From contig CANQWV010000004.1 in NCBI GenBank assembly GCA_947627645.1, positions 1-48,793 on the forward strand: a DNA stretch of 48,793 bases. The letters are read 5' to 3'. This document shows, in pieces, positions 1 to 48,793 of this stretch. Under the pieces are notes generated by a model. That model saw nothing but the letters and a program-made list of their open reading frames with translations. It made no database searches and had not been told where the DNA came from. Source of the DNA: an uncultured Lachnospiraceae bacterium. Lineage in GTDB: Bacteria; Bacillota; Clostridia; Lachnospirales; Lachnospiraceae. How positions within the stretch are numbered: the first letter of the stretch is position 1; each line of letters opens with the position of its first letter. Made by a program: the position numbers and the translations under genes.

Positions 1-807
1 TATGGCAACCTGGAAGTGACGAAGCGGTATGTGACAGAGGATGGGCTGTCCCTGGGGCAGTGGCTGGACACGCAGCGCAAGGTGCGCACCGGGAAAGTAA
101 AAGGGGTCTTGAGCGAATCACAGACTTTACGGCTGGATCAGCTGGGGATGCGCTGGGAGTCGAAGGCCGACCAAAACTGGGAGCGGTATTACGCGGCGGC
201 CCAGGCATATTACAGGGAGCATGGAAATCTGCTGGTAAATGTGCGGGATGGGAAATACGGCGGGGTGAACCTGGGTAAATGGCTGGCGCAGCTGCGCACC
301 TACAAAAAGAGCGGCATCCGCAACGCATATATGACACAGGAACGTATGAGGGCGCTTGACTCAATCGGGATGATCTGGGATGTGCCGGACTACCTCTGGG
401 AGCAGAACTATCACGCCGCGCTTTGTTACTATCGGGAGCATGGGGATCTGGACGTTCCCTATTACTATGTAGACCAGGATGGCATCAGGCTTGGCGTCTG
501 GATTGCGAACACAAGATTCGCCAGACGGACGGAAGGAACCGGCAGGGCAGAGCTGACGGAAGAACAGATCGCCCGCCTGGATGAGCTCGGGATGATCTGG
601 GAAAACAAGAACGACGCGGTCTGGGAACGCTCTTACTTAGCGGCGTGCCGTTACCGGAAAAAGTATGGCAACCTGAATATCCCGGTCGCCTATGTGACGG
701 AGGACGGCTGCCACCTGGGGCGCTGGATCCGGAAACAGAAAAACACCTGGGAAACTGGGATGAGCAGGGAGCGCAGGGAAAAGCTGGAAGCGATTGGGAT
801 AGATTAA
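1..807 (+). CDS. Helicase-associated (HA) domain repeat protein, 3' part
   Basis: The frame is open from base 1, so the true start lies to the left; GTG at 16 is only the first possible in-window start. The protein is built from four copies of a unit of about 70 residues. Each unit runs from a Trp and a Tyr-Tyr-(R/K)-EHGNL-like stretch, through V-x-x-DG-x-x-LG-x-W, to LD-x-(L/I)GM-x-W. This is the helicase-associated domain pattern (PF03457), usually found in arrays behind a DEAD/DEAH helicase or alone, and thought to bind nucleic acid. No helicase motifs lie in the visible part. The last repeat ends at the stop. Its link to the polysaccharide genes downstream is unclear, and 255 bases separate them. 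Confidence 0.75.
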   Translation, partial: YGNLEVTKRYVTEDGLSLGQWLDTQRKVRTGKVKGVLSESQTLRLDQLGMRWESKADQNWERYYAAAQAYYREHGNLLVNVRDGKYGGVNLGKWLAQLRTYKKSGIRNAYMTQERMRALDSIGMIWDVPDYLWEQNYHAALCYYREHGDLDVPYYYVDQDGIRLGVWIANTRFARRTEGTGRAELTEEQIARLDELGMIWENKNDAVWERSYLAACRYRKKYGNLNIPVAYVTEDGCHLGRWIRKQKNTWETGMSRERREKLEAIGID

Positions 808-1062
808 ACTGATAGAAAAGTTCCTAAATTCTTTCAATGATTCTCATGGAGACATGTAATCGGAAAGCACTCCGGTCAGTAAGCGGAAATGTCATGTCCC
901 GGGCGCGGGCCGGCTGTGCAGGAAATGCTGCATTGAACTGTATGAGACAGACGGTCTGGGGAGCCTGCAGCCGGCAGAGCCGGGGCAGATGTTTCCCAGG
1001 TAATCCGGTAACCATAGTGCCGGGATGCAATTCATTGGGGTGAAGGCTTTGGTGGTGCAGGA
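808..1062. other. Intergenic gap before the polysaccharide operon
   Basis: This 255-base GC-rich gap should hold the promoter or leader of the polysaccharide operon, but I see no convincing -35/-10 pair, terminator or conserved small frame. The short frames that cross it lack ribosome sites. Confidence 0.3.
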
Positions 1063-2499
1063 ATGAAGAAAGATAGGAAAGCATCCGGATACGGCCGGAT
1101 GAAGTTATTTGACGACATCAAGCATACGTTGAGGAAGCTGGAAGGCCTGTCCGAGGTGTTTGCGCTCGCCTGCATTTATTACTTTATGTGGAAGGCATAT
1201 TACCGGCCGCTGGAGAGCTTCCATAAATACTATGGGAACGGCAAATACATCCTGGCAGGCGTGTATGCGCTTCTGGTGTTTTTCCTGTTCCTGTACTGCG
1301 ATAGCTTCAAGTATGGCCACATGAAACTGTCAGATGTGCTGGTATCACAGTGGATCTCACTGGTTATGGTCAACTTCGTGACTTATTTCCAGCTCTGTCT
1401 GACCGCCAACCATATGCTGAACCTGCTGCCGATGCTGGCGCTTACCGGGATCGACATGGTGCTGGCCTCCGTATTCACCTACCTGTTTACGGTCATATAC
1501 CACCGCTTCTATGTACCGAGGCGTATGCTGATGGTTTACGGCTCCGACAATGCGCTGGCCCTGAAGGGAAAGATGGATACACGGGCGGACAAGTACCGGA
1601 TCGTGAAAATGATACCGTCAGACGCAGGGCCTGGCCGTCTGATCCGGGAGATCCAGAACTATGACGCAGTCGTCATGAACGATGTGCCGGCAGAGGTGAG
1701 GAACGACCTGCTGAAATACTGTTACGAGAATGGCGTACGGACGTATGTGGTCCCTAAGATTTCCGACATCATCCTTAAGAGCGCGGAGGAGATCACGCTG
1801 TTCGACACGCCGCTGCTTTTGATCAAGGGGAAGGGCCTTTCACCAATGCAGAGATTTGCCAAGCGCGCAATGGACCTTGTGCTGTGCGGCATAGCGATGG
1901 TTCCGGGTGCAGTGGCCATGTGCCTGGTGGCGCTGGCAATCAAGCTGGAGGACCACGGGCCGGTGTTCTACCGTCAGGAGCGTGTGACAAAGGATGGGAA
2001 AACCTTTCAGATCCTGAAGTTCCGCTCGATGATCGTCGATGCGGAGAAGGATGGGAAGCCTGTCCCGGCGACGGATCACGACCCGCGGATCACAAAGGTA
2101 GGGCGCATCATCCGGGCGACAAGACTGGACGAGCTCCCGCAGCTCCTGAACATCCTGAAGGGCGATATGAGCATCGTCGGGCCGCGGCCGGAGCGCGTGG
2201 AGCACGTGGAGAAATATATGCAGGAGATCCCGGAATTCGGGTTCCGCATGAAGGTGAAGGGCGGCCTGACCGGCTACGCGCAGATCTATGGGAAATATAA
2301 TACAAGCGCCTATGACAAGCTGCGGCTGGATCTGATGTACATAGAAAAGTATTCGCTGCTGTTGGATATCAAGCTGATGCTGATGACCCTTCAGGTCATG
2401 GTGAGGAAAGAGAGCACGGAGGGGTTCGCTGAACATCAGAATACGGAACCTTTCAGGGAGGCTGCAATTGCGGCGGGAGAGGAACTCATTGGGAAATAA
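1063..2499 (+). CDS. Polyprenyl-phosphate sugar-1-phosphate transferase (WcaJ/WbaP-like)
   Basis: This enzyme probably starts repeat-unit assembly by moving a sugar-1-phosphate from a nucleotide sugar to undecaprenyl phosphate at the inner membrane face. The protein has 478 residues. Several hydrophobic helices occupy the first ~150 residues, followed by a soluble nucleotide-fold stretch and one more membrane segment near 270-290. The C-terminal bacterial sugar transferase domain (PF02397) carries KFRSM, a DPR-x-T-x-x-G-x-x-(I/L)R segment, RLDELPQL, the [12 protein letters not shown] signature and [14 protein letters not shown]. Length and order fit full-size WcaJ/WbaP enzymes. The ribosome site for 1063 is poorly spaced, so the ATG at 1099 is possible. 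The transferred sugar cannot be read from the sequence. It heads the run of + strand polysaccharide genes. Confidence 0.93.
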
Positions 2500-2651
2500 T
2501 TTTCCGATAGGCTGTGAAAGTGACTGTAGAGGACAATCTGGCAATGCCGGACTGCCTGAAGGAAGGGACATCTGGTCTGCTGTTACGGAAATTGCAGAAA
2601 TGACAGTACAGGTAAGCCTTTATAAAGTACGTAGATACAGGGGAAGAGAAG

Positions 2652-3416
2652 ATGCTGGTTAGCGTGGTCATGCCCACCTATAACTGTGGGGCATACATAG
2701 AAGAGTCTGTAAAGTCTGTATTAGCGCAGACGGTTTCCGACTGGGAGATCCGGATCGTGGATGACTGCAGTATGGATCATACTTATGAAGTGTTAGAACC
2801 TTATTTGAAACAATATCCGAATATTCATTACTACAGGCTTCCGCAAAATAGCGGTCCTGCCACAGCGCGGACTGAGGCCATCCGACAGGCGGAGGGAAAA
2901 TATATTGCTTTTCTGGACAGCGACGATCTCTGGAAACCGGACAAGCTGGAAAAACAGATCCGTTTCATGGAAACAACCGGAGCGAAATTCAGCTGCACGG
3001 CCTACAGTCAGATGGATGAGAACGGGAAGCCACTCGGCATTGTATGTGTGCCGCCGGAAAAGACGGATTATAACAAAATGTTTTATCTGTCGGATCCGAT
3101 CGGGAATCTGACTGTAATGTACGACCAGGAAGCATTGGGAAAATATGAGGTGCCAATGATCAGGAAAAGAAATGATTATGCGCTGTGGCTGCGGATGCTG
3201 CATGATGTGGACTACTGTTATGGGCTGCCGGAGATTCTGGCTGTTTACAGGGTTCGAAAAGGGTCAGTGAGCAGCAATAAGATGAAATTGATTCGGTATC
3301 AGTGGCATCTGTATCGGGAGATTGAGAAGATGAGCATCGCTAAGAGTGGTTTTGGGATACTTTGCTGGGCATTTGTGAAAGGGATCGGAATCGGAGTGGA
3401 CAGGAGAAAAGGGTAG
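2652..3416 (+). CDS. Glycosyltransferase family 2
   Basis: A cytoplasmic inverting GT-A enzyme of 254 residues, likely adding one sugar of the repeat unit. The N-terminus has the GT2 opening VSVVMPTYN, then SVLAQT and VDDCS. The nucleotide/metal-binding DxD equivalent is in AFLDSDDLW near residues 90-98. The later part has a KRNDYALWLRML stretch typical of GT2 catalytic ends. A GGGAAGAGA ribosome site precedes the ATG. It lies 152 bases after the sugar transferase in DNA of similar GC content, and decayed glycosyltransferase sequence follows it. Donor and acceptor are unknown. Confidence 0.88.
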   Translation: MLVSVVMPTYNCGAYIEESVKSVLAQTVSDWEIRIVDDCSMDHTYEVLEPYLKQYPNIHYYRLPQNSGPATARTEAIRQAEGKYIAFLDSDDLWKPDKLEKQIRFMETTGAKFSCTAYSQMDENGKPLGIVCVPPEKTDYNKMFYLSDPIGNLTVMYDQEALGKYEVPMIRKRNDYALWLRMLHDVDYCYGLPEILAVYRVRKGSVSSNKMKLIRYQWHLYREIEKMSIAKSGFGILCWAFVKGIGIGVDRRKG

Positions 3417-3447
3417 CTGTTGTTATGATATGGAATAAATAAAAACT

Positions 3448-3621
3448 ATGAAAAAGATTGGAATCTGTGGCCATTTTGGAGAAGGAAAGATGCTTCTTAA
3501 TGGACAAACAATAAAGACAAAGTGCATAACAGAAGAGCTGATCAAATATTATGGCGAGGATCAGATACTGACAGTGGATTCTCACGGAGGAGTGAAGGTG
3601 GTTTCGAGGATTCGCGTTTAG
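3448..3621 (+). pseudogene. Glycosyltransferase N-terminal fragment
   Basis: A 57-codon frame opens with residues that look like the start of family-4-type glycosyltransferases of this bacterial group: KIGICGHFG, then NGQTIKTK and a TVDSHGG-like stretch. It then runs into an early stop. Normal members have several hundred residues, so only the N-terminal ~50 remain. Seen: the motif and the stop. Inferred: deletion of the rest, probably when the AT-rich island was inserted or rearranged. It could instead be a short unrelated frame, but the N-terminal match is specific. Confidence 0.55.
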
Positions 3622-3876
3622 CTGAAAATTTATTATATATACCAACAGGTATGAGATTAAAAGAATTATTTATATGCAAGCGAGTATGTAAAGGGCTGTC
3701 CGATGGAGCTACTAGAGTCGCCGATTATGTTCAACGCAGAGGGTCGACCGAATTGGAAACATATATATCTGTAACCGTTGAAAAAATAATTTGAATTATA
3801 GGTAGTAATGTTGGATTGTACTTTCATCAACGCCTGAGATATACATTTATATGCTTAAAACAGAAAGGATGAAACG
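3622..3876 (+). other. Decayed sequence between glycosyltransferase genes
   Basis: These 255 bases hold no intact gene. A 32-codon tail (3676-3774, with GCPMELLESPIMF and GRPNWKH) ends at a stop in the same frame as the upstream fragment and reads like the C-terminus of some transferase, though I cannot name the family. GC content falls steeply across this stretch, marking the left edge of the AT-rich island. At 3862-3878 lies the ribosome-site motif that recurs almost unchanged at 8719-8735. Confidence 0.4.
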
Positions 3877-4737
3877 GTGGATACGTATAAATATATAATA
3901 ATAATTCTTGTATATAGAAATGCTCTGGATCTTCAGGAATGTATAGAGAGCATCTGTAATGGAATAAGATCCTTTAAAATTGTTATAGTAAATGCATATT
4001 ATGATATGCCAAGCTATATGGAAATAAAAAAGGTAGCACAGGACTATGGGTGTGATTTTTTGAATATAGAGAATAAAGGATACAGTTATGGAAATAACTG
4101 CGGCATAAAATATGCAAGAGAACGATATCAATTTGAATATTTGATTATTGCGAATCCAGATACCATAGTAGAAAAGTTTGAGGATAGTGATGTTAATAAC
4201 TGTGATGTGATTGCTCCCAATATAGTTGATCTAAAAGGGCAAAAGCAAAATCCGGCAAGTGTTGTATTTATCTCAATAGATGCGAAACTGGCATACAAGG
4301 GATTTAAGAAGAATAGAACATGGATGCTATTACTTCCTATTTGTATAAATAAGATTATAAGAACAGGATTTTTATATTTGAATAAATTTTTTCCAAAAAA
4401 TACTAGGAAAATTTATAAGGCCCATGGAAGTTTTCTTTTAATGAAGAAACGGGTAGTAGATTTATTATTTCCTATTTATGATGAAAATATGTTTCTATTT
4501 TCTGAAGAAGATGTGTTGGCATATAAGCTGAAAAGAGAGGGGATTTCTACAAATTATACAGAAAATATGAAAATAATTCACAAAGAAGATGGAAGTATTA
4601 AAAAAAGTAATTTAAGTGTAAAAGAAGAAGTAAGAAAGAGTGGTATTTATTTTTACGAGCATTATTTGCAAAATAAAAATTTGCAGGATAAAACAGTTTT
4701 GAAACAAAATGAGAACAACTCTGGCGGTGAAAGATGA
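3877..4737 (+). CDS. Glycosyltransferase family 2, rhamnosyltransferase-like
   Basis: A GT-A fold enzyme of 286 residues. An N-terminal IIIILVYRN strand is followed by NIENKGYSYGNNCGIKYA, the glycine-rich stretch seen in rhamnosyltransferase-like GT2 enzymes. ANPDTIV is the DxD equivalent, and FSEEDV near residue 210 is the likely catalytic acidic pair. It starts with GTG behind AGAAAGGATG. It is the first gene of the AT-rich island; codon use leans heavily to A/T endings, unlike the genes before 3.4 kb. Its stop overlaps the polymerase start by 4 bases, so the two are probably translationally coupled. The sugar specificity is unknown; the rhamnosyltransferase label is only family resemblance. 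Confidence 0.85.
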   Translation: MDTYKYIIIILVYRNALDLQECIESICNGIRSFKIVIVNAYYDMPSYMEIKKVAQDYGCDFLNIENKGYSYGNNCGIKYARERYQFEYLIIANPDTIVEKFEDSDVNNCDVIAPNIVDLKGQKQNPASVVFISIDAKLAYKGFKKNRTWMLLLPICINKIIRTGFLYLNKFFPKNTRKIYKAHGSFLLMKKRVVDLLFPIYDENMFLFSEEDVLAYKLKREGISTNYTENMKIIHKEDGSIKKSNLSVKEEVRKSGIYFYEHYLQNKNLQDKTVLKQNENNSGGER

Positions 4738-6050
4738 ATATTTTTTTAAGTGTGATTTTTCTGCTGATGTTATTAGTATTTCTTCATGTTTTCAGAATAC
4801 CACGGTGGACTCCTGTATATATTTTCTGTATTTTTTGGGTCGCTCAGTTCTCGATAGGGTATGTTTTATATTCAGAAATAAGATGGTCTATATTGACGAT
4901 TGTATATTTTTTTTCCTGCGGGATGTCAGGAATTTTGGGGTATGCGGTATGCCCAAAAAGAAAATGTAGTATCTGTAATATCGTTAACAAAAAAGAGAGT
5001 GTTTGCTTCTACGATACTCACAGAGCAAGAGTACTGCTTATATTTTATATTATACTAGGCATAATTCATGCATTAATTCTAATAAGAAATTACGGGTTTT
5101 CAATAAGGTCATTTACATCAATAGGTTCATTATTCGCAATAAATAATGAAATCGCTGTCTTGCGTTATAGTGGACGAGAAATAGCCTCCAATGGTATCCA
5201 AAAGTTTTTACTTGCCGTTGTATATGTGACACCACTTGCCGGAGGTTATCATTATGTGTTCGCTAAAAAGAAAACAGACTATATCCTTTGTTTTTTATCT
5301 TTTCTTCCAGAACTTTTATCTCTGTTTTCCACCAATGGAAAAGCAGGCTTTATAGCATGTATTATACTATGGCTGACTGGCTATTTTGTAGCTGCGTTTC
5401 ATATTAAAAAAGAGATTTCATTTTCTTTAAGAACTATCGTTATTATTATGATAACAGCGACAATAGTTACGCTGATATTGTTGAGTACGATGGTATTACG
5501 AATTGGAATAATCAACAATTCAGTAATCCATATCGTTTTAAATAAATTTAAAAATTATGCTTTTGGACATATAGTTGCGATTAACAACTGGTTGGATACA
5601 AATATAATGAAAAGTGAACTGACATTAGGATATCAGACTTTTATTGGTATTGCTCGATATTTTACAGGGGGCGTAAGGGCACAGGGAGTATATACAGATT
5701 TTTACAGAGAACTGGGATTTTCCACAAACGTATATACATATTTACGTGGACTCTATATGGACTTTGGTTTTTTTGGCAGTTGTATATTCTTTTTTCTATA
5801 TGGGTATATAAGCGCATATGTGATTCGAAGGATCAGGGAAAAGAAAAATGGTGTATACATTGCTGAGATGCTTCTTATGGCAGAATACTTTTTTAGTCTG
5901 TATTTTATAATATCCATTTTCAGCTATGGGAGTTTTATTCTGATATTGCCTATATTTGCTGTCCACGTTTTCCTGTGCCAGAAGAGAGCAACAATAAGTT
6001 TTGTAAGAAAGAATGTGAAATTTCAGTCGTATAAAATTATAAGGAACTGA
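4734..6050 (+). CDS. Repeat-unit polymerase, Wzy-like
   Basis: A 438-residue integral membrane protein with about 10-12 hydrophobic helices and a larger extracytoplasmic loop before the last helices, around residues 255-330. This layout fits Wzy/O-antigen polymerases, which join lipid-linked repeat units outside the membrane. Polymerases are too variable for a diagnostic motif, so the call rests on topology, size and position between a glycosyltransferase and a flippase. It overlaps the upstream gene by 4 bases and is very AT-rich. No other polymerase candidate lies in the locus, which supports the assignment. Confidence 0.75.
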   Translation: MNIFLSVIFLLMLLVFLHVFRIPRWTPVYIFCIFWVAQFSIGYVLYSEIRWSILTIVYFFSCGMSGILGYAVCPKRKCSICNIVNKKESVCFYDTHRARVLLIFYIILGIIHALILIRNYGFSIRSFTSIGSLFAINNEIAVLRYSGREIASNGIQKFLLAVVYVTPLAGGYHYVFAKKKTDYILCFLSFLPELLSLFSTNGKAGFIACIILWLTGYFVAAFHIKKEISFSLRTIVIIMITATIVTLILLSTMVLRIGIINNSVIHIVLNKFKNYAFGHIVAINNWLDTNIMKSELTLGYQTFIGIARYFTGGVRAQGVYTDFYRELGFSTNVYTYLRGLYMDFGFFGSCIFFFLYGYISAYVIRRIREKKNGVYIAEMLLMAEYFFSLYFIISIFSYGSFILILPIFAVHVFLCQKRATISFVRKNVKFQSYKIIRN

Positions 6051-6071
6051 TGATGATTTTGCTTATGGGAG

Positions 6072-7640
6072 ATGTGGTGTTTGAAATATAAAGGAAATGA
6101 TAATGATCCCTCTAAGAAAATAATAAATATGACGGGTGCAATTACAGGAGTCGTTTTTTTTACATTGGCTGCAAAATTGCTTGGGTTCTTGCGTGAGATT
6201 GTGTTGTCAGGTTACTTTGGAGCAACAGGGATTTCCGATGCATATCTTATTTCTCAAACGATACCGGGAACAATATTTCAGTTTGTGGGAGTTGGACTTT
6301 CCACTTGCTTTATCCCGATTTATTTTAAAATACTTTATAGGACAAAGACGGAAGTTAATGCGTTTACAAATAAAATACTGACTATAATATTGATTTTTTC
6401 AACAATAGTAATAGTTATTATATGGATGGCAACCCCTACAATTGTAAAAATGTTTGCGTCCGGTTTTGTAGGAGATACATTATATTATGCTGTTTGGTTT
6501 ACCAGAATAGGTGTATTAAGTTTATATTTTTCCACCCTGATATATGTTTTTAATAGTTATCTTCAGGCAAATAATGTATTTACTGTTACAGCATTTTCAG
6601 TGATTCCAAACAACATATGCATTATTTTGTCTATTGTTCTTGGAGCTAGATGTAATATTTGGTTTATGAGTATAGGAAGTACTTTAGCTGTAGGTCTACA
6701 ACTTTTGTTTTTGATTCCGGCAGTTAAGAAACTGAATTTTAGATTTGCTATGAACTTTCACTGGAATTCTGAGTATGTTAAAGATTTTTTTTCCCTGATG
6801 TTGCCTGTAATATGCGGAGTATCTGTAAATGAGATTAATACTTTGGTAGACAGGACAGTTGCATCTCAAGTGGTAGTTGGTGGTATTTCTGCGCTTACGT
6901 ATTCATATAGTTTGATTATGCTGATTCAAGGTGGTTTTGTTCAGCCGATCGTTACGGTTTGCTATCCACAAATTACAGACGCGATTATAGGTGAAAAATG
7001 GGAAGAGGCAAAAGTAATATTAAAAAGGGTCTCTGGAATAATATTGAGTTTTTTAATCCCTACTACAGCGGGATTAATACTATATAGTAAACAAATTATT
7101 AAAATGCTTTTCGGCCGTGGAATGTTTGATCAGGAGGCTGTTTTACTCACAGCGTCTGCATTATCATTTTATGCGGCAGGTATATGTTTTGTGGGGATAA
7201 GGGAATTATTATCGAAGTTTTATTATGCGAACAGAGATACTAAAACACCGATGTATAATTCTATGATCGGTGTATCTATGAATATTATTTTAAATTTTAT
7301 ATTATCCAGATATTTCGGAATTGGTGGACTTGCATTTGCAACCAGTATATCGGCAATATTCACATCGTTTCTTTTATTGAAGAATTTGAGAAAAAGAGTT
7401 TTTAAAGAGACGTTTATGATTATTAGTGTTGTAGAATTAATAAAAATATGTATAGCGACTGTGATAATGGTAGTTATATCGTACTCTGTATATAAGCTAT
7501 TAAATTCTGAAAATATGATGTGTTTGTTAATTGCCATATTGTTAGGGGTAGTGAGTTATGGCATGGCCGGATATATATTAAAAATGGATATTGTAAACAC
7601 AGGATTATATATAATAAAAAAGAAAAAGCAGTCATATTAG
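6072..7640 (+). CDS. MurJ/MviN-family flippase acting as Wzx
   Basis: A 522-residue protein with about 14 hydrophobic helices. The start of the transporter domain carries GFLREIVLSGYFGATGISDAY, the MurJ/MviN (MOP superfamily) pattern, and a later ITDAIIGEKW-like cytoplasmic loop fits the same family. MurJ flips lipid II. A copy between a polymerase and glycosyltransferases most likely moves the lipid-linked polysaccharide unit across the membrane, the Wzx role. It lies 21 bases after the polymerase in equally AT-rich DNA. The housekeeping lipid II flippase would be elsewhere; if none is, this gene could serve both purposes. Confidence 0.85.
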   Translation: MWCLKYKGNDNDPSKKIINMTGAITGVVFFTLAAKLLGFLREIVLSGYFGATGISDAYLISQTIPGTIFQFVGVGLSTCFIPIYFKILYRTKTEVNAFTNKILTIILIFSTIVIVIIWMATPTIVKMFASGFVGDTLYYAVWFTRIGVLSLYFSTLIYVFNSYLQANNVFTVTAFSVIPNNICIILSIVLGARCNIWFMSIGSTLAVGLQLLFLIPAVKKLNFRFAMNFHWNSEYVKDFFSLMLPVICGVSVNEINTLVDRTVASQVVVGGISALTYSYSLIMLIQGGFVQPIVTVCYPQITDAIIGEKWEEAKVILKRVSGIILSFLIPTTAGLILYSKQIIKMLFGRGMFDQEAVLLTASALSFYAAGICFVGIRELLSKFYYANRDTKTPMYNSMIGVSMNIILNFILSRYFGIGGLAFATSISAIFTSFLLLKNLRKRVFKETFMIISVVELIKICIATVIMVVISYSVYKLLNSENMMCLLIAILLGVVSYGMAGYILKMDIVNTGLYIIKKKKQSY

Positions 7641-7774
7641 AATGTATGAGTTGTTTAGTTAAAGAATTATTGATTATAGTACCTTGTTTTGAGATACTGA
7701 AAAAATTTAAGAGGATATATGAAAAACATATAGTTTTGTTTCTGTCAGTTTTTAACACTATATAAAGGAGCAGT

Positions 7775-8659
7775 ATGAAAATTGTTAAAGTAAAAGGTGG
7801 ATTGGGAAACCAGATGTTTCAATATACTTTTGCAAAATTGTTACAGAAGAGAACCGGGGATGAGATTCGTCTTGATTATTCATATTTTACAGAATTTAAA
7901 TCGAGTAGAATATTAGTGCCACGTTCACAGAATTATTGTTTATCAATACCGATGGCCTCAAAAGAAGAAATAGAAAAGATTTGCTTATTAAGACATAACG
8001 GTAATCCTAAGTCTTTTAGATATAAGTCCGGTATTTTTCTGGAAGGGATAATAAATGGAAAATATTTTATAGAACCCAATAGGGCTTATATTGCGCCAGA
8101 AAAAATTATACATAATAATTTTTTTGATGGTTATTGGCAATCATGGAGATATTATGACGAGGTGAAGGAGGAAGTTAAAAAGGACTTTATTCCTAAAACG
8201 GAATTATCTTGGAACACTGTCAAAATGCAAGAGAAGATAAGAAACCAAAATTCTGTTTTTGTAGGAGTTCGAAAAGGAGAAGATTATTCTAAAGGTATCG
8301 AACATTTTGGAACGTTTAATTCAGAGTATTATCAACGGGCTATGGATTATATTGCTGATAGGGTACGTAATCCAGTTTTTTATATTTTTTCTAATGACAT
8401 TGAATGGTGTAAAAGAAATTTGAATTGGGGTAAACATAAAGTGATATACAGAGAGCCTGAGCAACAGACGAATGATTTTGAAGAATTAATATTAATGACT
8501 TCATGTAAACATGCTGTAATAATTAATAGTTCGTATCATTGGTGGGGCGCTACTTTGATTTCTAATAAAGAGAAAATAGTATGTTGTCCAATGAGATGGT
8601 GGTTTGATAATAAACCAATTGATATCATCCCGGATACATGGAAGAGAATATCGAATTAA
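7775..8659 (+). CDS. Alpha-1,2-fucosyltransferase-like, GT11
   Basis: A 294-residue glycosyltransferase of family 11. Residues 7-20 have KGGLGNQMFQYTFA, the GT11 start motif. DGYWQSWRYY lies at 118-127, the donor-binding arginine motif appears as VRKGED at 165-170, FSNDIEWCK at 205-213 and NSSYHWWGA at 251-259. GT11 enzymes use GDP-L-fucose, which matches the gmd and fcl-like genes just downstream. The usual HxRRGDY reads VGVRKGEDY here, so the donor might be a modified 6-deoxyhexose rather than plain fucose; that is inference. AAAGGAG precedes the ATG. It is the last complete gene of the AT-rich island. Confidence 0.88.
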   Translation: MKIVKVKGGLGNQMFQYTFAKLLQKRTGDEIRLDYSYFTEFKSSRILVPRSQNYCLSIPMASKEEIEKICLLRHNGNPKSFRYKSGIFLEGIINGKYFIEPNRAYIAPEKIIHNNFFDGYWQSWRYYDEVKEEVKKDFIPKTELSWNTVKMQEKIRNQNSVFVGVRKGEDYSKGIEHFGTFNSEYYQRAMDYIADRVRNPVFYIFSNDIEWCKRNLNWGKHKVIYREPEQQTNDFEELILMTSCKHAVIINSSYHWWGATLISNKEKIVCCPMRWWFDNKPIDIIPDTWKRISN

Positions 8660-8718
8660 GATATCTGTGAAAGAATTATAAATTGTAGCATGTATTTTCA
8701 GTGATTTAAAAATATGAG

Positions 8719-8766
8719 AGAAAGGATGAAATGGTTCTTTTTGTTACCATACATATACAAAAATGA
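8719..8766 (+). promoter_or_regulatory. Ribosome site and 11-codon frame coupled to gmd
   Basis: A strong AAAGGATG site precedes an ATG at 8731 that opens an 11-residue frame. Its TGA stop (8764-8766) overlaps the gmd start in ATGA. The gmd ATG has no good ribosome site of its own, so ribosomes finishing the short frame may restart on gmd. The 17 bases at 8719-8735 match 3862-3878 with one mismatch. Confidence 0.45.
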
Positions 8767-9851
8767 GGAAAGCATTGATCACAGGTGTTACCGGGCAGGA
8801 CGGCTCGTTCCTGTCGGAGTTCTTATTAGAGAAGGGATATGAGGTGCATGGCCTGATCCGTCGGTCATCCACGGATTACCGGGCAAGGATTGCGCATTTG
8901 GAAAATAACGAGCATTTCCATCTTCATTATGGGGACTTGGGGGATTCTATGAGTTTGATGTCGGTGATCGGACAGATCCGACCGGACGAGATCTATAACC
9001 TTGCGGCACAATCCCATGTGCAGGTTTCCTTTAACGTCCCCGAGTATACAGCGGATGTTGTGGCTACGGGAGTGCTGCGGGTGTTGGAGGCAGTCAGGCT
9101 GTGCGGGCTTGCGGATACCTGCCGCATCTATCAGGCGTCGACTTCGGAACTATATGGGAAGGTGGAAGAGGTACCCCAGAGTGAGAATACGCCATTCCAT
9201 CCGTTCAGTCCGTATGCTGTGGCAAAACAGTATGGTTATTGGATCGTAAAGGAATACCGGGAGGCTTACGGGATGTACTGTTGTTCCGGTATCCTGTTCA
9301 ATCATGAATCAGAGCGTCGAGGCGAAACCTTTGTAACGAGGAAGATCACGTTAGCTGCTTCCCGGATCAAACAGGGGAAACAGGACAAGCTGGTCCTGGG
9401 AAATCTTTCCGCCCTCCGCGATTGGGGATACGCCCGGGATTATGTGGAGTGTATGTGGCTTATGCTCCAACAGGACAAACCGGAGGATTTCGTGATCGCT
9501 ACTGGAGAACAGCACAGCGTCCGCGAGTTCTGCAAACTGGCATTCCAATATATAGGAATCGACTTGACGTTTGAAGGAACCGGAGAAGAAGAGAAGGGAA
9601 TCGACAAAGCGACCGGAAAAGTTCTGATCGAAGTATCCCCTGAATTTTACCGACCGACGGACGTCGTCAATCTTTGGGGAGATCCGTCCAGGGCGAAAGA
9701 AGCTTTGGGATGGAACCCGACCAAAACCTCTTTTGAAGAACTGGTGCGGATCATGGTGGAGCATGACATGGAACAGGTCGCAAAGGAGCGTGCGGAAGAA
9801 TATATCGACCTTCAAAAGATTGAATCTTTGGAAAAAGGTGTCATCAGATAG
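8763..9851 (+). CDS. gmd: GDP-mannose 4,6-dehydratase
   Basis: Converts GDP-D-mannose to GDP-4-keto-6-deoxy-D-mannose, the branch point to GDP-L-fucose, colitose, rhamnose and perosamine. The 362-residue SDR protein has [10 protein letters not shown] at 8-17 for NADP binding, LIRRSS and DLGDSMSL in the expected places, the catalytic triad region STSELYG with Thr127 and Glu129, and Tyr151-x3-Lys155. [16 protein letters not shown] is the substrate-binding stretch of the family. Length is normal. It is the first GC-rich gene after the AT-rich island. manA, manC and a mutase downstream can supply its substrate, and the next gene begins right after its stop. Confidence 0.96.
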
Positions 9852-9869
9852 ATGGGAAAGGATGGGCAT

Positions 9870-11057
9870 ATGGAAAAGATCGGTGTGGGATATGCTTCTG
9901 TCACAGAGATTGAGAAACGATATGTGATGGACGCGTTAGACAGCCAGAGGCTTTCACAGGGGAAATATGTGGCAAAGTTTGAAAAGATGTTTGCGAATAT
10001 GCATGGGCACAGGTACGGGGTTATGTGCAACAGCGGCACAAGCGCACTGCATCTTGCCATACTTGCGCTTAAAGAAAAGTATAACTGGGAGGATGATGCG
10101 GAGATACTCGTTCCCGCGATTACATTTATTGCGACCTCAAATTCGGTTCTCCATGCGGGATTAAAGCCTGTTTTTGTGGATGTTGACATTAAGACCTACA
10201 ACATGGATCCCGGCGAGATTGAGAAGCACATCACGGAAAAGACAAGGTGCATAATCCCGGTTCATTGCTTCGGTATGCCATGCGATATGGACAGGATCAG
10301 CGCAATAGCAAAGAAGCATGATCTCAGAATTATCGAGGACTGCGCCGAGGCGCATTTTGCAAAGATAAACGGCAGAACCGTCGGCAGTTTCAGTGACATC
10401 ATGGCGTGCAGTACTTATGTTGCGCATACCCTGACGACGGGCGTCGGCGGTATCATGTGTACAAGCGACACCGGACTTTCCGAAATTCTGCGCTCCCTCG
10501 TAGCCCACGGCAGGGCCTGTACCTGTGAGCGGTGTATCGCTTCCGACGGCAGTCAGGTATGTCCGAAAAGGCTGAAAACCGATATGGATCGGCGGTTCAC
10601 GTTTGTAAGGCTCGGCTACAGCTACCGTGTGGGAGAACTTGAAGGCGCGCTTGGCCTCGGGCAGCTTGAAAGAGTGGACGAGATCATGGGGGCAAGGCAT
10701 AAGAACGCGGACTATCTCATCAAGGGCCTTGAGCCGGTGGAAACGTACATCCAGCTTCCGAGACATCCGGAAAACATTGAGCATACATACATGATGTTCC
10801 CAATCCTTGTCAGACCCGAAAGTCCGAAGCCAAAAAATGAGATCGTCAAGTATCTTGAATCGAAGAATATTGAGACAAGGCCGATGCTGCCGCTTCTGAA
10901 CCAGCCGGTTTATAAGGAGATTTTCGGTGATATCGAAAAGGACTACCCGAATGCGGAGTATATAGACAACAATGGATTCTACATCGGCTGTCATCACGGA
11001 CTTGGGAAAGGGGAACTTGACTACGAGATTCATTCTTTACTGGAATTCCTTAAATAA
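9870..11057 (+). CDS. Sugar 3-dehydratase of the DegT fold, E1/RfbH-like
   Basis: A 395-residue aspartate-aminotransferase-fold enzyme. ATG 9870 is chosen over 9852 because GGAAAGGA sits 8 bases before it. The segment that normally holds the PLP lysine reads Y-V-A-H-T-L-T-T-G, placing His186 at the lysine position, as in ColD and the 3-dehydratase E1. Four cysteines (158, 217, 219, 231) follow nearly the same layout as the [2Fe-2S] cysteines of CDP-4-keto-6-deoxyglucose-3-dehydrase (C-x57-C-x1-C-x7-C); here the gaps are 58, 1 and 11. It therefore probably removes the C3 hydroxyl of a 4-keto-6-deoxy sugar with PMP rather than transaminating. Its position behind gmd suggests a GDP-linked substrate. 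No partner reductase is seen nearby. Confidence 0.8.
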   Translation: MEKIGVGYASVTEIEKRYVMDALDSQRLSQGKYVAKFEKMFANMHGHRYGVMCNSGTSALHLAILALKEKYNWEDDAEILVPAITFIATSNSVLHAGLKPVFVDVDIKTYNMDPGEIEKHITEKTRCIIPVHCFGMPCDMDRISAIAKKHDLRIIEDCAEAHFAKINGRTVGSFSDIMACSTYVAHTLTTGVGGIMCTSDTGLSEILRSLVAHGRACTCERCIASDGSQVCPKRLKTDMDRRFTFVRLGYSYRVGELEGALGLGQLERVDEIMGARHKNADYLIKGLEPVETYIQLPRHPENIEHTYMMFPILVRPESPKPKNEIVKYLESKNIETRPMLPLLNQPVYKEIFGDIEKDYPNAEYIDNNGFYIGCHHGLGKGELDYEIHSLLEFLK

Positions 11058-11075
11058 TTGTACAGGTGAAAGAAT

Positions 11076-12017
11076 ATGAGGAAAAATTCAAAAATCTATG
11101 TCGCCGGTCATCGCGGAATGGTCGGTTCGGCAATCTTGAAAGAGCTTGAACGGCAGGGTTATACAAACATCGTCACCCGTACGCACGAGGGACTTGATTT
11201 ATGCCGGCAGGCGGAGGTAGAAAGATTCTTTGAGGAAGAAAAGCCGGAGTATGTCATAGACGCTGCTGCGCTGGTCGGTGGGATCAAAGCAAACAGCGAG
11301 CGCCCGGCAGAGTTTATGTATGTGAATATGCAGATCCAGCAGAACCTGATCTGGACTGCATTCCACAGTGACGTGAAAAAGTTCCTTTTCTTAGGGAGCG
11401 CATGCATGTATCCGAAGGAATGCCCACAGCCGATGAGGGAGGAAGAACTCCTGACCGGGCTTCCGGAAGTGACAAACGAGGGTTACGCGCTGGCAAAGAT
11501 CAGCGGGAGCCGTCTCTGCAGTTATATCAACAGGGAGTACGGCAGGGCTTTTATCTCAGCGATCCCTGCGAACTCCTACGGGATCGGAGACAGTTTTGAT
11601 CCGGAGCACAGCCATGTGATCCCGGCGCTCCTGATGAAATACCATAAGGCGAAAGAAAGCGGCGCTAAGGAAGTTGTGCTGTGGGGAACCGGAGCCGCGA
11701 AACGTGAGTTTATCAATAATAAGGATATCGCTTCTGCCTGCGTTTTCCTGCTTGAGAATTATTCATCGCCGGAACCGATTAATGTCGGGACAGGTGAGGA
11801 AGTGTCCATCATGGAATTATCCCAGATGATCAAGAGGATTACAGGTTTTGAGGGAGAGATTGTAACCGATCCGACAAAGCCGGATGGGATGATGCGACGG
11901 TTATGTGACAACGCAAAGATCCATGAAATGGGATGGAGGCCGACTGTGCCGCTTGACCAGGGGATCCGGGAATTATATGAATGGTATTTATCGGAGGGAA
12001 ATGAAAGCAATGAATAA
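11076..12017 (+). CDS. fcl: GDP-L-fucose synthase-like epimerase/reductase
   Basis: An SDR enzyme of 313 residues that should epimerise C3/C5 and reduce C4 of GDP-4-keto-6-deoxymannose to give GDP-L-fucose. GHRGMVGSAI at 11-20 binds NADP. Ser108, Cys110, Tyr137, Lys141 and His180 each fall one residue after the known E. coli catalytic residues (107, 109, 136, 140, 179). FLGSACMYPKE and SHVIPALL are the family landmarks. The related ColC acts on the 3-deoxy substrate to give GDP-colitose; with a 3-dehydratase next door that is a real alternative. Its stop overlaps the transketolase start, so the genes are coupled. Confidence 0.88.
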   Translation: MRKNSKIYVAGHRGMVGSAILKELERQGYTNIVTRTHEGLDLCRQAEVERFFEEEKPEYVIDAAALVGGIKANSERPAEFMYVNMQIQQNLIWTAFHSDVKKFLFLGSACMYPKECPQPMREEELLTGLPEVTNEGYALAKISGSRLCSYINREYGRAFISAIPANSYGIGDSFDPEHSHVIPALLMKYHKAKESGAKEVVLWGTGAAKREFINNKDIASACVFLLENYSSPEPINVGTGEEVSIMELSQMIKRITGFEGEIVTDPTKPDGMMRRLCDNAKIHEMGWRPTVPLDQGIRELYEWYLSEGNESNE

Positions 12018-12828
12018 GATCGACTTTTTGGAAAAGAAAACACAGGAGGTAAAACGCCGCTGCCTGGATGTATGCTTAAAGGGTGGGTACGGGCATCCCA
12101 CATCAGCCTATTCCTGTGCGGAGATTGTGGTTGCCTTATATTATGGCATCATGAAGCTGGACGGCTGTGAAGAAAAAAGAGACCGCTTCATTATGAGCAA
12201 GAACCATGCCAGCCCGATTCTGTTCCCGATCTTAAACGACTTGGGTTTCATGTCGGATGAGGAATATGAAAACATTATGCAGGAAGGCAATAAGATAACA
12301 AACCATACCAATATTGCTCATGCCGGACAGGATTTTTCTGGCGGAGCTCTGGGGATTGGACTGGGATACGCAGCAGGACTGGCGCACGGTGCAAAGCTAA
12401 ACAATGATCAGTATATGGTATTTTGTGTGATCGGTGATGCGGAATGTTATGAGGGATCCATCTGGGAGGCCATCATGTATGCAGGAAATTATGAATTGAA
12501 TAATCTGGTTGTTTTTCTGGATCGAAACGGCATGGGGGTGACGGATTTCACGGAGAATATGTTAAAGCTGGAACCGTTTTCTGATAAGTTCAGAAGTTTC
12601 GGCTGGGATGTGAAAAGAATAAATGGCCATGATATCCGGCAGATCCAGAAAGCGGTGGAAGGAAGCAGAACGCGATATTCCTCTAGGCCTTTATGCGTAA
12701 TATGCGATACAGTGAAAGGACATGGAATCGATTACATGGAGAACGCGCAGCTGATGCATGGGACGCTGCCGAAGGATACGTATATCGACCGTGCTTATAA
12801 GCAGTTAAAGGAGGGCAGCCATGAGTAA
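12010..12828 (+). CDS. Transketolase, N-terminal (TPP-binding) subunit
   Basis: Half of a split transketolase, 272 residues from ATG 12010, which sits 11 bases after CGGAGGG; an in-frame ATG at 12001 is too close to that site. GGYGHPTSAYS at 25-35, SKNHASP near 63-69 and the thiamine-diphosphate motif from GDAEC (142) to Asn173 are all present, so the cofactor site looks intact. It overlaps fcl by 8 bases and the C-terminal subunit by 8 bases. Split transketolases also serve the pentose phosphate pathway, but this copy is locked inside a deoxysugar operon, which suggests a dedicated two-carbon transfer to a keto-sugar nucleotide. Confidence 0.9.
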   Translation: MNKIDFLEKKTQEVKRRCLDVCLKGGYGHPTSAYSCAEIVVALYYGIMKLDGCEEKRDRFIMSKNHASPILFPILNDLGFMSDEEYENIMQEGNKITNHTNIAHAGQDFSGGALGIGLGYAAGLAHGAKLNNDQYMVFCVIGDAECYEGSIWEAIMYAGNYELNNLVVFLDRNGMGVTDFTENMLKLEPFSDKFRSFGWDVKRINGHDIRQIQKAVEGSRTRYSSRPLCVICDTVKGHGIDYMENAQLMHGTLPKDTYIDRAYKQLKEGSHE

Positions 12829-13750
12829 TCCAAGAGAGATCTTTTTTACAAAAGTCCAGGAAAGGATCCGGAACGGACAGGATATCGTGGTTCTGACAGC
12901 AGATCTGGCAGCGCCCTCCCTGGATAACTTTCGCAGGGAGTTCAAGGGCAGGTATCTCAGCGTCGGGGTTGCGGAGCAGAACCTGATCACAACAGCATGC
13001 GGATTGGCGGCGGCGGGGAAACAAGTCGTGGCATGGGGATTGAACCCGTTTGTTACTACCCGTGCACTGGATCAGATTAGGAACACCATTTCTTTGATGA
13101 AATATCCGGTTGTCTTTGCTGGATTACATGCGGGTCTCAGTTCTGCCATATCAGGAGCGACCCATGTGGTGACGACAGATCTTTCCCTGATCCGCACCTG
13201 CGCGGGGATCACGACATATAATGTGTCCGATACCGGAATGGCTGACAGGCTGTTTGATGAGGTGCTTACATTTTCTAAGCCGATTTACTTGCGGTTTGAT
13301 AAAGATATTAATTATAGGCTGGAACGGATGGATGCGCAGTATCAAAACGGCATTTCTATGATACAAGAAGGAAAAAATCATCTGATTATAACAACAGGGT
13401 ATCATACAAAAAAAGTTTTGGATGTGGTAAATGGGATTTCCAGAAGCGGCTTTACGCCAACAATCCTTGATATCTACCGTTTTCCGTTTGATAAAGACCG
13501 GTTGGCGGATTTTGCCTCTGCCCATGAGAAGATCCTGACAGTGGAAGAGCATATCCTACAGGGAGGACTTGGATCCGCCGTGCTGGAAGCATTAGCTGAC
13601 CACGGAATCCTGCGCCCGGTAAAGCGTATCGGGATTGATATAGAAAAAGGCTATCCGGAATTTTTTGGCAGGCGAGGTTATTTCCAAAAGTATTTTGGTT
13701 TAGATGATGAAAGCATAGAAAAGGTGATTATGGATTATTTCATGCATTGA
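12821..13750 (+). CDS. Transketolase, C-terminal subunit
   Basis: The 309-residue partner of the preceding gene. LSVGVAEQNLI at 46-56 contains the catalytic Glu52 that activates thiamine in the pyrimidine-binding domain. GLHAGLSSAISGATH follows in the expected place, and residues from about 180 form the C-terminal domain (ILTVEEHILQGGLGSAV). The start overlaps the upstream stop by 8 bases, so the subunits should be made in equal amounts. Two-carbon branched sugars are known in other bacteria, for example yersiniose, where an acetolactate-synthase-like enzyme does the transfer; a transketolase doing so on a GDP-sugar is my inference. Confidence 0.9.
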   Translation: MSNPREIFFTKVQERIRNGQDIVVLTADLAAPSLDNFRREFKGRYLSVGVAEQNLITTACGLAAAGKQVVAWGLNPFVTTRALDQIRNTISLMKYPVVFAGLHAGLSSAISGATHVVTTDLSLIRTCAGITTYNVSDTGMADRLFDEVLTFSKPIYLRFDKDINYRLERMDAQYQNGISMIQEGKNHLIITTGYHTKKVLDVVNGISRSGFTPTILDIYRFPFDKDRLADFASAHEKILTVEEHILQGGLGSAVLEALADHGILRPVKRIGIDIEKGYPEFFGRRGYFQKYFGLDDESIEKVIMDYFMH

Positions 13751-13783
13751 ATTGCTAAAAAGATAGGAATGCGTCCTTGATAG

Positions 13784-13864
13784 GGAGAAAATTTAGCTCT
13801 GCCTCAAGGATACGAACAATATTTAAATTCAATCATGAAGTCGGGCGGGCATATGACCAGTTGA
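13784..13864 (+). other. Possible C-terminal remnant, LicD-like
   Basis: A 26-codon stretch between two stops reads LALPQGYEQYLNSIM, which resembles the end of LicD-type phosphocholine transferases. It has no start and no ribosome site. It may be a scar of a lost gene between the transketolase and the SDR gene, or chance. Confidence 0.2.
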
Positions 13865-13909
13865 TGAAAGGTTCCCATGAGTGAGTTAAAGAACATATAG
13901 GATGGCTTT

Positions 13910-15022
13910 ATGGGAGTAAATGAGAGCAATGGAGAGGTTTATCGGGTGACAGGGATGGAAAAGAACAGGATTATTTTAGAAGATATGGAAAAATTGGTAT
14001 CTGTATATGGTGACAGATTTAATAAGCTTAAAGACAGCACGATTCTGGTCACTGGGGCAAATGGGATGATCACGACCTGGTTGTCGGAATTCCTTGTGTA
14101 TCTTGCAGACAGGCATAACATCCAACTGTATCTTCAGTGTAGAAATCTGGAAAAGGCGAAAAAGGCTTACGAACGATATCTGGATCGGAAGTCTTTTCAT
14201 CTCGTCAGCTTTGATTTTGAGAATAATGAAATCCCGGATATTTGTTTTGATTATATTCTCCATGCGGCAAGTCCGGCGGGAACGAAATATTTTATGGAGA
14301 CTCCGGTAGATGTCATCCGACCGAATGCAGTCGGCACATGGCATCTTTTACAGTATGCAAGGAAGACGGGAATAAAGAAGTTTTTGATATTTAGTTCCGG
14401 TTCCATTTATGGGGAAGGTGGGACTGATAAGTCAGTCCTGACGGAAGAAGATTACGGAATTGTGGATCCGCTGGGTGTCCGGTCATGCTATGTGGAGTCA
14501 AAAAGGCTTGCAGAGCAGATGGGGATTGCTTTTTGGAAGCAATATCAGGTGCCGGTTTCTATCATCCGTATCCGACATACTTATGGACCGACGTTTGACT
14601 TGCAGCATGATACGCGTATTATACCGCGGGTCATTAGGCAAATTCTCAATGGCGAGGATATTGAGATTTATAAAGATCCAGATTCCGTGGTCCAATATAC
14701 TTATATCGCAGACATGGTTGCCGCGATCCTTTTGGTTTTGCTGGAAGGGGAAAATGGAGGCGCGTATAATGCCTGTGGTGATGAGATTGTGAAGATGGAT
14801 GATGTCATTGCGTGGATGGTGGAAGCGGATCCATCTGTTAAATCTGCTTTGGTTGAAAAAGAAATGGATGCAAGCTATAGATTTGGGAAGGGCAAGGGAC
14901 TTAATTTCCGGAAATTATCGAACCAAAAACTGAAAGGGCTGGGTTGGGAACAGCTTTACAGCAATCGAGAAGGGTTCGCCCGGATTGTCCGGTATTATCT
15001 GGAAGAAAACCGATCCCGTTAA
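13910..15022 (+). CDS. NAD-dependent epimerase/dehydratase (extended SDR)
   Basis: A 370-residue extended SDR. TILVTGANGM at 44-53 binds the dinucleotide, LHAASPAG follows, FSSGSIYGE at 161-169 contains the catalytic Ser, and Tyr194-x3-Lys198 (YVESK) completes the active site. The overall look is that of UDP-glucuronate decarboxylase or dTDP-glucose 4,6-dehydratase relatives, but the substrate cannot be assigned. After a transketolase it could reduce or epimerise a branched 4-keto sugar, as a separate reductase does in yersiniose synthesis; this is inference. AGGATGG precedes ATG 13910; the ATG at 13955 is another possible start. GC content is intermediate between the island and manC. Confidence 0.82.
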   Translation: MGVNESNGEVYRVTGMEKNRIILEDMEKLVSVYGDRFNKLKDSTILVTGANGMITTWLSEFLVYLADRHNIQLYLQCRNLEKAKKAYERYLDRKSFHLVSFDFENNEIPDICFDYILHAASPAGTKYFMETPVDVIRPNAVGTWHLLQYARKTGIKKFLIFSSGSIYGEGGTDKSVLTEEDYGIVDPLGVRSCYVESKRLAEQMGIAFWKQYQVPVSIIRIRHTYGPTFDLQHDTRIIPRVIRQILNGEDIEIYKDPDSVVQYTYIADMVAAILLVLLEGENGGAYNACGDEIVKMDDVIAWMVEADPSVKSALVEKEMDASYRFGKGKGLNFRKLSNQKLKGLGWEQLYSNREGFARIVRYYLEENRSR

Positions 15023-15039
15023 GAAAGGATACAGTTGTC

Positions 15040-16356
15040 ATGAACATCATCTTACTTTCCGGCGGTTCCGGCAAGCGCCTCTGGCCATTGTCGAACGACA
15101 TCCGCTCGAAACAGTTTATCAAGATATTTAAGACAGAAGACGGTACCTATGAGTCTATGGTGCAGCGCGTCTACCGACAGATACGGCACGCTGACCCGGA
15201 TGCGCGGGTGACGATTGCCACCAGCCGGTCGCAGGCGTCCTCCATCCACAACCAGCTTGGGGAGGATGTGGGGATCTCCATCGAGCCCTGCAGGCGGGAC
15301 ACCTTCCCGGCGATCGCCCTGGCAACCGCTTACCTGGCCGACGTGCTGAAAGTCGGCCCTGAGGAGGGAGTGGTCGTCTGCCCGGTGGATCCTTACGTGG
15401 AGGACGCCTATTTTGAAGCTTTGAAAAAGTTGGGGGAGCAGGCAGCGAAGGGGGAGGCGAACCTCGTCCTTATGGGGATCGCGCCCACGTATCCCAGCGA
15501 GAAGTACGGCTACATCATCCCCGAGGGGGCGGATGCAGTCAGCAGGGTCGCCATGTTCAGGGAAAAACCGGACGCGCAGACGGCGCGGGAGTATATCCGG
15601 CAGGGGGCGCTCTGGAACGGCGGCGTGTTCGCGTATAAACTGGAGTATGTCTTAAGGAAAGCCCATGAGCTTCTGGATTTCACGGATTATGACGATCTCT
15701 TTGCGAAATATGAGACCTTGCCGAGGATCAGCTTCGACTACGCGGTGGTGGAAAAGGAACCGGACATCCAGGTCATGCGGTTTTGCGGGGAGTGGAAAGA
15801 CCTTGGTACCTGGAATACCCTCACGGAGGCCATGGAGGATGCGTGCATCGGGGAGGCAGTGCTGGGCGATACCTGCGAGAACGTCCATGTGGTCAATGAG
15901 CTGGATGTCCCCGTGCTTGCTATGGGTCTGCGCGACGTGGTGATCTCCGCCAGCCCGGAGGGGATCCTCGTCTCGGACAAGGAGCAGTCCAGCTATATCA
16001 AGCCGTATGTGGACGGGATTGATCAGCAGGTCATGTTCGCGGAGAAGAGTTGGGGTGAATACCGTGTGCTTGATGTGGAGAATGGGGGCTTGACGGTCAA
16101 GGTGACGCTGAAGCCCGGGGGCAGGATGAACTACCACAGCCATAAGAACCGGGATGAGGTGTGGACGGTCATCTCCGGGAAGGGCCGTACCATCGTGGAC
16201 GGCATGGAACAGGAGGTTTCCGTGGGGGACGTGGTCACCATGCAGGCCGGCTGCCGCCATACGGTGATCGCGGAGACGGAATTAAAGCTGGTCGAGGTCC
16301 AGCTGGGCAGGGAGATAAGTGTCCATGACAAACAGAAATACGAGCTGGAACGCTGA
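15040..16356 (+). CDS. manC: Mannose-1-phosphate guanylyltransferase
   Basis: Makes GDP-mannose from mannose-1-phosphate and GTP. The ATG at 15040 follows AAGAAAGGAT and gives 438 residues; upstream in-frame starts lie inside the previous gene. LSGGSGKRLWPLS at 6-18 is the nucleotidyltransferase signature, FREKPD and LWNGGVFAYK are sugar-binding stretches, and a C-terminal cupin (GGRMNYHSHKNRDEVW) is the part that in type II enzymes carries mannose-6-phosphate isomerase activity. A separate manA-like gene follows, so isomerase activity may be redundant here. GC-rich, unlike the island. It feeds gmd directly. Confidence 0.94.
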   Translation: MNIILLSGGSGKRLWPLSNDIRSKQFIKIFKTEDGTYESMVQRVYRQIRHADPDARVTIATSRSQASSIHNQLGEDVGISIEPCRRDTFPAIALATAYLADVLKVGPEEGVVVCPVDPYVEDAYFEALKKLGEQAAKGEANLVLMGIAPTYPSEKYGYIIPEGADAVSRVAMFREKPDAQTAREYIRQGALWNGGVFAYKLEYVLRKAHELLDFTDYDDLFAKYETLPRISFDYAVVEKEPDIQVMRFCGEWKDLGTWNTLTEAMEDACIGEAVLGDTCENVHVVNELDVPVLAMGLRDVVISASPEGILVSDKEQSSYIKPYVDGIDQQVMFAEKSWGEYRVLDVENGGLTVKVTLKPGGRMNYHSHKNRDEVWTVISGKGRTIVDGMEQEVSVGDVVTMQAGCRHTVIAETELKLVEVQLGREISVHDKQKYELER

Positions 16357-17347
16357 CGGGGAAAATGTGCCATTCCTTTTGAACCCTGCGGGGAAGGACT
16401 ACCTCTGGGGAGGCACCCGCCTGCGGGATGATTTTAACAAGGAGATCGATTTAACGCCTCTGGCGGAGACCTGGGAGTGTTCCGCCCATCCGGACGGCCT
16501 GAGCACCGTGGCAGGGGGGCCGTTTGCCGGGAGGACGCTGGCTGACGTGCTGCGGGAACGCCCGGATTTCCTGGGGACCCACCCACTTATAAATGGGGAT
16601 GGGGAGCTCCCGGTGCTGATCAAGTTCATCGACGCGAAGCGGGACCTGTCCATTCAGGTGCACCCGGACGATGATTACGCCCGGATACATGAGGGCGGGC
16701 AGTACGGGAAGACGGAGCTGTGGTATGTGCTGGACGCTGCGACGGATGCGCGGATCGTGTACGGGTTTACCAGGGATGTGACAGCGGACAGGCTCCGGCA
16801 GGGCGTCGCGGACGGGAGCATTGAAAGGCTTGTGCAGAAGGTTCCGGTGAAAAAGGACGACGTGTTTTATATCGGGGCGGGGACAGTGCACGCGATTGGC
16901 GCGGGGACGCTGGCCGCCGAGATCCAGGAGAATTCTAACCTCACCTACCGCCTGTACGATTACGGCAGGGTGGATAAGGATGGGAAAGAACGCGAATTGC
17001 ATATCGAAAAGGCGCTGGAGGTGGCTGACCTGCGGGGGAGCTCGGCGCCGAAGCAGCCCCTGCGGGTGCTGCGTTACCGGGCGGGCTGTGCGTCGGAGCT
17101 GCTCTGCCGGTGCCGGTATTTTGAAGTGAACCGCATGGCCGTCAATACGCAGCGGTGCCGGCAGCTGGCATCTTTCCGGTCGGACCGGATGTCCTTCCGG
17201 GTGCTGCTCTGCACGGACGGCTGCGGTTCTATTTATTATGGAAAAGAGTCCTTCGGGTTTTTCCGTGGGGACTGCATCTTTGTCCCGGCAGGTTCCGTGC
17301 AGATGCGGATCCACGGACGGGCGCAGTTCCTGGATGTGCGGTGCTGA
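16325..17347 (+). CDS. manA: Mannose-6-phosphate isomerase, class I
   Basis: Interconverts fructose-6-phosphate and mannose-6-phosphate, opening the route to GDP-mannose. The protein has 340 residues from ATG 16325, with CAGGGAG 10 bases before it; the start lies 32 bases inside manC. The zinc ligands are visible as Gln111 and His113 (QVHPDD), Glu131 (KTELWY) and His189 (GAGTVHAIG), followed by QENSNLTYRLYDYGR. The cupin-like C-terminus is complete. Tight overlap with manC implies co-translation. Length is typical of the short Firmicutes class I enzymes. Confidence 0.94.
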   Translation: MTNRNTSWNADGENVPFLLNPAGKDYLWGGTRLRDDFNKEIDLTPLAETWECSAHPDGLSTVAGGPFAGRTLADVLRERPDFLGTHPLINGDGELPVLIKFIDAKRDLSIQVHPDDDYARIHEGGQYGKTELWYVLDAATDARIVYGFTRDVTADRLRQGVADGSIERLVQKVPVKKDDVFYIGAGTVHAIGAGTLAAEIQENSNLTYRLYDYGRVDKDGKERELHIEKALEVADLRGSSAPKQPLRVLRYRAGCASELLCRCRYFEVNRMAVNTQRCRQLASFRSDRMSFRVLLCTDGCGSIYYGKESFGFFRGDCIFVPAGSVQMRIHGRAQFLDVRC

Positions 17348-17376
17348 TGCGCTGGAAAAAGAATGGATGCCAAACA

Positions 17377-17470
17377 AACGCGGAAAGAATAGACGCCGGA
17401 AGAAAGGGCTGGCAAACGCGGAAAGAACGGACGCCGGAAGAAAGGGCTGGCAAACGCAGAAAGAATGGGA
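17377..17470 (+). repeat. 38-base degenerate tandem repeat
   Basis: Two near-identical 38-base units (17377-17414 and 17415-17452) and the start of a third fill most of the gap between manA and the mutase gene. The unit is purine-rich and contains CGGAAAGAA and GGAAGAAAGG. I see no open frame of meaning and no terminator in it. Confidence 0.8.
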
Positions 17471-17531
17471 ATAGCCTTATAAGAGACTGGAAAGGGCAGA
17501 AATAAGGGAGAGAACCCCCGGGGAGGCTGGG

Positions 17532-19238
17532 ATGAAAAGGGATATTTTAAGCAGATATCAGGAGTGGCGGCAGAAAGCTGCTGTTTCTTTCTTGCGGGAT
17601 TCGGATGTGGAGGAAGGGCTGCGGCAGATGGAGCCTGATGCAGGGAAGATAGAGGATGCCTTTTACAGGGATCTTGCTTTTGGCACGGGCGGCCTGCGGG
17701 GGCTGGTCGGCGCAGGCACGAACCGGATGAATATCTATACGGTGGCGAAGGCGTCCCAGGGACTGGCAGATTATGTGAAAAAGAACTTTCCGCCAAAGGA
17801 GCGGCGGATCGCGGTAAGCTATGACTCCCGCATCAAGTCGGACCTGTTTGCGCGGACGGCCTGCATGGTATTTGCTGCTAATGGGATTCTGGTATCGGTC
17901 TATCCGCGGCTGATGCCGACGCCCTGTTTATCGTTTGCAGTGCGGGAACTGCATTGCGCGGCGGGCGTTATGGTCACGGCGAGCCATAACCCGGCGGAGT
18001 ATAATGGCTACAAAGTGTACGGTGCGGATGGCTGCCAGATTACTACGCAGGCAGCGGCGGATATTTTGGCGGAGATTGAAAAACTGGATATTTTTTCTGA
18101 TGTGAAGGCAACGGATTTCCACTCTGGGATTGAGGACGGGCTGATACAGTATATTTCGCCGGAAACAGATACAGCCTATATCGAGGCAGTGAAAGGGCAG
18201 TCTCTGTTGGGAAACCTGGACGTGGACAAAAATGTTTCGATTGTCTATACGCCCCTGAACGGGACCGGGTTACAGCCCGTCCTGCGCGTCTTAAAGGAGA
18301 GCGGGTTTCGCAGTGTCAAGGTGGTCCGGGAACAGGAAGAACCCGACGGACATTTCCCGACCTGCCCGTACCCGAACCCGGAGGTCCGGGAGGCGATGGA
18401 ACTGGGGATCACGTATGCCCGGGAGAACCATGCAGACCTGCTGCTGGCGACGGATCCGGACTGCGACCGCGTAGGGATTGCGGTGAGAGATAATTCCGGA
18501 GACTTTGTGTTGTTGTCCGGTAATGAGACGGGGCTGCTCCTGCTGGATTATATCTGTTCCCGCCGGGTGGCGCTGGGGACGATGCCAGAGGAACCAGTGT
18601 TTATCAAGACGATTGTGACCACGGATCTGGCGGATGCAGTGGCGGCGCATTACGGCGTGCGCACGGTGAACGTGCTGACCGGGTTTAAGTTCATCGGGGA
18701 GCAGATCGGTCTGTTGGAACAAAATGGGAAGGAGGATTCCTATATCTTTGGTTTTGAGGAGAGCTGTGGCTATCTCTCTGGCACCTATGTCCGGGACAAG
18801 GATGCGGTGGTCGCGGTGCTCCTGATTTGCGAGATGTACGCGTTCTATGCGCGGCAGGGTGTGAGTCTGACAGAAAAACTGAAAGAGATCTATGATACCT
18901 ATGGATATATGCTCAACACCCTGCATTCCTATGGATTTACGGGTGCTGCAGGGATGGAAAAGATGAAAGAGATCATGGGGCGCTTCCGTGAAAATACCGC
19001 AGAACTGTGCGGCAGGAAGATTAGTTCCTTCATGGACTATTCCAAAGGATTGGATGGTTTGCCGGCGTCCGATGTACTGAGATATTGTTTTGAGGATGGG
19101 AGTGCGGTTGTCATCCGCCCCTCCGGCACAGAGCCGAAGCTAAAGGTTTATCTTTCTGTACGATCGGAGAGCCGGGAGGAAACGGAAAGATACGAGAGAG
19201 AACTTATGGACGGGATAGAGGGATTTATCGGGCGATGA
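17532..19238 (+). CDS. Phosphohexomutase (phosphoglucomutase/phosphomannomutase)
   Basis: A 568-residue alpha-D-phosphohexomutase. Catalytic Ser151 is in VTASHNPAEYNG, the Mg-binding loop is DPDCDR at 309-314, the sugar-recognition loop is GFEESCGYLSG and the phosphate-binding loop is RPSGTEPKLK near 532. The size matches the long PgcA/PGM2-type enzymes, which act on glucose- and often mannose-phosphates. Its position after manC and manA argues that it supplies mannose-1-phosphate here, completing fructose-6-P to GDP-mannose. A strict glucose role is possible if another mutase exists. GAGGCTGGG precedes the ATG. Confidence 0.92.
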   Translation: MKRDILSRYQEWRQKAAVSFLRDSDVEEGLRQMEPDAGKIEDAFYRDLAFGTGGLRGLVGAGTNRMNIYTVAKASQGLADYVKKNFPPKERRIAVSYDSRIKSDLFARTACMVFAANGILVSVYPRLMPTPCLSFAVRELHCAAGVMVTASHNPAEYNGYKVYGADGCQITTQAAADILAEIEKLDIFSDVKATDFHSGIEDGLIQYISPETDTAYIEAVKGQSLLGNLDVDKNVSIVYTPLNGTGLQPVLRVLKESGFRSVKVVREQEEPDGHFPTCPYPNPEVREAMELGITYARENHADLLLATDPDCDRVGIAVRDNSGDFVLLSGNETGLLLLDYICSRRVALGTMPEEPVFIKTIVTTDLADAVAAHYGVRTVNVLTGFKFIGEQIGLLEQNGKEDSYIFGFEESCGYLSGTYVRDKDAVVAVLLICEMYAFYARQGVSLTEKLKEIYDTYGYMLNTLHSYGFTGAAGMEKMKEIMGRFRENTAELCGRKISSFMDYSKGLDGLPASDVLRYCFEDGSAVVIRPSGTEPKLKVYLSVRSESREETERYERELMDGIEGFIGR

Positions 19239-19401
19239 TTTGGCAGAGCAAAACTGTTGTACAATTCATCCTGTGACGGATGTTTCACTTGACCGTTTTC
19301 GTCATAAAGGATCACGCGCAGACGCGGCATCTGATTTTTCTTGATTTTGTACTTGAAAATACCAGTGCCATCCCATATAATATAACTAGAACAGCAAGGC
19401 T

Positions 19402-20352
19402 GTGATGCGTGTTTTCGATGGGGGCAGAGAAAATACAGAACGGATGCAGTTTTTGACGAAAAAAGAAAATGTAACACTGTCCGATCTGGAGATACAGTGG
19501 CATCCCGCTTTTTACGCGGCTGCCAGGCTTGAATTATCTTCCAACCGGACGGAGCTGGATTTCCAGTGCGAGTACAATTTGGGCAAGAAGCCTTTGCAGA
19601 TCGACCTGCTGGTAATTAAAAAGCTGGGCGATGCACAGATTGAGAATGAGATTGGGCATATCTTTCGGCAATACAATATCGTGGAATATAAGTCCCCGGA
19701 TGACGGCCTGACGATAGACGATTTTTTCAAGACGGTCGGCTATGCCTGCATATATAAGGGGCTTGCAGAATCAGTCGATCAGATCCCCATTGATCAGATG
19801 ACGGTCTCGCTTTTCCGGGAAGGATACCCGCGGGGCTTGTTTCGCAGCTTGAAGAAATATGGACTCAGGATAAGAAAGAAATGCAGGGGTATATATTACA
19901 TAGAAGGGCTTTTTGTCCCAGCGCAGGTTGTCGTGACAAGGGAGCTTGAGGGGCGGGGTCACCGAAGCCTGAAAGTGCTCTCCCGGAATGCGCTGGAAGA
20001 GGACGTACGCGGTTTCATTAAGGAGGCGCAGCGATTTGCCGGTCAGGGGGATCGCGAGAACGTGGATGCCGTCCTTCAGGTGAGTGTATCGGCAAACAAT
20101 GAACTGTATGAGAAAGTAAGGAGGTCTTCGGGTATGTGTGAAGCGATGCGGCAGTTAATGTGGGATGAAATAGAAGCTGAAGTGAAAAAAGGCAGGCAGC
20201 AGGGACTGCAGCAAGGCAGGCTGGAGCAGGCAAGAGATACCGCCTGCGCGCTCCGTGACATGGGGCTGACAATCGACAGCATTGCGAAGGCGGTCAAGGT
20301 CAGTATTGAGACAATAGAGAGATGGCTTGCTGAGCAGCAAGTTCAAATTTGA
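19402..20352 (+). CDS. Rpn-like PD-(D/E)XK family protein
   Basis: A 316-residue protein of a type common in Lachnospiraceae. QWHPAFYAAARLEL is followed by LQIDLLVIKK and VEYKSPDD, which place Asp68 and Glu95-x-Lys97 as a PD-(D/E)XK nuclease core. A coiled, Gln/Arg-rich stretch (KKGRQQGLQQGRLEQAR, about 271-287) leads to a possible helix-turn-helix near the C-terminus (TIDSIAKAVKVSIETIERWL). Related Rpn proteins promote RecA-independent recombination; the role of this subgroup is unknown. The GTG at 19402 has a weak ribosome site, and ATG 19444 fits the family start better. A C-terminal relative follows at once. Confidence 0.65.
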   Translation: MMRVFDGGRENTERMQFLTKKENVTLSDLEIQWHPAFYAAARLELSSNRTELDFQCEYNLGKKPLQIDLLVIKKLGDAQIENEIGHIFRQYNIVEYKSPDDGLTIDDFFKTVGYACIYKGLAESVDQIPIDQMTVSLFREGYPRGLFRSLKKYGLRIRKKCRGIYYIEGLFVPAQVVVTRELEGRGHRSLKVLSRNALEEDVRGFIKEAQRFAGQGDRENVDAVLQVSVSANNELYEKVRRSSGMCEAMRQLMWDEIEAEVKKGRQQGLQQGRLEQARDTACALRDMGLTIDSIAKAVKVSIETIERWLAEQQVQI

Positions 20353-20356
20353 AATC

Positions 20357-20749
20357 ATGATGACATTATTCGATGAGGATTATATCTTCGAGTCTTATGT
20401 AAAAGATGTCGAGAGAAGAACGGTAGATAAAGCGATAAAAGAAACAACGGAAGTGCGGCAGCTGCAGGCTGCGGTGCGACAGGTGAAAGCGAGCCGTGAA
20501 TGGGAGGTGAGGTTTGTGATATTCGAGGAGATGCTGCAGGAACAACGCGAGGCTGGAAAGGCAGAAGGAAGAGCAGAAGGAAAGGCAGAAGATATACTTA
20601 TCTTGCTGGAGGGACTTCCGGATAAGGTGCCGGAGGATCTGCGGGAATATCTGTTTTCCGAGAAAGACAGCGATGTGCTGCATAGGTACCTGAAGCTTGC
20701 TGCATCCGCGTCTTCTGTTGGGGAGTTTGCGCAGCTGATCCGGCAGTGA
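20357..20749 (+). pseudogene. C-terminal fragment of an Rpn/transposase-like protein
   Basis: This frame of about 130 residues begins MMTLFDEDYIFESYVKD and ends with the charged linker AGKAEGRAEGKAEDIL, an LLEGL helix and a LKLAASASSVGEF tail. That is the C-terminal half of PD-(D/E)XK Rpn/transposase-like proteins. The nuclease core is missing. The start is 4 bases after the previous stop and has no clear ribosome site. It is probably a truncated second copy left by recombination; it could still be translated as a small accessory protein. Confidence 0.5.
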
Positions 20750-21144
20750 TTGGAAGATGTGGACATTTACTTTATGAAAAATCGACTGGCATATCCTGTG
20801 CCGTCACAAATCTACATATGAGAAAAGTCTATATTGGCTGTCATGGGGAATGTTTTGAGGCATTCGGTCTTTGGAATATTTTGCATGAAGGAACTGTTTA
20901 TGCCGATTCTGGCAAGTATTCAATTTTAGATATGCAGAGGAATCCTATATTTTCTGGCGGAAACTACGGATCCTATACCGCAGCACAGACGGCCAGCGCT
21001 TTAGAGAAACCGTTTGAAGGTTTATTTTACCCCGCCGTGCGCTGCCCTTCCACGATAATCATGCAGTTTTTCTTATACAACACAATTCCATATCGCAGGA
21101 TCGCTTTCATTCCATTCTGCACGAGTACCTATAGCACGGTATAA
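20746..21144 (+). other. Doubtful frame in the gap before rubrerythrin
   Basis: The 480 bases from 20750 to 21229 hold no recognisable gene. A frame of 132 codons spans part of it with a four-base overlap at its start, but it has no ribosome site, no family match that I can see and irregular composition. It may be debris linked to the truncated Rpn fragment. Confidence 0.2.
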
Positions 21145-21229
21145 GAGCACAAGGCATAATCGGAAGAATGATAAGTTTAATGTGAATGTCTATTGTTTTA
21201 AAATAAAAGAGGGCGTTATGTGAAAAACC

Positions 21230-21268
21230 TTGACATTTTTCTTGAGAAAAGTTATTATCTCTAATAAC
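21230..21268 (+). promoter_or_regulatory. SigmaA promoter with palindromic operator for rubrerythrin
   Basis: A consensus -35 (TTGACA, 21230-21235), a 17-base spacer and a -10 (TATTAT, 21253-21258) precede the gene. A perfect 7-4-7 palindrome, GTTATTA-tctc-TAATAAC (21251-21268), covers the -10, where a bound protein would block polymerase. The AT-rich inverted repeat resembles the peroxide-regulator PerR box (TTATAAT-n-ATTATAA) without matching it exactly. Rubrerythrin is a known PerR target in clostridia, so PerR control is likely. Confidence 0.75.
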
Positions 21269-21304
21269 AGGAATAATTATCAATTTAAAAGGAGGATGTA
21301 TACC

Positions 21305-21847
21305 ATGAAAGAGTTAAAGGGTACTAAGACCGAACAGAACCTGCAGGCTGCGTTTGCCGGTGAGTCTCAGGCGCGCAACAAATACACTTACTTCGCGAGC
21401 AAGGCGAAGAAGGATGGCTACGTTCAGATCGCTGCGATTTTTGAGGAGACGGCAGCGAACGAGAAGGAGCATGCGAAGATCTGGTACAAGCTGTTGAACG
21501 GCGGCGCGGTGGGCTCTACGATTGAGAATCTTGAGGAGGCTGCGGCCGGCGAGAATTACGAGTGGACCGATATGTATGCAGGCTTTGCGAAGGACGCGCG
21601 TGAGGAGGGCTTTGACGACATTGCCTATCTGTTTGAGGAAGTGGCAAAGATCGAGAAGGAGCACGAGGAGCGCTATCGCAAGCTGCTTGCGAACATCAAG
21701 GGCGACCTTGTGTTCTCCAAGGAGGGCGACGTGGTATGGCAGTGCTCGAACTGCGGCCACATCTGCGTGGGCAAGAAGGCTCCGGAGGTATGTCCGGTGT
21801 GCGCACATCCGCAGAGCTATTTCCAGGTGAAGGCGGAGAATTATTAA
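21305..21847 (+). CDS. rbr: Rubrerythrin
   Basis: A peroxide-reducing diiron protein of the anaerobe oxidative stress defence, 180 residues from the ATG behind a perfect AAAAGGAGG. The ferritin-like domain has the ligand helices [12 protein letters not shown] (Glu20), [12 protein letters not shown] (Glu53, His56) and [14 protein letters not shown] (His120). The C-terminal rubredoxin domain has C147-x2-C150 and C163-x2-C166 in [10 protein letters not shown] and EVCPVCAHP. Length and domain order are standard. It appears to be a single-gene unit with its own promoter and a terminator after the stop. Confidence 0.97.
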
Positions 21848-21872
21848 TTTGCAATTTTGAGACGATGATGAT

Positions 21873-21906
21873 CGGCTGATCTGCTCAGGCAGACCAGCCG
21901 TTTTTC
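21873..21906 (+). terminator. Rho-independent terminator of rubrerythrin
   Basis: CGGCTG-a-TCTGC, a four-base loop, then GCAGA-c-CAGCCG (21873-21900) form a stem with one A-C mismatch, followed by TTTTT. It lies 26 bases after the rubrerythrin stop. Confidence 0.85.
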
Positions 21907-21908
21907 GA

Positions 21909-22082
21909 TGTTGCTGGATTAGCTATCTGTACCGTTACTGGCATTATTACAGCGAGGAGAGCAGCGCCAGGATATTCAGGCAGGCGCCGGCTGAGCCGAT
22001 GAAGCGAAATTATATGATATTTCACACGATGAATCCGACGTTTGCCATTGAAGATCTGAAGGAGATCTGTCAGTGGAAATGA
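21909..22082 (+). pseudogene. Orphan C-terminal coding remnant
   Basis: A frame with no start codon or ribosome site runs for 57 codons to a TGA. It contains SYLYRYWHYYSEESSARIF and NYMIFHTMNPTFAIEDLKEIC, a composition and rhythm that look like the end of a real protein. I do not recognise the family. It begins right inside the terminator tail, so it cannot be part of rubrerythrin. Probably the tail of a gene lost by deletion. Confidence 0.35.
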
Positions 22083-22134
22083 TAGTCATGCAATGACAGC
22101 GAGGACACAGTACTGCCTGAGTTTCTGCCATTTA

Positions 22135-25100
22135 TTAAGAAAAAGCATTCCCAGGGTTTATGGAGGATCCGGTCAGACGGTTCATAAGGTCATCAAAGGA
22201 GCTGGTGTCCGGCTGGCCGGTATTGTCTTGCCCTGGAATGGCGTCGGTTTCATTTTGCGGCAGAGTGTCACCGGTTTCGTTTTGTGGAAGAATATCGGAG
22301 GGCCAGGCGGTCTCGGAGCGGTTATCCGCAGGCTTTGGACTCTCTTCCGGGAAAACGCCGTTCGGGGATTTCAGATCTGACTCAGCCTTTAACTCTGATT
22401 CAGTTTTTACCTCTGATTCAGTTTTTACCTCTGGTTCAGTTTTTACCTCCGGTTCGGTCTTTACCTCCGGTTCAGTCTTTAACTCCTGTTCAGTTTTTAA
22501 CTCCGGTTCGGTCTTTAACTCCGGTTCAGTCTTTAACTCCGATTCAGCTTTTAGCTTCGGTTCAGCCTTTGACTCCGATTCAGTCTTCAATCCCGACTCG
22601 AATTCTGATCCCGATTCGGATTCTGACTCAGATTCGCTTTCGGACGCTGCCTTCTTTTTGAGGCGGCCGAGCAGATCCGAGTAGATCGTTTCTTTTTCGG
22701 TCTCGGGAGCGGGCTTGTGCAGAGCGCATTTTTTCGATGGCACGGTGCCGACGGCGAAATATTCCACATAGGTTTCCCTGCAGCCGCCAGACACGGCGGG
22801 CAGGTGGGATTCGCGGCACAGCGTTACCGGCTCGACGGTTTCCGGGATCGGAAAATCAGAGGTCGTGATTCCCTCGTGGACGCGGTTCATGACAGCCGAC
22901 CAGAGGATTCTGTTGTACGTGTGATACGTAGATGCGAGGGGCAGGTCGCGGTTGTTGTCGTAACCGCCCCAGACGCAGCAGGTGTAGAACGGCGTGTAAC
23001 CGACGAACCAGATATCCTTGTAGTTGGAGGTGGTTCCGGTCTTGCCGGCGACGGGCTGCTCCCCGGCGGAGATCGTGCCGTACGCCGTGCCTTCGGGCGC
23101 GTTGACGACGTCCTTCATCGCGTCGGTCAGAAGGAACGCAGTGCTCTCGGACAGGACGCGGGTATTGTCCTTCTGCGTATCTCCGGGGGCGAGCCTGGCT
23201 GTGGACACTGCGATTGCTTTTCCTGCATAGACGTCCTGCTTTTTTTCGGACAGCTGGCCGAACAGGTGATTTTCTGCACTGTGTGCGCTGCCGCTGTCTC
23301 CAGACAGGGCCTGAGTCGAATTGCCTGAGATCGTGCCTGCAGCGCTGTCTGCGTCGGCGGCCAGCTCACTCGTACGGTCGATGAGGACATTCCCCTGTCG
23401 ATCCAGGATTTTTGTAAAAAATTTCGGCGTGCGATATACGCCCTGATTCGCGATCGCGGCGTAGGCGGAGCAGAGCTCCAGGTTTGTGACGCCCTGCGTG
23501 ATCCCGCCGAGCGCGAGCGGCTGTACGATGTCTGAGGAGTGGTCGCCGTCTGCGGAGGTGTAGGATTCCTGCAGGGTCGTGATGCCAAGCCTGCGCGCAT
23601 ACTCGTAGCCGACGCGCGGGGAGATTTCAGTGATGCATTTTACGGCGATGACGTTGATCGAGCGCATGATCGCCTCACGTATGGTCGCCGTGCCGGAATA
23701 ATCCGTGAGATCCCAGTTGCTGACCGGAGTGCCGTCTTCGTACTTATAAGGTTCGTTTTTGTACAGCGTGGCGAGCGTCTGTCCGAATGCGTCGATCGCA
23801 GGAGCGTAGGCCGTCAGGATCTTGAAGGTCGAGCCGGGCTGGCGGGTCGTCTCGGTCGCGCGATTCAGCGTGAGGCTGGCAGTCTTTTCGCCGCGGCCGC
23901 CGACCAGGGCGCGCACGAGGCCGGTTGCCTGATCCATGAGCACGAGAGAGGCCTGCGGCTGGGGTGAGAGCGTGAGACGTTCGCCGAGCACGGTCGGGCC
24001 GCTATTCCCGGAATCCTCGTCAGACTTCTCATTGATATCCTCTTCGGCATTTGCGTCGAAATCCTTATCGGAGTCATCTCTGAAATCTTCGCTGGAATTT
24101 CCGTCGACTTTATCTTCGGAATTCTCGCTGGAATCGTCTTCGGGGGCATTTGCCGCGGTCGTTTCTAATACGTACTCCCGGAAGGCATCGGCGTAACCTT
24201 GCGCTTCTTCCTTGGTTGCACAGAGCAGGTCAAATGAAGGATCCATGTTCTCCCGGACATAGCTGCGCAGAGCTTCTGAGCCATAGTTGGTGATCTGACC
24301 GTCCGCGCCGGAAATGCTCAGGGCGTAGTCGACGCCGAACTCGGTGCCTTCCGGAAAATTTGCGGGATTTGAGAATTCCTCATCGCAGATTTGCTGAAGT
24401 GCGCTGTCCTGTGCGGAGAAAATGCGCAGGCCTCCGCTGTACACGGCGCGGTACGCCTGCTCCTCAGAATAGCCCTTTTCGCTGGTCAGCGCGTCGATCG
24501 CCTGCTCAATCAGCGCGTCTTCATAATAGGAATAGACGTCTGACTCTTCATAAGCGGCGTTGAATTCCCGTACGCGGGCGTATACGTCGTCGGCAAGCGC
24601 AGCCTGCCGCTGCGATTCGGACAGATAGCCCTGTTCGGTCATATAGCGGAGCACGACCGCCCGCCGGGCTTTATTCTCCTCCGGGTTCGCGATCGGGTTG
24701 TAGCGGCTGGGATTTTGGGGGATCGCGGCGAGAACCGCCGACTCCGAGGTCGTCAGCTCAGACACGTCTTTGCCGAAATAGCGTCTGGCAGCCGCCTGCA
24801 CGCCGTAGCATCCGGCTCCGAGATTGATCGTGTTCAGGTAATCCTCGAGAATTTCATCTTTTGTAATCCGCTTTTCAAGCTGCAGCGCGAGATACTGCTC
24901 CTGCACCTTCCGGCGGAAACGCTCAGCGAAGGAGGTTTCCTGCGTCCAGTCGGTGAACACACTGTTCTTGATGAGCTGCTGCGTGATCGTACTGGCGCCC
25001 TCCGAAAAGGAGCCCCTGGTGATTCCGGTCAGAAAGGCACGCACGATGCCGTGAAGGTCGACGCCGCCGTGCTCGTAGAAGCGCTCGTCCTCGATGGCGA

Positions 25101-25545
25101 TCATTGCTTTCTGCAGAGAGTCCGGGATTTCGTCAAGCGGGACAATGTCCCGGTTCGATGTGGCGAATGTGAGCTTGCGCAGAGGATTTCCGTCCTGGTC
25201 GCAGATGTAGGTGGCGGATTCCGTCGGAGAGACGCTGATCGTATCAATGTCCGGGGCGGTTGCGGCGAGGCGCCAGACCAGCCCGAGAAACGCGAACAGG
25301 AAGACGACTGCGGCCGCTCCGATTCCGGCCAGAATCCGCTTCCACGGGAGATTGCGAAGCATTCGCGGAATACGCGCCCACGGAAAACGGCGGATCGCCT
25401 GTATCATTCGGGATAAGTACTTTTTTATGCCGGATTTCCAAACGTCAGATAAGTGTTTTTTTATGCCGGATAAACGATTCTCTTCATCGGGCGTCCGCGC
25501 GTCAAATAAGCGATTCTCCTCGCCAGGTGTCTGCCTGTTTTCCAT
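22135..25545 (-). CDS. Class A penicillin-binding protein (PBP1A-like)
   Basis: A bifunctional peptidoglycan synthase of 1136 residues, longer than the usual 650-900. One membrane helix (about 71-91) follows a basic cytoplasmic tail. The glycosyltransferase domain has IEDERFYEHGGVDLHGI (catalytic Glu152) and GASTITQQLIKN. The transpeptidase has the SxxK motif in RQPGSTFKIL, an SxN-like SIN and KTGTTSNYKDIWFVGY. An acidic insert rich in Asp, Glu and Ser lies within the region before SxxK. After the catalytic domains comes a Ser/Glu run and a tail of about 13 six-residue repeats of the KTEPEL/V type. AAGGGAG precedes the ATG. It transcribes away from the small peptide gene at 25740. Confidence 0.93.
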   Translation of the reverse strand: MENRQTPGEENRLFDARTPDEENRLSGIKKHLSDVWKSGIKKYLSRMIQAIRRFPWARIPRMLRNLPWKRILAGIGAAAVVFLFAFLGLVWRLAATAPDIDTISVSPTESATYICDQDGNPLRKLTFATSNRDIVPLDEIPDSLQKAMIAIEDERFYEHGGVDLHGIVRAFLTGITRGSFSEGASTITQQLIKNSVFTDWTQETSFAERFRRKVQEQYLALQLEKRITKDEILEDYLNTINLGAGCYGVQAAARRYFGKDVSELTTSESAVLAAIPQNPSRYNPIANPEENKARRAVVLRYMTEQGYLSESQRQAALADDVYARVREFNAAYEESDVYSYYEDALIEQAIDALTSEKGYSEEQAYRAVYSGGLRIFSAQDSALQQICDEEFSNPANFPEGTEFGVDYALSISGADGQITNYGSEALRSYVRENMDPSFDLLCATKEEAQGYADAFREYVLETTAANAPEDDSSENSEDKVDGNSSEDFRDDSDKDFDANAEEDINEKSDEDSGNSGPTVLGERLTLSPQPQASLVLMDQATGLVRALVGGRGEKTASLTLNRATETTRQPGSTFKILTAYAPAIDAFGQTLATLYKNEPYKYEDGTPVSNWDLTDYSGTATIREAIMRSINVIAVKCITEISPRVGYEYARRLGITTLQESYTSADGDHSSDIVQPLALGGITQGVTNLELCSAYAAIANQGVYRTPKFFTKILDRQGNVLIDRTSELAADADSAAGTISGNSTQALSGDSGSAHSAENHLFGQLSEKKQDVYAGKAIAVSTARLAPGDTQKDNTRVLSESTAFLLTDAMKDVVNAPEGTAYGTISAGEQPVAGKTGTTSNYKDIWFVGYTPFYTCCVWGGYDNNRDLPLASTYHTYNRILWSAVMNRVHEGITTSDFPIPETVEPVTLCRESHLPAVSGGCRETYVEYFAVGTVPSKKCALHKPAPETEKETIYSDLLGRLKKKAASESESESESESGSEFESGLKTESESKAEPKLKAESELKTEPELKTEPELKTEQELKTEPEVKTEPEVKTEPEVKTESEVKTESELKAESDLKSPNGVFPEESPKPADNRSETAWPSDILPQNETGDTLPQNETDAIPGQDNTGQPDTSSFDDLMNRLTGSSINPGNAFS
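22378..22640 (-). repeat. 18-base coding tandem repeats in the PBP tail
   Basis: About 13 degenerate 18-base units encode a six-residue (K-T/A-E-S/P-E/K-L/V) periodic tail, next to a Ser-Glu dipeptide run. The repeats stay in frame, so copy-number change would only alter the tail length. Confidence 0.85.
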
Positions 25546-25739
25546 AAGAAATGCTCCCTTCGGAAATAAAATTCAATACAGAAAATTATTCCACTTAAAG
25601 GGACAATTTATACGTCTGTTTGTTTGCACTTTAGAACACTGATTATATTTCATAAATATTTAATAGAAATCTTAAATATATTGTGATATATTAGAAGCGT
25701 TACTGATCAATATTTGTGACAGAAAGGAGGAGAGGCTAT

Positions 25740-25829
25740 ATGAATGAATTATTATTTTCGTTTATAGTTGCTGTCGCGGCTGGTGTGGTGTGTCACCTCA
25801 TCAACAAATGGCTGGACGGCGACAGGTAA
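25740..25829 (+). CDS. 29-residue single-helix membrane peptide, type I toxin-like
   Basis: A tiny gene with a very strong ribosome site (AGAAAGGAGGAGAGG, 7-8 bases before the ATG). The peptide has a short acidic start, a hydrophobic helix (LLFSFIVAVAAGVV) and a charged end, HLINKWLDGDR. Short proteins of this shape, often ending in a KWLD-like stretch, are found in many Firmicutes and resemble holin-like or Fst/Ldr-type toxins. A GC-rich terminator follows 49 bases after the stop. Seen: the frame, ribosome site and helix. Inferred: toxin role. An antisense RNA would be expected but I cannot prove its promoter. Confidence 0.65.
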   Translation: MNELLFSFIVAVAAGVVCHLINKWLDGDR

Positions 25830-26298
25830 TCAGTGATCAGCCTGCGGTTCTAAGCCCTGCCGCGTAAAAATGGGAATAGAAAGTCCCCGGAGACGCCACT
25901 CCGGGGACTTTCGCTTGTGACATTTTAGAATTACTATTTTCGTTTTCGCCTGTATTCTAGCACATATATGCTTTATGCGCAATATGCAATTTCTTAAGAA
26001 AGAATGAAATTTTGTAGTGCGTTTTTGGAGCGGGAAGGTTTTTATTTGTGCAATCTGAGGATTGGTTACTGTTCAGACCAGGCCGAAGCACTTGCTGTTG
26101 AGGCCGTAAGAAAGTGATTCGGGAGGATTGCGGCTGAAGATCACGCTGATACGTCAGCCTTGCATCGCGTTCGGAGATAGTATATAATATGGGCTGTGAA
26201 ATGACCGTGCCATCAAGCGTATGTGTGGGCGCCATTTTGGAACGGAATTTATTCTGTACTGCCCCGGCACGATCCGGGCGGAGAAATGGAGGTCTGTG
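25830..26298. other. 469-base gap after the small peptide gene
   Basis: Apart from the terminator at 25879-25912 I find no gene here. The AT-rich part (25920-26020) could hold an antisense promoter facing the small peptide gene; the part near 26170-26200 (ATAGTATATAATATGG) may hold the -10 of the PepSY gene. Neither is certain. Confidence 0.3.
25879..25912 (+). terminator. Perfect 14-bp stem terminator
   Basis: GAAAGTCCCCGGAG and CTCCGGGGACTTTC pair perfectly around a six-base loop. The A-run before and T-run after let it work in both directions. Such strong stems typically follow type I toxin peptide genes. Confidence 0.85.
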
Positions 26299-27075
26299 AT
26301 GAGAAAAGAAATGTTGGGAAAAGGTTTTAGGACGATGGTTTGCGCGGTCGGGCTCTGCGCGTTTTCTGGCGCGGCGCTGGCGCAGGAGAATGCGGCGCTG
26401 CCGCTGGACGAGGCGGGCGCGGAGGCGATCGCGCTGGCGGATGCGGGCGTAGAGGAAGCCGATGCGACGCGGCTGCGCTCGATGCGTGAGCGGGAGGACG
26501 GCGAGGATGTCGTCGAGGTCGAATTTTCCTATGGGGATAACAGTTATGAATATATGCTCCGGGAGTCTGACGGTATGATCCTGGAGTGGAGCATTGAGGG
26601 ACGTGCGGTCGACGAGGCCGTGGCGGAGCTGACGCTGACGGGTGATGGAGCGGCTTTGGCAGGCGGAGCTTCGGCGGACGTGCAGGGCGACGGCGCGGCT
26701 GCGGAAGCGCAGAACAATGACGCGGCCGGGGAAGCGCAGACAGAACCGAGTCTTTCTGCGGAGGCGCAGGCGGAGACCGGCTCGCCGGATGGGAACGCGG
26801 CCGGAGATGGTGCACTGAGCAACGGCGCGGCTGCCGGGGACGCGGCGGTCAAGGTCGCGGTTGACGGCACGGAGCTGATCGGCTATGAACAGGCGGTGCA
26901 GATCGCGCTGGAGGATTCTGGTATCGCGGAGGCGGATGCGCAGCTGGCAAAGATCAAATTCGAATATGACGGACGTTTTTATGATTATGAGCTGGAGCTG
27001 CGTGAGGGGCGTGCGGAGTACGAGTACAAGATCGACGCGCAGAGCGGCGAGATCGTGGAGGTCGAGAGGGACTGA
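26299..27075 (+). CDS. Exported protein with two PepSY domains
   Basis: A 258-residue protein from the ATG behind TGGAGGT. A signal peptide (basic start, hydrophobic core, cleavage after GAALA) sends it out of the cell; no lipobox Cys is seen. One PepSY-like domain covers about residues 30-100 (EAIALADAGV to GMILEWSIEG) and a second covers 190-258 (GYEQAVQIALEDSGI to DAQSGEIVEVERD). An Ala/Gly/Glu-rich low-complexity linker lies between them. PepSY domains often inhibit or chaperone proteases, but the partner is unknown. It appears to be a single-gene unit. Confidence 0.82.
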   Translation: MRKEMLGKGFRTMVCAVGLCAFSGAALAQENAALPLDEAGAEAIALADAGVEEADATRLRSMREREDGEDVVEVEFSYGDNSYEYMLRESDGMILEWSIEGRAVDEAVAELTLTGDGAALAGGASADVQGDGAAAEAQNNDAAGEAQTEPSLSAEAQAETGSPDGNAAGDGALSNGAAAGDAAVKVAVDGTELIGYEQAVQIALEDSGIAEADAQLAKIKFEYDGRFYDYELELREGRAEYEYKIDAQSGEIVEVERD

Positions 27076-27270
27076 CCGGCTCCGGTCTGAGACGGAAGGC
27101 GGTTCAGGTATGGGCAGGTTGTTTCAGATGGTGGAGGAAACGGTCTGAGTGTGATTGGCCTGATTTGAGGCAGAAGGCGATTACAGCTGGATCTGCACGG
27201 AAGCGGAACGCTCCAGGGATGAGCTTGTCCGGGAAGGACAAAGCAGGACTGAGATCATTGAGAGGTATCT

Positions 27271-27912
27271 ATGAAGATAGTCTACAAAGGCGGCGAGGGT
27301 GAGATCGTCGAGAAGAAATCCCGGTTCATCGCGACGGTGCGGCCGGTGAACAGCGAGGAAGAGGCGTTGGAATTCATCGCCGCGATGAAGAAAAAATACT
27401 GGAACGCGACGCATAACTGTTCCGCTTTTGTCGTGGGAGAGCACTATGAGCTTCAGCGCTGCAGCGACGACGGGGAGCCGCAGGGAACGGCGGGCCGTCC
27501 GATGCTGGACGTGCTGCTCGGCGAGGAGATTCACAATGCGGCCGTTGTGGTCACGCGGTATTTCGGCGGGACGCTGCTCGGCACGGGCGGTCTCGTGCGC
27601 GCCTACTCGAAGGCGGTGCAGGAAGGACTGCGCGGCAGCGCCGTGATCGACAAGCGCGACGGCGTGCTGCTTTCCATTCGCACGGACTACAATGGCATTG
27701 GGAAGATTCAGTATCTGCTGGGGCAGCGAGGACTTTCCATCGTCGATTCAGAATATACTGATAGTGTGGCCGTGCAGACGTTGGTTCCGCAGGAACAGTT
27801 ACAGGAGCTGCGCGAGGCGGTCACAGAGGCGACGAGCGGCAGGGCGGAGTTCACGGCGGAGAAGCCGGTGCGCTTCGCGTTTCTGGACGGGGAGCCGCTG
27901 GTGTTTGCGTAA
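27271..27912 (+). CDS. yigZ: YigZ/IMPACT family protein
   Basis: A 213-residue cytoplasmic protein. The IMPACT N-terminal (UPF0029) domain shows EKKSRFIA, HNCSAFVVG, SDDGEPQGTAGRPML and VVVTRYFGGTLLGTGGLVRAY, all hallmarks of YigZ. A smaller C-terminal DUF1949-like domain follows from about 140. The biochemical role is unsettled; the eukaryotic relative IMPACT affects Gcn2 signalling. The length is right for the family. It lies upstream of murI, separated by a hairpin-containing gap. Confidence 0.93.
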   Translation: MKIVYKGGEGEIVEKKSRFIATVRPVNSEEEALEFIAAMKKKYWNATHNCSAFVVGEHYELQRCSDDGEPQGTAGRPMLDVLLGEEIHNAAVVVTRYFGGTLLGTGGLVRAYSKAVQEGLRGSAVIDKRDGVLLSIRTDYNGIGKIQYLLGQRGLSIVDSEYTDSVAVQTLVPQEQLQELREAVTEATSGRAEFTAEKPVRFAFLDGEPLVFA

Positions 27913-27939
27913 GCAATGAGCTGTGCAAAGACAGTGGAA

Positions 27940-27970
27940 CACGAAATGCCTGCTTGCAGGCAATTTCGTG
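27940..27970. other. Hairpin between yigZ and murI
   Basis: CACGAAA-t-GCCTGC, a two-base loop, then GCAGGC-aa-TTTCGTG form a strong stem without a T-run, so it is not a normal terminator. Further GC-rich foldable sequence (GGGCG-atgc-CGCCC) follows up to about 28030. It may be an mRNA stabiliser, a leader structure of murI or a dispersed palindrome. Confidence 0.6.
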
Positions 27971-28063
27971 AGACAGCGGATTGATAGGGCGATGCCGCCC
28001 CGGCGAGGGGTCCGCGGCCGACACATCATGCAACATAGACTCTTCAGGGAGGACAACATAGAG

Positions 28064-28903
28064 ATGGCAGAACAGACAGAGCGCAGGGACTGCGCCGCGC
28101 CGATCGGCGTGTTCGATTCCGGCGTGGGCGGGCTGACCGTGGCGCGGGAGATCATGCGCAATCTTCCGAATGAGCGCATCGTATATTTCGGGGACACCGC
28201 CCGTGTGCCGTATGGCAGCAAGTCGCGGGAGACGATCCTGCGCTACTCTCGGCAGATCATCCGTTTTCTGCGCACCGAGCAGGTCAAGGCGATCGTCATC
28301 GCCTGCAACACGGCAAGCGCGCTGGCGCTCGACGAGGTGGAAAAGGAGCTGGACATTCCGATCATCGGCGTGATCAAATCCGGGGCTCATGTCGCGGCGG
28401 CGTCTACCGTGAACAAAAAGGTCGGCGTGATCGGCACGGAGAGCACGATCCACAGCGGGATGTACGACCAGCTGATCCGTGCGGAGGATCCCAAGATCAC
28501 CGTGTATGGGAAGGCCTGTCCGCTGTTTGTGCCGCTTGTGGAGGAGGGCTGGCTGAAGGATCCGGTGACGGAGACGGTGGCGAGGCGGTATCTGCAGGAG
28601 CTATTGGACGAGGGGATCGACAGCCTGATCCTGGGCTGCACGCATTATCCGCTCCTTCGCTCGCTGATTGGCGAGATCGCGGGTCCGGACGTGCGGCTTG
28701 TGAATCCGGCCTACGAGACGGCCAGGGAGCTGGAGCGTCTGCTGGCGAAGCACGGGATCCTGAACACGCAGGCGAAGCCGCCGGGCAACGAGCCGTACAA
28801 ATTCTATGTCAGCGACGCCGCGGACAAATTCAAGCGCTTTGCGAATTCGATCCTTCCGTACGACATTGAGACGACGCAGAAGATCAATATTGAAGAGTAT
28901 TGA
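28064..28903 (+). CDS. murI: Glutamate racemase
   Basis: Makes D-glutamate for peptidoglycan. The ATG at 28064 follows CAGGGAGG by 11 bases and gives 279 residues. GVFDSGVGGLTV (Asp18, Ser19), FGDTARVPYG, the first catalytic cysteine in ACNTAS (Cys81) and the second in GCTHYP (Cys192) are all present. The C-terminal extension of about 10-20 residues beyond the core (ending with IETTQKINIEEY) is modest. It probably serves the same wall pathway as the penicillin-binding protein nearby. Confidence 0.96.
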   Translation: MAEQTERRDCAAPIGVFDSGVGGLTVAREIMRNLPNERIVYFGDTARVPYGSKSRETILRYSRQIIRFLRTEQVKAIVIACNTASALALDEVEKELDIPIIGVIKSGAHVAAASTVNKKVGVIGTESTIHSGMYDQLIRAEDPKITVYGKACPLFVPLVEEGWLKDPVTETVARRYLQELLDEGIDSLILGCTHYPLLRSLIGEIAGPDVRLVNPAYETARELERLLAKHGILNTQAKPPGNEPYKFYVSDAADKFKRFANSILPYDIETTQKINIEEY

Positions 28904-29071
28904 CGTCGGGGCAAAATAGATAATCCCGGGCTGTAAACGGATGGAAGCGATATAAGTACGGAATACAGGAATAGAACATTAGCTTTCTCTGGAAAATGGC
29001 GAAAGGGCTCAGGCTCTGGCCTGGATAAGAGCGCATAAAGGGGAAGAAATTGACAGGAGGGAAATTCTCAG

Positions 29072-29518
29072 ATGACAGAGGATGTTCTGGTCAGCGTGAA
29101 GGGACTGCACACACTGGACACTGCGCAGGATGAGGAGATCGAGATCTTTTCCGCCGGAAAGTACTTTTTCAAAGATGGAAAGCATTATCTGTTTTATGAT
29201 GAGCAGGTGGAAGACAGCGGAGGCGTCGTCAACAACCGGATTATTTTGAAAGATGATTTCGTGGAGCTGACGAAAAAGGGTTCTGTGAATGTGAAAATGT
29301 CTTTTTGCCGCGATGAAAAGACGGAGTGCTGGTATGAGACGCCGTTCGGAGAGATGCTGGTGGGTCTTGAGGTGACGGACATGAAGATTGAGGAGCAGGA
29401 GGAACTCCTGGAAATTAACATTGCTTATCGCCTTGAGCTCAACTATGAGCACGTTGCGGACTGTCGCATCTGCATCCGTGTGATCGCGAAAGGGAGCAGC
29501 CTGTTTCATCTTAGATGA
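29072..29518 (+). CDS. DUF1934 domain protein
   Basis: A 148-residue cytoplasmic beta-barrel-type protein of the YwiB/DUF1934 (calycin-like) family, seen from the opening VLVSVKG, the central KYFFKDGKHYLFYDEQ stretch and the later YETPFGEM and LEINIAYRLEL segments. Function is unknown. CAGGAGGG precedes the ATG. It lies 168 bases after murI and may share its transcript. Confidence 0.85.
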   Translation: MTEDVLVSVKGLHTLDTAQDEEIEIFSAGKYFFKDGKHYLFYDEQVEDSGGVVNNRIILKDDFVELTKKGSVNVKMSFCRDEKTECWYETPFGEMLVGLEVTDMKIEEQEELLEINIAYRLELNYEHVADCRICIRVIAKGSSLFHLR

Positions 29519-29570
29519 AGCGTTGCGGGGGTGTCTGTTTTTTGAAATATTAAGAAAAAAACGGCAAAAC

Positions 29571-29705
29571 GAAAACTGTGAAAACGAAAGCTGCAGGAGC
29601 GAGAACTGTAGGGACGAAAACAGCGGGAGCGAGAACCGTAGGGACGAAAACAGCAGGAACGAAAGCTGCAGAAACGAAAACTGTAAAGAAGAAAATCATA
29701 AAGAA
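29571..29705 (+). repeat. 15-base minisatellite, nine units
   Basis: Nine consecutive degenerate 15-base units start with GAAAAC or GAGAAC, e.g. GAAAACTGTGAAAAC and GAGAACTGTAGGGAC. The period is exact, so the array is open in several frames; the short basic or Asn/Cys-rich peptides these encode lack ribosome sites and are not called. Confidence 0.9.
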
Positions 29706-29718
29706 AAATTGTAAAGAA

Positions 29719-29758
29719 AACTGCCGGAACAGATCAGCTCCGGCAGTTTATGTTTTGT
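29719..29758. terminator. Bidirectional terminator between convergent genes
   Basis: AACTGCCGGA and TCCGGCAGTT form a 10-bp stem with a ten-base loop, with A-rich sequence before and TTTATGTTTTG after. It serves the DUF1934 gene on the + strand and the membrane-anchored gene on the - strand. Confidence 0.8.
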
Positions 29759-29768
29759 CGTTTGAAAA

Positions 29769-30284
29769 TTATTTTTTATTCTTTTTCCCTTTTTTGGACT
29801 CTTCTTTTTGAAGCTTCTTGTTCTCTTCGTCAATCTTCCGGGAAAGCTTGTCGCGCGTCCGCGCCCAAAAGCCCTTTTTCTTCTGAACCGTCTCAAGCGG
29901 CCCGCGCACGCCCCTGACTTCCATGATATAGATACCGCTGACAACGGCCTTGACTTCCTTCTTGACCGGGATTGTGTCGAAGATGGCGGCGTCGCTGACG
30001 AGCGTCATGATCCTCGGGCCGACCTTGGCCTTGACGATCGGAAGCTTGGAGCGGCGCATCAGCTTGGGCGTCTGGTCGATGACCATCTGCGGCAGCCCGG
30101 AATCCTTGATCGGCATTCGCTTCTTGTCAATGATCAGCATGGAGATCGTCTGCTTGGCGGCCTCCATCTGCTCCTGCTGGGCGACCTGCTTTTTCTGCAT
30201 CTTGCGCCCGACAAAATAGAGAACGACGAGCGCGACGACAAGTACAAGGAGTATGATCAGTAAAACTTTCAGTGGTGTTGGCAT
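29769..30284 (-). CDS. Small membrane-anchored protein, unknown function
   Basis: From the ATG at 30284, 5 bases after GGAGG, the protein has 171 residues. One N-terminal membrane helix (LLIILLVLVVALVVLYFVG, about 7-25) is followed by a charged KMQKKQVAQQEQMEAAKQT coil. A conserved-looking middle runs through MLIIDKKRM, LPQMVIDQTPKLMRRSKLPIVKAKVGP and VKKEVKAVVSGIYI. The last 30 residues are almost all Lys and Glu. Close relatives seem widespread in Lachnospiraceae as hypothetical proteins; I do not know a function. Most of the protein should face the cytoplasm by the positive-inside rule. Confidence 0.75.
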   Translation of the reverse strand: MPTPLKVLLIILLVLVVALVVLYFVGRKMQKKQVAQQEQMEAAKQTISMLIIDKKRMPIKDSGLPQMVIDQTPKLMRRSKLPIVKAKVGPRIMTLVSDAAIFDTIPVKKEVKAVVSGIYIMEVRGVRGPLETVQKKKGFWARTRDKLSRKIDEENKKLQKEESKKGKKNKK

Positions 30285-30446
30285 ATGTACCTCCGTGGAT
30301 TCAAATTTATTTCGCGGCTGTTCATTCCAGGGCGAAACAGTTATTCTCTTCTTCAATCTAGCATTCTAGCATTGTTTGGAAGAAAGTGCAATAATTCTTT
30401 GTTTTTTATTAAAATTATATTTGGTGGTGCGAAACTGGATTTCATG

Positions 30447-30568
30447 TGATATAATCTCGACAGAGATTATATCAGCGCCGATTCGGTGTCACGCGAGGCG
30501 GGACAAGACACGAAACCGAATCGTGCGCATCCCCCGGAGGGTATTACGTCCGAAGGACGTGATATAAT
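30447..30568 (+). promoter_or_regulatory. Structured leader with two extended -10 elements
   Basis: TGATATAAT occurs twice, at 30447-30455 and 30560-30568, each a consensus extended -10 (TGnTATAAT). The first copy is also one arm of a perfect 12-bp stem (30447-30458 with 30463-30474). A second long stem with bulges spans 30475-30528 and a third short one 30546-30560. The leader ends shortly before the ribosome site of the PPIase gene. Confidence 0.55.
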
Positions 30569-30604
30569 GCAATCTAGATTATCGCTGAGAGGAGTCAAAT
30601 TATC

Positions 30605-31981
30605 ATGAGAAAAAGAAATTTATTGATTGCTGTCGCAGGTTCGTTTTGTCTGGCAGTCTTCGGGCTGTCGTCTGCTGCGGCGCTGGCGGATGAGGCCGGG
30701 ACAGAAGCGGTGACGGACGCGGAGGAGAGCGCAGAAGCCGGAGAGATTGATGCAGATGAGAGTGCGGAGGCCGGAGAGGCAGATGCAGAGGAGGACGCGG
30801 ACGGCGCAGAGGCGGCTTTGGAGGGAGAATCCGAGACGGACGGGATTACCGAGGCCGAGAAGGAGACCGAGCTGGTGATCCCGGAGCGGCCGGACTACAG
30901 CGCTTCTGATTATGTGACGCTTGGACAGTACAAGGGGCTGACGGTCGTCCGGGAGCCGTTCGAGGTGACGGAGGAGGAGATCGACGAGGAGATTCAGCTT
31001 GAGCTGCAGTACTCTGACGCGCTGGAGACGGTTACGGAGGGCGTCGTGCAGGAGGGCGATATCGCGAACATCGATTATGAGGGTAAGAAGGACGGCGTTG
31101 CTTTTGACGGCGGGACTGATGAAGGGTTTGACTTGACGATTGGCTCTCATATGTTTATCGACGGGTTTGAGGATGGGCTGATCGGCGTGGCAGTTGGCGA
31201 TACGGTTGATCTTCCGCTGACTTTTCCGGAGAATTATGGCAGTGAGGAACTGGCGGGGGCGGACGTCGTGTTTACGGTCACGGTCAATGAGATCAAGCGG
31301 GTTCCAGAGCTGACCGACGAGGTGGCGAGTACCGTCACGGATGGCGAGTACAATGATGTGGCTTCCTACCGGGAGAGCGTTCGCGCGCAACTTGAGGCGA
31401 CGAGGGAGCAGGAGCTGGAGACCATTGTTATGTCGGATCTCATGACGCAGATCGCGAATACCTGCGAGATCACCGGATATCCGCAGGAGATGATCGACTA
31501 CAATGTCGCGCTGATGGAGCAGTATTACCGCAGTATGGCGCAGATGTACTCAATGGAGTTTGAGGACTTTCTTTCCACGTATCTTGAGATGACGCTGGAG
31601 CAGTTCCAGAGCGAGGCAGTTCTGGCCTGCCAGGAGATGATGCAGCAGGAGCTGTATCTGAAGGCGATCGCGGAGGCCGAGGGGATCGAGCTCACGGATG
31701 AGGAATACATAGCCGGAACGGAACGCTACGCGCAGCAGTACGGATACGAGACGGCGGAAGCGCTGGTCGCGGCGAACGATGAGAAAGAGATCCGCATCAG
31801 CCTGCTGTTGGACAAGGTGTATGATTTCCTTCTGGAGAATTCCAATATCGTAGACGCGGAGCCGGAGACGGAGTCCGAGAACATGACCGAGCTGACCGGT
31901 GCGGAGCTTGTCGCGGAGGCGGGCGAGACCGAAGCCGAGGCTGTGGAAACGGAGCAGGGCGAGACTGAAACCGAGGTGTAA
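30605..31981 (+). CDS. Exported trigger-factor-like FKBP peptidyl-prolyl isomerase
   Basis: A 458-residue protein with a signal peptide (cleavage probably after AAALA; no lipobox). An acidic linker of about 60 residues rich in Glu, Asp and Ala follows. The FKBP domain (about 150-240) has GDIANIDYEGKKDGVAFDGG, LTIGSHMFIDGFEDGLIG and LTFPENYGSEELAG, as in trigger factor. The C-terminal helical part from about 245 matches the trigger factor chaperone arm; the ribosome-binding N-domain is missing and replaced by the export signal. It likely folds secreted proteins outside the membrane. The last 40 residues are again acidic repeats. The ribosome site is GAGAGGAG. Confidence 0.85.
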   Translation: MRKRNLLIAVAGSFCLAVFGLSSAAALADEAGTEAVTDAEESAEAGEIDADESAEAGEADAEEDADGAEAALEGESETDGITEAEKETELVIPERPDYSASDYVTLGQYKGLTVVREPFEVTEEEIDEEIQLELQYSDALETVTEGVVQEGDIANIDYEGKKDGVAFDGGTDEGFDLTIGSHMFIDGFEDGLIGVAVGDTVDLPLTFPENYGSEELAGADVVFTVTVNEIKRVPELTDEVASTVTDGEYNDVASYRESVRAQLEATREQELETIVMSDLMTQIANTCEITGYPQEMIDYNVALMEQYYRSMAQMYSMEFEDFLSTYLEMTLEQFQSEAVLACQEMMQQELYLKAIAEAEGIELTDEEYIAGTERYAQQYGYETAEALVAANDEKEIRISLLLDKVYDFLLENSNIVDAEPETESENMTELTGAELVAEAGETEAEAVETEQGETETEV

Positions 31982-32017
31982 GCGAAACAGAAAGAATCAA
32001 AAGGCAGGCTGTAGGGA

Positions 32018-32872
32018 ATGAAAGCGAAATTGATTGTGCTCCTAGGGGTGCTCGGGGTTTCTTTTTCTGCGATCTTTGTAAAATATACGACCGCTCCGGC
32101 GGTCGTGATCGCGTTCTACCGTATGTTTTTTGCGGCGGTGATTCTCTTGCCGGTCGCGTGGAAGACCTGCAGGGAAGAGTGGAATACGCTGGGGAAAAGG
32201 ACGGTGCTGATGTGCGCCGCCAGCGGCGTGTTTCTCGCGTGCCATTTTTCCTTCTATTTTCAGTCGATCGCATACACGTCGATCGCGTCGAGCACGGTGC
32301 TCGTGGACACGGAGGTATTTTTTGTCGCGATCGTGTCCATCCTGTTTTTGAAAGAAAAAATCTCGCGGCTGGGAGCGTTCAGCATTCTATTGACTTTTGC
32401 GGGCAGCGTTGTGCTTGCCTTGAGCGACCGCGGCGCGGGCAGCAATGCGGTCTACGGGGATTTTCTAGCGGTGACCGGGGCGTTTTTCGTGGCGCTGTAC
32501 ACGCTGATCGGCCGCGTGGAGCGCAGAAAGATGTCGACGACGCTCTATACTTTTCTGGTGTATGGGACGGCTGCGTTGACGCTTGCGGTTTTCTGTGCGG
32601 TGATGAGGATTCCGGTGGTCGGCTATGAGCCGAAGAATTATGCGCTCGGATTGGGGCTGGCGCTGTGCTGTACATTGCTCGGGCACAGTGTGTTCAGCTG
32701 GGGACTGAAATATCTGCCGGCGACGTTTATCTCGACGGCGAAGCTCGGGGAGCCGGTGTTCGCGACGGTGCTTGGGATCTTCCTGTTCGGGCAGATTCCG
32801 GCGGTGCAGCAGGTGATTGGCGCCGTGGTCATCCTGGCCGGGCTGTATCTCTACACGGCGGTGCAGGAGTGA
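32018..32872 (+). CDS. EamA/DMT family permease
   Basis: A 284-residue membrane protein with ten hydrophobic helices in two EamA halves: the first begins at LIVLLGVLGVSFSAIFVKY, the second near YGDFLAVTGAFFVALYTLIG. The KYTTAPAVVIAFYRM and EPVFATVLGIFLFGQIP stretches are typical of drug/metabolite exporters. The substrate cannot be predicted. It starts 36 bases after the PPIase stop and may be co-transcribed with it. Confidence 0.9.
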   Translation: MKAKLIVLLGVLGVSFSAIFVKYTTAPAVVIAFYRMFFAAVILLPVAWKTCREEWNTLGKRTVLMCAASGVFLACHFSFYFQSIAYTSIASSTVLVDTEVFFVAIVSILFLKEKISRLGAFSILLTFAGSVVLALSDRGAGSNAVYGDFLAVTGAFFVALYTLIGRVERRKMSTTLYTFLVYGTAALTLAVFCAVMRIPVVGYEPKNYALGLGLALCCTLLGHSVFSWGLKYLPATFISTAKLGEPVFATVLGIFLFGQIPAVQQVIGAVVILAGLYLYTAVQE

Positions 32873-32990
32873 CGCAAGATTTGATGGCGCCGGGGCAGAT
32901 AAACGACGGATGTATCTTTACACGTCGGCGCCAAAGTGATGATTATTCGGACAAAGTCCTGTGTTTGTTCATAAGGAGTGAGCTAATTTT

Positions 32991-33884
32991 ATGAAAAAAG
33001 TAGGAATGATCCTGGAGGGCGGCGGACAGCGCGGCATTTTTACAAGCGGCGTGCTGGACTATTTTATGGAGCGCAGGCTTGTGCTTCCATACGTGATCGG
33101 AGTGTCCGCGGGCGCGTGCAATGCGGTGGATTACGTGTCGGGACAGATCCTGCGCACGAAGGAGTGTATGCTCGACGCGCAGCTTGACTACGAGCTTTAT
33201 GGACTCCATACCATGATGAAGACGAAACATTTTATGAATATGGATCTGATCTTTGGCCAGTTTCCGTACCGGGATTATCCGTTTGATTTTAAAGCGTTCG
33301 TGAAATCTCCGACGCGCTGCCTGATCGCGGCGACGAATTGCGTGACGGGACGGGCACAGTTTCTGGAGGAGTATCGCGACAAGGCGCGGCTGATGGAGAT
33401 CTGCCGGGCTTCCTCGAGCCTGCCGTTCGCGGCTGCGATGGCGGAGGTCGACGGGATCCCGATGCTGGATGGCGGGATCGCGGATTCCGTGCCGGTGCGC
33501 AAGGCGATCGCAGATGGCTATGACTACAATATTGTGATTCTGACGCGGGGGCGCGGCTATTATAAGAACGAGAGCAATGCCTCCCTGATGAAGCTCGCGA
33601 AGCTTGTCTACCGGAAGTATCCGGAGCTTGCCCGCGCGCTGATGATGCGCAACCACGTTTACAACCGGGAGATGGATCTGATCGATCGCCTCGAGAAGCA
33701 GGGGAAGGTCTTTGCGATTCGCCCGACGTTACCCTGTGTCGGCCGGACGGAGAAGGATCTGGAAAAACTCGAGGATTTCTATTGGCATGGCTACGAGCTC
33801 GCGAAGCGGATCTACCCGGAACTCAAGGAGTGGCTTGCGAAGCGTGAGGAGTGCGTCAGCCGGAAACGGCTGCTGGTGAGATGA
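32991..33884 (+). CDS. Patatin-like phospholipase
   Basis: A 297-residue Ser-Asp dyad hydrolase. LEGGGQRGIFTSG at 9-20 is the oxyanion hole, GVSAGACN holds nucleophile Ser39 and MLDGGIADS holds Asp160. The layout fits the YjjU/RssA-like bacterial patatin group, probably cytoplasmic since no signal peptide is seen. Substrates are likely membrane lipids or acyl esters. AAGGAG stands before the ATG at a slightly long distance. A terminator follows the stop. Confidence 0.92.
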   Translation: MKKVGMILEGGGQRGIFTSGVLDYFMERRLVLPYVIGVSAGACNAVDYVSGQILRTKECMLDAQLDYELYGLHTMMKTKHFMNMDLIFGQFPYRDYPFDFKAFVKSPTRCLIAATNCVTGRAQFLEEYRDKARLMEICRASSSLPFAAAMAEVDGIPMLDGGIADSVPVRKAIADGYDYNIVILTRGRGYYKNESNASLMKLAKLVYRKYPELARALMMRNHVYNREMDLIDRLEKQGKVFAIRPTLPCVGRTEKDLEKLEDFYWHGYELAKRIYPELKEWLAKREECVSRKRLLVR

Positions 33885-33891
33885 CAGAAAT

Positions 33892-33945
33892 ACAGCTGCC
33901 GCAGTCTGTAAGCGGACGTCGCGGCAGCTGTGCGATCTTTTATTG
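33892..33945 (+). terminator. Terminator after the patatin-like gene
   Basis: ACAGCTGCCGC and GCGGCAGCTGT (33892-33902 and 33921-33931) make an 11-bp stem with an 18-base loop, followed by a T-rich stretch (CTTTTATTGT). Confidence 0.65.
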
Positions 33946-34064
33946 TCAATGAGAAGGAAATCAGCTATAATACAGACGGGTATCATGGCGTAAAGCCGGC
34001 GCGGCAGGCGGGACAGGAGGCGTTATGTCAGAGCATCGTTGTTCCATAAGCCGGTAACGGAACT

Positions 34065-35168
34065 ATGACAGGTAATGATGGTATGGAAGAGAAAAGGACA
34101 GCTGAGAATACAGATAGAGGAATCTCAGCTCTGATCGAAAAGCTGGATGCGCGGCATTCTCTGGAGCTCGGGGAATATGAATCTCTGATCAGGAATCGGA
34201 CAGCAGCCGCTTTGCTTGCCCGGAAAGCGTCCGCCGTGCGGCAGCGGATCTATGGCAGGGATGTCTATGTGCGCGGACTGATTGAGATCAGCAACATCTG
34301 CAAAAACGACTGCTACTATTGCGGCATCCGCAGGAGCAACCGCGCCTGCGACCGCTACCGTCTCTCGGAGCAGGAGATTCTGGAGTGCTGCGCGCAGGGG
34401 TATGCGCTCGGCTTTCGCACCTTTGTCCTGCAGGGGGGCGAGGACGCGTATTTCTCGGATGAGGTGGTCTGCCGTCTGGTGAGGCAGATCAAGCAGAACC
34501 ATCCGGACTGTGCGGTGACCTTGTCGCTCGGGGAGCGCAGCCGCGAGAGCTATCAGCGGATGTTTGACGCCGGGGCGGATCGCTATCTGCTGCGGCACGA
34601 GACGGCGGACAAGGCGCACTATGAGAAGCTGCATCCGCCGCAGATGTCGTTTGACAACCGGATGCGCTGTCTGCGCGACCTGCGCAGGATCGGTTATCAG
34701 GTGGGCTGCGGATTTATGGTCGGCTCGCCGTATCAGACTGCGCGGACTTTGGCGGAGGATCTGAAGTTTATTGAGGAGTTTCAGCCGGATATGTGCGGCA
34801 TCGGCCCATTCGTCCCGCATCAGGCGACGCCGTTCGCGAAGGAGCCGGCAGGAACTGTGGAGCTGACCTGCTATCTGCTCTCGCTCATCCGGCTGATCTG
34901 CCCGAACGTGCTGCTCCCGTCGACGACCGCGCTCGGGACGATCGATCCGAGGGGGCGCGAGAAGGGGATCCTGGCAGGCGCGAACGTCGTGATGCCGAAC
35001 CTCTCCCCGATAGCGGTGCGGAAAAAGTACGAGCTTTACGACAACAAGATCTGTACCGGAGACGAGTCGGCGCAGTGCAGGCATTGCCTGGAGCAGCGCA
35101 TGGAGTCGATCGACTATCACGTCGTGACAGCACGGGGCGACATCCGTGGATGGAGAGATCCACATTAA
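34065..35168 (+). CDS. hydE: [FeFe]-hydrogenase maturase HydE, radical SAM
   Basis: Helps build the diiron subcluster of the hydrogenase H-cluster. The 367-residue protein has the radical SAM cysteine motif C79-x3-C83-x2-C86 (ICKNDCYYCGIR), LQGGEDAYFSDE, the LRHETAD stretch typical of HydE and VGSPYQT. CRHCLEQR near the C-terminus holds extra cysteines. Size fits the family, with a short extra N-terminus; ATG 34083 is an alternative start. hydG follows after 231 bases. No hydF and no hydrogenase gene lie in the window. Confidence 0.93.
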   Translation: MTGNDGMEEKRTAENTDRGISALIEKLDARHSLELGEYESLIRNRTAAALLARKASAVRQRIYGRDVYVRGLIEISNICKNDCYYCGIRRSNRACDRYRLSEQEILECCAQGYALGFRTFVLQGGEDAYFSDEVVCRLVRQIKQNHPDCAVTLSLGERSRESYQRMFDAGADRYLLRHETADKAHYEKLHPPQMSFDNRMRCLRDLRRIGYQVGCGFMVGSPYQTARTLAEDLKFIEEFQPDMCGIGPFVPHQATPFAKEPAGTVELTCYLLSLIRLICPNVLLPSTTALGTIDPRGREKGILAGANVVMPNLSPIAVRKKYELYDNKICTGDESAQCRHCLEQRMESIDYHVVTARGDIRGWRDPH

Positions 35169-35399
35169 GTCGGTATATGTGTACGCGCGGGCTGTAAGAG
35201 TACGGAATAGAGTAAGCAACCCGGCCGCGTACAAAAACAACTGTGAGAAGAAGAGGGTAAAGAATAAAGAAATGGAATGAGATAAGCGGTCCGTCTGCGG
35301 ATAAAAGCGCTGTGAGAAGAGAACAACGAAAAGCATTGGAATAATCTGACCGAAGAAAAAGGGACAGAGAAAATAAAGGAAAGAAAAGAGGTAAGCAAG

Positions 35400-36848
35400 A
35401 TGGCAGTTTACAATCCGAAATCATTGAAGGCAGAAGAATTCATCAACCACGAAGAGATTCTTGAAACGCTTGAGTATGCGGAGAAGAACAAGAACAACGT
35501 GGAGCTGATCGACCAGATCCTCGCGAAGGCGCGTCCGCAAAAGACGGCGACCGGGACGGTCTGTCAGGGATTGACGCACCGGGAGGCTTCCGTGCTCCTG
35601 GCCTGTGACATCCCGGAGAAGGTCGAGGAGATGTACAAGATCGCGAAGGAGATCAAGCTGGCGTTCTATGGGAACCGCATTGTGATGTTCGCGCCGCTTT
35701 ATCTTTCCAACTATTGTGTGAACGGCTGCCTTTACTGTCCGTATCATCTGAAAAACAAGCATATTGCGCGCAAGAAGCTGACGCAGGAGGAAGTGCGCCG
35801 GGAGGTGATCGCGCTGCAGGATATGGGGCATAAGCGTCTCGCGATCGAGGCGGGCGAGGATCCGATCAACAACCCGCTTGAGTACATACTGGAGTGCATC
35901 AAGACGATCTACAGTATTCAGCACAAGAACGGCGCGATCCGCCGCGTCAATGTCAACATCGCGGCTACGACCGTCGAGGATTACCGCAAGCTGAAGGAGG
36001 CCGGGATCGGCACCTACATTCTCTTCCAGGAGACTTATCACAAGCAGAGCTATCTGCAGCTGCATCCGACCGGGCCGAAGCATGATTATGATTACCACAC
36101 CGAGGCGATGGACCGCGCGATGGAGGGCGGTATAGACGATGTGGGGCTTGGCGTGCTGTTCGGGCTGGAGATGTACAAATATGAATTTGCCGGGCTGCTG
36201 ATGCACGCCGAGCATCTTGAGGCTGTGCACGGCGTCGGACCGCACACGATCAGCGTGCCGCGCGTGAAGCACGCGGACGATATCGATCCGGATGTGTTTG
36301 ACAATTCGATTCCGGACGAAATGTTCGAGAAGATCATCGCCTGCATCCGCATCGCGGTGCCGTATACCGGAATGATCATCTCCACAAGAGAATCGCAGGA
36401 GGTTCGAGGCCGTGTGCTCGACCTCGGCATTTCACAGATCAGCGGCGCCTCCCGCACGTCCGTGGGCGGCTACGCTGAGGAGGAGCGCCCGCACGATTCC
36501 GAGCAGTTCGACGTGTCCGACCAGAGGACGCTCGACGAGGTCGTGCGCTGGCTGATGGAGCAGGGACACATCCCGTCGTTCTGCACGGCCTGCTATCGCG
36601 AAGGGCGCACGGGTGACCGCTTTATGAGCCTGTGCAAGAACGGGCAGATCCTGAACTGCTGCCACCCGAACGCGCTGATGACGCTGACCGAATATCTCGT
36701 GGACTATGCGTCCGAGGAGACGAAGAAGCTTGGCTTCGCGCTGATTGAGAAGGAGCTTGCGAAGATTCCGAAGGAGAAGATCCGGAATATCGCGGCGCAG
36801 CACATCGAGGACATCAAGAACTCCAACAGCAGGGATTTCCGGTTCTAA
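35400..36848 (+). CDS. hydG: [FeFe]-hydrogenase maturase HydG, radical SAM tyrosine lyase
   Basis: Cleaves tyrosine to supply the CO and CN ligands of the H-cluster. In 482 residues it shows the ThiH-like radical SAM motif C106-x3-C110-x2-C113 (YCVNGCLYCPYH), AGEDPINNPLEYI, and the C-terminal second cluster motif FCTACYREGRTGDRFMSLCK with C-x2-C-x22-C spacing, which sets HydG apart from ThiH. The purine-rich gap before it (35169-35399) ends in AAAGAGG near the start and shows no terminator, so it is probably co-transcribed with hydE. Confidence 0.96.
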   Translation: MAVYNPKSLKAEEFINHEEILETLEYAEKNKNNVELIDQILAKARPQKTATGTVCQGLTHREASVLLACDIPEKVEEMYKIAKEIKLAFYGNRIVMFAPLYLSNYCVNGCLYCPYHLKNKHIARKKLTQEEVRREVIALQDMGHKRLAIEAGEDPINNPLEYILECIKTIYSIQHKNGAIRRVNVNIAATTVEDYRKLKEAGIGTYILFQETYHKQSYLQLHPTGPKHDYDYHTEAMDRAMEGGIDDVGLGVLFGLEMYKYEFAGLLMHAEHLEAVHGVGPHTISVPRVKHADDIDPDVFDNSIPDEMFEKIIACIRIAVPYTGMIISTRESQEVRGRVLDLGISQISGASRTSVGGYAEEERPHDSEQFDVSDQRTLDEVVRWLMEQGHIPSFCTACYREGRTGDRFMSLCKNGQILNCCHPNALMTLTEYLVDYASEETKKLGFALIEKELAKIPKEKIRNIAAQHIEDIKNSNSRDFRF

Positions 36849-36886
36849 GGATGTATTGATCAATTTGAATGACAGAGGAAGAACGA

Positions 36887-38749
36887 ATGCAGATATTTCA
36901 TCGCTTCTGCACGCTGCTTTTTGTGGCCTTAATCGTTTACAGGATAGTGCGCAAGGAGAAAAGCGCAGACAGTAATATGAATGCTCCCGTGCGGGATGGT
37001 TCTGATCGGAATGTCCCCGCGCGGGGTTCCTCTGGTCAGGACATCCCCGGGCGAAATGACTCTGGCCAGAACATTCCGGAGCAGGATATGCCGGATCAAA
37101 ATGCCCTGAGGCGAGACATCCCGGAGCAGGATATGCCGGATCAAAATGCCTTGAGGCAAAATATTGTGGAGCGCTCCGGAATTCTGGTCTGGGGGCCTTT
37201 GCTTGCCATGTTTGTGGGAATAAGGCTGCTCGGACTCGGAGCGATTCCGGGCGGGATTAACCAGGATGAAGCCATGGGAGCGGTCGATGCGCTTGCCCTG
37301 TCTAAATATGCGACAGACCGCTTTGGAACATTTCTGCCGGCGCACTTTACGGCCTGGGGCTTCGGGCAGATGAGTGTGCTCTTATCTTACCTCATGGTGC
37401 CGTTCATCAAACTGTTTGGCTTTGATACCTTTGCGGTCAGGCTTCCCATTTTTCTTCTCAGTCTGGCCGGGGCGGCTGCGGTCTGTCTGTTTGTGAAGCA
37501 GGCCTTCGGGAAAAGGGCAGCCGCCATCACATTTGCCTTTCTGCTCATAAATCCCTGGCATTTCATGCAGGGGAGATGGTCGCTGGACTGCAACGCGTTT
37601 CCGCATATGTTTGTCCTCGGATTTTGCCTTTTGGCGCTGGGACTCCAAAAGGCGAGATATCTGTACTTGTCAATGCTTTGCTTTGCGCTGAGTATGTATG
37701 CCTATGGAGTTTCTTTTTTCATGGTGCCCTTCTTCCTGCTCGGTGCGTGTCTCTGCCTGTTGTTTTCGAAAAAAGTAAGCATCCGGCAGTGTCTGCTGAT
37801 GGCTCTGATCTACTTCGGAATTTCCTTTCCCATCTACGGAACGATGCTCATCAATTTCATGAAATGGGATACGGTTCGGCTGCCGTTTGTCACGATGCCG
37901 TATTTCAAGGATACGATCCGAAGCAATGACATTCTGTTTTTCAGCGGGAATGTGCTGCAGCAGCTTGAGGCGAATCTTAGGGTCTTTTTGCGGGTTGCCT
38001 ATCTGCAGGCGCCGGATCTGATTTGGAATGCCATTGACGATTTCGGCACCATGTATCAGGTCTCGCTTCCTTTCATCCTGCTTGGGCTTGTGATCGCAAT
38101 CTATACGGCGATAAAAGGAAAGGAAGAAAAGCAGAGAATCCTGTGCAGGCTGCTCGTCATATATTGGTTCAGCTGCGTCCTCCAGGGCTGCTGCATTAAC
38201 CTGGTGAATGTAAACCGGATCAACGCGATCTTTTACAGCCATATTATTTTTGCGGGGATAGGAATTGCGTTTCTGGTGAAAAGGTGGAGAGCCGCGGCCG
38301 GAATCACTGCGGGAGTTTATCTGATCCTCGGAATGCTGTTTTTTAACCGCTATTTTACGGTCTGGGCGGACGAAATGGAGGACTATTTCTACCGTGATTT
38401 TATCGAAGCAGTGGAATTCGCAGGGAATCAGCAAAGCGATTATTACTATATCACGCCGGATGTCCAATACGACGGGTTTGCGCACGTCTCAGAAATCCTC
38501 ACTCAATATGCCCTGAAGGTGGACGCGAAGTACTATCAGGGTGAGACGAATGATTTTATGGGGAATGATATTCCATATCACGAGAGATTTCACTTTGAGA
38601 ACCCGGATGTGGAGCACCTGAACAACTGGGATGACGTCGTTTATGTGATCAAGACCGAGAATGTCCGGTATTATCATATGGATTCGTTTAAAATAAAATG
38701 CTTTGGGGATTACAGCGTGGTCATGCCGATCCAGAACGCGGAGTTTTAG
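36887..38749 (+). CDS. GT-C membrane glycosyltransferase with repeat-bearing N-terminus
   Basis: A membrane protein of about 620 residues. ATG 36887 is preferred over 36869 because GAGGAAG lies 7 bases before it. One N-terminal helix is followed by a hydrophilic, repeat-built stretch of about 60 residues (D/N/P-rich), then at least ten helices. GGINQDEAMG early in the transferase part carries the Asp-Glu pair of lipid-phosphate-sugar-dependent GT-C enzymes (ArnT/PMT/GT39-like). A soluble C-terminal domain follows, near DYYYITPDVQYDG. It probably transfers a polyprenyl-linked sugar outside the membrane. The acceptor is unknown. It begins 38 bases after hydG but is unrelated in function. Confidence 0.8.
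   Translation: MQIFHRFCTLLFVALIVYRIVRKEKSADSNMNAPVRDGSDRNVPARGSSGQDIPGRNDSGQNIPEQDMPDQNALRRDIPEQDMPDQNALRQNIVERSGILVWGPLLAMFVGIRLLGLGAIPGGINQDEAMGAVDALALSKYATDRFGTFLPAHFTAWGFGQMSVLLSYLMVPFIKLFGFDTFAVRLPIFLLSLAGAAAVCLFVKQAFGKRAAAITFAFLLINPWHFMQGRWSLDCNAFPHMFVLGFCLLALGLQKARYLYLSMLCFALSMYAYGVSFFMVPFFLLGACLCLLFSKKVSIRQCLLMALIYFGISFPIYGTMLINFMKWDTVRLPFVTMPYFKDTIRSNDILFFSGNVLQQLEANLRVFLRVAYLQAPDLIWNAIDDFGTMYQVSLPFILLGLVIAIYTAIKGKEEKQRILCRLLVIYWFSCVLQGCCINLVNVNRINAIFYSHIIFAGIGIAFLVKRWRAAAGITAGVYLILGMLFFNRYFTVWADEMEDYFYRDFIEAVEFAGNQQSDYYYITPDVQYDGFAHVSEILTQYALKVDAKYYQGETNDFMGNDIPYHERFHFENPDVEHLNNWDDVVYVIKTENVRYYHMDSFKIKCFGDYSVVMPIQNAEF
37072..37161 (+). repeat. 45-base coding duplication
   Basis: Two 45-base units (37072-37116, 37117-37161) with few differences encode IPEQDMPDQNALRRD-type 15-residue repeats in the GT-C protein. 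Shorter related units precede them from about 36990. Confidence 0.85.
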
Positions 38750-38825
38750 ACGAAGGAACATGAAGCTTTGCGTCCGTATTTCTCTTTCTATAACTGTCAT
38801 GCGGGTAGTGTGATAAAATCTGGAC

Positions 38826-38906
38826 AGGAAAAGGCGCTGGCAGAAGACAGGAAAAAGCACTGACAGAAGAAAGGAAAAGGCACTGGCAGAAGAAAGGAAA
38901 AGGATA
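38826..38906 (+). repeat. 23-base tandem repeat carrying ribosome-site sequence
   Basis: Three full 23-base units (AGGAAAAGGC-x-CTGGCAGAAGA type; 38826-38848, 38849-38871, 38872-38894) and a partial fourth. The fourth supplies the AGGAAAAGG ribosome site of the next gene. Confidence 0.9.
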
Positions 38907-38910
38907 AAAG

Positions 38911-40122
38911 ATGATGCAGGAACGCATATTTGACCGTGTCATGTCTAAAAAAATAAGGATCGGGAGCATTTCGTGCCAGATCGTGGACGTGCTTTTCGCG
39001 TGTTGCATCCTGGTGCTGGCGTTTCTGGCGCGGCTGCGGCTGATGCCGATTGAGTCTGCGGATTATTATGGATTTCTGAAGGAATGGATGGAGCAGATAA
39101 GGGAGAACGGTGGCTTCCGTTCGCTCGGGATGGAGATTTCGAACTATTCCTCGCCTTATATGTACATCATGTGCCTGCTGTCCTATCTGAAGGTCAACGA
39201 CCTGTATATGCTGAAGCTGGTCTCGATTCTGTTTGATTATGTGGCGGCGGGAGCGGTGTTCCTGACGGTACACCGGCTCACTAGAAATGTGCGCAAGGCA
39301 ATCCTGGGGATGATGTTTCTGCTGTTTTCCCCGGCAGTTCTGCTGGACAGCGCGTACTGGGCGCAGTGCGATATGATCTACTCGGCGTTTCTGCTGCTCG
39401 CGCTCTACTGGTTTTTCCGGGACGACAGCAGGCTCTGCCTGATCTTTGCCGCAGCTGCGTTTTCGTTTAAGCTGCAGGCGGTATTCCTGTTTCCGTTTCT
39501 GATCCTTATGTGGGCGAAGCAAAGGACGGTGAAGCTGCGCCATTTCGTCTGGATTCCGGTTATCTATGCGCTCAGTATCCTGCCGGCATGGCTGATGGGA
39601 AGGAGCCTCGGCGACCTGCTGGGAATTTATTTCGGACAGGCGGACTATTACCCCTGGGGGACGCTGAACTATCCGAATCTGTATGCACTGCTCGGGGAGA
39701 CGATGCCGGATCTGCACCATGCGGCCGAGGTGAGCGGCGCGGGGCTTCTGCTGACGATCGCAGTCCTGGGTGGACTCGCCTACTACGTTTATACAAGAGA
39801 GATTCGGATTACAGACCGGCTGGCAGTGACGCTGGCTCTTCTGACGGTGGCTGTGATTGTCTACACGCTGCCGCATATGCATGAGCGGTACGGGATCCTG
39901 CTCGACCTTCTGGCAGTTGTCTATGTGATGCTGGACGTCCGGAAGCTGCCTGTCTTTTTTGGCTTTTCGCTGGTCTCGGTCGTCAGCTTCATGCCCTATC
40001 TGATCGCGGCGGACATCGTTCCGCTCCAGTACACGGCGATCGCGCTGCTGGGCTTGATTTTGTATGTGGGTCATGATTTCCTTTTGCAGGTCAAAGCAGC
40101 GCGAATACAGACCACAGAGTGA
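38911..40122 (+). CDS. GT-C type membrane glycosyltransferase
   Basis: A 403-residue protein with about ten helices. An early loop (IESADYYGFLKEW) carries the acidic residues expected of GT-C catalysis. SAYWAQCDMIYSAF and FSFKLQAVFLFP resemble mannosyltransferases of the GT39/GT87-like groups. HMHERYGILLDLL near the C-terminus is also common there. The sugar and acceptor are unknown. It follows the previous GT-C gene after 161 bases and converges with the PMT gene on the other strand. The tandem repeat ends in its ribosome site. Confidence 0.8.
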   Translation: MMQERIFDRVMSKKIRIGSISCQIVDVLFACCILVLAFLARLRLMPIESADYYGFLKEWMEQIRENGGFRSLGMEISNYSSPYMYIMCLLSYLKVNDLYMLKLVSILFDYVAAGAVFLTVHRLTRNVRKAILGMMFLLFSPAVLLDSAYWAQCDMIYSAFLLLALYWFFRDDSRLCLIFAAAAFSFKLQAVFLFPFLILMWAKQRTVKLRHFVWIPVIYALSILPAWLMGRSLGDLLGIYFGQADYYPWGTLNYPNLYALLGETMPDLHHAAEVSGAGLLLTIAVLGGLAYYVYTREIRITDRLAVTLALLTVAVIVYTLPHMHERYGILLDLLAVVYVMLDVRKLPVFFGFSLVSVVSFMPYLIAADIVPLQYTAIALLGLILYVGHDFLLQVKAARIQTTE

Positions 40123-40186
40123 GCAGCGGCGTTGTGGCATTGGCATTTGTGCTCTTGAGAATTCAGGAGCTGTCTGTAATGTATGC

Positions 40187-41992
40187 TTACAGCACCAGAA
40201 CCCAGTTCTTGAGCCATCTCAGGTGCTGCCCCCATTCCCTGTAGAAGGGGTACCCGGAGACAACCGGATAGAACAGAAGAAAACAGCAGGCGGCGATTGT
40301 CAGGTATCCGACGACCGCCGCTCTTCCTTTGGCCTGAAACCTGCGGACGATGCGGCTGATCGTGTAGCCGATGCATAGGATTGTCATGATGGAGGCCGGG
40401 AAATAGTGATAGATGAAGACGATCCTGGATACCAGCATCCATGGGACATACTGCGCCAGGTAGGCGATGGAAAGAAACTCTGCCTGTTTGTCTCTTTTGA
40501 CGATCCAGCGGAACAGGACGTAGAGGCAGCAGAGGATGCCGGGCCACCAGATTGCCGGATTGCCCATGTGGCTGACCGAGCTGGTTTTCGCAGCGCCGAC
40601 CGCGTTGCTGGACGCGAGCAGCGGCGTCCAGATGATGGGCCACTCGTAGAAGGGCGAGCTGTAGTGGTGCGTGGACTCCAGATTGGCGTGATAGCGGAAC
40701 ATATCCTGGGTACAGCGGATGGCTTTGTCCAGCAGGTTCGAATATTCTGTGTTGCTGACAATGGGCAGGAAGCTGAGCGTGTAGAAGGTAAGCGGGATCA
40801 GGACGAAAAACGCGCAACAGAAAAAGAACAGGCGCAGGGTCTGCCTGCCTGGGTTGTGCCGGACGGTGTGCAGCAGAAAGAGAAGCGCCAGACCGGCTCC
40901 CGCATAGACGCCGGTCCATTTGGTGGCGATGCCAAGCCCCATGCTGACGCCGCAGAGCGCGAGCGGGAGGAGCACCTGCCGGGGCGGGAGCCTGTCGAAT
41001 GCGGCGGCCGATTTGCCGCGCCGCCTGCCTGCCCGGATTGCTTTTTTCCCGGCATTCTGGCTGTGGGCGGCAGCTGCGGGGGAATTCGTTTCTGCCCGGT
41101 ACGCCGTGTCCTCCTCGAGATAGCGGTACATGAAGTAATACATCAGCAAAATGAAAAACGCGACGAGGATGTCGAGCGTGGCGATCCGCGAGAGCGAAAA
41201 ATGCATACAGTCAAACACCAGGAGAAAGGTGGTTGCCGTTGCACAGAACGTATTTCGGAACAGGCGCTTTGAGAGGAGATAGATCAGCGGCACCATCAGG
41301 ATTCCGAATATCGCCGGTATGAAGCGCATCCCGAAGGGCGTCATTCCGAAAAGCGCGATGCCGAGGGAGATCAGGATCTTTCCGAGATGCGGATGGGTCG
41401 TTTCATAGATGGGAAGGCCGTGCAGAATCTCATAGGCTGTGCGCCCATGGTAGACCTCGTCGAACATAGTTCCGTCCATGTAGGTGACATATTCCGGGAA
41501 CATATCCTGTTCGTCGAAGAGCTCCGGATAGTCCTGCGCATTCACTGGCAGGATCACATCGCCCTCTGTGGTAACGGCGACCAGTTCGTTCAGAACCGTA
41601 TCGCTCTCGAGCGCGACCAGTCCCAGGTAGCGGAGGTTGTAGCTGACATCCAGCTTATTCCAGGTGAAGACAGAAGAAGCTTCGGCACTCTCGTTGAAGA
41701 GCTCCCACTCCCGGGTCACTTCGTTGAAGGCGGAGAGCGTGAAATGGCGGTTGGATTGGCAGTTCAGATAGAGAGAGACCGAGCGGATGCCGATGTACTC
41801 CCCGAAATCCAGGATTATATCCGGATTCTCCGCAAGCGCGGTGTAGGCCGACTGGGGCGCGTAGGTGTTCCCGAGCCGGAAGAACGCCATCAGGGCGAAC
41901 AGCAGCGTCAGAGTAAGCATAGAGATATAGTCGGTTCTGTTGTAAAATTTGTTCTTTAAAGAGGAAGAAACTTTCACGATAGTATTCTCCAC
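40187..41992 (-). CDS. Phospholipid-carrier-dependent glycosyltransferase (PMT family, GT39)
   Basis: A protein of about 600 residues. After one N-terminal helix comes an extracytoplasmic beta-rich domain (about 45-175) and then the PMT catalytic stretch MFDEVYHGRTAYE with the Asp-Glu pair, THPHLGK and further helices. The C-terminal four-helix part (IVSNTEYSNLLD to the stop) fits the PMT_4TMC domain. PMT proteins move mannose from polyprenyl-P-mannose to Ser/Thr of secreted proteins, so protein O-glycosylation is likely. GTG at 41992 lacks a ribosome site; GTG at 41977, 9 bases after TGGAG, is the better start. Confidence 0.88.
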   Translation of the reverse strand: MENTIVKVSSSLKNKFYNRTDYISMLTLTLLFALMAFFRLGNTYAPQSAYTALAENPDIILDFGEYIGIRSVSLYLNCQSNRHFTLSAFNEVTREWELFNESAEASSVFTWNKLDVSYNLRYLGLVALESDTVLNELVAVTTEGDVILPVNAQDYPELFDEQDMFPEYVTYMDGTMFDEVYHGRTAYEILHGLPIYETTHPHLGKILISLGIALFGMTPFGMRFIPAIFGILMVPLIYLLSKRLFRNTFCATATTFLLVFDCMHFSLSRIATLDILVAFFILLMYYFMYRYLEEDTAYRAETNSPAAAAHSQNAGKKAIRAGRRRGKSAAAFDRLPPRQVLLPLALCGVSMGLGIATKWTGVYAGAGLALLFLLHTVRHNPGRQTLRLFFFCCAFFVLIPLTFYTLSFLPIVSNTEYSNLLDKAIRCTQDMFRYHANLESTHHYSSPFYEWPIIWTPLLASSNAVGAAKTSSVSHMGNPAIWWPGILCCLYVLFRWIVKRDKQAEFLSIAYLAQYVPWMLVSRIVFIYHYFPASIMTILCIGYTISRIVRRFQAKGRAAVVGYLTIAACCFLLFYPVVSGYPFYREWGQHLRWLKNWVLVL

Positions 41993-42051
41993 AAGGCAAA
42001 TGATACGCCGTCAAAGAAAGCGGCAGCTGCAAAAAGGCAATCCTGTCCCGG

Positions 42052-42891
42052 TTACGCGAAGCATCCGCGCTGGCGAGAGGCACGCTCGTCACAGTCCCGT
42101 ATGATATCGCACAGGCTTTCTGAAAACTCCCGGGGCATATCTTTAGCCACGTTATGATATCCGGGAATATAGCGGACAGGCCAGCCGATGAGATCTGCCG
42201 CTGCCCTGGATGAGCTTGCGAAAATGCTGTTCTTCCCTTTCTCAGATATGGCGATGGTCACCGGAATCTCCAGGTGCTGAAACTGCCCGGGCGGCGGGAG
42301 ATAATTTTGCACTTCATTCAGCTCTCCATACATGAAAGCGTGCAGATTCTGATAAGTCTGGCGGATTTCCGTCAGAGAGGCGGGCGCGCTGTCGCCGCCT
42401 CCGCCGATAACCCTCGAAAAAGCCGGGAGCGCGCGCTTGATCCGGCCCTCGCTGCGGTATTTGTTCAGCTCCTGATTCCAGGCCTGCAGCTTCGCACGCT
42501 CCGCGGGATCGTATCCCAGGGATGGTTCCAGGAGAACCAGGCCCCGGATCAGCTCCGGATGGCACAGCGCCACTTCAAGGCCGATCAGCCCGCCGGCGCT
42601 GTTTCCCAGGATCCAGGCAGGCTCCCCGGCGGTTTCCCGCAAAATGGCGGCGGCGTCTTCCGCCTGCGCGGGTATGGAATAGTCTGAGAAGGGAATTTTT
42701 GTATTTTTCCCATATCCTCGCCGGTCATAGGTGATCGTCTTAAAACACCGGCTTAAGAGAGAAGCGCTCTCTTGAAAAAACGTGCCGTCGCTGATGATCC
42801 CGTGGATCATAAGAAGCGGGACTCCGTGTCCGCAAATATTTACATGGAAAATATCGCATATTCCTTGTGTCTGTTCCATAGCAGTTTCCAT
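42052..42891 (-). CDS. Alpha/beta hydrolase
   Basis: A 279-residue hydrolase of the cytoplasmic alpha/beta fold. IHGIISDGTFF (about 29-39) provides the oxyanion HG motif, YDRRGYGKN is the next landmark, GNSAGGLIG holds nucleophile Ser98 and GYHNVAKDMP late in the sequence provides the catalytic His. An inner ATG (METAMEQ) could be the start. The substrate is unknown; sitting behind an acyl-transfer cluster it could remove misplaced acyl groups, but that is guesswork. Only 30 bases separate it from the SGNH-like gene. Confidence 0.85.
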   Translation of the reverse strand: METAMEQTQGICDIFHVNICGHGVPLLMIHGIISDGTFFQESASLLSRCFKTITYDRRGYGKNTKIPFSDYSIPAQAEDAAAILRETAGEPAWILGNSAGGLIGLEVALCHPELIRGLVLLEPSLGYDPAERAKLQAWNQELNKYRSEGRIKRALPAFSRVIGGGGDSAPASLTEIRQTYQNLHAFMYGELNEVQNYLPPPGQFQHLEIPVTIAISEKGKNSIFASSSRAAADLIGWPVRYIPGYHNVAKDMPREFSESLCDIIRDCDERASRQRGCFA

Positions 42892-42921
42892 TTCTGACAG
42901 GCGGCTCCGGAAGGATCCGCG

Positions 42922-43953
42922 CTATTGTTTTTTTATTTTTTTGAGCCTGCGTAGATATTTTTTCAGATCTTTGTTCCACTGCTGATTTGTCGCTCTTTGA
43001 TCCTCCAGCTGATAGTTTTCTTCCAGATAGCCGATCAGGTATCTGCAGAGCTTTTCACAGCCGTTCTGGTTGAGGTGATCGTGCTTATCGCGGAAATCCA
43101 CCGCGGGATCCAGGCCGATCTCGTCGCGCTTGTAATACAGCTCCAGCCAGGGGACTCCAAGCGTTTCCGCAAGTTTTTCGCAGCTCTTGGACTGAGACTT
43201 GTACCAGGTCGGAGCCGGGATCTTGTACAGGATCATGTTTGCGCCGTTTTCCTCACAGAGCTTTTTGATCCGTTTCAGATATTCGACGTCCCGGTCCTGC
43301 AGGGTAAAATCCACTTTCTTGTTGAAATGGTATTTTGTCGGCACAGTCTTATAGCTGATAAAATGTCCCCGGCAAAAACCTCCCTTCAGCGATCCGCTCG
43401 CATATTCGAAATCCCTCACACGGAGATTCGTCCATCTGGAGTGATAACGGAAGAAAGGAAACAGAGCGTCGAGCGGCGGGAGTCCCTGGCTGTTGCTGGT
43501 GAGCGCATAGTTGATCTTTTCTCCCGTGATCGGGAGTTGATCCAGCACTTTGTGTATTTTTGCCTCCGACTGCTGCTCGCTGAAGTGGATCGACGACATA
43601 TCCATGAGGACGACGGAGGGGCTCTGTGTTCGAAACGCCTCCTTGAGAACCTGATAGCTCAGGTCTTCCCGCAGTCCGGGTCCGGCAAGGGCAAAGCTTG
43701 TGATTCCGGACTCGCTGTAAATGTACATCGGGTCTATCGCGGAATATACATGGCTTGTGCCGACAAAGAAGACGTCCACGGTATCGGGTTCAAGATTCCT
43801 GTATTCGATCCAGGTACTGGTAAGCCCTGAGCTGTCCCGGATATTTGCGATCCACTTTGCCTGGAACAATTTCTGGAAAAACAGAAAAAGGGGGCAGAAA
43901 ATGAGCAGAAAGCAGATCAGCTTGATTCCTTTTTTTCTGAGTTGCGTTGTCAT
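42922..43953 (-). CDS. DltD/SGNH-like exported acylation protein
   Basis: A 343-residue protein with one N-terminal signal-anchor helix (about 10-29). VFFVGTSHVYSAIDP places Ser67 in a GTSH motif, and DKHDHLNQNG near residue 300 supplies the D-x-x-H dyad of SGNH hydrolase-type acyltransferases such as DltD and AlgX/AlgJ. These partners of MBOAT proteins finish acyl transfer outside the membrane. A strong AGGAGGTAGG precedes the ATG, and the gene starts 14 bases after the MBOAT stop, implying one unit. Sequence similarity to classical DltD is weak by eye. Confidence 0.78.
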   Translation of the reverse strand: MTTQLRKKGIKLICFLLIFCPLFLFFQKLFQAKWIANIRDSSGLTSTWIEYRNLEPDTVDVFFVGTSHVYSAIDPMYIYSESGITSFALAGPGLREDLSYQVLKEAFRTQSPSVVLMDMSSIHFSEQQSEAKIHKVLDQLPITGEKINYALTSNSQGLPPLDALFPFFRYHSRWTNLRVRDFEYASGSLKGGFCRGHFISYKTVPTKYHFNKKVDFTLQDRDVEYLKRIKKLCEENGANMILYKIPAPTWYKSQSKSCEKLAETLGVPWLELYYKRDEIGLDPAVDFRDKHDHLNQNGCEKLCRYLIGYLEENYQLEDQRATNQQWNKDLKKYLRRLKKIKKQ

Positions 43954-43967
43954 ATCCTACCTCCTGA

Positions 43968-45557
43968 CTAAAATGCCTCATACATGAATGCGGATGCGTC
44001 ATATCCCTGTCCGTAGATTCCGAAGATCAGGATGCTGAAAATTGCCGTAAAAATGATGATCCAACGAAAAACGATGTTCTGGCGTTCCAGAGCTTCCCGC
44101 ACGGAGAAACGCTCCTGCATCATGCTTACGGCCCAGAGGACAAGGATAGAAACGGCGAGCAGGCACAGCTGCGGCCAGTCCAGGCCAAACTGAAAGATCG
44201 TCCCGTCTGTCAGGCACCATGGGCACAGATTGTGGAAGATATTCCAGATCACCCGTCTGGTATTGAAGAGACTTCCCGGCCTGGTGAGGAGCCGTCCGCC
44301 CATGAAACAGCAGAATGTGCGCAGCATACGGAAAAGCTGCCAGGAGAAGGTTTCTGTACGGATTCTGAGAAGCTTTGTAAGAGCTTCAAATTCGGGCTGG
44401 AACGCGGCGGAGATCGTGATCAGGGTACTGTAATAAATACCCCAGCAGAGATACGTTTTGCCCGTACCGTGCCACAGGCCCGTCAGCACCCAGGTCACAA
44501 ATACCGGAAACACGACGGCGGTAAAACGGCTTCCTCTCTCGGAAAGCGTATTTTTCGCCCATTTGTTCAGCCGTTTCATAAAATGCGAGATCGTGCAGGG
44601 ATAATACACATAGTCTTTGAACCAGCCTCCGAGCGACATATGCCATCTGCGCCAGTATTCCGGCACGGTTTTTGAGAAAAACGGATGGTTAAAGTTCTGC
44701 TCCAGTTCGACGCCGAAGATCTGCGAGGCTCCCCGCACGATGTCAGTATATCCGGAGAAGTCGGTATAGATCTGAAACGCGTCGAAGAGGATGGCGACTA
44801 TATAAATGGATCCGGCCTGGGACTGCCCGTTGTAAACCGCAGACACAAACTGATTTAGGCGGTCGGCGATCACCAGCTTTTTGAAAAAGCCCCAGAGCAT
44901 CAGCTCCATGCCAAACGCGATACGCCTCGAGTCAAAGCGGAGCTCTTTTTTCAGTTCCTGGCCAAGCAGGCTGTAGCGGGAAATGGGCCCCTGTACGATA
45001 TGCGGGAAATAGATGGCATAGAGAAAAAACCGGAGAAAATCCGGTTCATAAGAGTACCGTTTCCAGTATACGTCGAGCAGATATCCCACGACAGAGAAGG
45101 TATAGTAGGAAATGCCAAGCGGCACGATGACCCACTCTGCATGGAAGGGGGCTCTGCCGCATAGGGCGGCCGCGGCGAGATTCAGATAACGCACGGCATA
45201 CTTTGTAAATTTTGTAACGCATAAAAGTCCGATGCACAGGATCAGCGCCAGGCACAGCAGACGCCTTGCCTTTTTCCGGTACTGCTCTCTGAGGGCTTTT
45301 TTCGCCGTGCGGTCCAGGCCTTCTGCCTTCAGTTTTTCATCAAGCGCCTCGTAGCAGCGGCCAATCTGCCTTGCGCAGATCCACACGACCCCGGAGGTAA
45401 ACACAAGAAACGGCAGAAAACGGATAGCGCCTGCGACAAGATAGAAGCAGACGCTCCCGGCCAATAGTACCAGCCAGCGATGCCGGACCGGACAGAGATA
45501 AAACAGCAGAAACAGCAGGAACAGGAAAAACACGAAATATGCGGAAGTAATTGACAT
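43968..45557 (-). CDS. MBOAT family O-acyltransferase (DltB/AlgI-like)
   Basis: A 529-residue membrane protein with about 11 helices. YWRRWHMSLGGWFKDYVYYP (His306) and LTGLWHGTGKTYLCWG (His363) are the two conserved histidine regions of bacterial MBOAT enzymes. IVQGPISRY and FDAFQIYTDFSGYTDI are further family marks. It takes an acyl group from a carrier inside and passes it across the membrane. A perfect CAGGAGG precedes the ATG. The carrier protein gene lies just upstream and the DltD-like gene just downstream. Confidence 0.95.
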   Translation of the reverse strand: MSITSAYFVFFLFLLFLLFYLCPVRHRWLVLLAGSVCFYLVAGAIRFLPFLVFTSGVVWICARQIGRCYEALDEKLKAEGLDRTAKKALREQYRKKARRLLCLALILCIGLLCVTKFTKYAVRYLNLAAAALCGRAPFHAEWVIVPLGISYYTFSVVGYLLDVYWKRYSYEPDFLRFFLYAIYFPHIVQGPISRYSLLGQELKKELRFDSRRIAFGMELMLWGFFKKLVIADRLNQFVSAVYNGQSQAGSIYIVAILFDAFQIYTDFSGYTDIVRGASQIFGVELEQNFNHPFFSKTVPEYWRRWHMSLGGWFKDYVYYPCTISHFMKRLNKWAKNTLSERGSRFTAVVFPVFVTWVLTGLWHGTGKTYLCWGIYYSTLITISAAFQPEFEALTKLLRIRTETFSWQLFRMLRTFCCFMGGRLLTRPGSLFNTRRVIWNIFHNLCPWCLTDGTIFQFGLDWPQLCLLAVSILVLWAVSMMQERFSVREALERQNIVFRWIIIFTAIFSILIFGIYGQGYDASAFMYEAF

Positions 45558-45572
45558 AATATCCTCCTGAGC

Positions 45573-45800
45573 CTATTCGTCCTGCAGCTCCTGTATCATT
45601 TCCCAGATTGCTTCAGCTGAGTCGAAATTTTCGTTTTCCATGTACTCCATGCCGATCTCTACGTCAAACTCGTCCTCCAACGAGGAGATCAGGGACGCAA
45701 TGTCGATGGAATCGATGATTTTGTTTGTGACAATTCCCTCTGCGGTTTTGAAATCAACACCGGATTTCAGGCTTTCCAGAATCTTGATTACTTTTTCCAT
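45573..45800 (-). CDS. Acyl carrier protein
   Basis: A 75-residue carrier from the ATG at 45800; a longer in-frame start would overlap the ligase and add a Lys/Glu-rich leader that looks like the ribosome-site region. IIDSIDIASLI holds Ser31 for the phosphopantetheine arm, and the fold pattern (LEDEFDVEIGMEYM, SAEAIWEMI) is that of a four-helix ACP. DSID is closer to acyl or peptidyl carriers than to DltC, whose site usually reads DS-(M/F)-x-T/G. It sits between ligase and MBOAT and presumably shuttles the acyl group between them. Confidence 0.92.
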   Translation of the reverse strand: MEKVIKILESLKSGVDFKTAEGIVTNKIIDSIDIASLISSLEDEFDVEIGMEYMENENFDSAEAIWEMIQELQDE

Positions 45801-45837
45801 TTTTTTCCCTTTCTTTTCCCTTTCTTTTTCCTTTCCG

Positions 45838-47262
45838 CTAACGGATGACATTTGGAAGCTTTTTGTATAAAATCTTTCCGGATTCGTTTCTCGGAATCTC
45901 GGGAAGATAAGCTACGTCGAATGCGGATTCGCTCAGATGGGTCGTTTCCGAGAGATACCTCCGGACCTCATCCGTGCAGCTGCTGTCTGTGATAAACGTC
46001 GTCATCCTGTCGTCCACGCCGGTTGATACACAGTCAAGCTGCCCGAACTGCTGTCTGACCAGACGGTCGATCTCATCCAGATTGACCCTGTTGCCGAATA
46101 TTTTCAGGAATCTTTTTTTGCGGCCTACAATATAGTAGAAGCCGTCTGCGTCCATCTTTGCCATATCGCCGGTCTCAAGGACGCCTCCGCGCTCATCGCC
46201 TTTGGCCAGATCCTCCCGGCACTCCGCATAGCCGAGCGTTACGTTTGGCCCACGGTAGACAAGTTCGCCTGTCCGTTCCGGCTCTGTGATGGCGCTGCCG
46301 TTTTCATCGATCAGCACAAAGCTGCCTCCCGGGATCGGGATTCCCATGCTCCCGTATTTCTCCAGGCTTTTTTCGGCTGGCAGGTATCCCATCCTTGCGG
46401 TGGCCTCGGTCTGTCCGTACATGACGATGAATTTCCGCCCGGTTTCTGCTGCCCAGGCGGCAAATTCCCGGTGAAGCTCTGGAGAAAGCTTCCCTCCGGC
46501 CTGGGTCATATAGCGGAGATCCGGAAGCTTCATTTTGAAAAAACGCACCTTTTTAAGCATTTCGTAGGTAAAGGGCACGCCCGCGAAGGAAGTCGCCTTG
46601 TTTTCTGTCATAAACGTCCAGAATGCTTTCATCATCATGGTGTGGTCGGTCAGAAGAATGGTGGCGCCGACCTGCAGATGGCTGTTGATGACAGAGAGCC
46701 CGTAGGTATAATTCATCGGAAGCGTGGTGACGGGGCGCTCTGAGCTGTCCAGCTCCAGGTAAGCGGCGATCGACTCGGCGTTTGACTGGATGTTCCGGTA
46801 GCTCTGCCTGACCAGCTTGGGGCTTCCGGTGGAACCCGACGTCGTCAGAAGCAGCCCGAGCTCCTCGTGAAGGACAAGCTCTTCGCGCTTTGGATTCCCG
46901 GCGAGGAGATAGCCGTACTCCTCATGAAGGATCTGCCAGCCGGGGAAACGGTCTTCCATGTCGGCCGGAAAATACAGATAGGCAGGCCGGTACAGCTCCA
47001 GCAGGTGATCTAGCAGAGCCGCGTCCGTCTTGCGGTCCAGAAGCAAGGGTACGATATGGTTGCCCAAAAAAGCAAGGTATCCGGCTGCGGAACCCACACT
47101 GTTCTCACACAGGCAGAACGCAAGCGTTCTCCCGGATAATTTCTCGCCGAACGACGCGGACCAGGCCGCCAGGGAGCCGTAGGAGATCTGTTGTCCCCTG
47201 TCGTCCAGGAAAGCAGTCTTATCTCCGAAGCTTCCAAGTGTTTCAGAATCAAAATAACTCAC
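45838..47262 (-). CDS. AMP-forming acyl/amino acid ligase loading the carrier
   Basis: A 474-residue ANL-superfamily adenylating enzyme. LLTTSGSTGSPKL is the ATP-binding A3 motif, YGQTEATARMG is A5, ETGDMAKMDADGFYYIVGRKK covers A7-A8 and PRNESGKILYKKL holds the C-terminal catalytic Lys. It should activate a carboxylic acid and load it on the adjacent carrier. In place this matches DltA (D-alanine), but the A3 region lacks the GNPKG of DltA and the substrate could be another acid. The start is GTG behind AGGGGATG. Confidence 0.88.
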   Translation of the reverse strand: MSYFDSETLGSFGDKTAFLDDRGQQISYGSLAAWSASFGEKLSGRTLAFCLCENSVGSAAGYLAFLGNHIVPLLLDRKTDAALLDHLLELYRPAYLYFPADMEDRFPGWQILHEEYGYLLAGNPKREELVLHEELGLLLTTSGSTGSPKLVRQSYRNIQSNAESIAAYLELDSSERPVTTLPMNYTYGLSVINSHLQVGATILLTDHTMMMKAFWTFMTENKATSFAGVPFTYEMLKKVRFFKMKLPDLRYMTQAGGKLSPELHREFAAWAAETGRKFIVMYGQTEATARMGYLPAEKSLEKYGSMGIPIPGGSFVLIDENGSAITEPERTGELVYRGPNVTLGYAECREDLAKGDERGGVLETGDMAKMDADGFYYIVGRKKRFLKIFGNRVNLDEIDRLVRQQFGQLDCVSTGVDDRMTTFITDSSCTDEVRRYLSETTHLSESAFDVAYLPEIPRNESGKILYKKLPNVIR

Positions 47263-47266
47263 AATA

Positions 47267-48250
47267 TTACATCCCCTTTTGCATTGTCTTTGGCTTCATC
47301 AGAAGATTGAAAAAAGGTTCCAGAAGCCTTGATGAGAATAAAAGCGTCGCAGCCAGGGCAACTGCAGGAACTGCACAGGCGAAGCCTCCGGATAACACCT
47401 TGTTTAGATGAAAGCTCGCAGCAAGGGTTTTCAGAACCGGGTGGTGCAGCGCAAATACCTGGATCGTTCTGGAACCCCATCTGGTAATGACACATTCTGC
47501 AGACGGGACGACTGCCGTCAGGCTGAGAACCAGCACCATGGCGATCACATAGTAGACAGCTCTGTACAGGCCGCCGTACTGCAACATCCCCATGGTCTTG
47601 TAGGGTGTCTTGCCTTTCAGAAAGATGAGGTGGCTGTAAAGCCTGTCCTGCAGGAGGTAGCTGCACGCCAGAGTGGCCAGGAGGACGACGGCGGATGCCG
47701 CCTTCACCCATTTTTTTGCAGTAAATTCAGTAAGCTTCTGTATCGGGGTACAATAACCCGCAAGGAAAAACGGATACAGCGTCAGCAGGCGCATTCCTGA
47801 CAGGAAGCCGTTCAGGCTGGTATCGTAGCCGGCCATGATCCCGGTGAGAACCGCAACTGTCAGAAGATATTTCCGGTTGATCCGCGAGACCGCCATCGTG
47901 AGCAGATAGCAGAAAAACAAGGTCAGCGCGAACCAGGGTACGCCGGTCTCTGTAAAAAGGCCGATTCCGGAAGCTTTTCCGGTGGTCAGGAAATGCAGCA
48001 GGAAACGGAACAGCTTCATGAACAAATAGAGAACCAGATAGGGAAATACTTTTTCAAACCTGCGTTCATCGACGGTTTTCTTCGAAAAGAGACCCGACAG
48101 AAACAGAAACGCCGGCATATGGAAGGTGTAGATGAAAAAATACAGGCCCCTCAGGAAGAAAGAATCGCTTTTCAGGATTCCAATCAGATGTCCAAGGACG
48201 ACAAAATAGATCAAGATAAACTTCATATTATCCCATTTTGCAATTCTCAT
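47267..48250 (-). CDS. Acyltransferase 3 family membrane protein
   Basis: A membrane O-acyltransferase of about 327 residues with ten helices. It begins RIAKWDNMKFILIYFVVLGHL, where the early His of the family is visible, and has YTFHMPAFLFLSGLFSKK, the second family mark. Members O-acetylate surface polysaccharides using acetyl-CoA. ATG 48250 (behind GAGGCGGAAAG) is preferred to 48280. It lies 4 bases upstream of the ligase gene, so it appears to belong to the same operon and suggests the target is a glycan. Confidence 0.9.
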   Translation of the reverse strand: MRIAKWDNMKFILIYFVVLGHLIGILKSDSFFLRGLYFFIYTFHMPAFLFLSGLFSKKTVDERRFEKVFPYLVLYLFMKLFRFLLHFLTTGKASGIGLFTETGVPWFALTLFFCYLLTMAVSRINRKYLLTVAVLTGIMAGYDTSLNGFLSGMRLLTLYPFFLAGYCTPIQKLTEFTAKKWVKAASAVVLLATLACSYLLQDRLYSHLIFLKGKTPYKTMGMLQYGGLYRAVYYVIAMVLVLSLTAVVPSAECVITRWGSRTIQVFALHHPVLKTLAASFHLNKVLSGGFACAVPAVALAATLLFSSRLLEPFFNLLMKPKTMQKGM

Positions 48251-48319
48251 GCTTTCCGCCTCTGTTACAGATAGATGCATACTATTCTATAACCTGGAGC
48301 TATATTTTGCAAGCATTTT

Positions 48320-48793
48320 TCATAGACTCGTGTAAAGCAGTTTTCCTTTTTTATCGAATACAGCGTCGCCGTTGGTCAGTACATAATCCTCCCCGCCGAG
48401 AATTGCCCTGCAGTAGTCCTGCACTGATGCAAGCCGCCGCTTGAAGGCGACACCGCCGCCTGGCAGATCGGTTGTGTGGATGTCTGAACCGGCGGTGATC
48501 GGAAGGCCGTGCTCGTTGGCATAGCGAATCGCCCGGCGGTCGTACTCCGGGTTATGGTGGCTGCTCCAGTGGCTGGATGAGGAATGGGCCGCGTTGATAC
48601 CCTCCACTCCGTCCACATACTCCGGATACAGCCGTATTTCCGGAATGTACCTGGCTTCCCGGAACGGGTGGGCGTGGATGACCATGCCGCCGCCCTCATG
48701 GATCAGCCGGTATTGCTCTTTGACGTCGGCACTGCGGATCTTGGGGTGCGCCTTCAGCCAGTCCGGCGTGATTCCGTAGATCAGAAATTCTGT
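48320..48793 (-). CDS. PHP-domain metallo-phosphoesterase, 3' part
   Basis: The frame is open to the right edge, so the N-terminus is outside the window; about 157 residues are visible. EFLIYGITPDWL, HEGGGMVIHAHPFR, GVEGINAAHSSS and ITAGSDIHTTD carry the His/Asp metal ligands of the C-terminal half of PHP domains (TrpH-like or histidinol phosphatase-like). The substrate is unknown. It points the same way as the acylation cluster, 70 bases upstream of it. Confidence 0.85.
   Translation of the reverse strand, partial: TEFLIYGITPDWLKAHPKIRSADVKEQYRLIHEGGGMVIHAHPFREARYIPEIRLYPEYVDGVEGINAAHSSSSHWSSHHNPEYDRRAIRYANEHGLPITAGSDIHTTDLPGGGVAFKRRLASVQDYCRAILGGEDYVLTNGDAVFDKKGKLLYTSL

Follow-up and report, generated by a model that had tools for sequence, protein, structure and literature searches.

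We identified a six-gene cassette in the window (the whole 48,793-nucleotide stretch of DNA analyzed here), encoding a GDP-mannose 4,6-dehydratase (Gmd), a His-type sugar C3-dehydratase, an Fcl-like epimerase/reductase, both halves (TktN and TktC) of a split transketolase (TK), and an extended SDR (Table 1). Our best explanation, to which we give a probability of about 0.55, is that the product of the cassette is a deoxyhexose, GDP-activated and with a two-carbon branch, destined for a surface polysaccharide; we infer the reactions, the order of the steps, and the product from sequence. The product is most likely a GDP-linked deoxysugar with a two-carbon branch at C-4, perhaps made alongside GDP-fucose. 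More tentatively, it may be a 4-C-(1,2-dihydroxyethyl) sugar derived from GDP-mannose through the TK and a third lineage of His-type dehydratases with its own four-Cys motif; we know of no earlier route to a GDP-linked branched octose. A GDP-linked branched sugar had been suggested by the first-pass annotation: the additional TK copy in the genome, the relatives of the TK and the SDR, and the altered acceptor pocket speak for it, while the complete Fcl and the failure of the exact gene set to recur speak against it.

Table 1. Genes of the cassette and its flanks (window positions; cut-offs in bits)
Feature	Position	Strand	Basis
GT11 glycosyltransferase (alpha-1,2-fucosyltransferase family)	7775..8659	+	Pfam PF01531, 94 bits
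Gmd, GDP-mannose 4,6-dehydratase	8763..9851	+	TIGR01472, 526 bits (cut-off 415)
PMP-type sugar C3-dehydratase, DegT fold (DegT/RfbH-like)	9852..11057	+	His192 replacing Lys; four-Cys motif
Fcl-like epimerase/reductase	11076..12017	+	Best PDB matches are GDP-L-fucose synthase structures
Split transketolase N half, TktN (ThDP and ketol-donor side)	12010..12828	+	PF00456
Split transketolase C half, TktC	12821..13750	+	PF02779, PF02780
Extended SDR, proposed C2-branch reductase	13910..15022	+	SDR clade; 8v4h match
ManC-like mannose-1-phosphate guanylyltransferase (substrate supply)	15040..16356	+	PF00483 and cupin
ManA, mannose-6-phosphate isomerase (substrate supply)	16325..17347	+	TIGR00218, 140 bits (cut-off 116)
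Phosphohexomutase (PMM/PGM type)	17532..19238	+	PF02878-PF02880, PF00408

None of the six reading frames contains an internal stop (ORF check of the window), and Gmd, the two TK halves, and the further SDR, all named in the first-pass annotation, were found intact by their frames and by Pfam/NCBIfam. The tight packing and coupled overlaps are also as had been described: there are two 8-nt stop/start overlaps, between Fcl and TktN and between TktN and TktC. Ahead of the last SDR gene is a spacer of 159 nt, in which there is no long open frame. The dehydratase probably starts at 9870, matching the start of its 59% identical homologue in genome G265. The same locus carries manC-, manA-, and phosphohexomutase-type genes, GT11, two GT2-type genes, a MurJ-like flippase, and an initial sugar transferase (the ManC-like protein scores 194 bits against TIGR01479, under the cut-off of 373); no ferredoxin reductase was found among the annotated genes of the locus, which counts against our best explanation. 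Homology checks and the frame listing gave nothing more for the cassette or heptose queries beyond about 21 kb of the window.

Gmd scores above its cut-off, so the cluster contains a maker of a 4-keto-6-deoxy NDP-sugar; it is 57-58% identical to E. coli Gmd and is the sole close match within its genome (the runner-up is 26% identical). The Fcl-like gene is the only match in the genome at 1e-15, and its product retains the equivalents of S107, C109, Y136, K140, and H179, with a score (417 bits) under its NCBIfam equivalog cut-off of 500. What had been called an Fcl/ColC-like reductase does belong to the Fcl family, but is nearer to GDP-fucose synthase (46% identity to E. coli Fcl) than to ColC of O55 (39%), and we dropped its assignment as ColC on these identities. 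A complete Fcl would reduce the same C-4 ketone, and this counts against our best explanation.

Since the epimerase/reductase residues are all present, GDP-fucose or GDP-colitose could arise in parallel or instead. In the latter case, which we consider unlikely, Gmd, the dehydratase, and Fcl would supply GDP-L-colitose and/or GDP-L-fucose to GT11, and the TK and the SDR would be unrelated, serving another sugar or being passengers. The retained catalytic residues of Fcl, its nearness to fucose synthase, and the adjoining GT11 would all fit, as would E. coli O55, where Gmd, a DegT gene, an Fcl-family gene (which we take to be ColD and ColC, respectively), and GT11 co-occur; the GT11 of the window, a candidate user of a GDP-6-deoxysugar, is 28% identical to the GT11 in that colitose locus. 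However, TktN starts inside the fcl gene, and the SDR clade and a seven-row set of TKs (see below) accompany sugar-nucleotide genes elsewhere. Moreover, S. magneticus has the genes of a two-subunit ThDP enzyme together with those of an Fcl homologue and a His-type dehydratase (Solidesulfovibrio plasmid pDMC1, in the order E1alpha-E1beta-Fcl-dehydratase), the dehydratase having the His and the four-Cys motif of the window protein, and a similar trio, there with a ColD-type dehydratase, is found in genome G225.

The dehydratase has His192 at the position of the Schiff-base Lys of aminotransferases, and a motif, Cys223-x-Cys225-x2-Cys228-x8-Cys237 (401-aa numbering for both), that is common to the window, G265, and S. 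magneticus proteins. It had been described as E1/RfbH-like: the catalytic His agrees with this, but the spacing of its four Cys, the position in the tree, and the score do not. Its best NCBIfam match is RfbH (NF011936) at 264 bits, far under the cut-off of 423, and the tree places it outside the RfbH/E1 branch (split support 100/98) and also apart from the ColD branch. The [2Fe-2S] spacing in RfbH/E1 is Cys-x57-Cys-x-Cys-x7-Cys (hand-counted on the RfbH of locus L070), and the C-x-C-x2-C-x8-C of the window dehydratase departs from it; a Cys at EDC in the window protein is one column off and is missing in S. magneticus. ColD, 30% identical to the window dehydratase, has no Cys cluster. We suggest that these proteins form a third lineage of His-type C3-dehydratases, likely Fe-S; because the tree is rooted at its midpoint, we do not claim that the His type arose twice.

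The best PDB matches of TktN and TktC are 6yak (the C. hydrogenoformans N component) and 6yaj. TktN keeps H26, H66, H100, D155, N185, and H261, and TktC keeps R358, E411, H461, and H473, so that the ThDP-cofactor residues (D155, N185, and E411) and the active-site histidines are intact. Relative to E. coli TktA, TktC changes D469 to S, R520 to K, and S385 to P. By alignment, then, the cassette TK has intact ThDP and ketol-donor residues and has lost two acceptor-pocket residues (D469 and R520), but R358 and H461, two other phosphate-pocket residues, are kept, which counts against our best explanation. It is not the only copy, since a second split TK pair with ordinary motifs lies on contig C17 of the genome (a further ThDP protein of this kind, Dxs, is on contig C79). 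The first-pass annotation had taken a sole copy to mean a housekeeping enzyme; with the C17 pair present, and with D469 and R520 missing, we dropped that role for the cassette TK.

Both D469 and R520 are absent in six of the 33 rows of our TktC residue table (window included) and both are kept in the other 27, many rows being near-identical and two of the six lacking rows having been fetched via their dehydratase. In the TK tree, a branch with an SH-aLRT of 99 separates the 12 rows without D469 from the rest, but the loss is unspecific: five of the 12 do not resemble nucleotide-sugar loci (among the 12, L142 and L151 were viewed with 1.5-kb flanks only). When Azospirillum is added, a set of seven rows (support 99) unites the window with six others, all in surface-sugar loci (the contexts of L073 and L172 were assessed by eye). 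The Azospirillum TK lies inside this clade yet retains D469 and R520, and it and the rows from other contexts weaken the idea that losing these residues marks nucleotide-sugar TKs alone. Because the branches are long, the joining of the window TK with L072 is unsure, its support being 68 in the tree with Azospirillum. L172 also has a DegT protein, but this is an aminotransferase of the Lys type, and we excluded it from the dehydratase count.

We propose that the last SDR is a dedicated ketoreductase for the branch. It falls within an eight-row clade (support 99), and six of the seven other members are near RfbG-like (that is, CDP-glucose 4,6-dehydratase-like), RfbH-like, and ThDP-enzyme genes, the seventh being at a contig end; the ThDP enzyme is of the acetolactate-synthase type in four of these six loci, a split TK in one, and both in one. 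The SDR matches the CDP-6-D-glucitol synthase 8v4h over nearly its full length (106 bits), with UDP-glucuronate decarboxylase scoring slightly higher (112 bits) in the PDB. The Glu of STSEVYG/STDEVYG-type motifs is catalytic in UDP-glucuronate decarboxylase and 4,6-dehydratase SDRs; the window SDR has SSGSIYG, with Ser where 8v4h has Glu. Since the reductase 8v4h has this Glu too, its absence excludes those two chemistries only. Two relatives, HS5.17 (PDB 8v4g/8v4h) and Mnp2, reduce CDP-6-fructose according to the portions of PMC10918830 on these enzymes. The segment that precedes their Rossmann fold can be aligned with the window SDR, but their partner is a cytidylyltransferase, whereas the partners in the window SDR clade are dehydratase and ThDP genes.

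These relatives bear on another explanation, in which the split TK makes a sugar-phosphate precursor (sedoheptulose-7-P or erythrose-4-P) for a heptose or alditol that the SDR then reduces. The TKs nearest in the tree do have heptose-kinase-like and GmhA-like genes in their loci, and more distant SDRs of the family are near IspD-like genes (by eye), in addition to the two that reduce CDP-6-fructose. We nevertheless find it quite improbable: no homologues of the heptose genes used as queries were found in the window at 1e-8, the genome already has a housekeeping split TK, the cassette TktC has lost D469 and R520, and inspection by eye showed no IspD-like gene close to the window SDR.

The exact six-gene set was not found again in any other genome searched. 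With the window dehydratase as query, none of 46 other genomes of the genus reached 1e-80, and none of 397 others in the phylum draw passed 1e-64 (apart from the window, this draw of 398 genomes gave two matches, at 33%). The sole close homologue in the order draw was the one in G265, and none of 37 others of its family reached 1e-75; some 150 bp separate it from the end of its contig, and the genes beside it on the visible side are unrelated, with neither TK nor Fcl among them. A TktC search of genome contigs gave three Stenotrophomonas loci with a TK-like protein of 462-637 aa (26-27% identity). Thus the conserved co-occurrence proposed as a check was not seen for the exact set in the genomes searched, but relatives of the window TK and SDR have NDP-4-ketosugar genes as neighbors, in CDP as well as heptose versions, and because such analogous, though not identical, sets recur, the cassette is more than chance.

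One such locus raises the possibility of branching without C3 deoxygenation, with the TK acting on GDP-4-keto-6-deoxymannose and the dehydratase and Fcl making a separate 3,6-dideoxysugar. The gene order in genome G670 is RfbF-RfbG-TktN-TktC-SDR, with no RfbH within the 19 kb read, which places the TK directly after the 4-keto-6-deoxysugar maker. But the same stretch has no member of the window SDR clade, and RfbH is in the cluster of all six assessable relatives of the window SDR; we rate this route as very doubtful. Conversely, RfbH does not imply branching, since four of the seven RfbH loci retrieved through the dehydratase (L130-L136) have no acetolactate-synthase-like gene (two have one, and one has a fragment).

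In the branched-sugar pathway that we favor, GDP-mannose would be supplied by ManA, the mutase, and ManC, and converted by Gmd to GDP-4-keto-6-deoxymannose. The dehydratase would take off O-3 by PMP chemistry to give GDP-4-keto-3,6-dideoxymannose, probably with an Fe-S cluster, bound by its four Cys, relaying electrons as it does in E1/SpnQ. The split TK would then transfer a hydroxyacetyl (ketol) unit to C-4, the ketone being the acceptor; an acceptor without a C-3 alpha-hydroxyl and without a terminal phosphate would be in keeping with the two missing pocket residues. Finally, the last SDR may act on the exocyclic HOCH2-CO- ketone, its reduction leaving a 1,2-dihydroxyethyl branch. Fcl could epimerize C-5 before branching or, in parallel, make GDP-L-fucose from part of the Gmd product for GT11.

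Known systems share parts of this scheme. In yersiniose biosynthesis, the ThDP enzyme YerE adds a two-carbon unit to C-4 of an NDP-4-keto-3,6-dideoxyhexose and ketoreduction is expected to follow, as described in passages of PMC12247030 and PMC4753412; that route is CDP-linked, whereas the window has a GDP-mannose-derived sugar, another dehydratase lineage, and a split TK, with which a hydroxyacetyl rather than an acetyl unit would be expected. Two-gene ThDP enzymes were proposed for C2 branches on ketosugars in avilamycin (AviB1/AviB2) and paulomycin (Pau11/Pau12), with reduction afterward (by the ketoreductase Pau7 in paulomycin), in the relevant part of PMC4753412; these differ from the split TK and SDR of a polysaccharide locus in their pyruvate donor, AKR reductase, and antibiotic products. 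A split-gene TK is proposed to move hydroxyacetyl to a ketosugar in miharamycin and amipurimycin, from which the window differs by its GDP-sugar set and polysaccharide locus. In its sections on these enzymes, the same 2025 review (PMC12247030) lists 13 further candidates, all from Streptomyces and none characterized in vitro, and treats the ketone-accepting role as still unproven. With the GDP-colitose locus of E. coli O55 the cassette has in common Gmd, a His-type C3 dehydratase, an Fcl/ColC relative, and GT11, but it adds the TK pair and the SDR, its Fcl is nearer to fucose synthase, and ColD lacks the Cys cluster.

If our reading is right, split TKs with altered pockets would serve generally, in the making of bacterial surface sugars, as carboligases that accept ketones; C-branched sugars would gain a GDP branch and the Fe-S dehydratases probably a new lineage, and the TK would be a biocatalyst for setting a chiral tertiary alcohol with a ketol group. 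The cassette and its CDP and heptose counterparts offer a compact set for probing ketone acceptance by split TKs, with D469 and R520 worth examining.

Among mobile elements, the dehydratase had no match in the viral contigs searched, one in phages (an unannotated Salmonella phage record, 33%), and 24 plasmid records, of which four neighborhoods were read: S. magneticus has a ThDP enzyme, and the other three have none in view (the L183 dehydratase was missed by the frame caller). The SDR matched seven plasmid records (27-33%) and the TK C half 183, and the four C-half neighborhoods read comprise one sugar locus and three that look catabolic.

We find partial support for reading the six-gene cassette of the window as a GDP version of ThDP-dependent C-branching of NDP-4-ketosugars, carried out by a split transketolase (TK). 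The first-pass observation is confirmed: all six frames are intact, with 8-nt overlaps between Fcl and TktN and between TktN and TktC (the two TK halves). Judged from the genes present, the most economical order would lead from GDP-mannose through Gmd, the C3-dehydratase and possibly Fcl (as C5 epimerase) to the split TK acting at C-4, followed by reduction by the last SDR.

The cassette belongs to a surface-polysaccharide locus spanning about 1-19 kb of the window, in a draft genome of 2.73 Mb (234 contigs, 88% complete) of which the window is contig C4. It encodes an initial sugar transferase and two GT2-type proteins, followed by a 438-aa protein, a MurJ-like flippase, GT11, the six cassette genes, and ManC-, ManA- and phosphohexomutase-type genes; the 438-aa protein has no Pfam match and, from its position, is a putative polymerase. 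The locus looks like a mosaic, because its GC varies: between 3 kb and the cassette it is about 0.30-0.39, rising to 0.43-0.51 at 9-15 kb and 0.58-0.60 at 15-18 kb.

TktN and TktC were assigned to split transketolases by Pfam and PDB matches. The genome also carries Dxs (contig C79) and a second split TK with ordinary motifs (C17; its C half is truncated by the contig end). The window pair is therefore not the genome's only transketolase. Compared with E. coli TktA (whose numbering we use), it retains H26, H66, H100, D155, N185, H261, R358, E411, H461, and H473, whereas D469, R520, and S385 are replaced by S, K, and P, respectively. We take D469 to read the acceptor alpha-hydroxyl, and R520, with R358, S385, and H461, to bind phosphate. 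The branching reading thereby gains a mechanism with testable residues. Among 33 C halves, including the window's, 27 (many near-identical) have both D469 and R520, and six have neither: the window and the fetched loci L038 (= L072), L059 (= L086), L070, L071, and L073, L070 and L071 having been chosen for an adjoining dehydratase. Among the 29 loci listed, besides the window, for the phylum search, 23 keep both residues, five lack D469 only (three through a one-residue gap), and one lacks both.

In a TK tree of 59 rows, a branch with SH-aLRT 99 separates the 12 rows that lack D469 from all others; seven of the 12 come from surface-sugar loci and five do not (contexts judged in part by eye). 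A later addition, the Azospirillum pair, falls inside this group yet retains both residues. A set of seven (window, L072, Azospirillum, L070, L171, L172, and L073; SH-aLRT 99) comes entirely from surface-sugar loci, and the pairing of the window with L072 alone has a support of only 68 in the second tree, which includes Azospirillum; long branches are a caveat given by the tree tool.

The dehydratase (401-aa frame) has His192 at the Schiff-base Lys position and, C-terminal to it, a cysteine cluster, C223-x-C225-x2-C228-x8-C237; passages of PMC8987622 describe a [2Fe-2S] cluster as present in E1 and SpnQ and absent from ColD. Its C-terminal part scores 111 bits against E1 versus 78 against ColD. 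Over its full length, the dehydratase scores highest in the PDB against perosamine synthetases (205 bits), ahead of E1 (193) and ColD (178), and this top match would fit GDP-4-keto-6-deoxymannose as substrate. In a midpoint-rooted tree, compatible with either a single origin or two separate origins of His-type enzymes, it pairs with a homologue from genome G265 (59% identity) at 100/98, and a Solidesulfovibrio dehydratase joins them at just 86/63. All three share the four-Cys motif with identical spacing; in the tree they fall on the same side as Lys-type aminotransferases and within neither the RfbH/E1 nor the ColD branch.

For the last SDR, a search of the order (295 genomes, own included) gave matches in 25 genomes at <=1e-38. 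In a tree of 30 rows (three being the outgroup), it falls in an eight-row clade (support 99). Six of the seven other members have CDP-glucose 4,6-dehydratase-like, RfbH-like and ThDP-enzyme genes in their clusters; the ThDP enzyme is of the acetolactate-synthase type in G121, G281, G229, and G163 and a split TK in G238, and G051 has one of each. The seventh member (G023) lies at the end of its contig. NCBIfam cut-offs were passed by the cytidylyltransferase, 4,6-dehydratase and RfbH of G051 and the 4,6-dehydratase of G238, the remaining genes being assigned through similarity to these genomes' proteins. For contrast, seven RfbH loci fetched for the dehydratase (L130-L136) include two with an acetolactate-synthase-like gene and one with a fragment of such a gene; the other four lack one. 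No RfbH match was found in the neighbourhoods of six more distant SDRs (L124-L129); five of the six have an IspD-like gene (by eye), and these (L124, L126-L129) possibly represent CDP-alditol pathways.

In the PDB, this SDR matches human UDP-glucuronate decarboxylase (112 bits over 43-365) and 8v4h (106 bits over 13-367). The latter is C. jejuni HS5.17 (8v4g/8v4h), described in part of PMC10918830 as converting CDP-6-fructose to CDP-6-glucitol and as having an extra helix ahead of the Rossmann fold, where the window SDR has ~43 residues. The window motif SSGSIYG lacks the Glu found in the decarboxylase, Gmd and 8v4h, which makes decarboxylase or dehydratase chemistry unlikely; nor is the SDR a close copy of HS5.17. 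Since a TK would leave HOCH2-CO- on the sugar, an SDR from a family reducing fructose-type ketones would be a fitting partner.

CDP-type analogues of the cassette occur in G051, G238, and G670; the stretch read in G670 contains no RfbH or other C3-dehydratase, and its cluster is flanked on both sides by seemingly the same transposase gene. The G051 locus has two ThDP enzymes and might also provide the donor of a longer branch like that of erwiniose. There are also heptose-like sets. In G225, TktN and TktC are accompanied by an HddA-like kinase, a ColD-type dehydratase, a further SDR, an HddC/GmhB-like fusion and an Fcl homologue that has lost the Gly motif and K140; in the set of Solidesulfovibrio magneticus, the dehydratase (38% identity) has the window's His and four-Cys motif, and the SDR is 53% identical to that of G225. 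The nucleotide of these sets is deduced, because the HddA and HddC matches are below curated cut-offs.

The window's Fcl-like gene, annotated as Fcl/ColC-like, is intact and nearer Fcl than ColC. Rather than serving as C5 epimerase, it may provide a parallel supply of GDP-fucose for GT11. Three distant loci (window, G225, and S. magneticus), however, combine an Fcl homologue with a two-subunit ThDP enzyme and a His-type dehydratase, which argues that Fcl acts in the same pathway, at least as epimerase. Together with the SDR-clade contexts and a TK that is not the only copy and has altered acceptor residues, this lends the branching reading partial support.

Among open-access PMC papers, relative to which the cassette is novel, none combines transketolase, GDP-mannose, branched-chain sugar and polysaccharide. 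The review PMC12247030 reports that split-gene TKs have been proposed for miharamycin and amipurimycin, names 13 further candidates, every one from Streptomyces, and states that none has been characterised in vitro. Endosymbiont glycan genes in PMC8204192 include Tkl, ColD, ColC, and HddA/HddC, with no branching role for Tkl in the relevant passages; part of PMC8533242 is our source for the structure of yersiniose.

Coordinates of the cassette and of other loci and frames discussed or observed
Feature	Position	Content
Window cassette	8763-15022 (+)	Gmd, C3-dehydratase, Fcl-like, TktN, TktC, last SDR
Window frame	22135-25545 (-)	penicillin-binding-protein-like (by eye); short acidic repeats make up a long C-terminal tail
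L070 (G051:C106)	2527-13044	RfbF-RfbG-RfbH-TktN-TktC-acetaldehyde dehydrogenase-4-hydroxy-2-oxovalerate aldolase-acetolactate-synthase-like-two SDRs
L086 (G272:C14)	2665-14512	contig consists of an SDR-TktN-TktC block duplicated in inverted orientation, possibly through misassembly
L171 (G670:C1)	5157-9548	RfbF-RfbG-TktN-TktC-SDR
L179 (Azospirillum sp. B510 pAB510f)	5020-11943	split TK, heptose-kinase-like, Fcl-like SDR, aldo-keto reductase (reminiscent of Pau7, an AKR); SDR sharing 60% identity with a G225 SDR
L180 (Solidesulfovibrio magneticus pDMC1)	2912-18233	heptose-type plasmid cluster: E1alpha, E1beta, Fcl, dehydratase, SDR, HddC-like, GmhA-like
L186 (Haladaptatus pallidirubidus plasmid)	6992-10122	three archaeal genes: Gmd, oxidoreductase and a His-type dehydratase that groups with ColD
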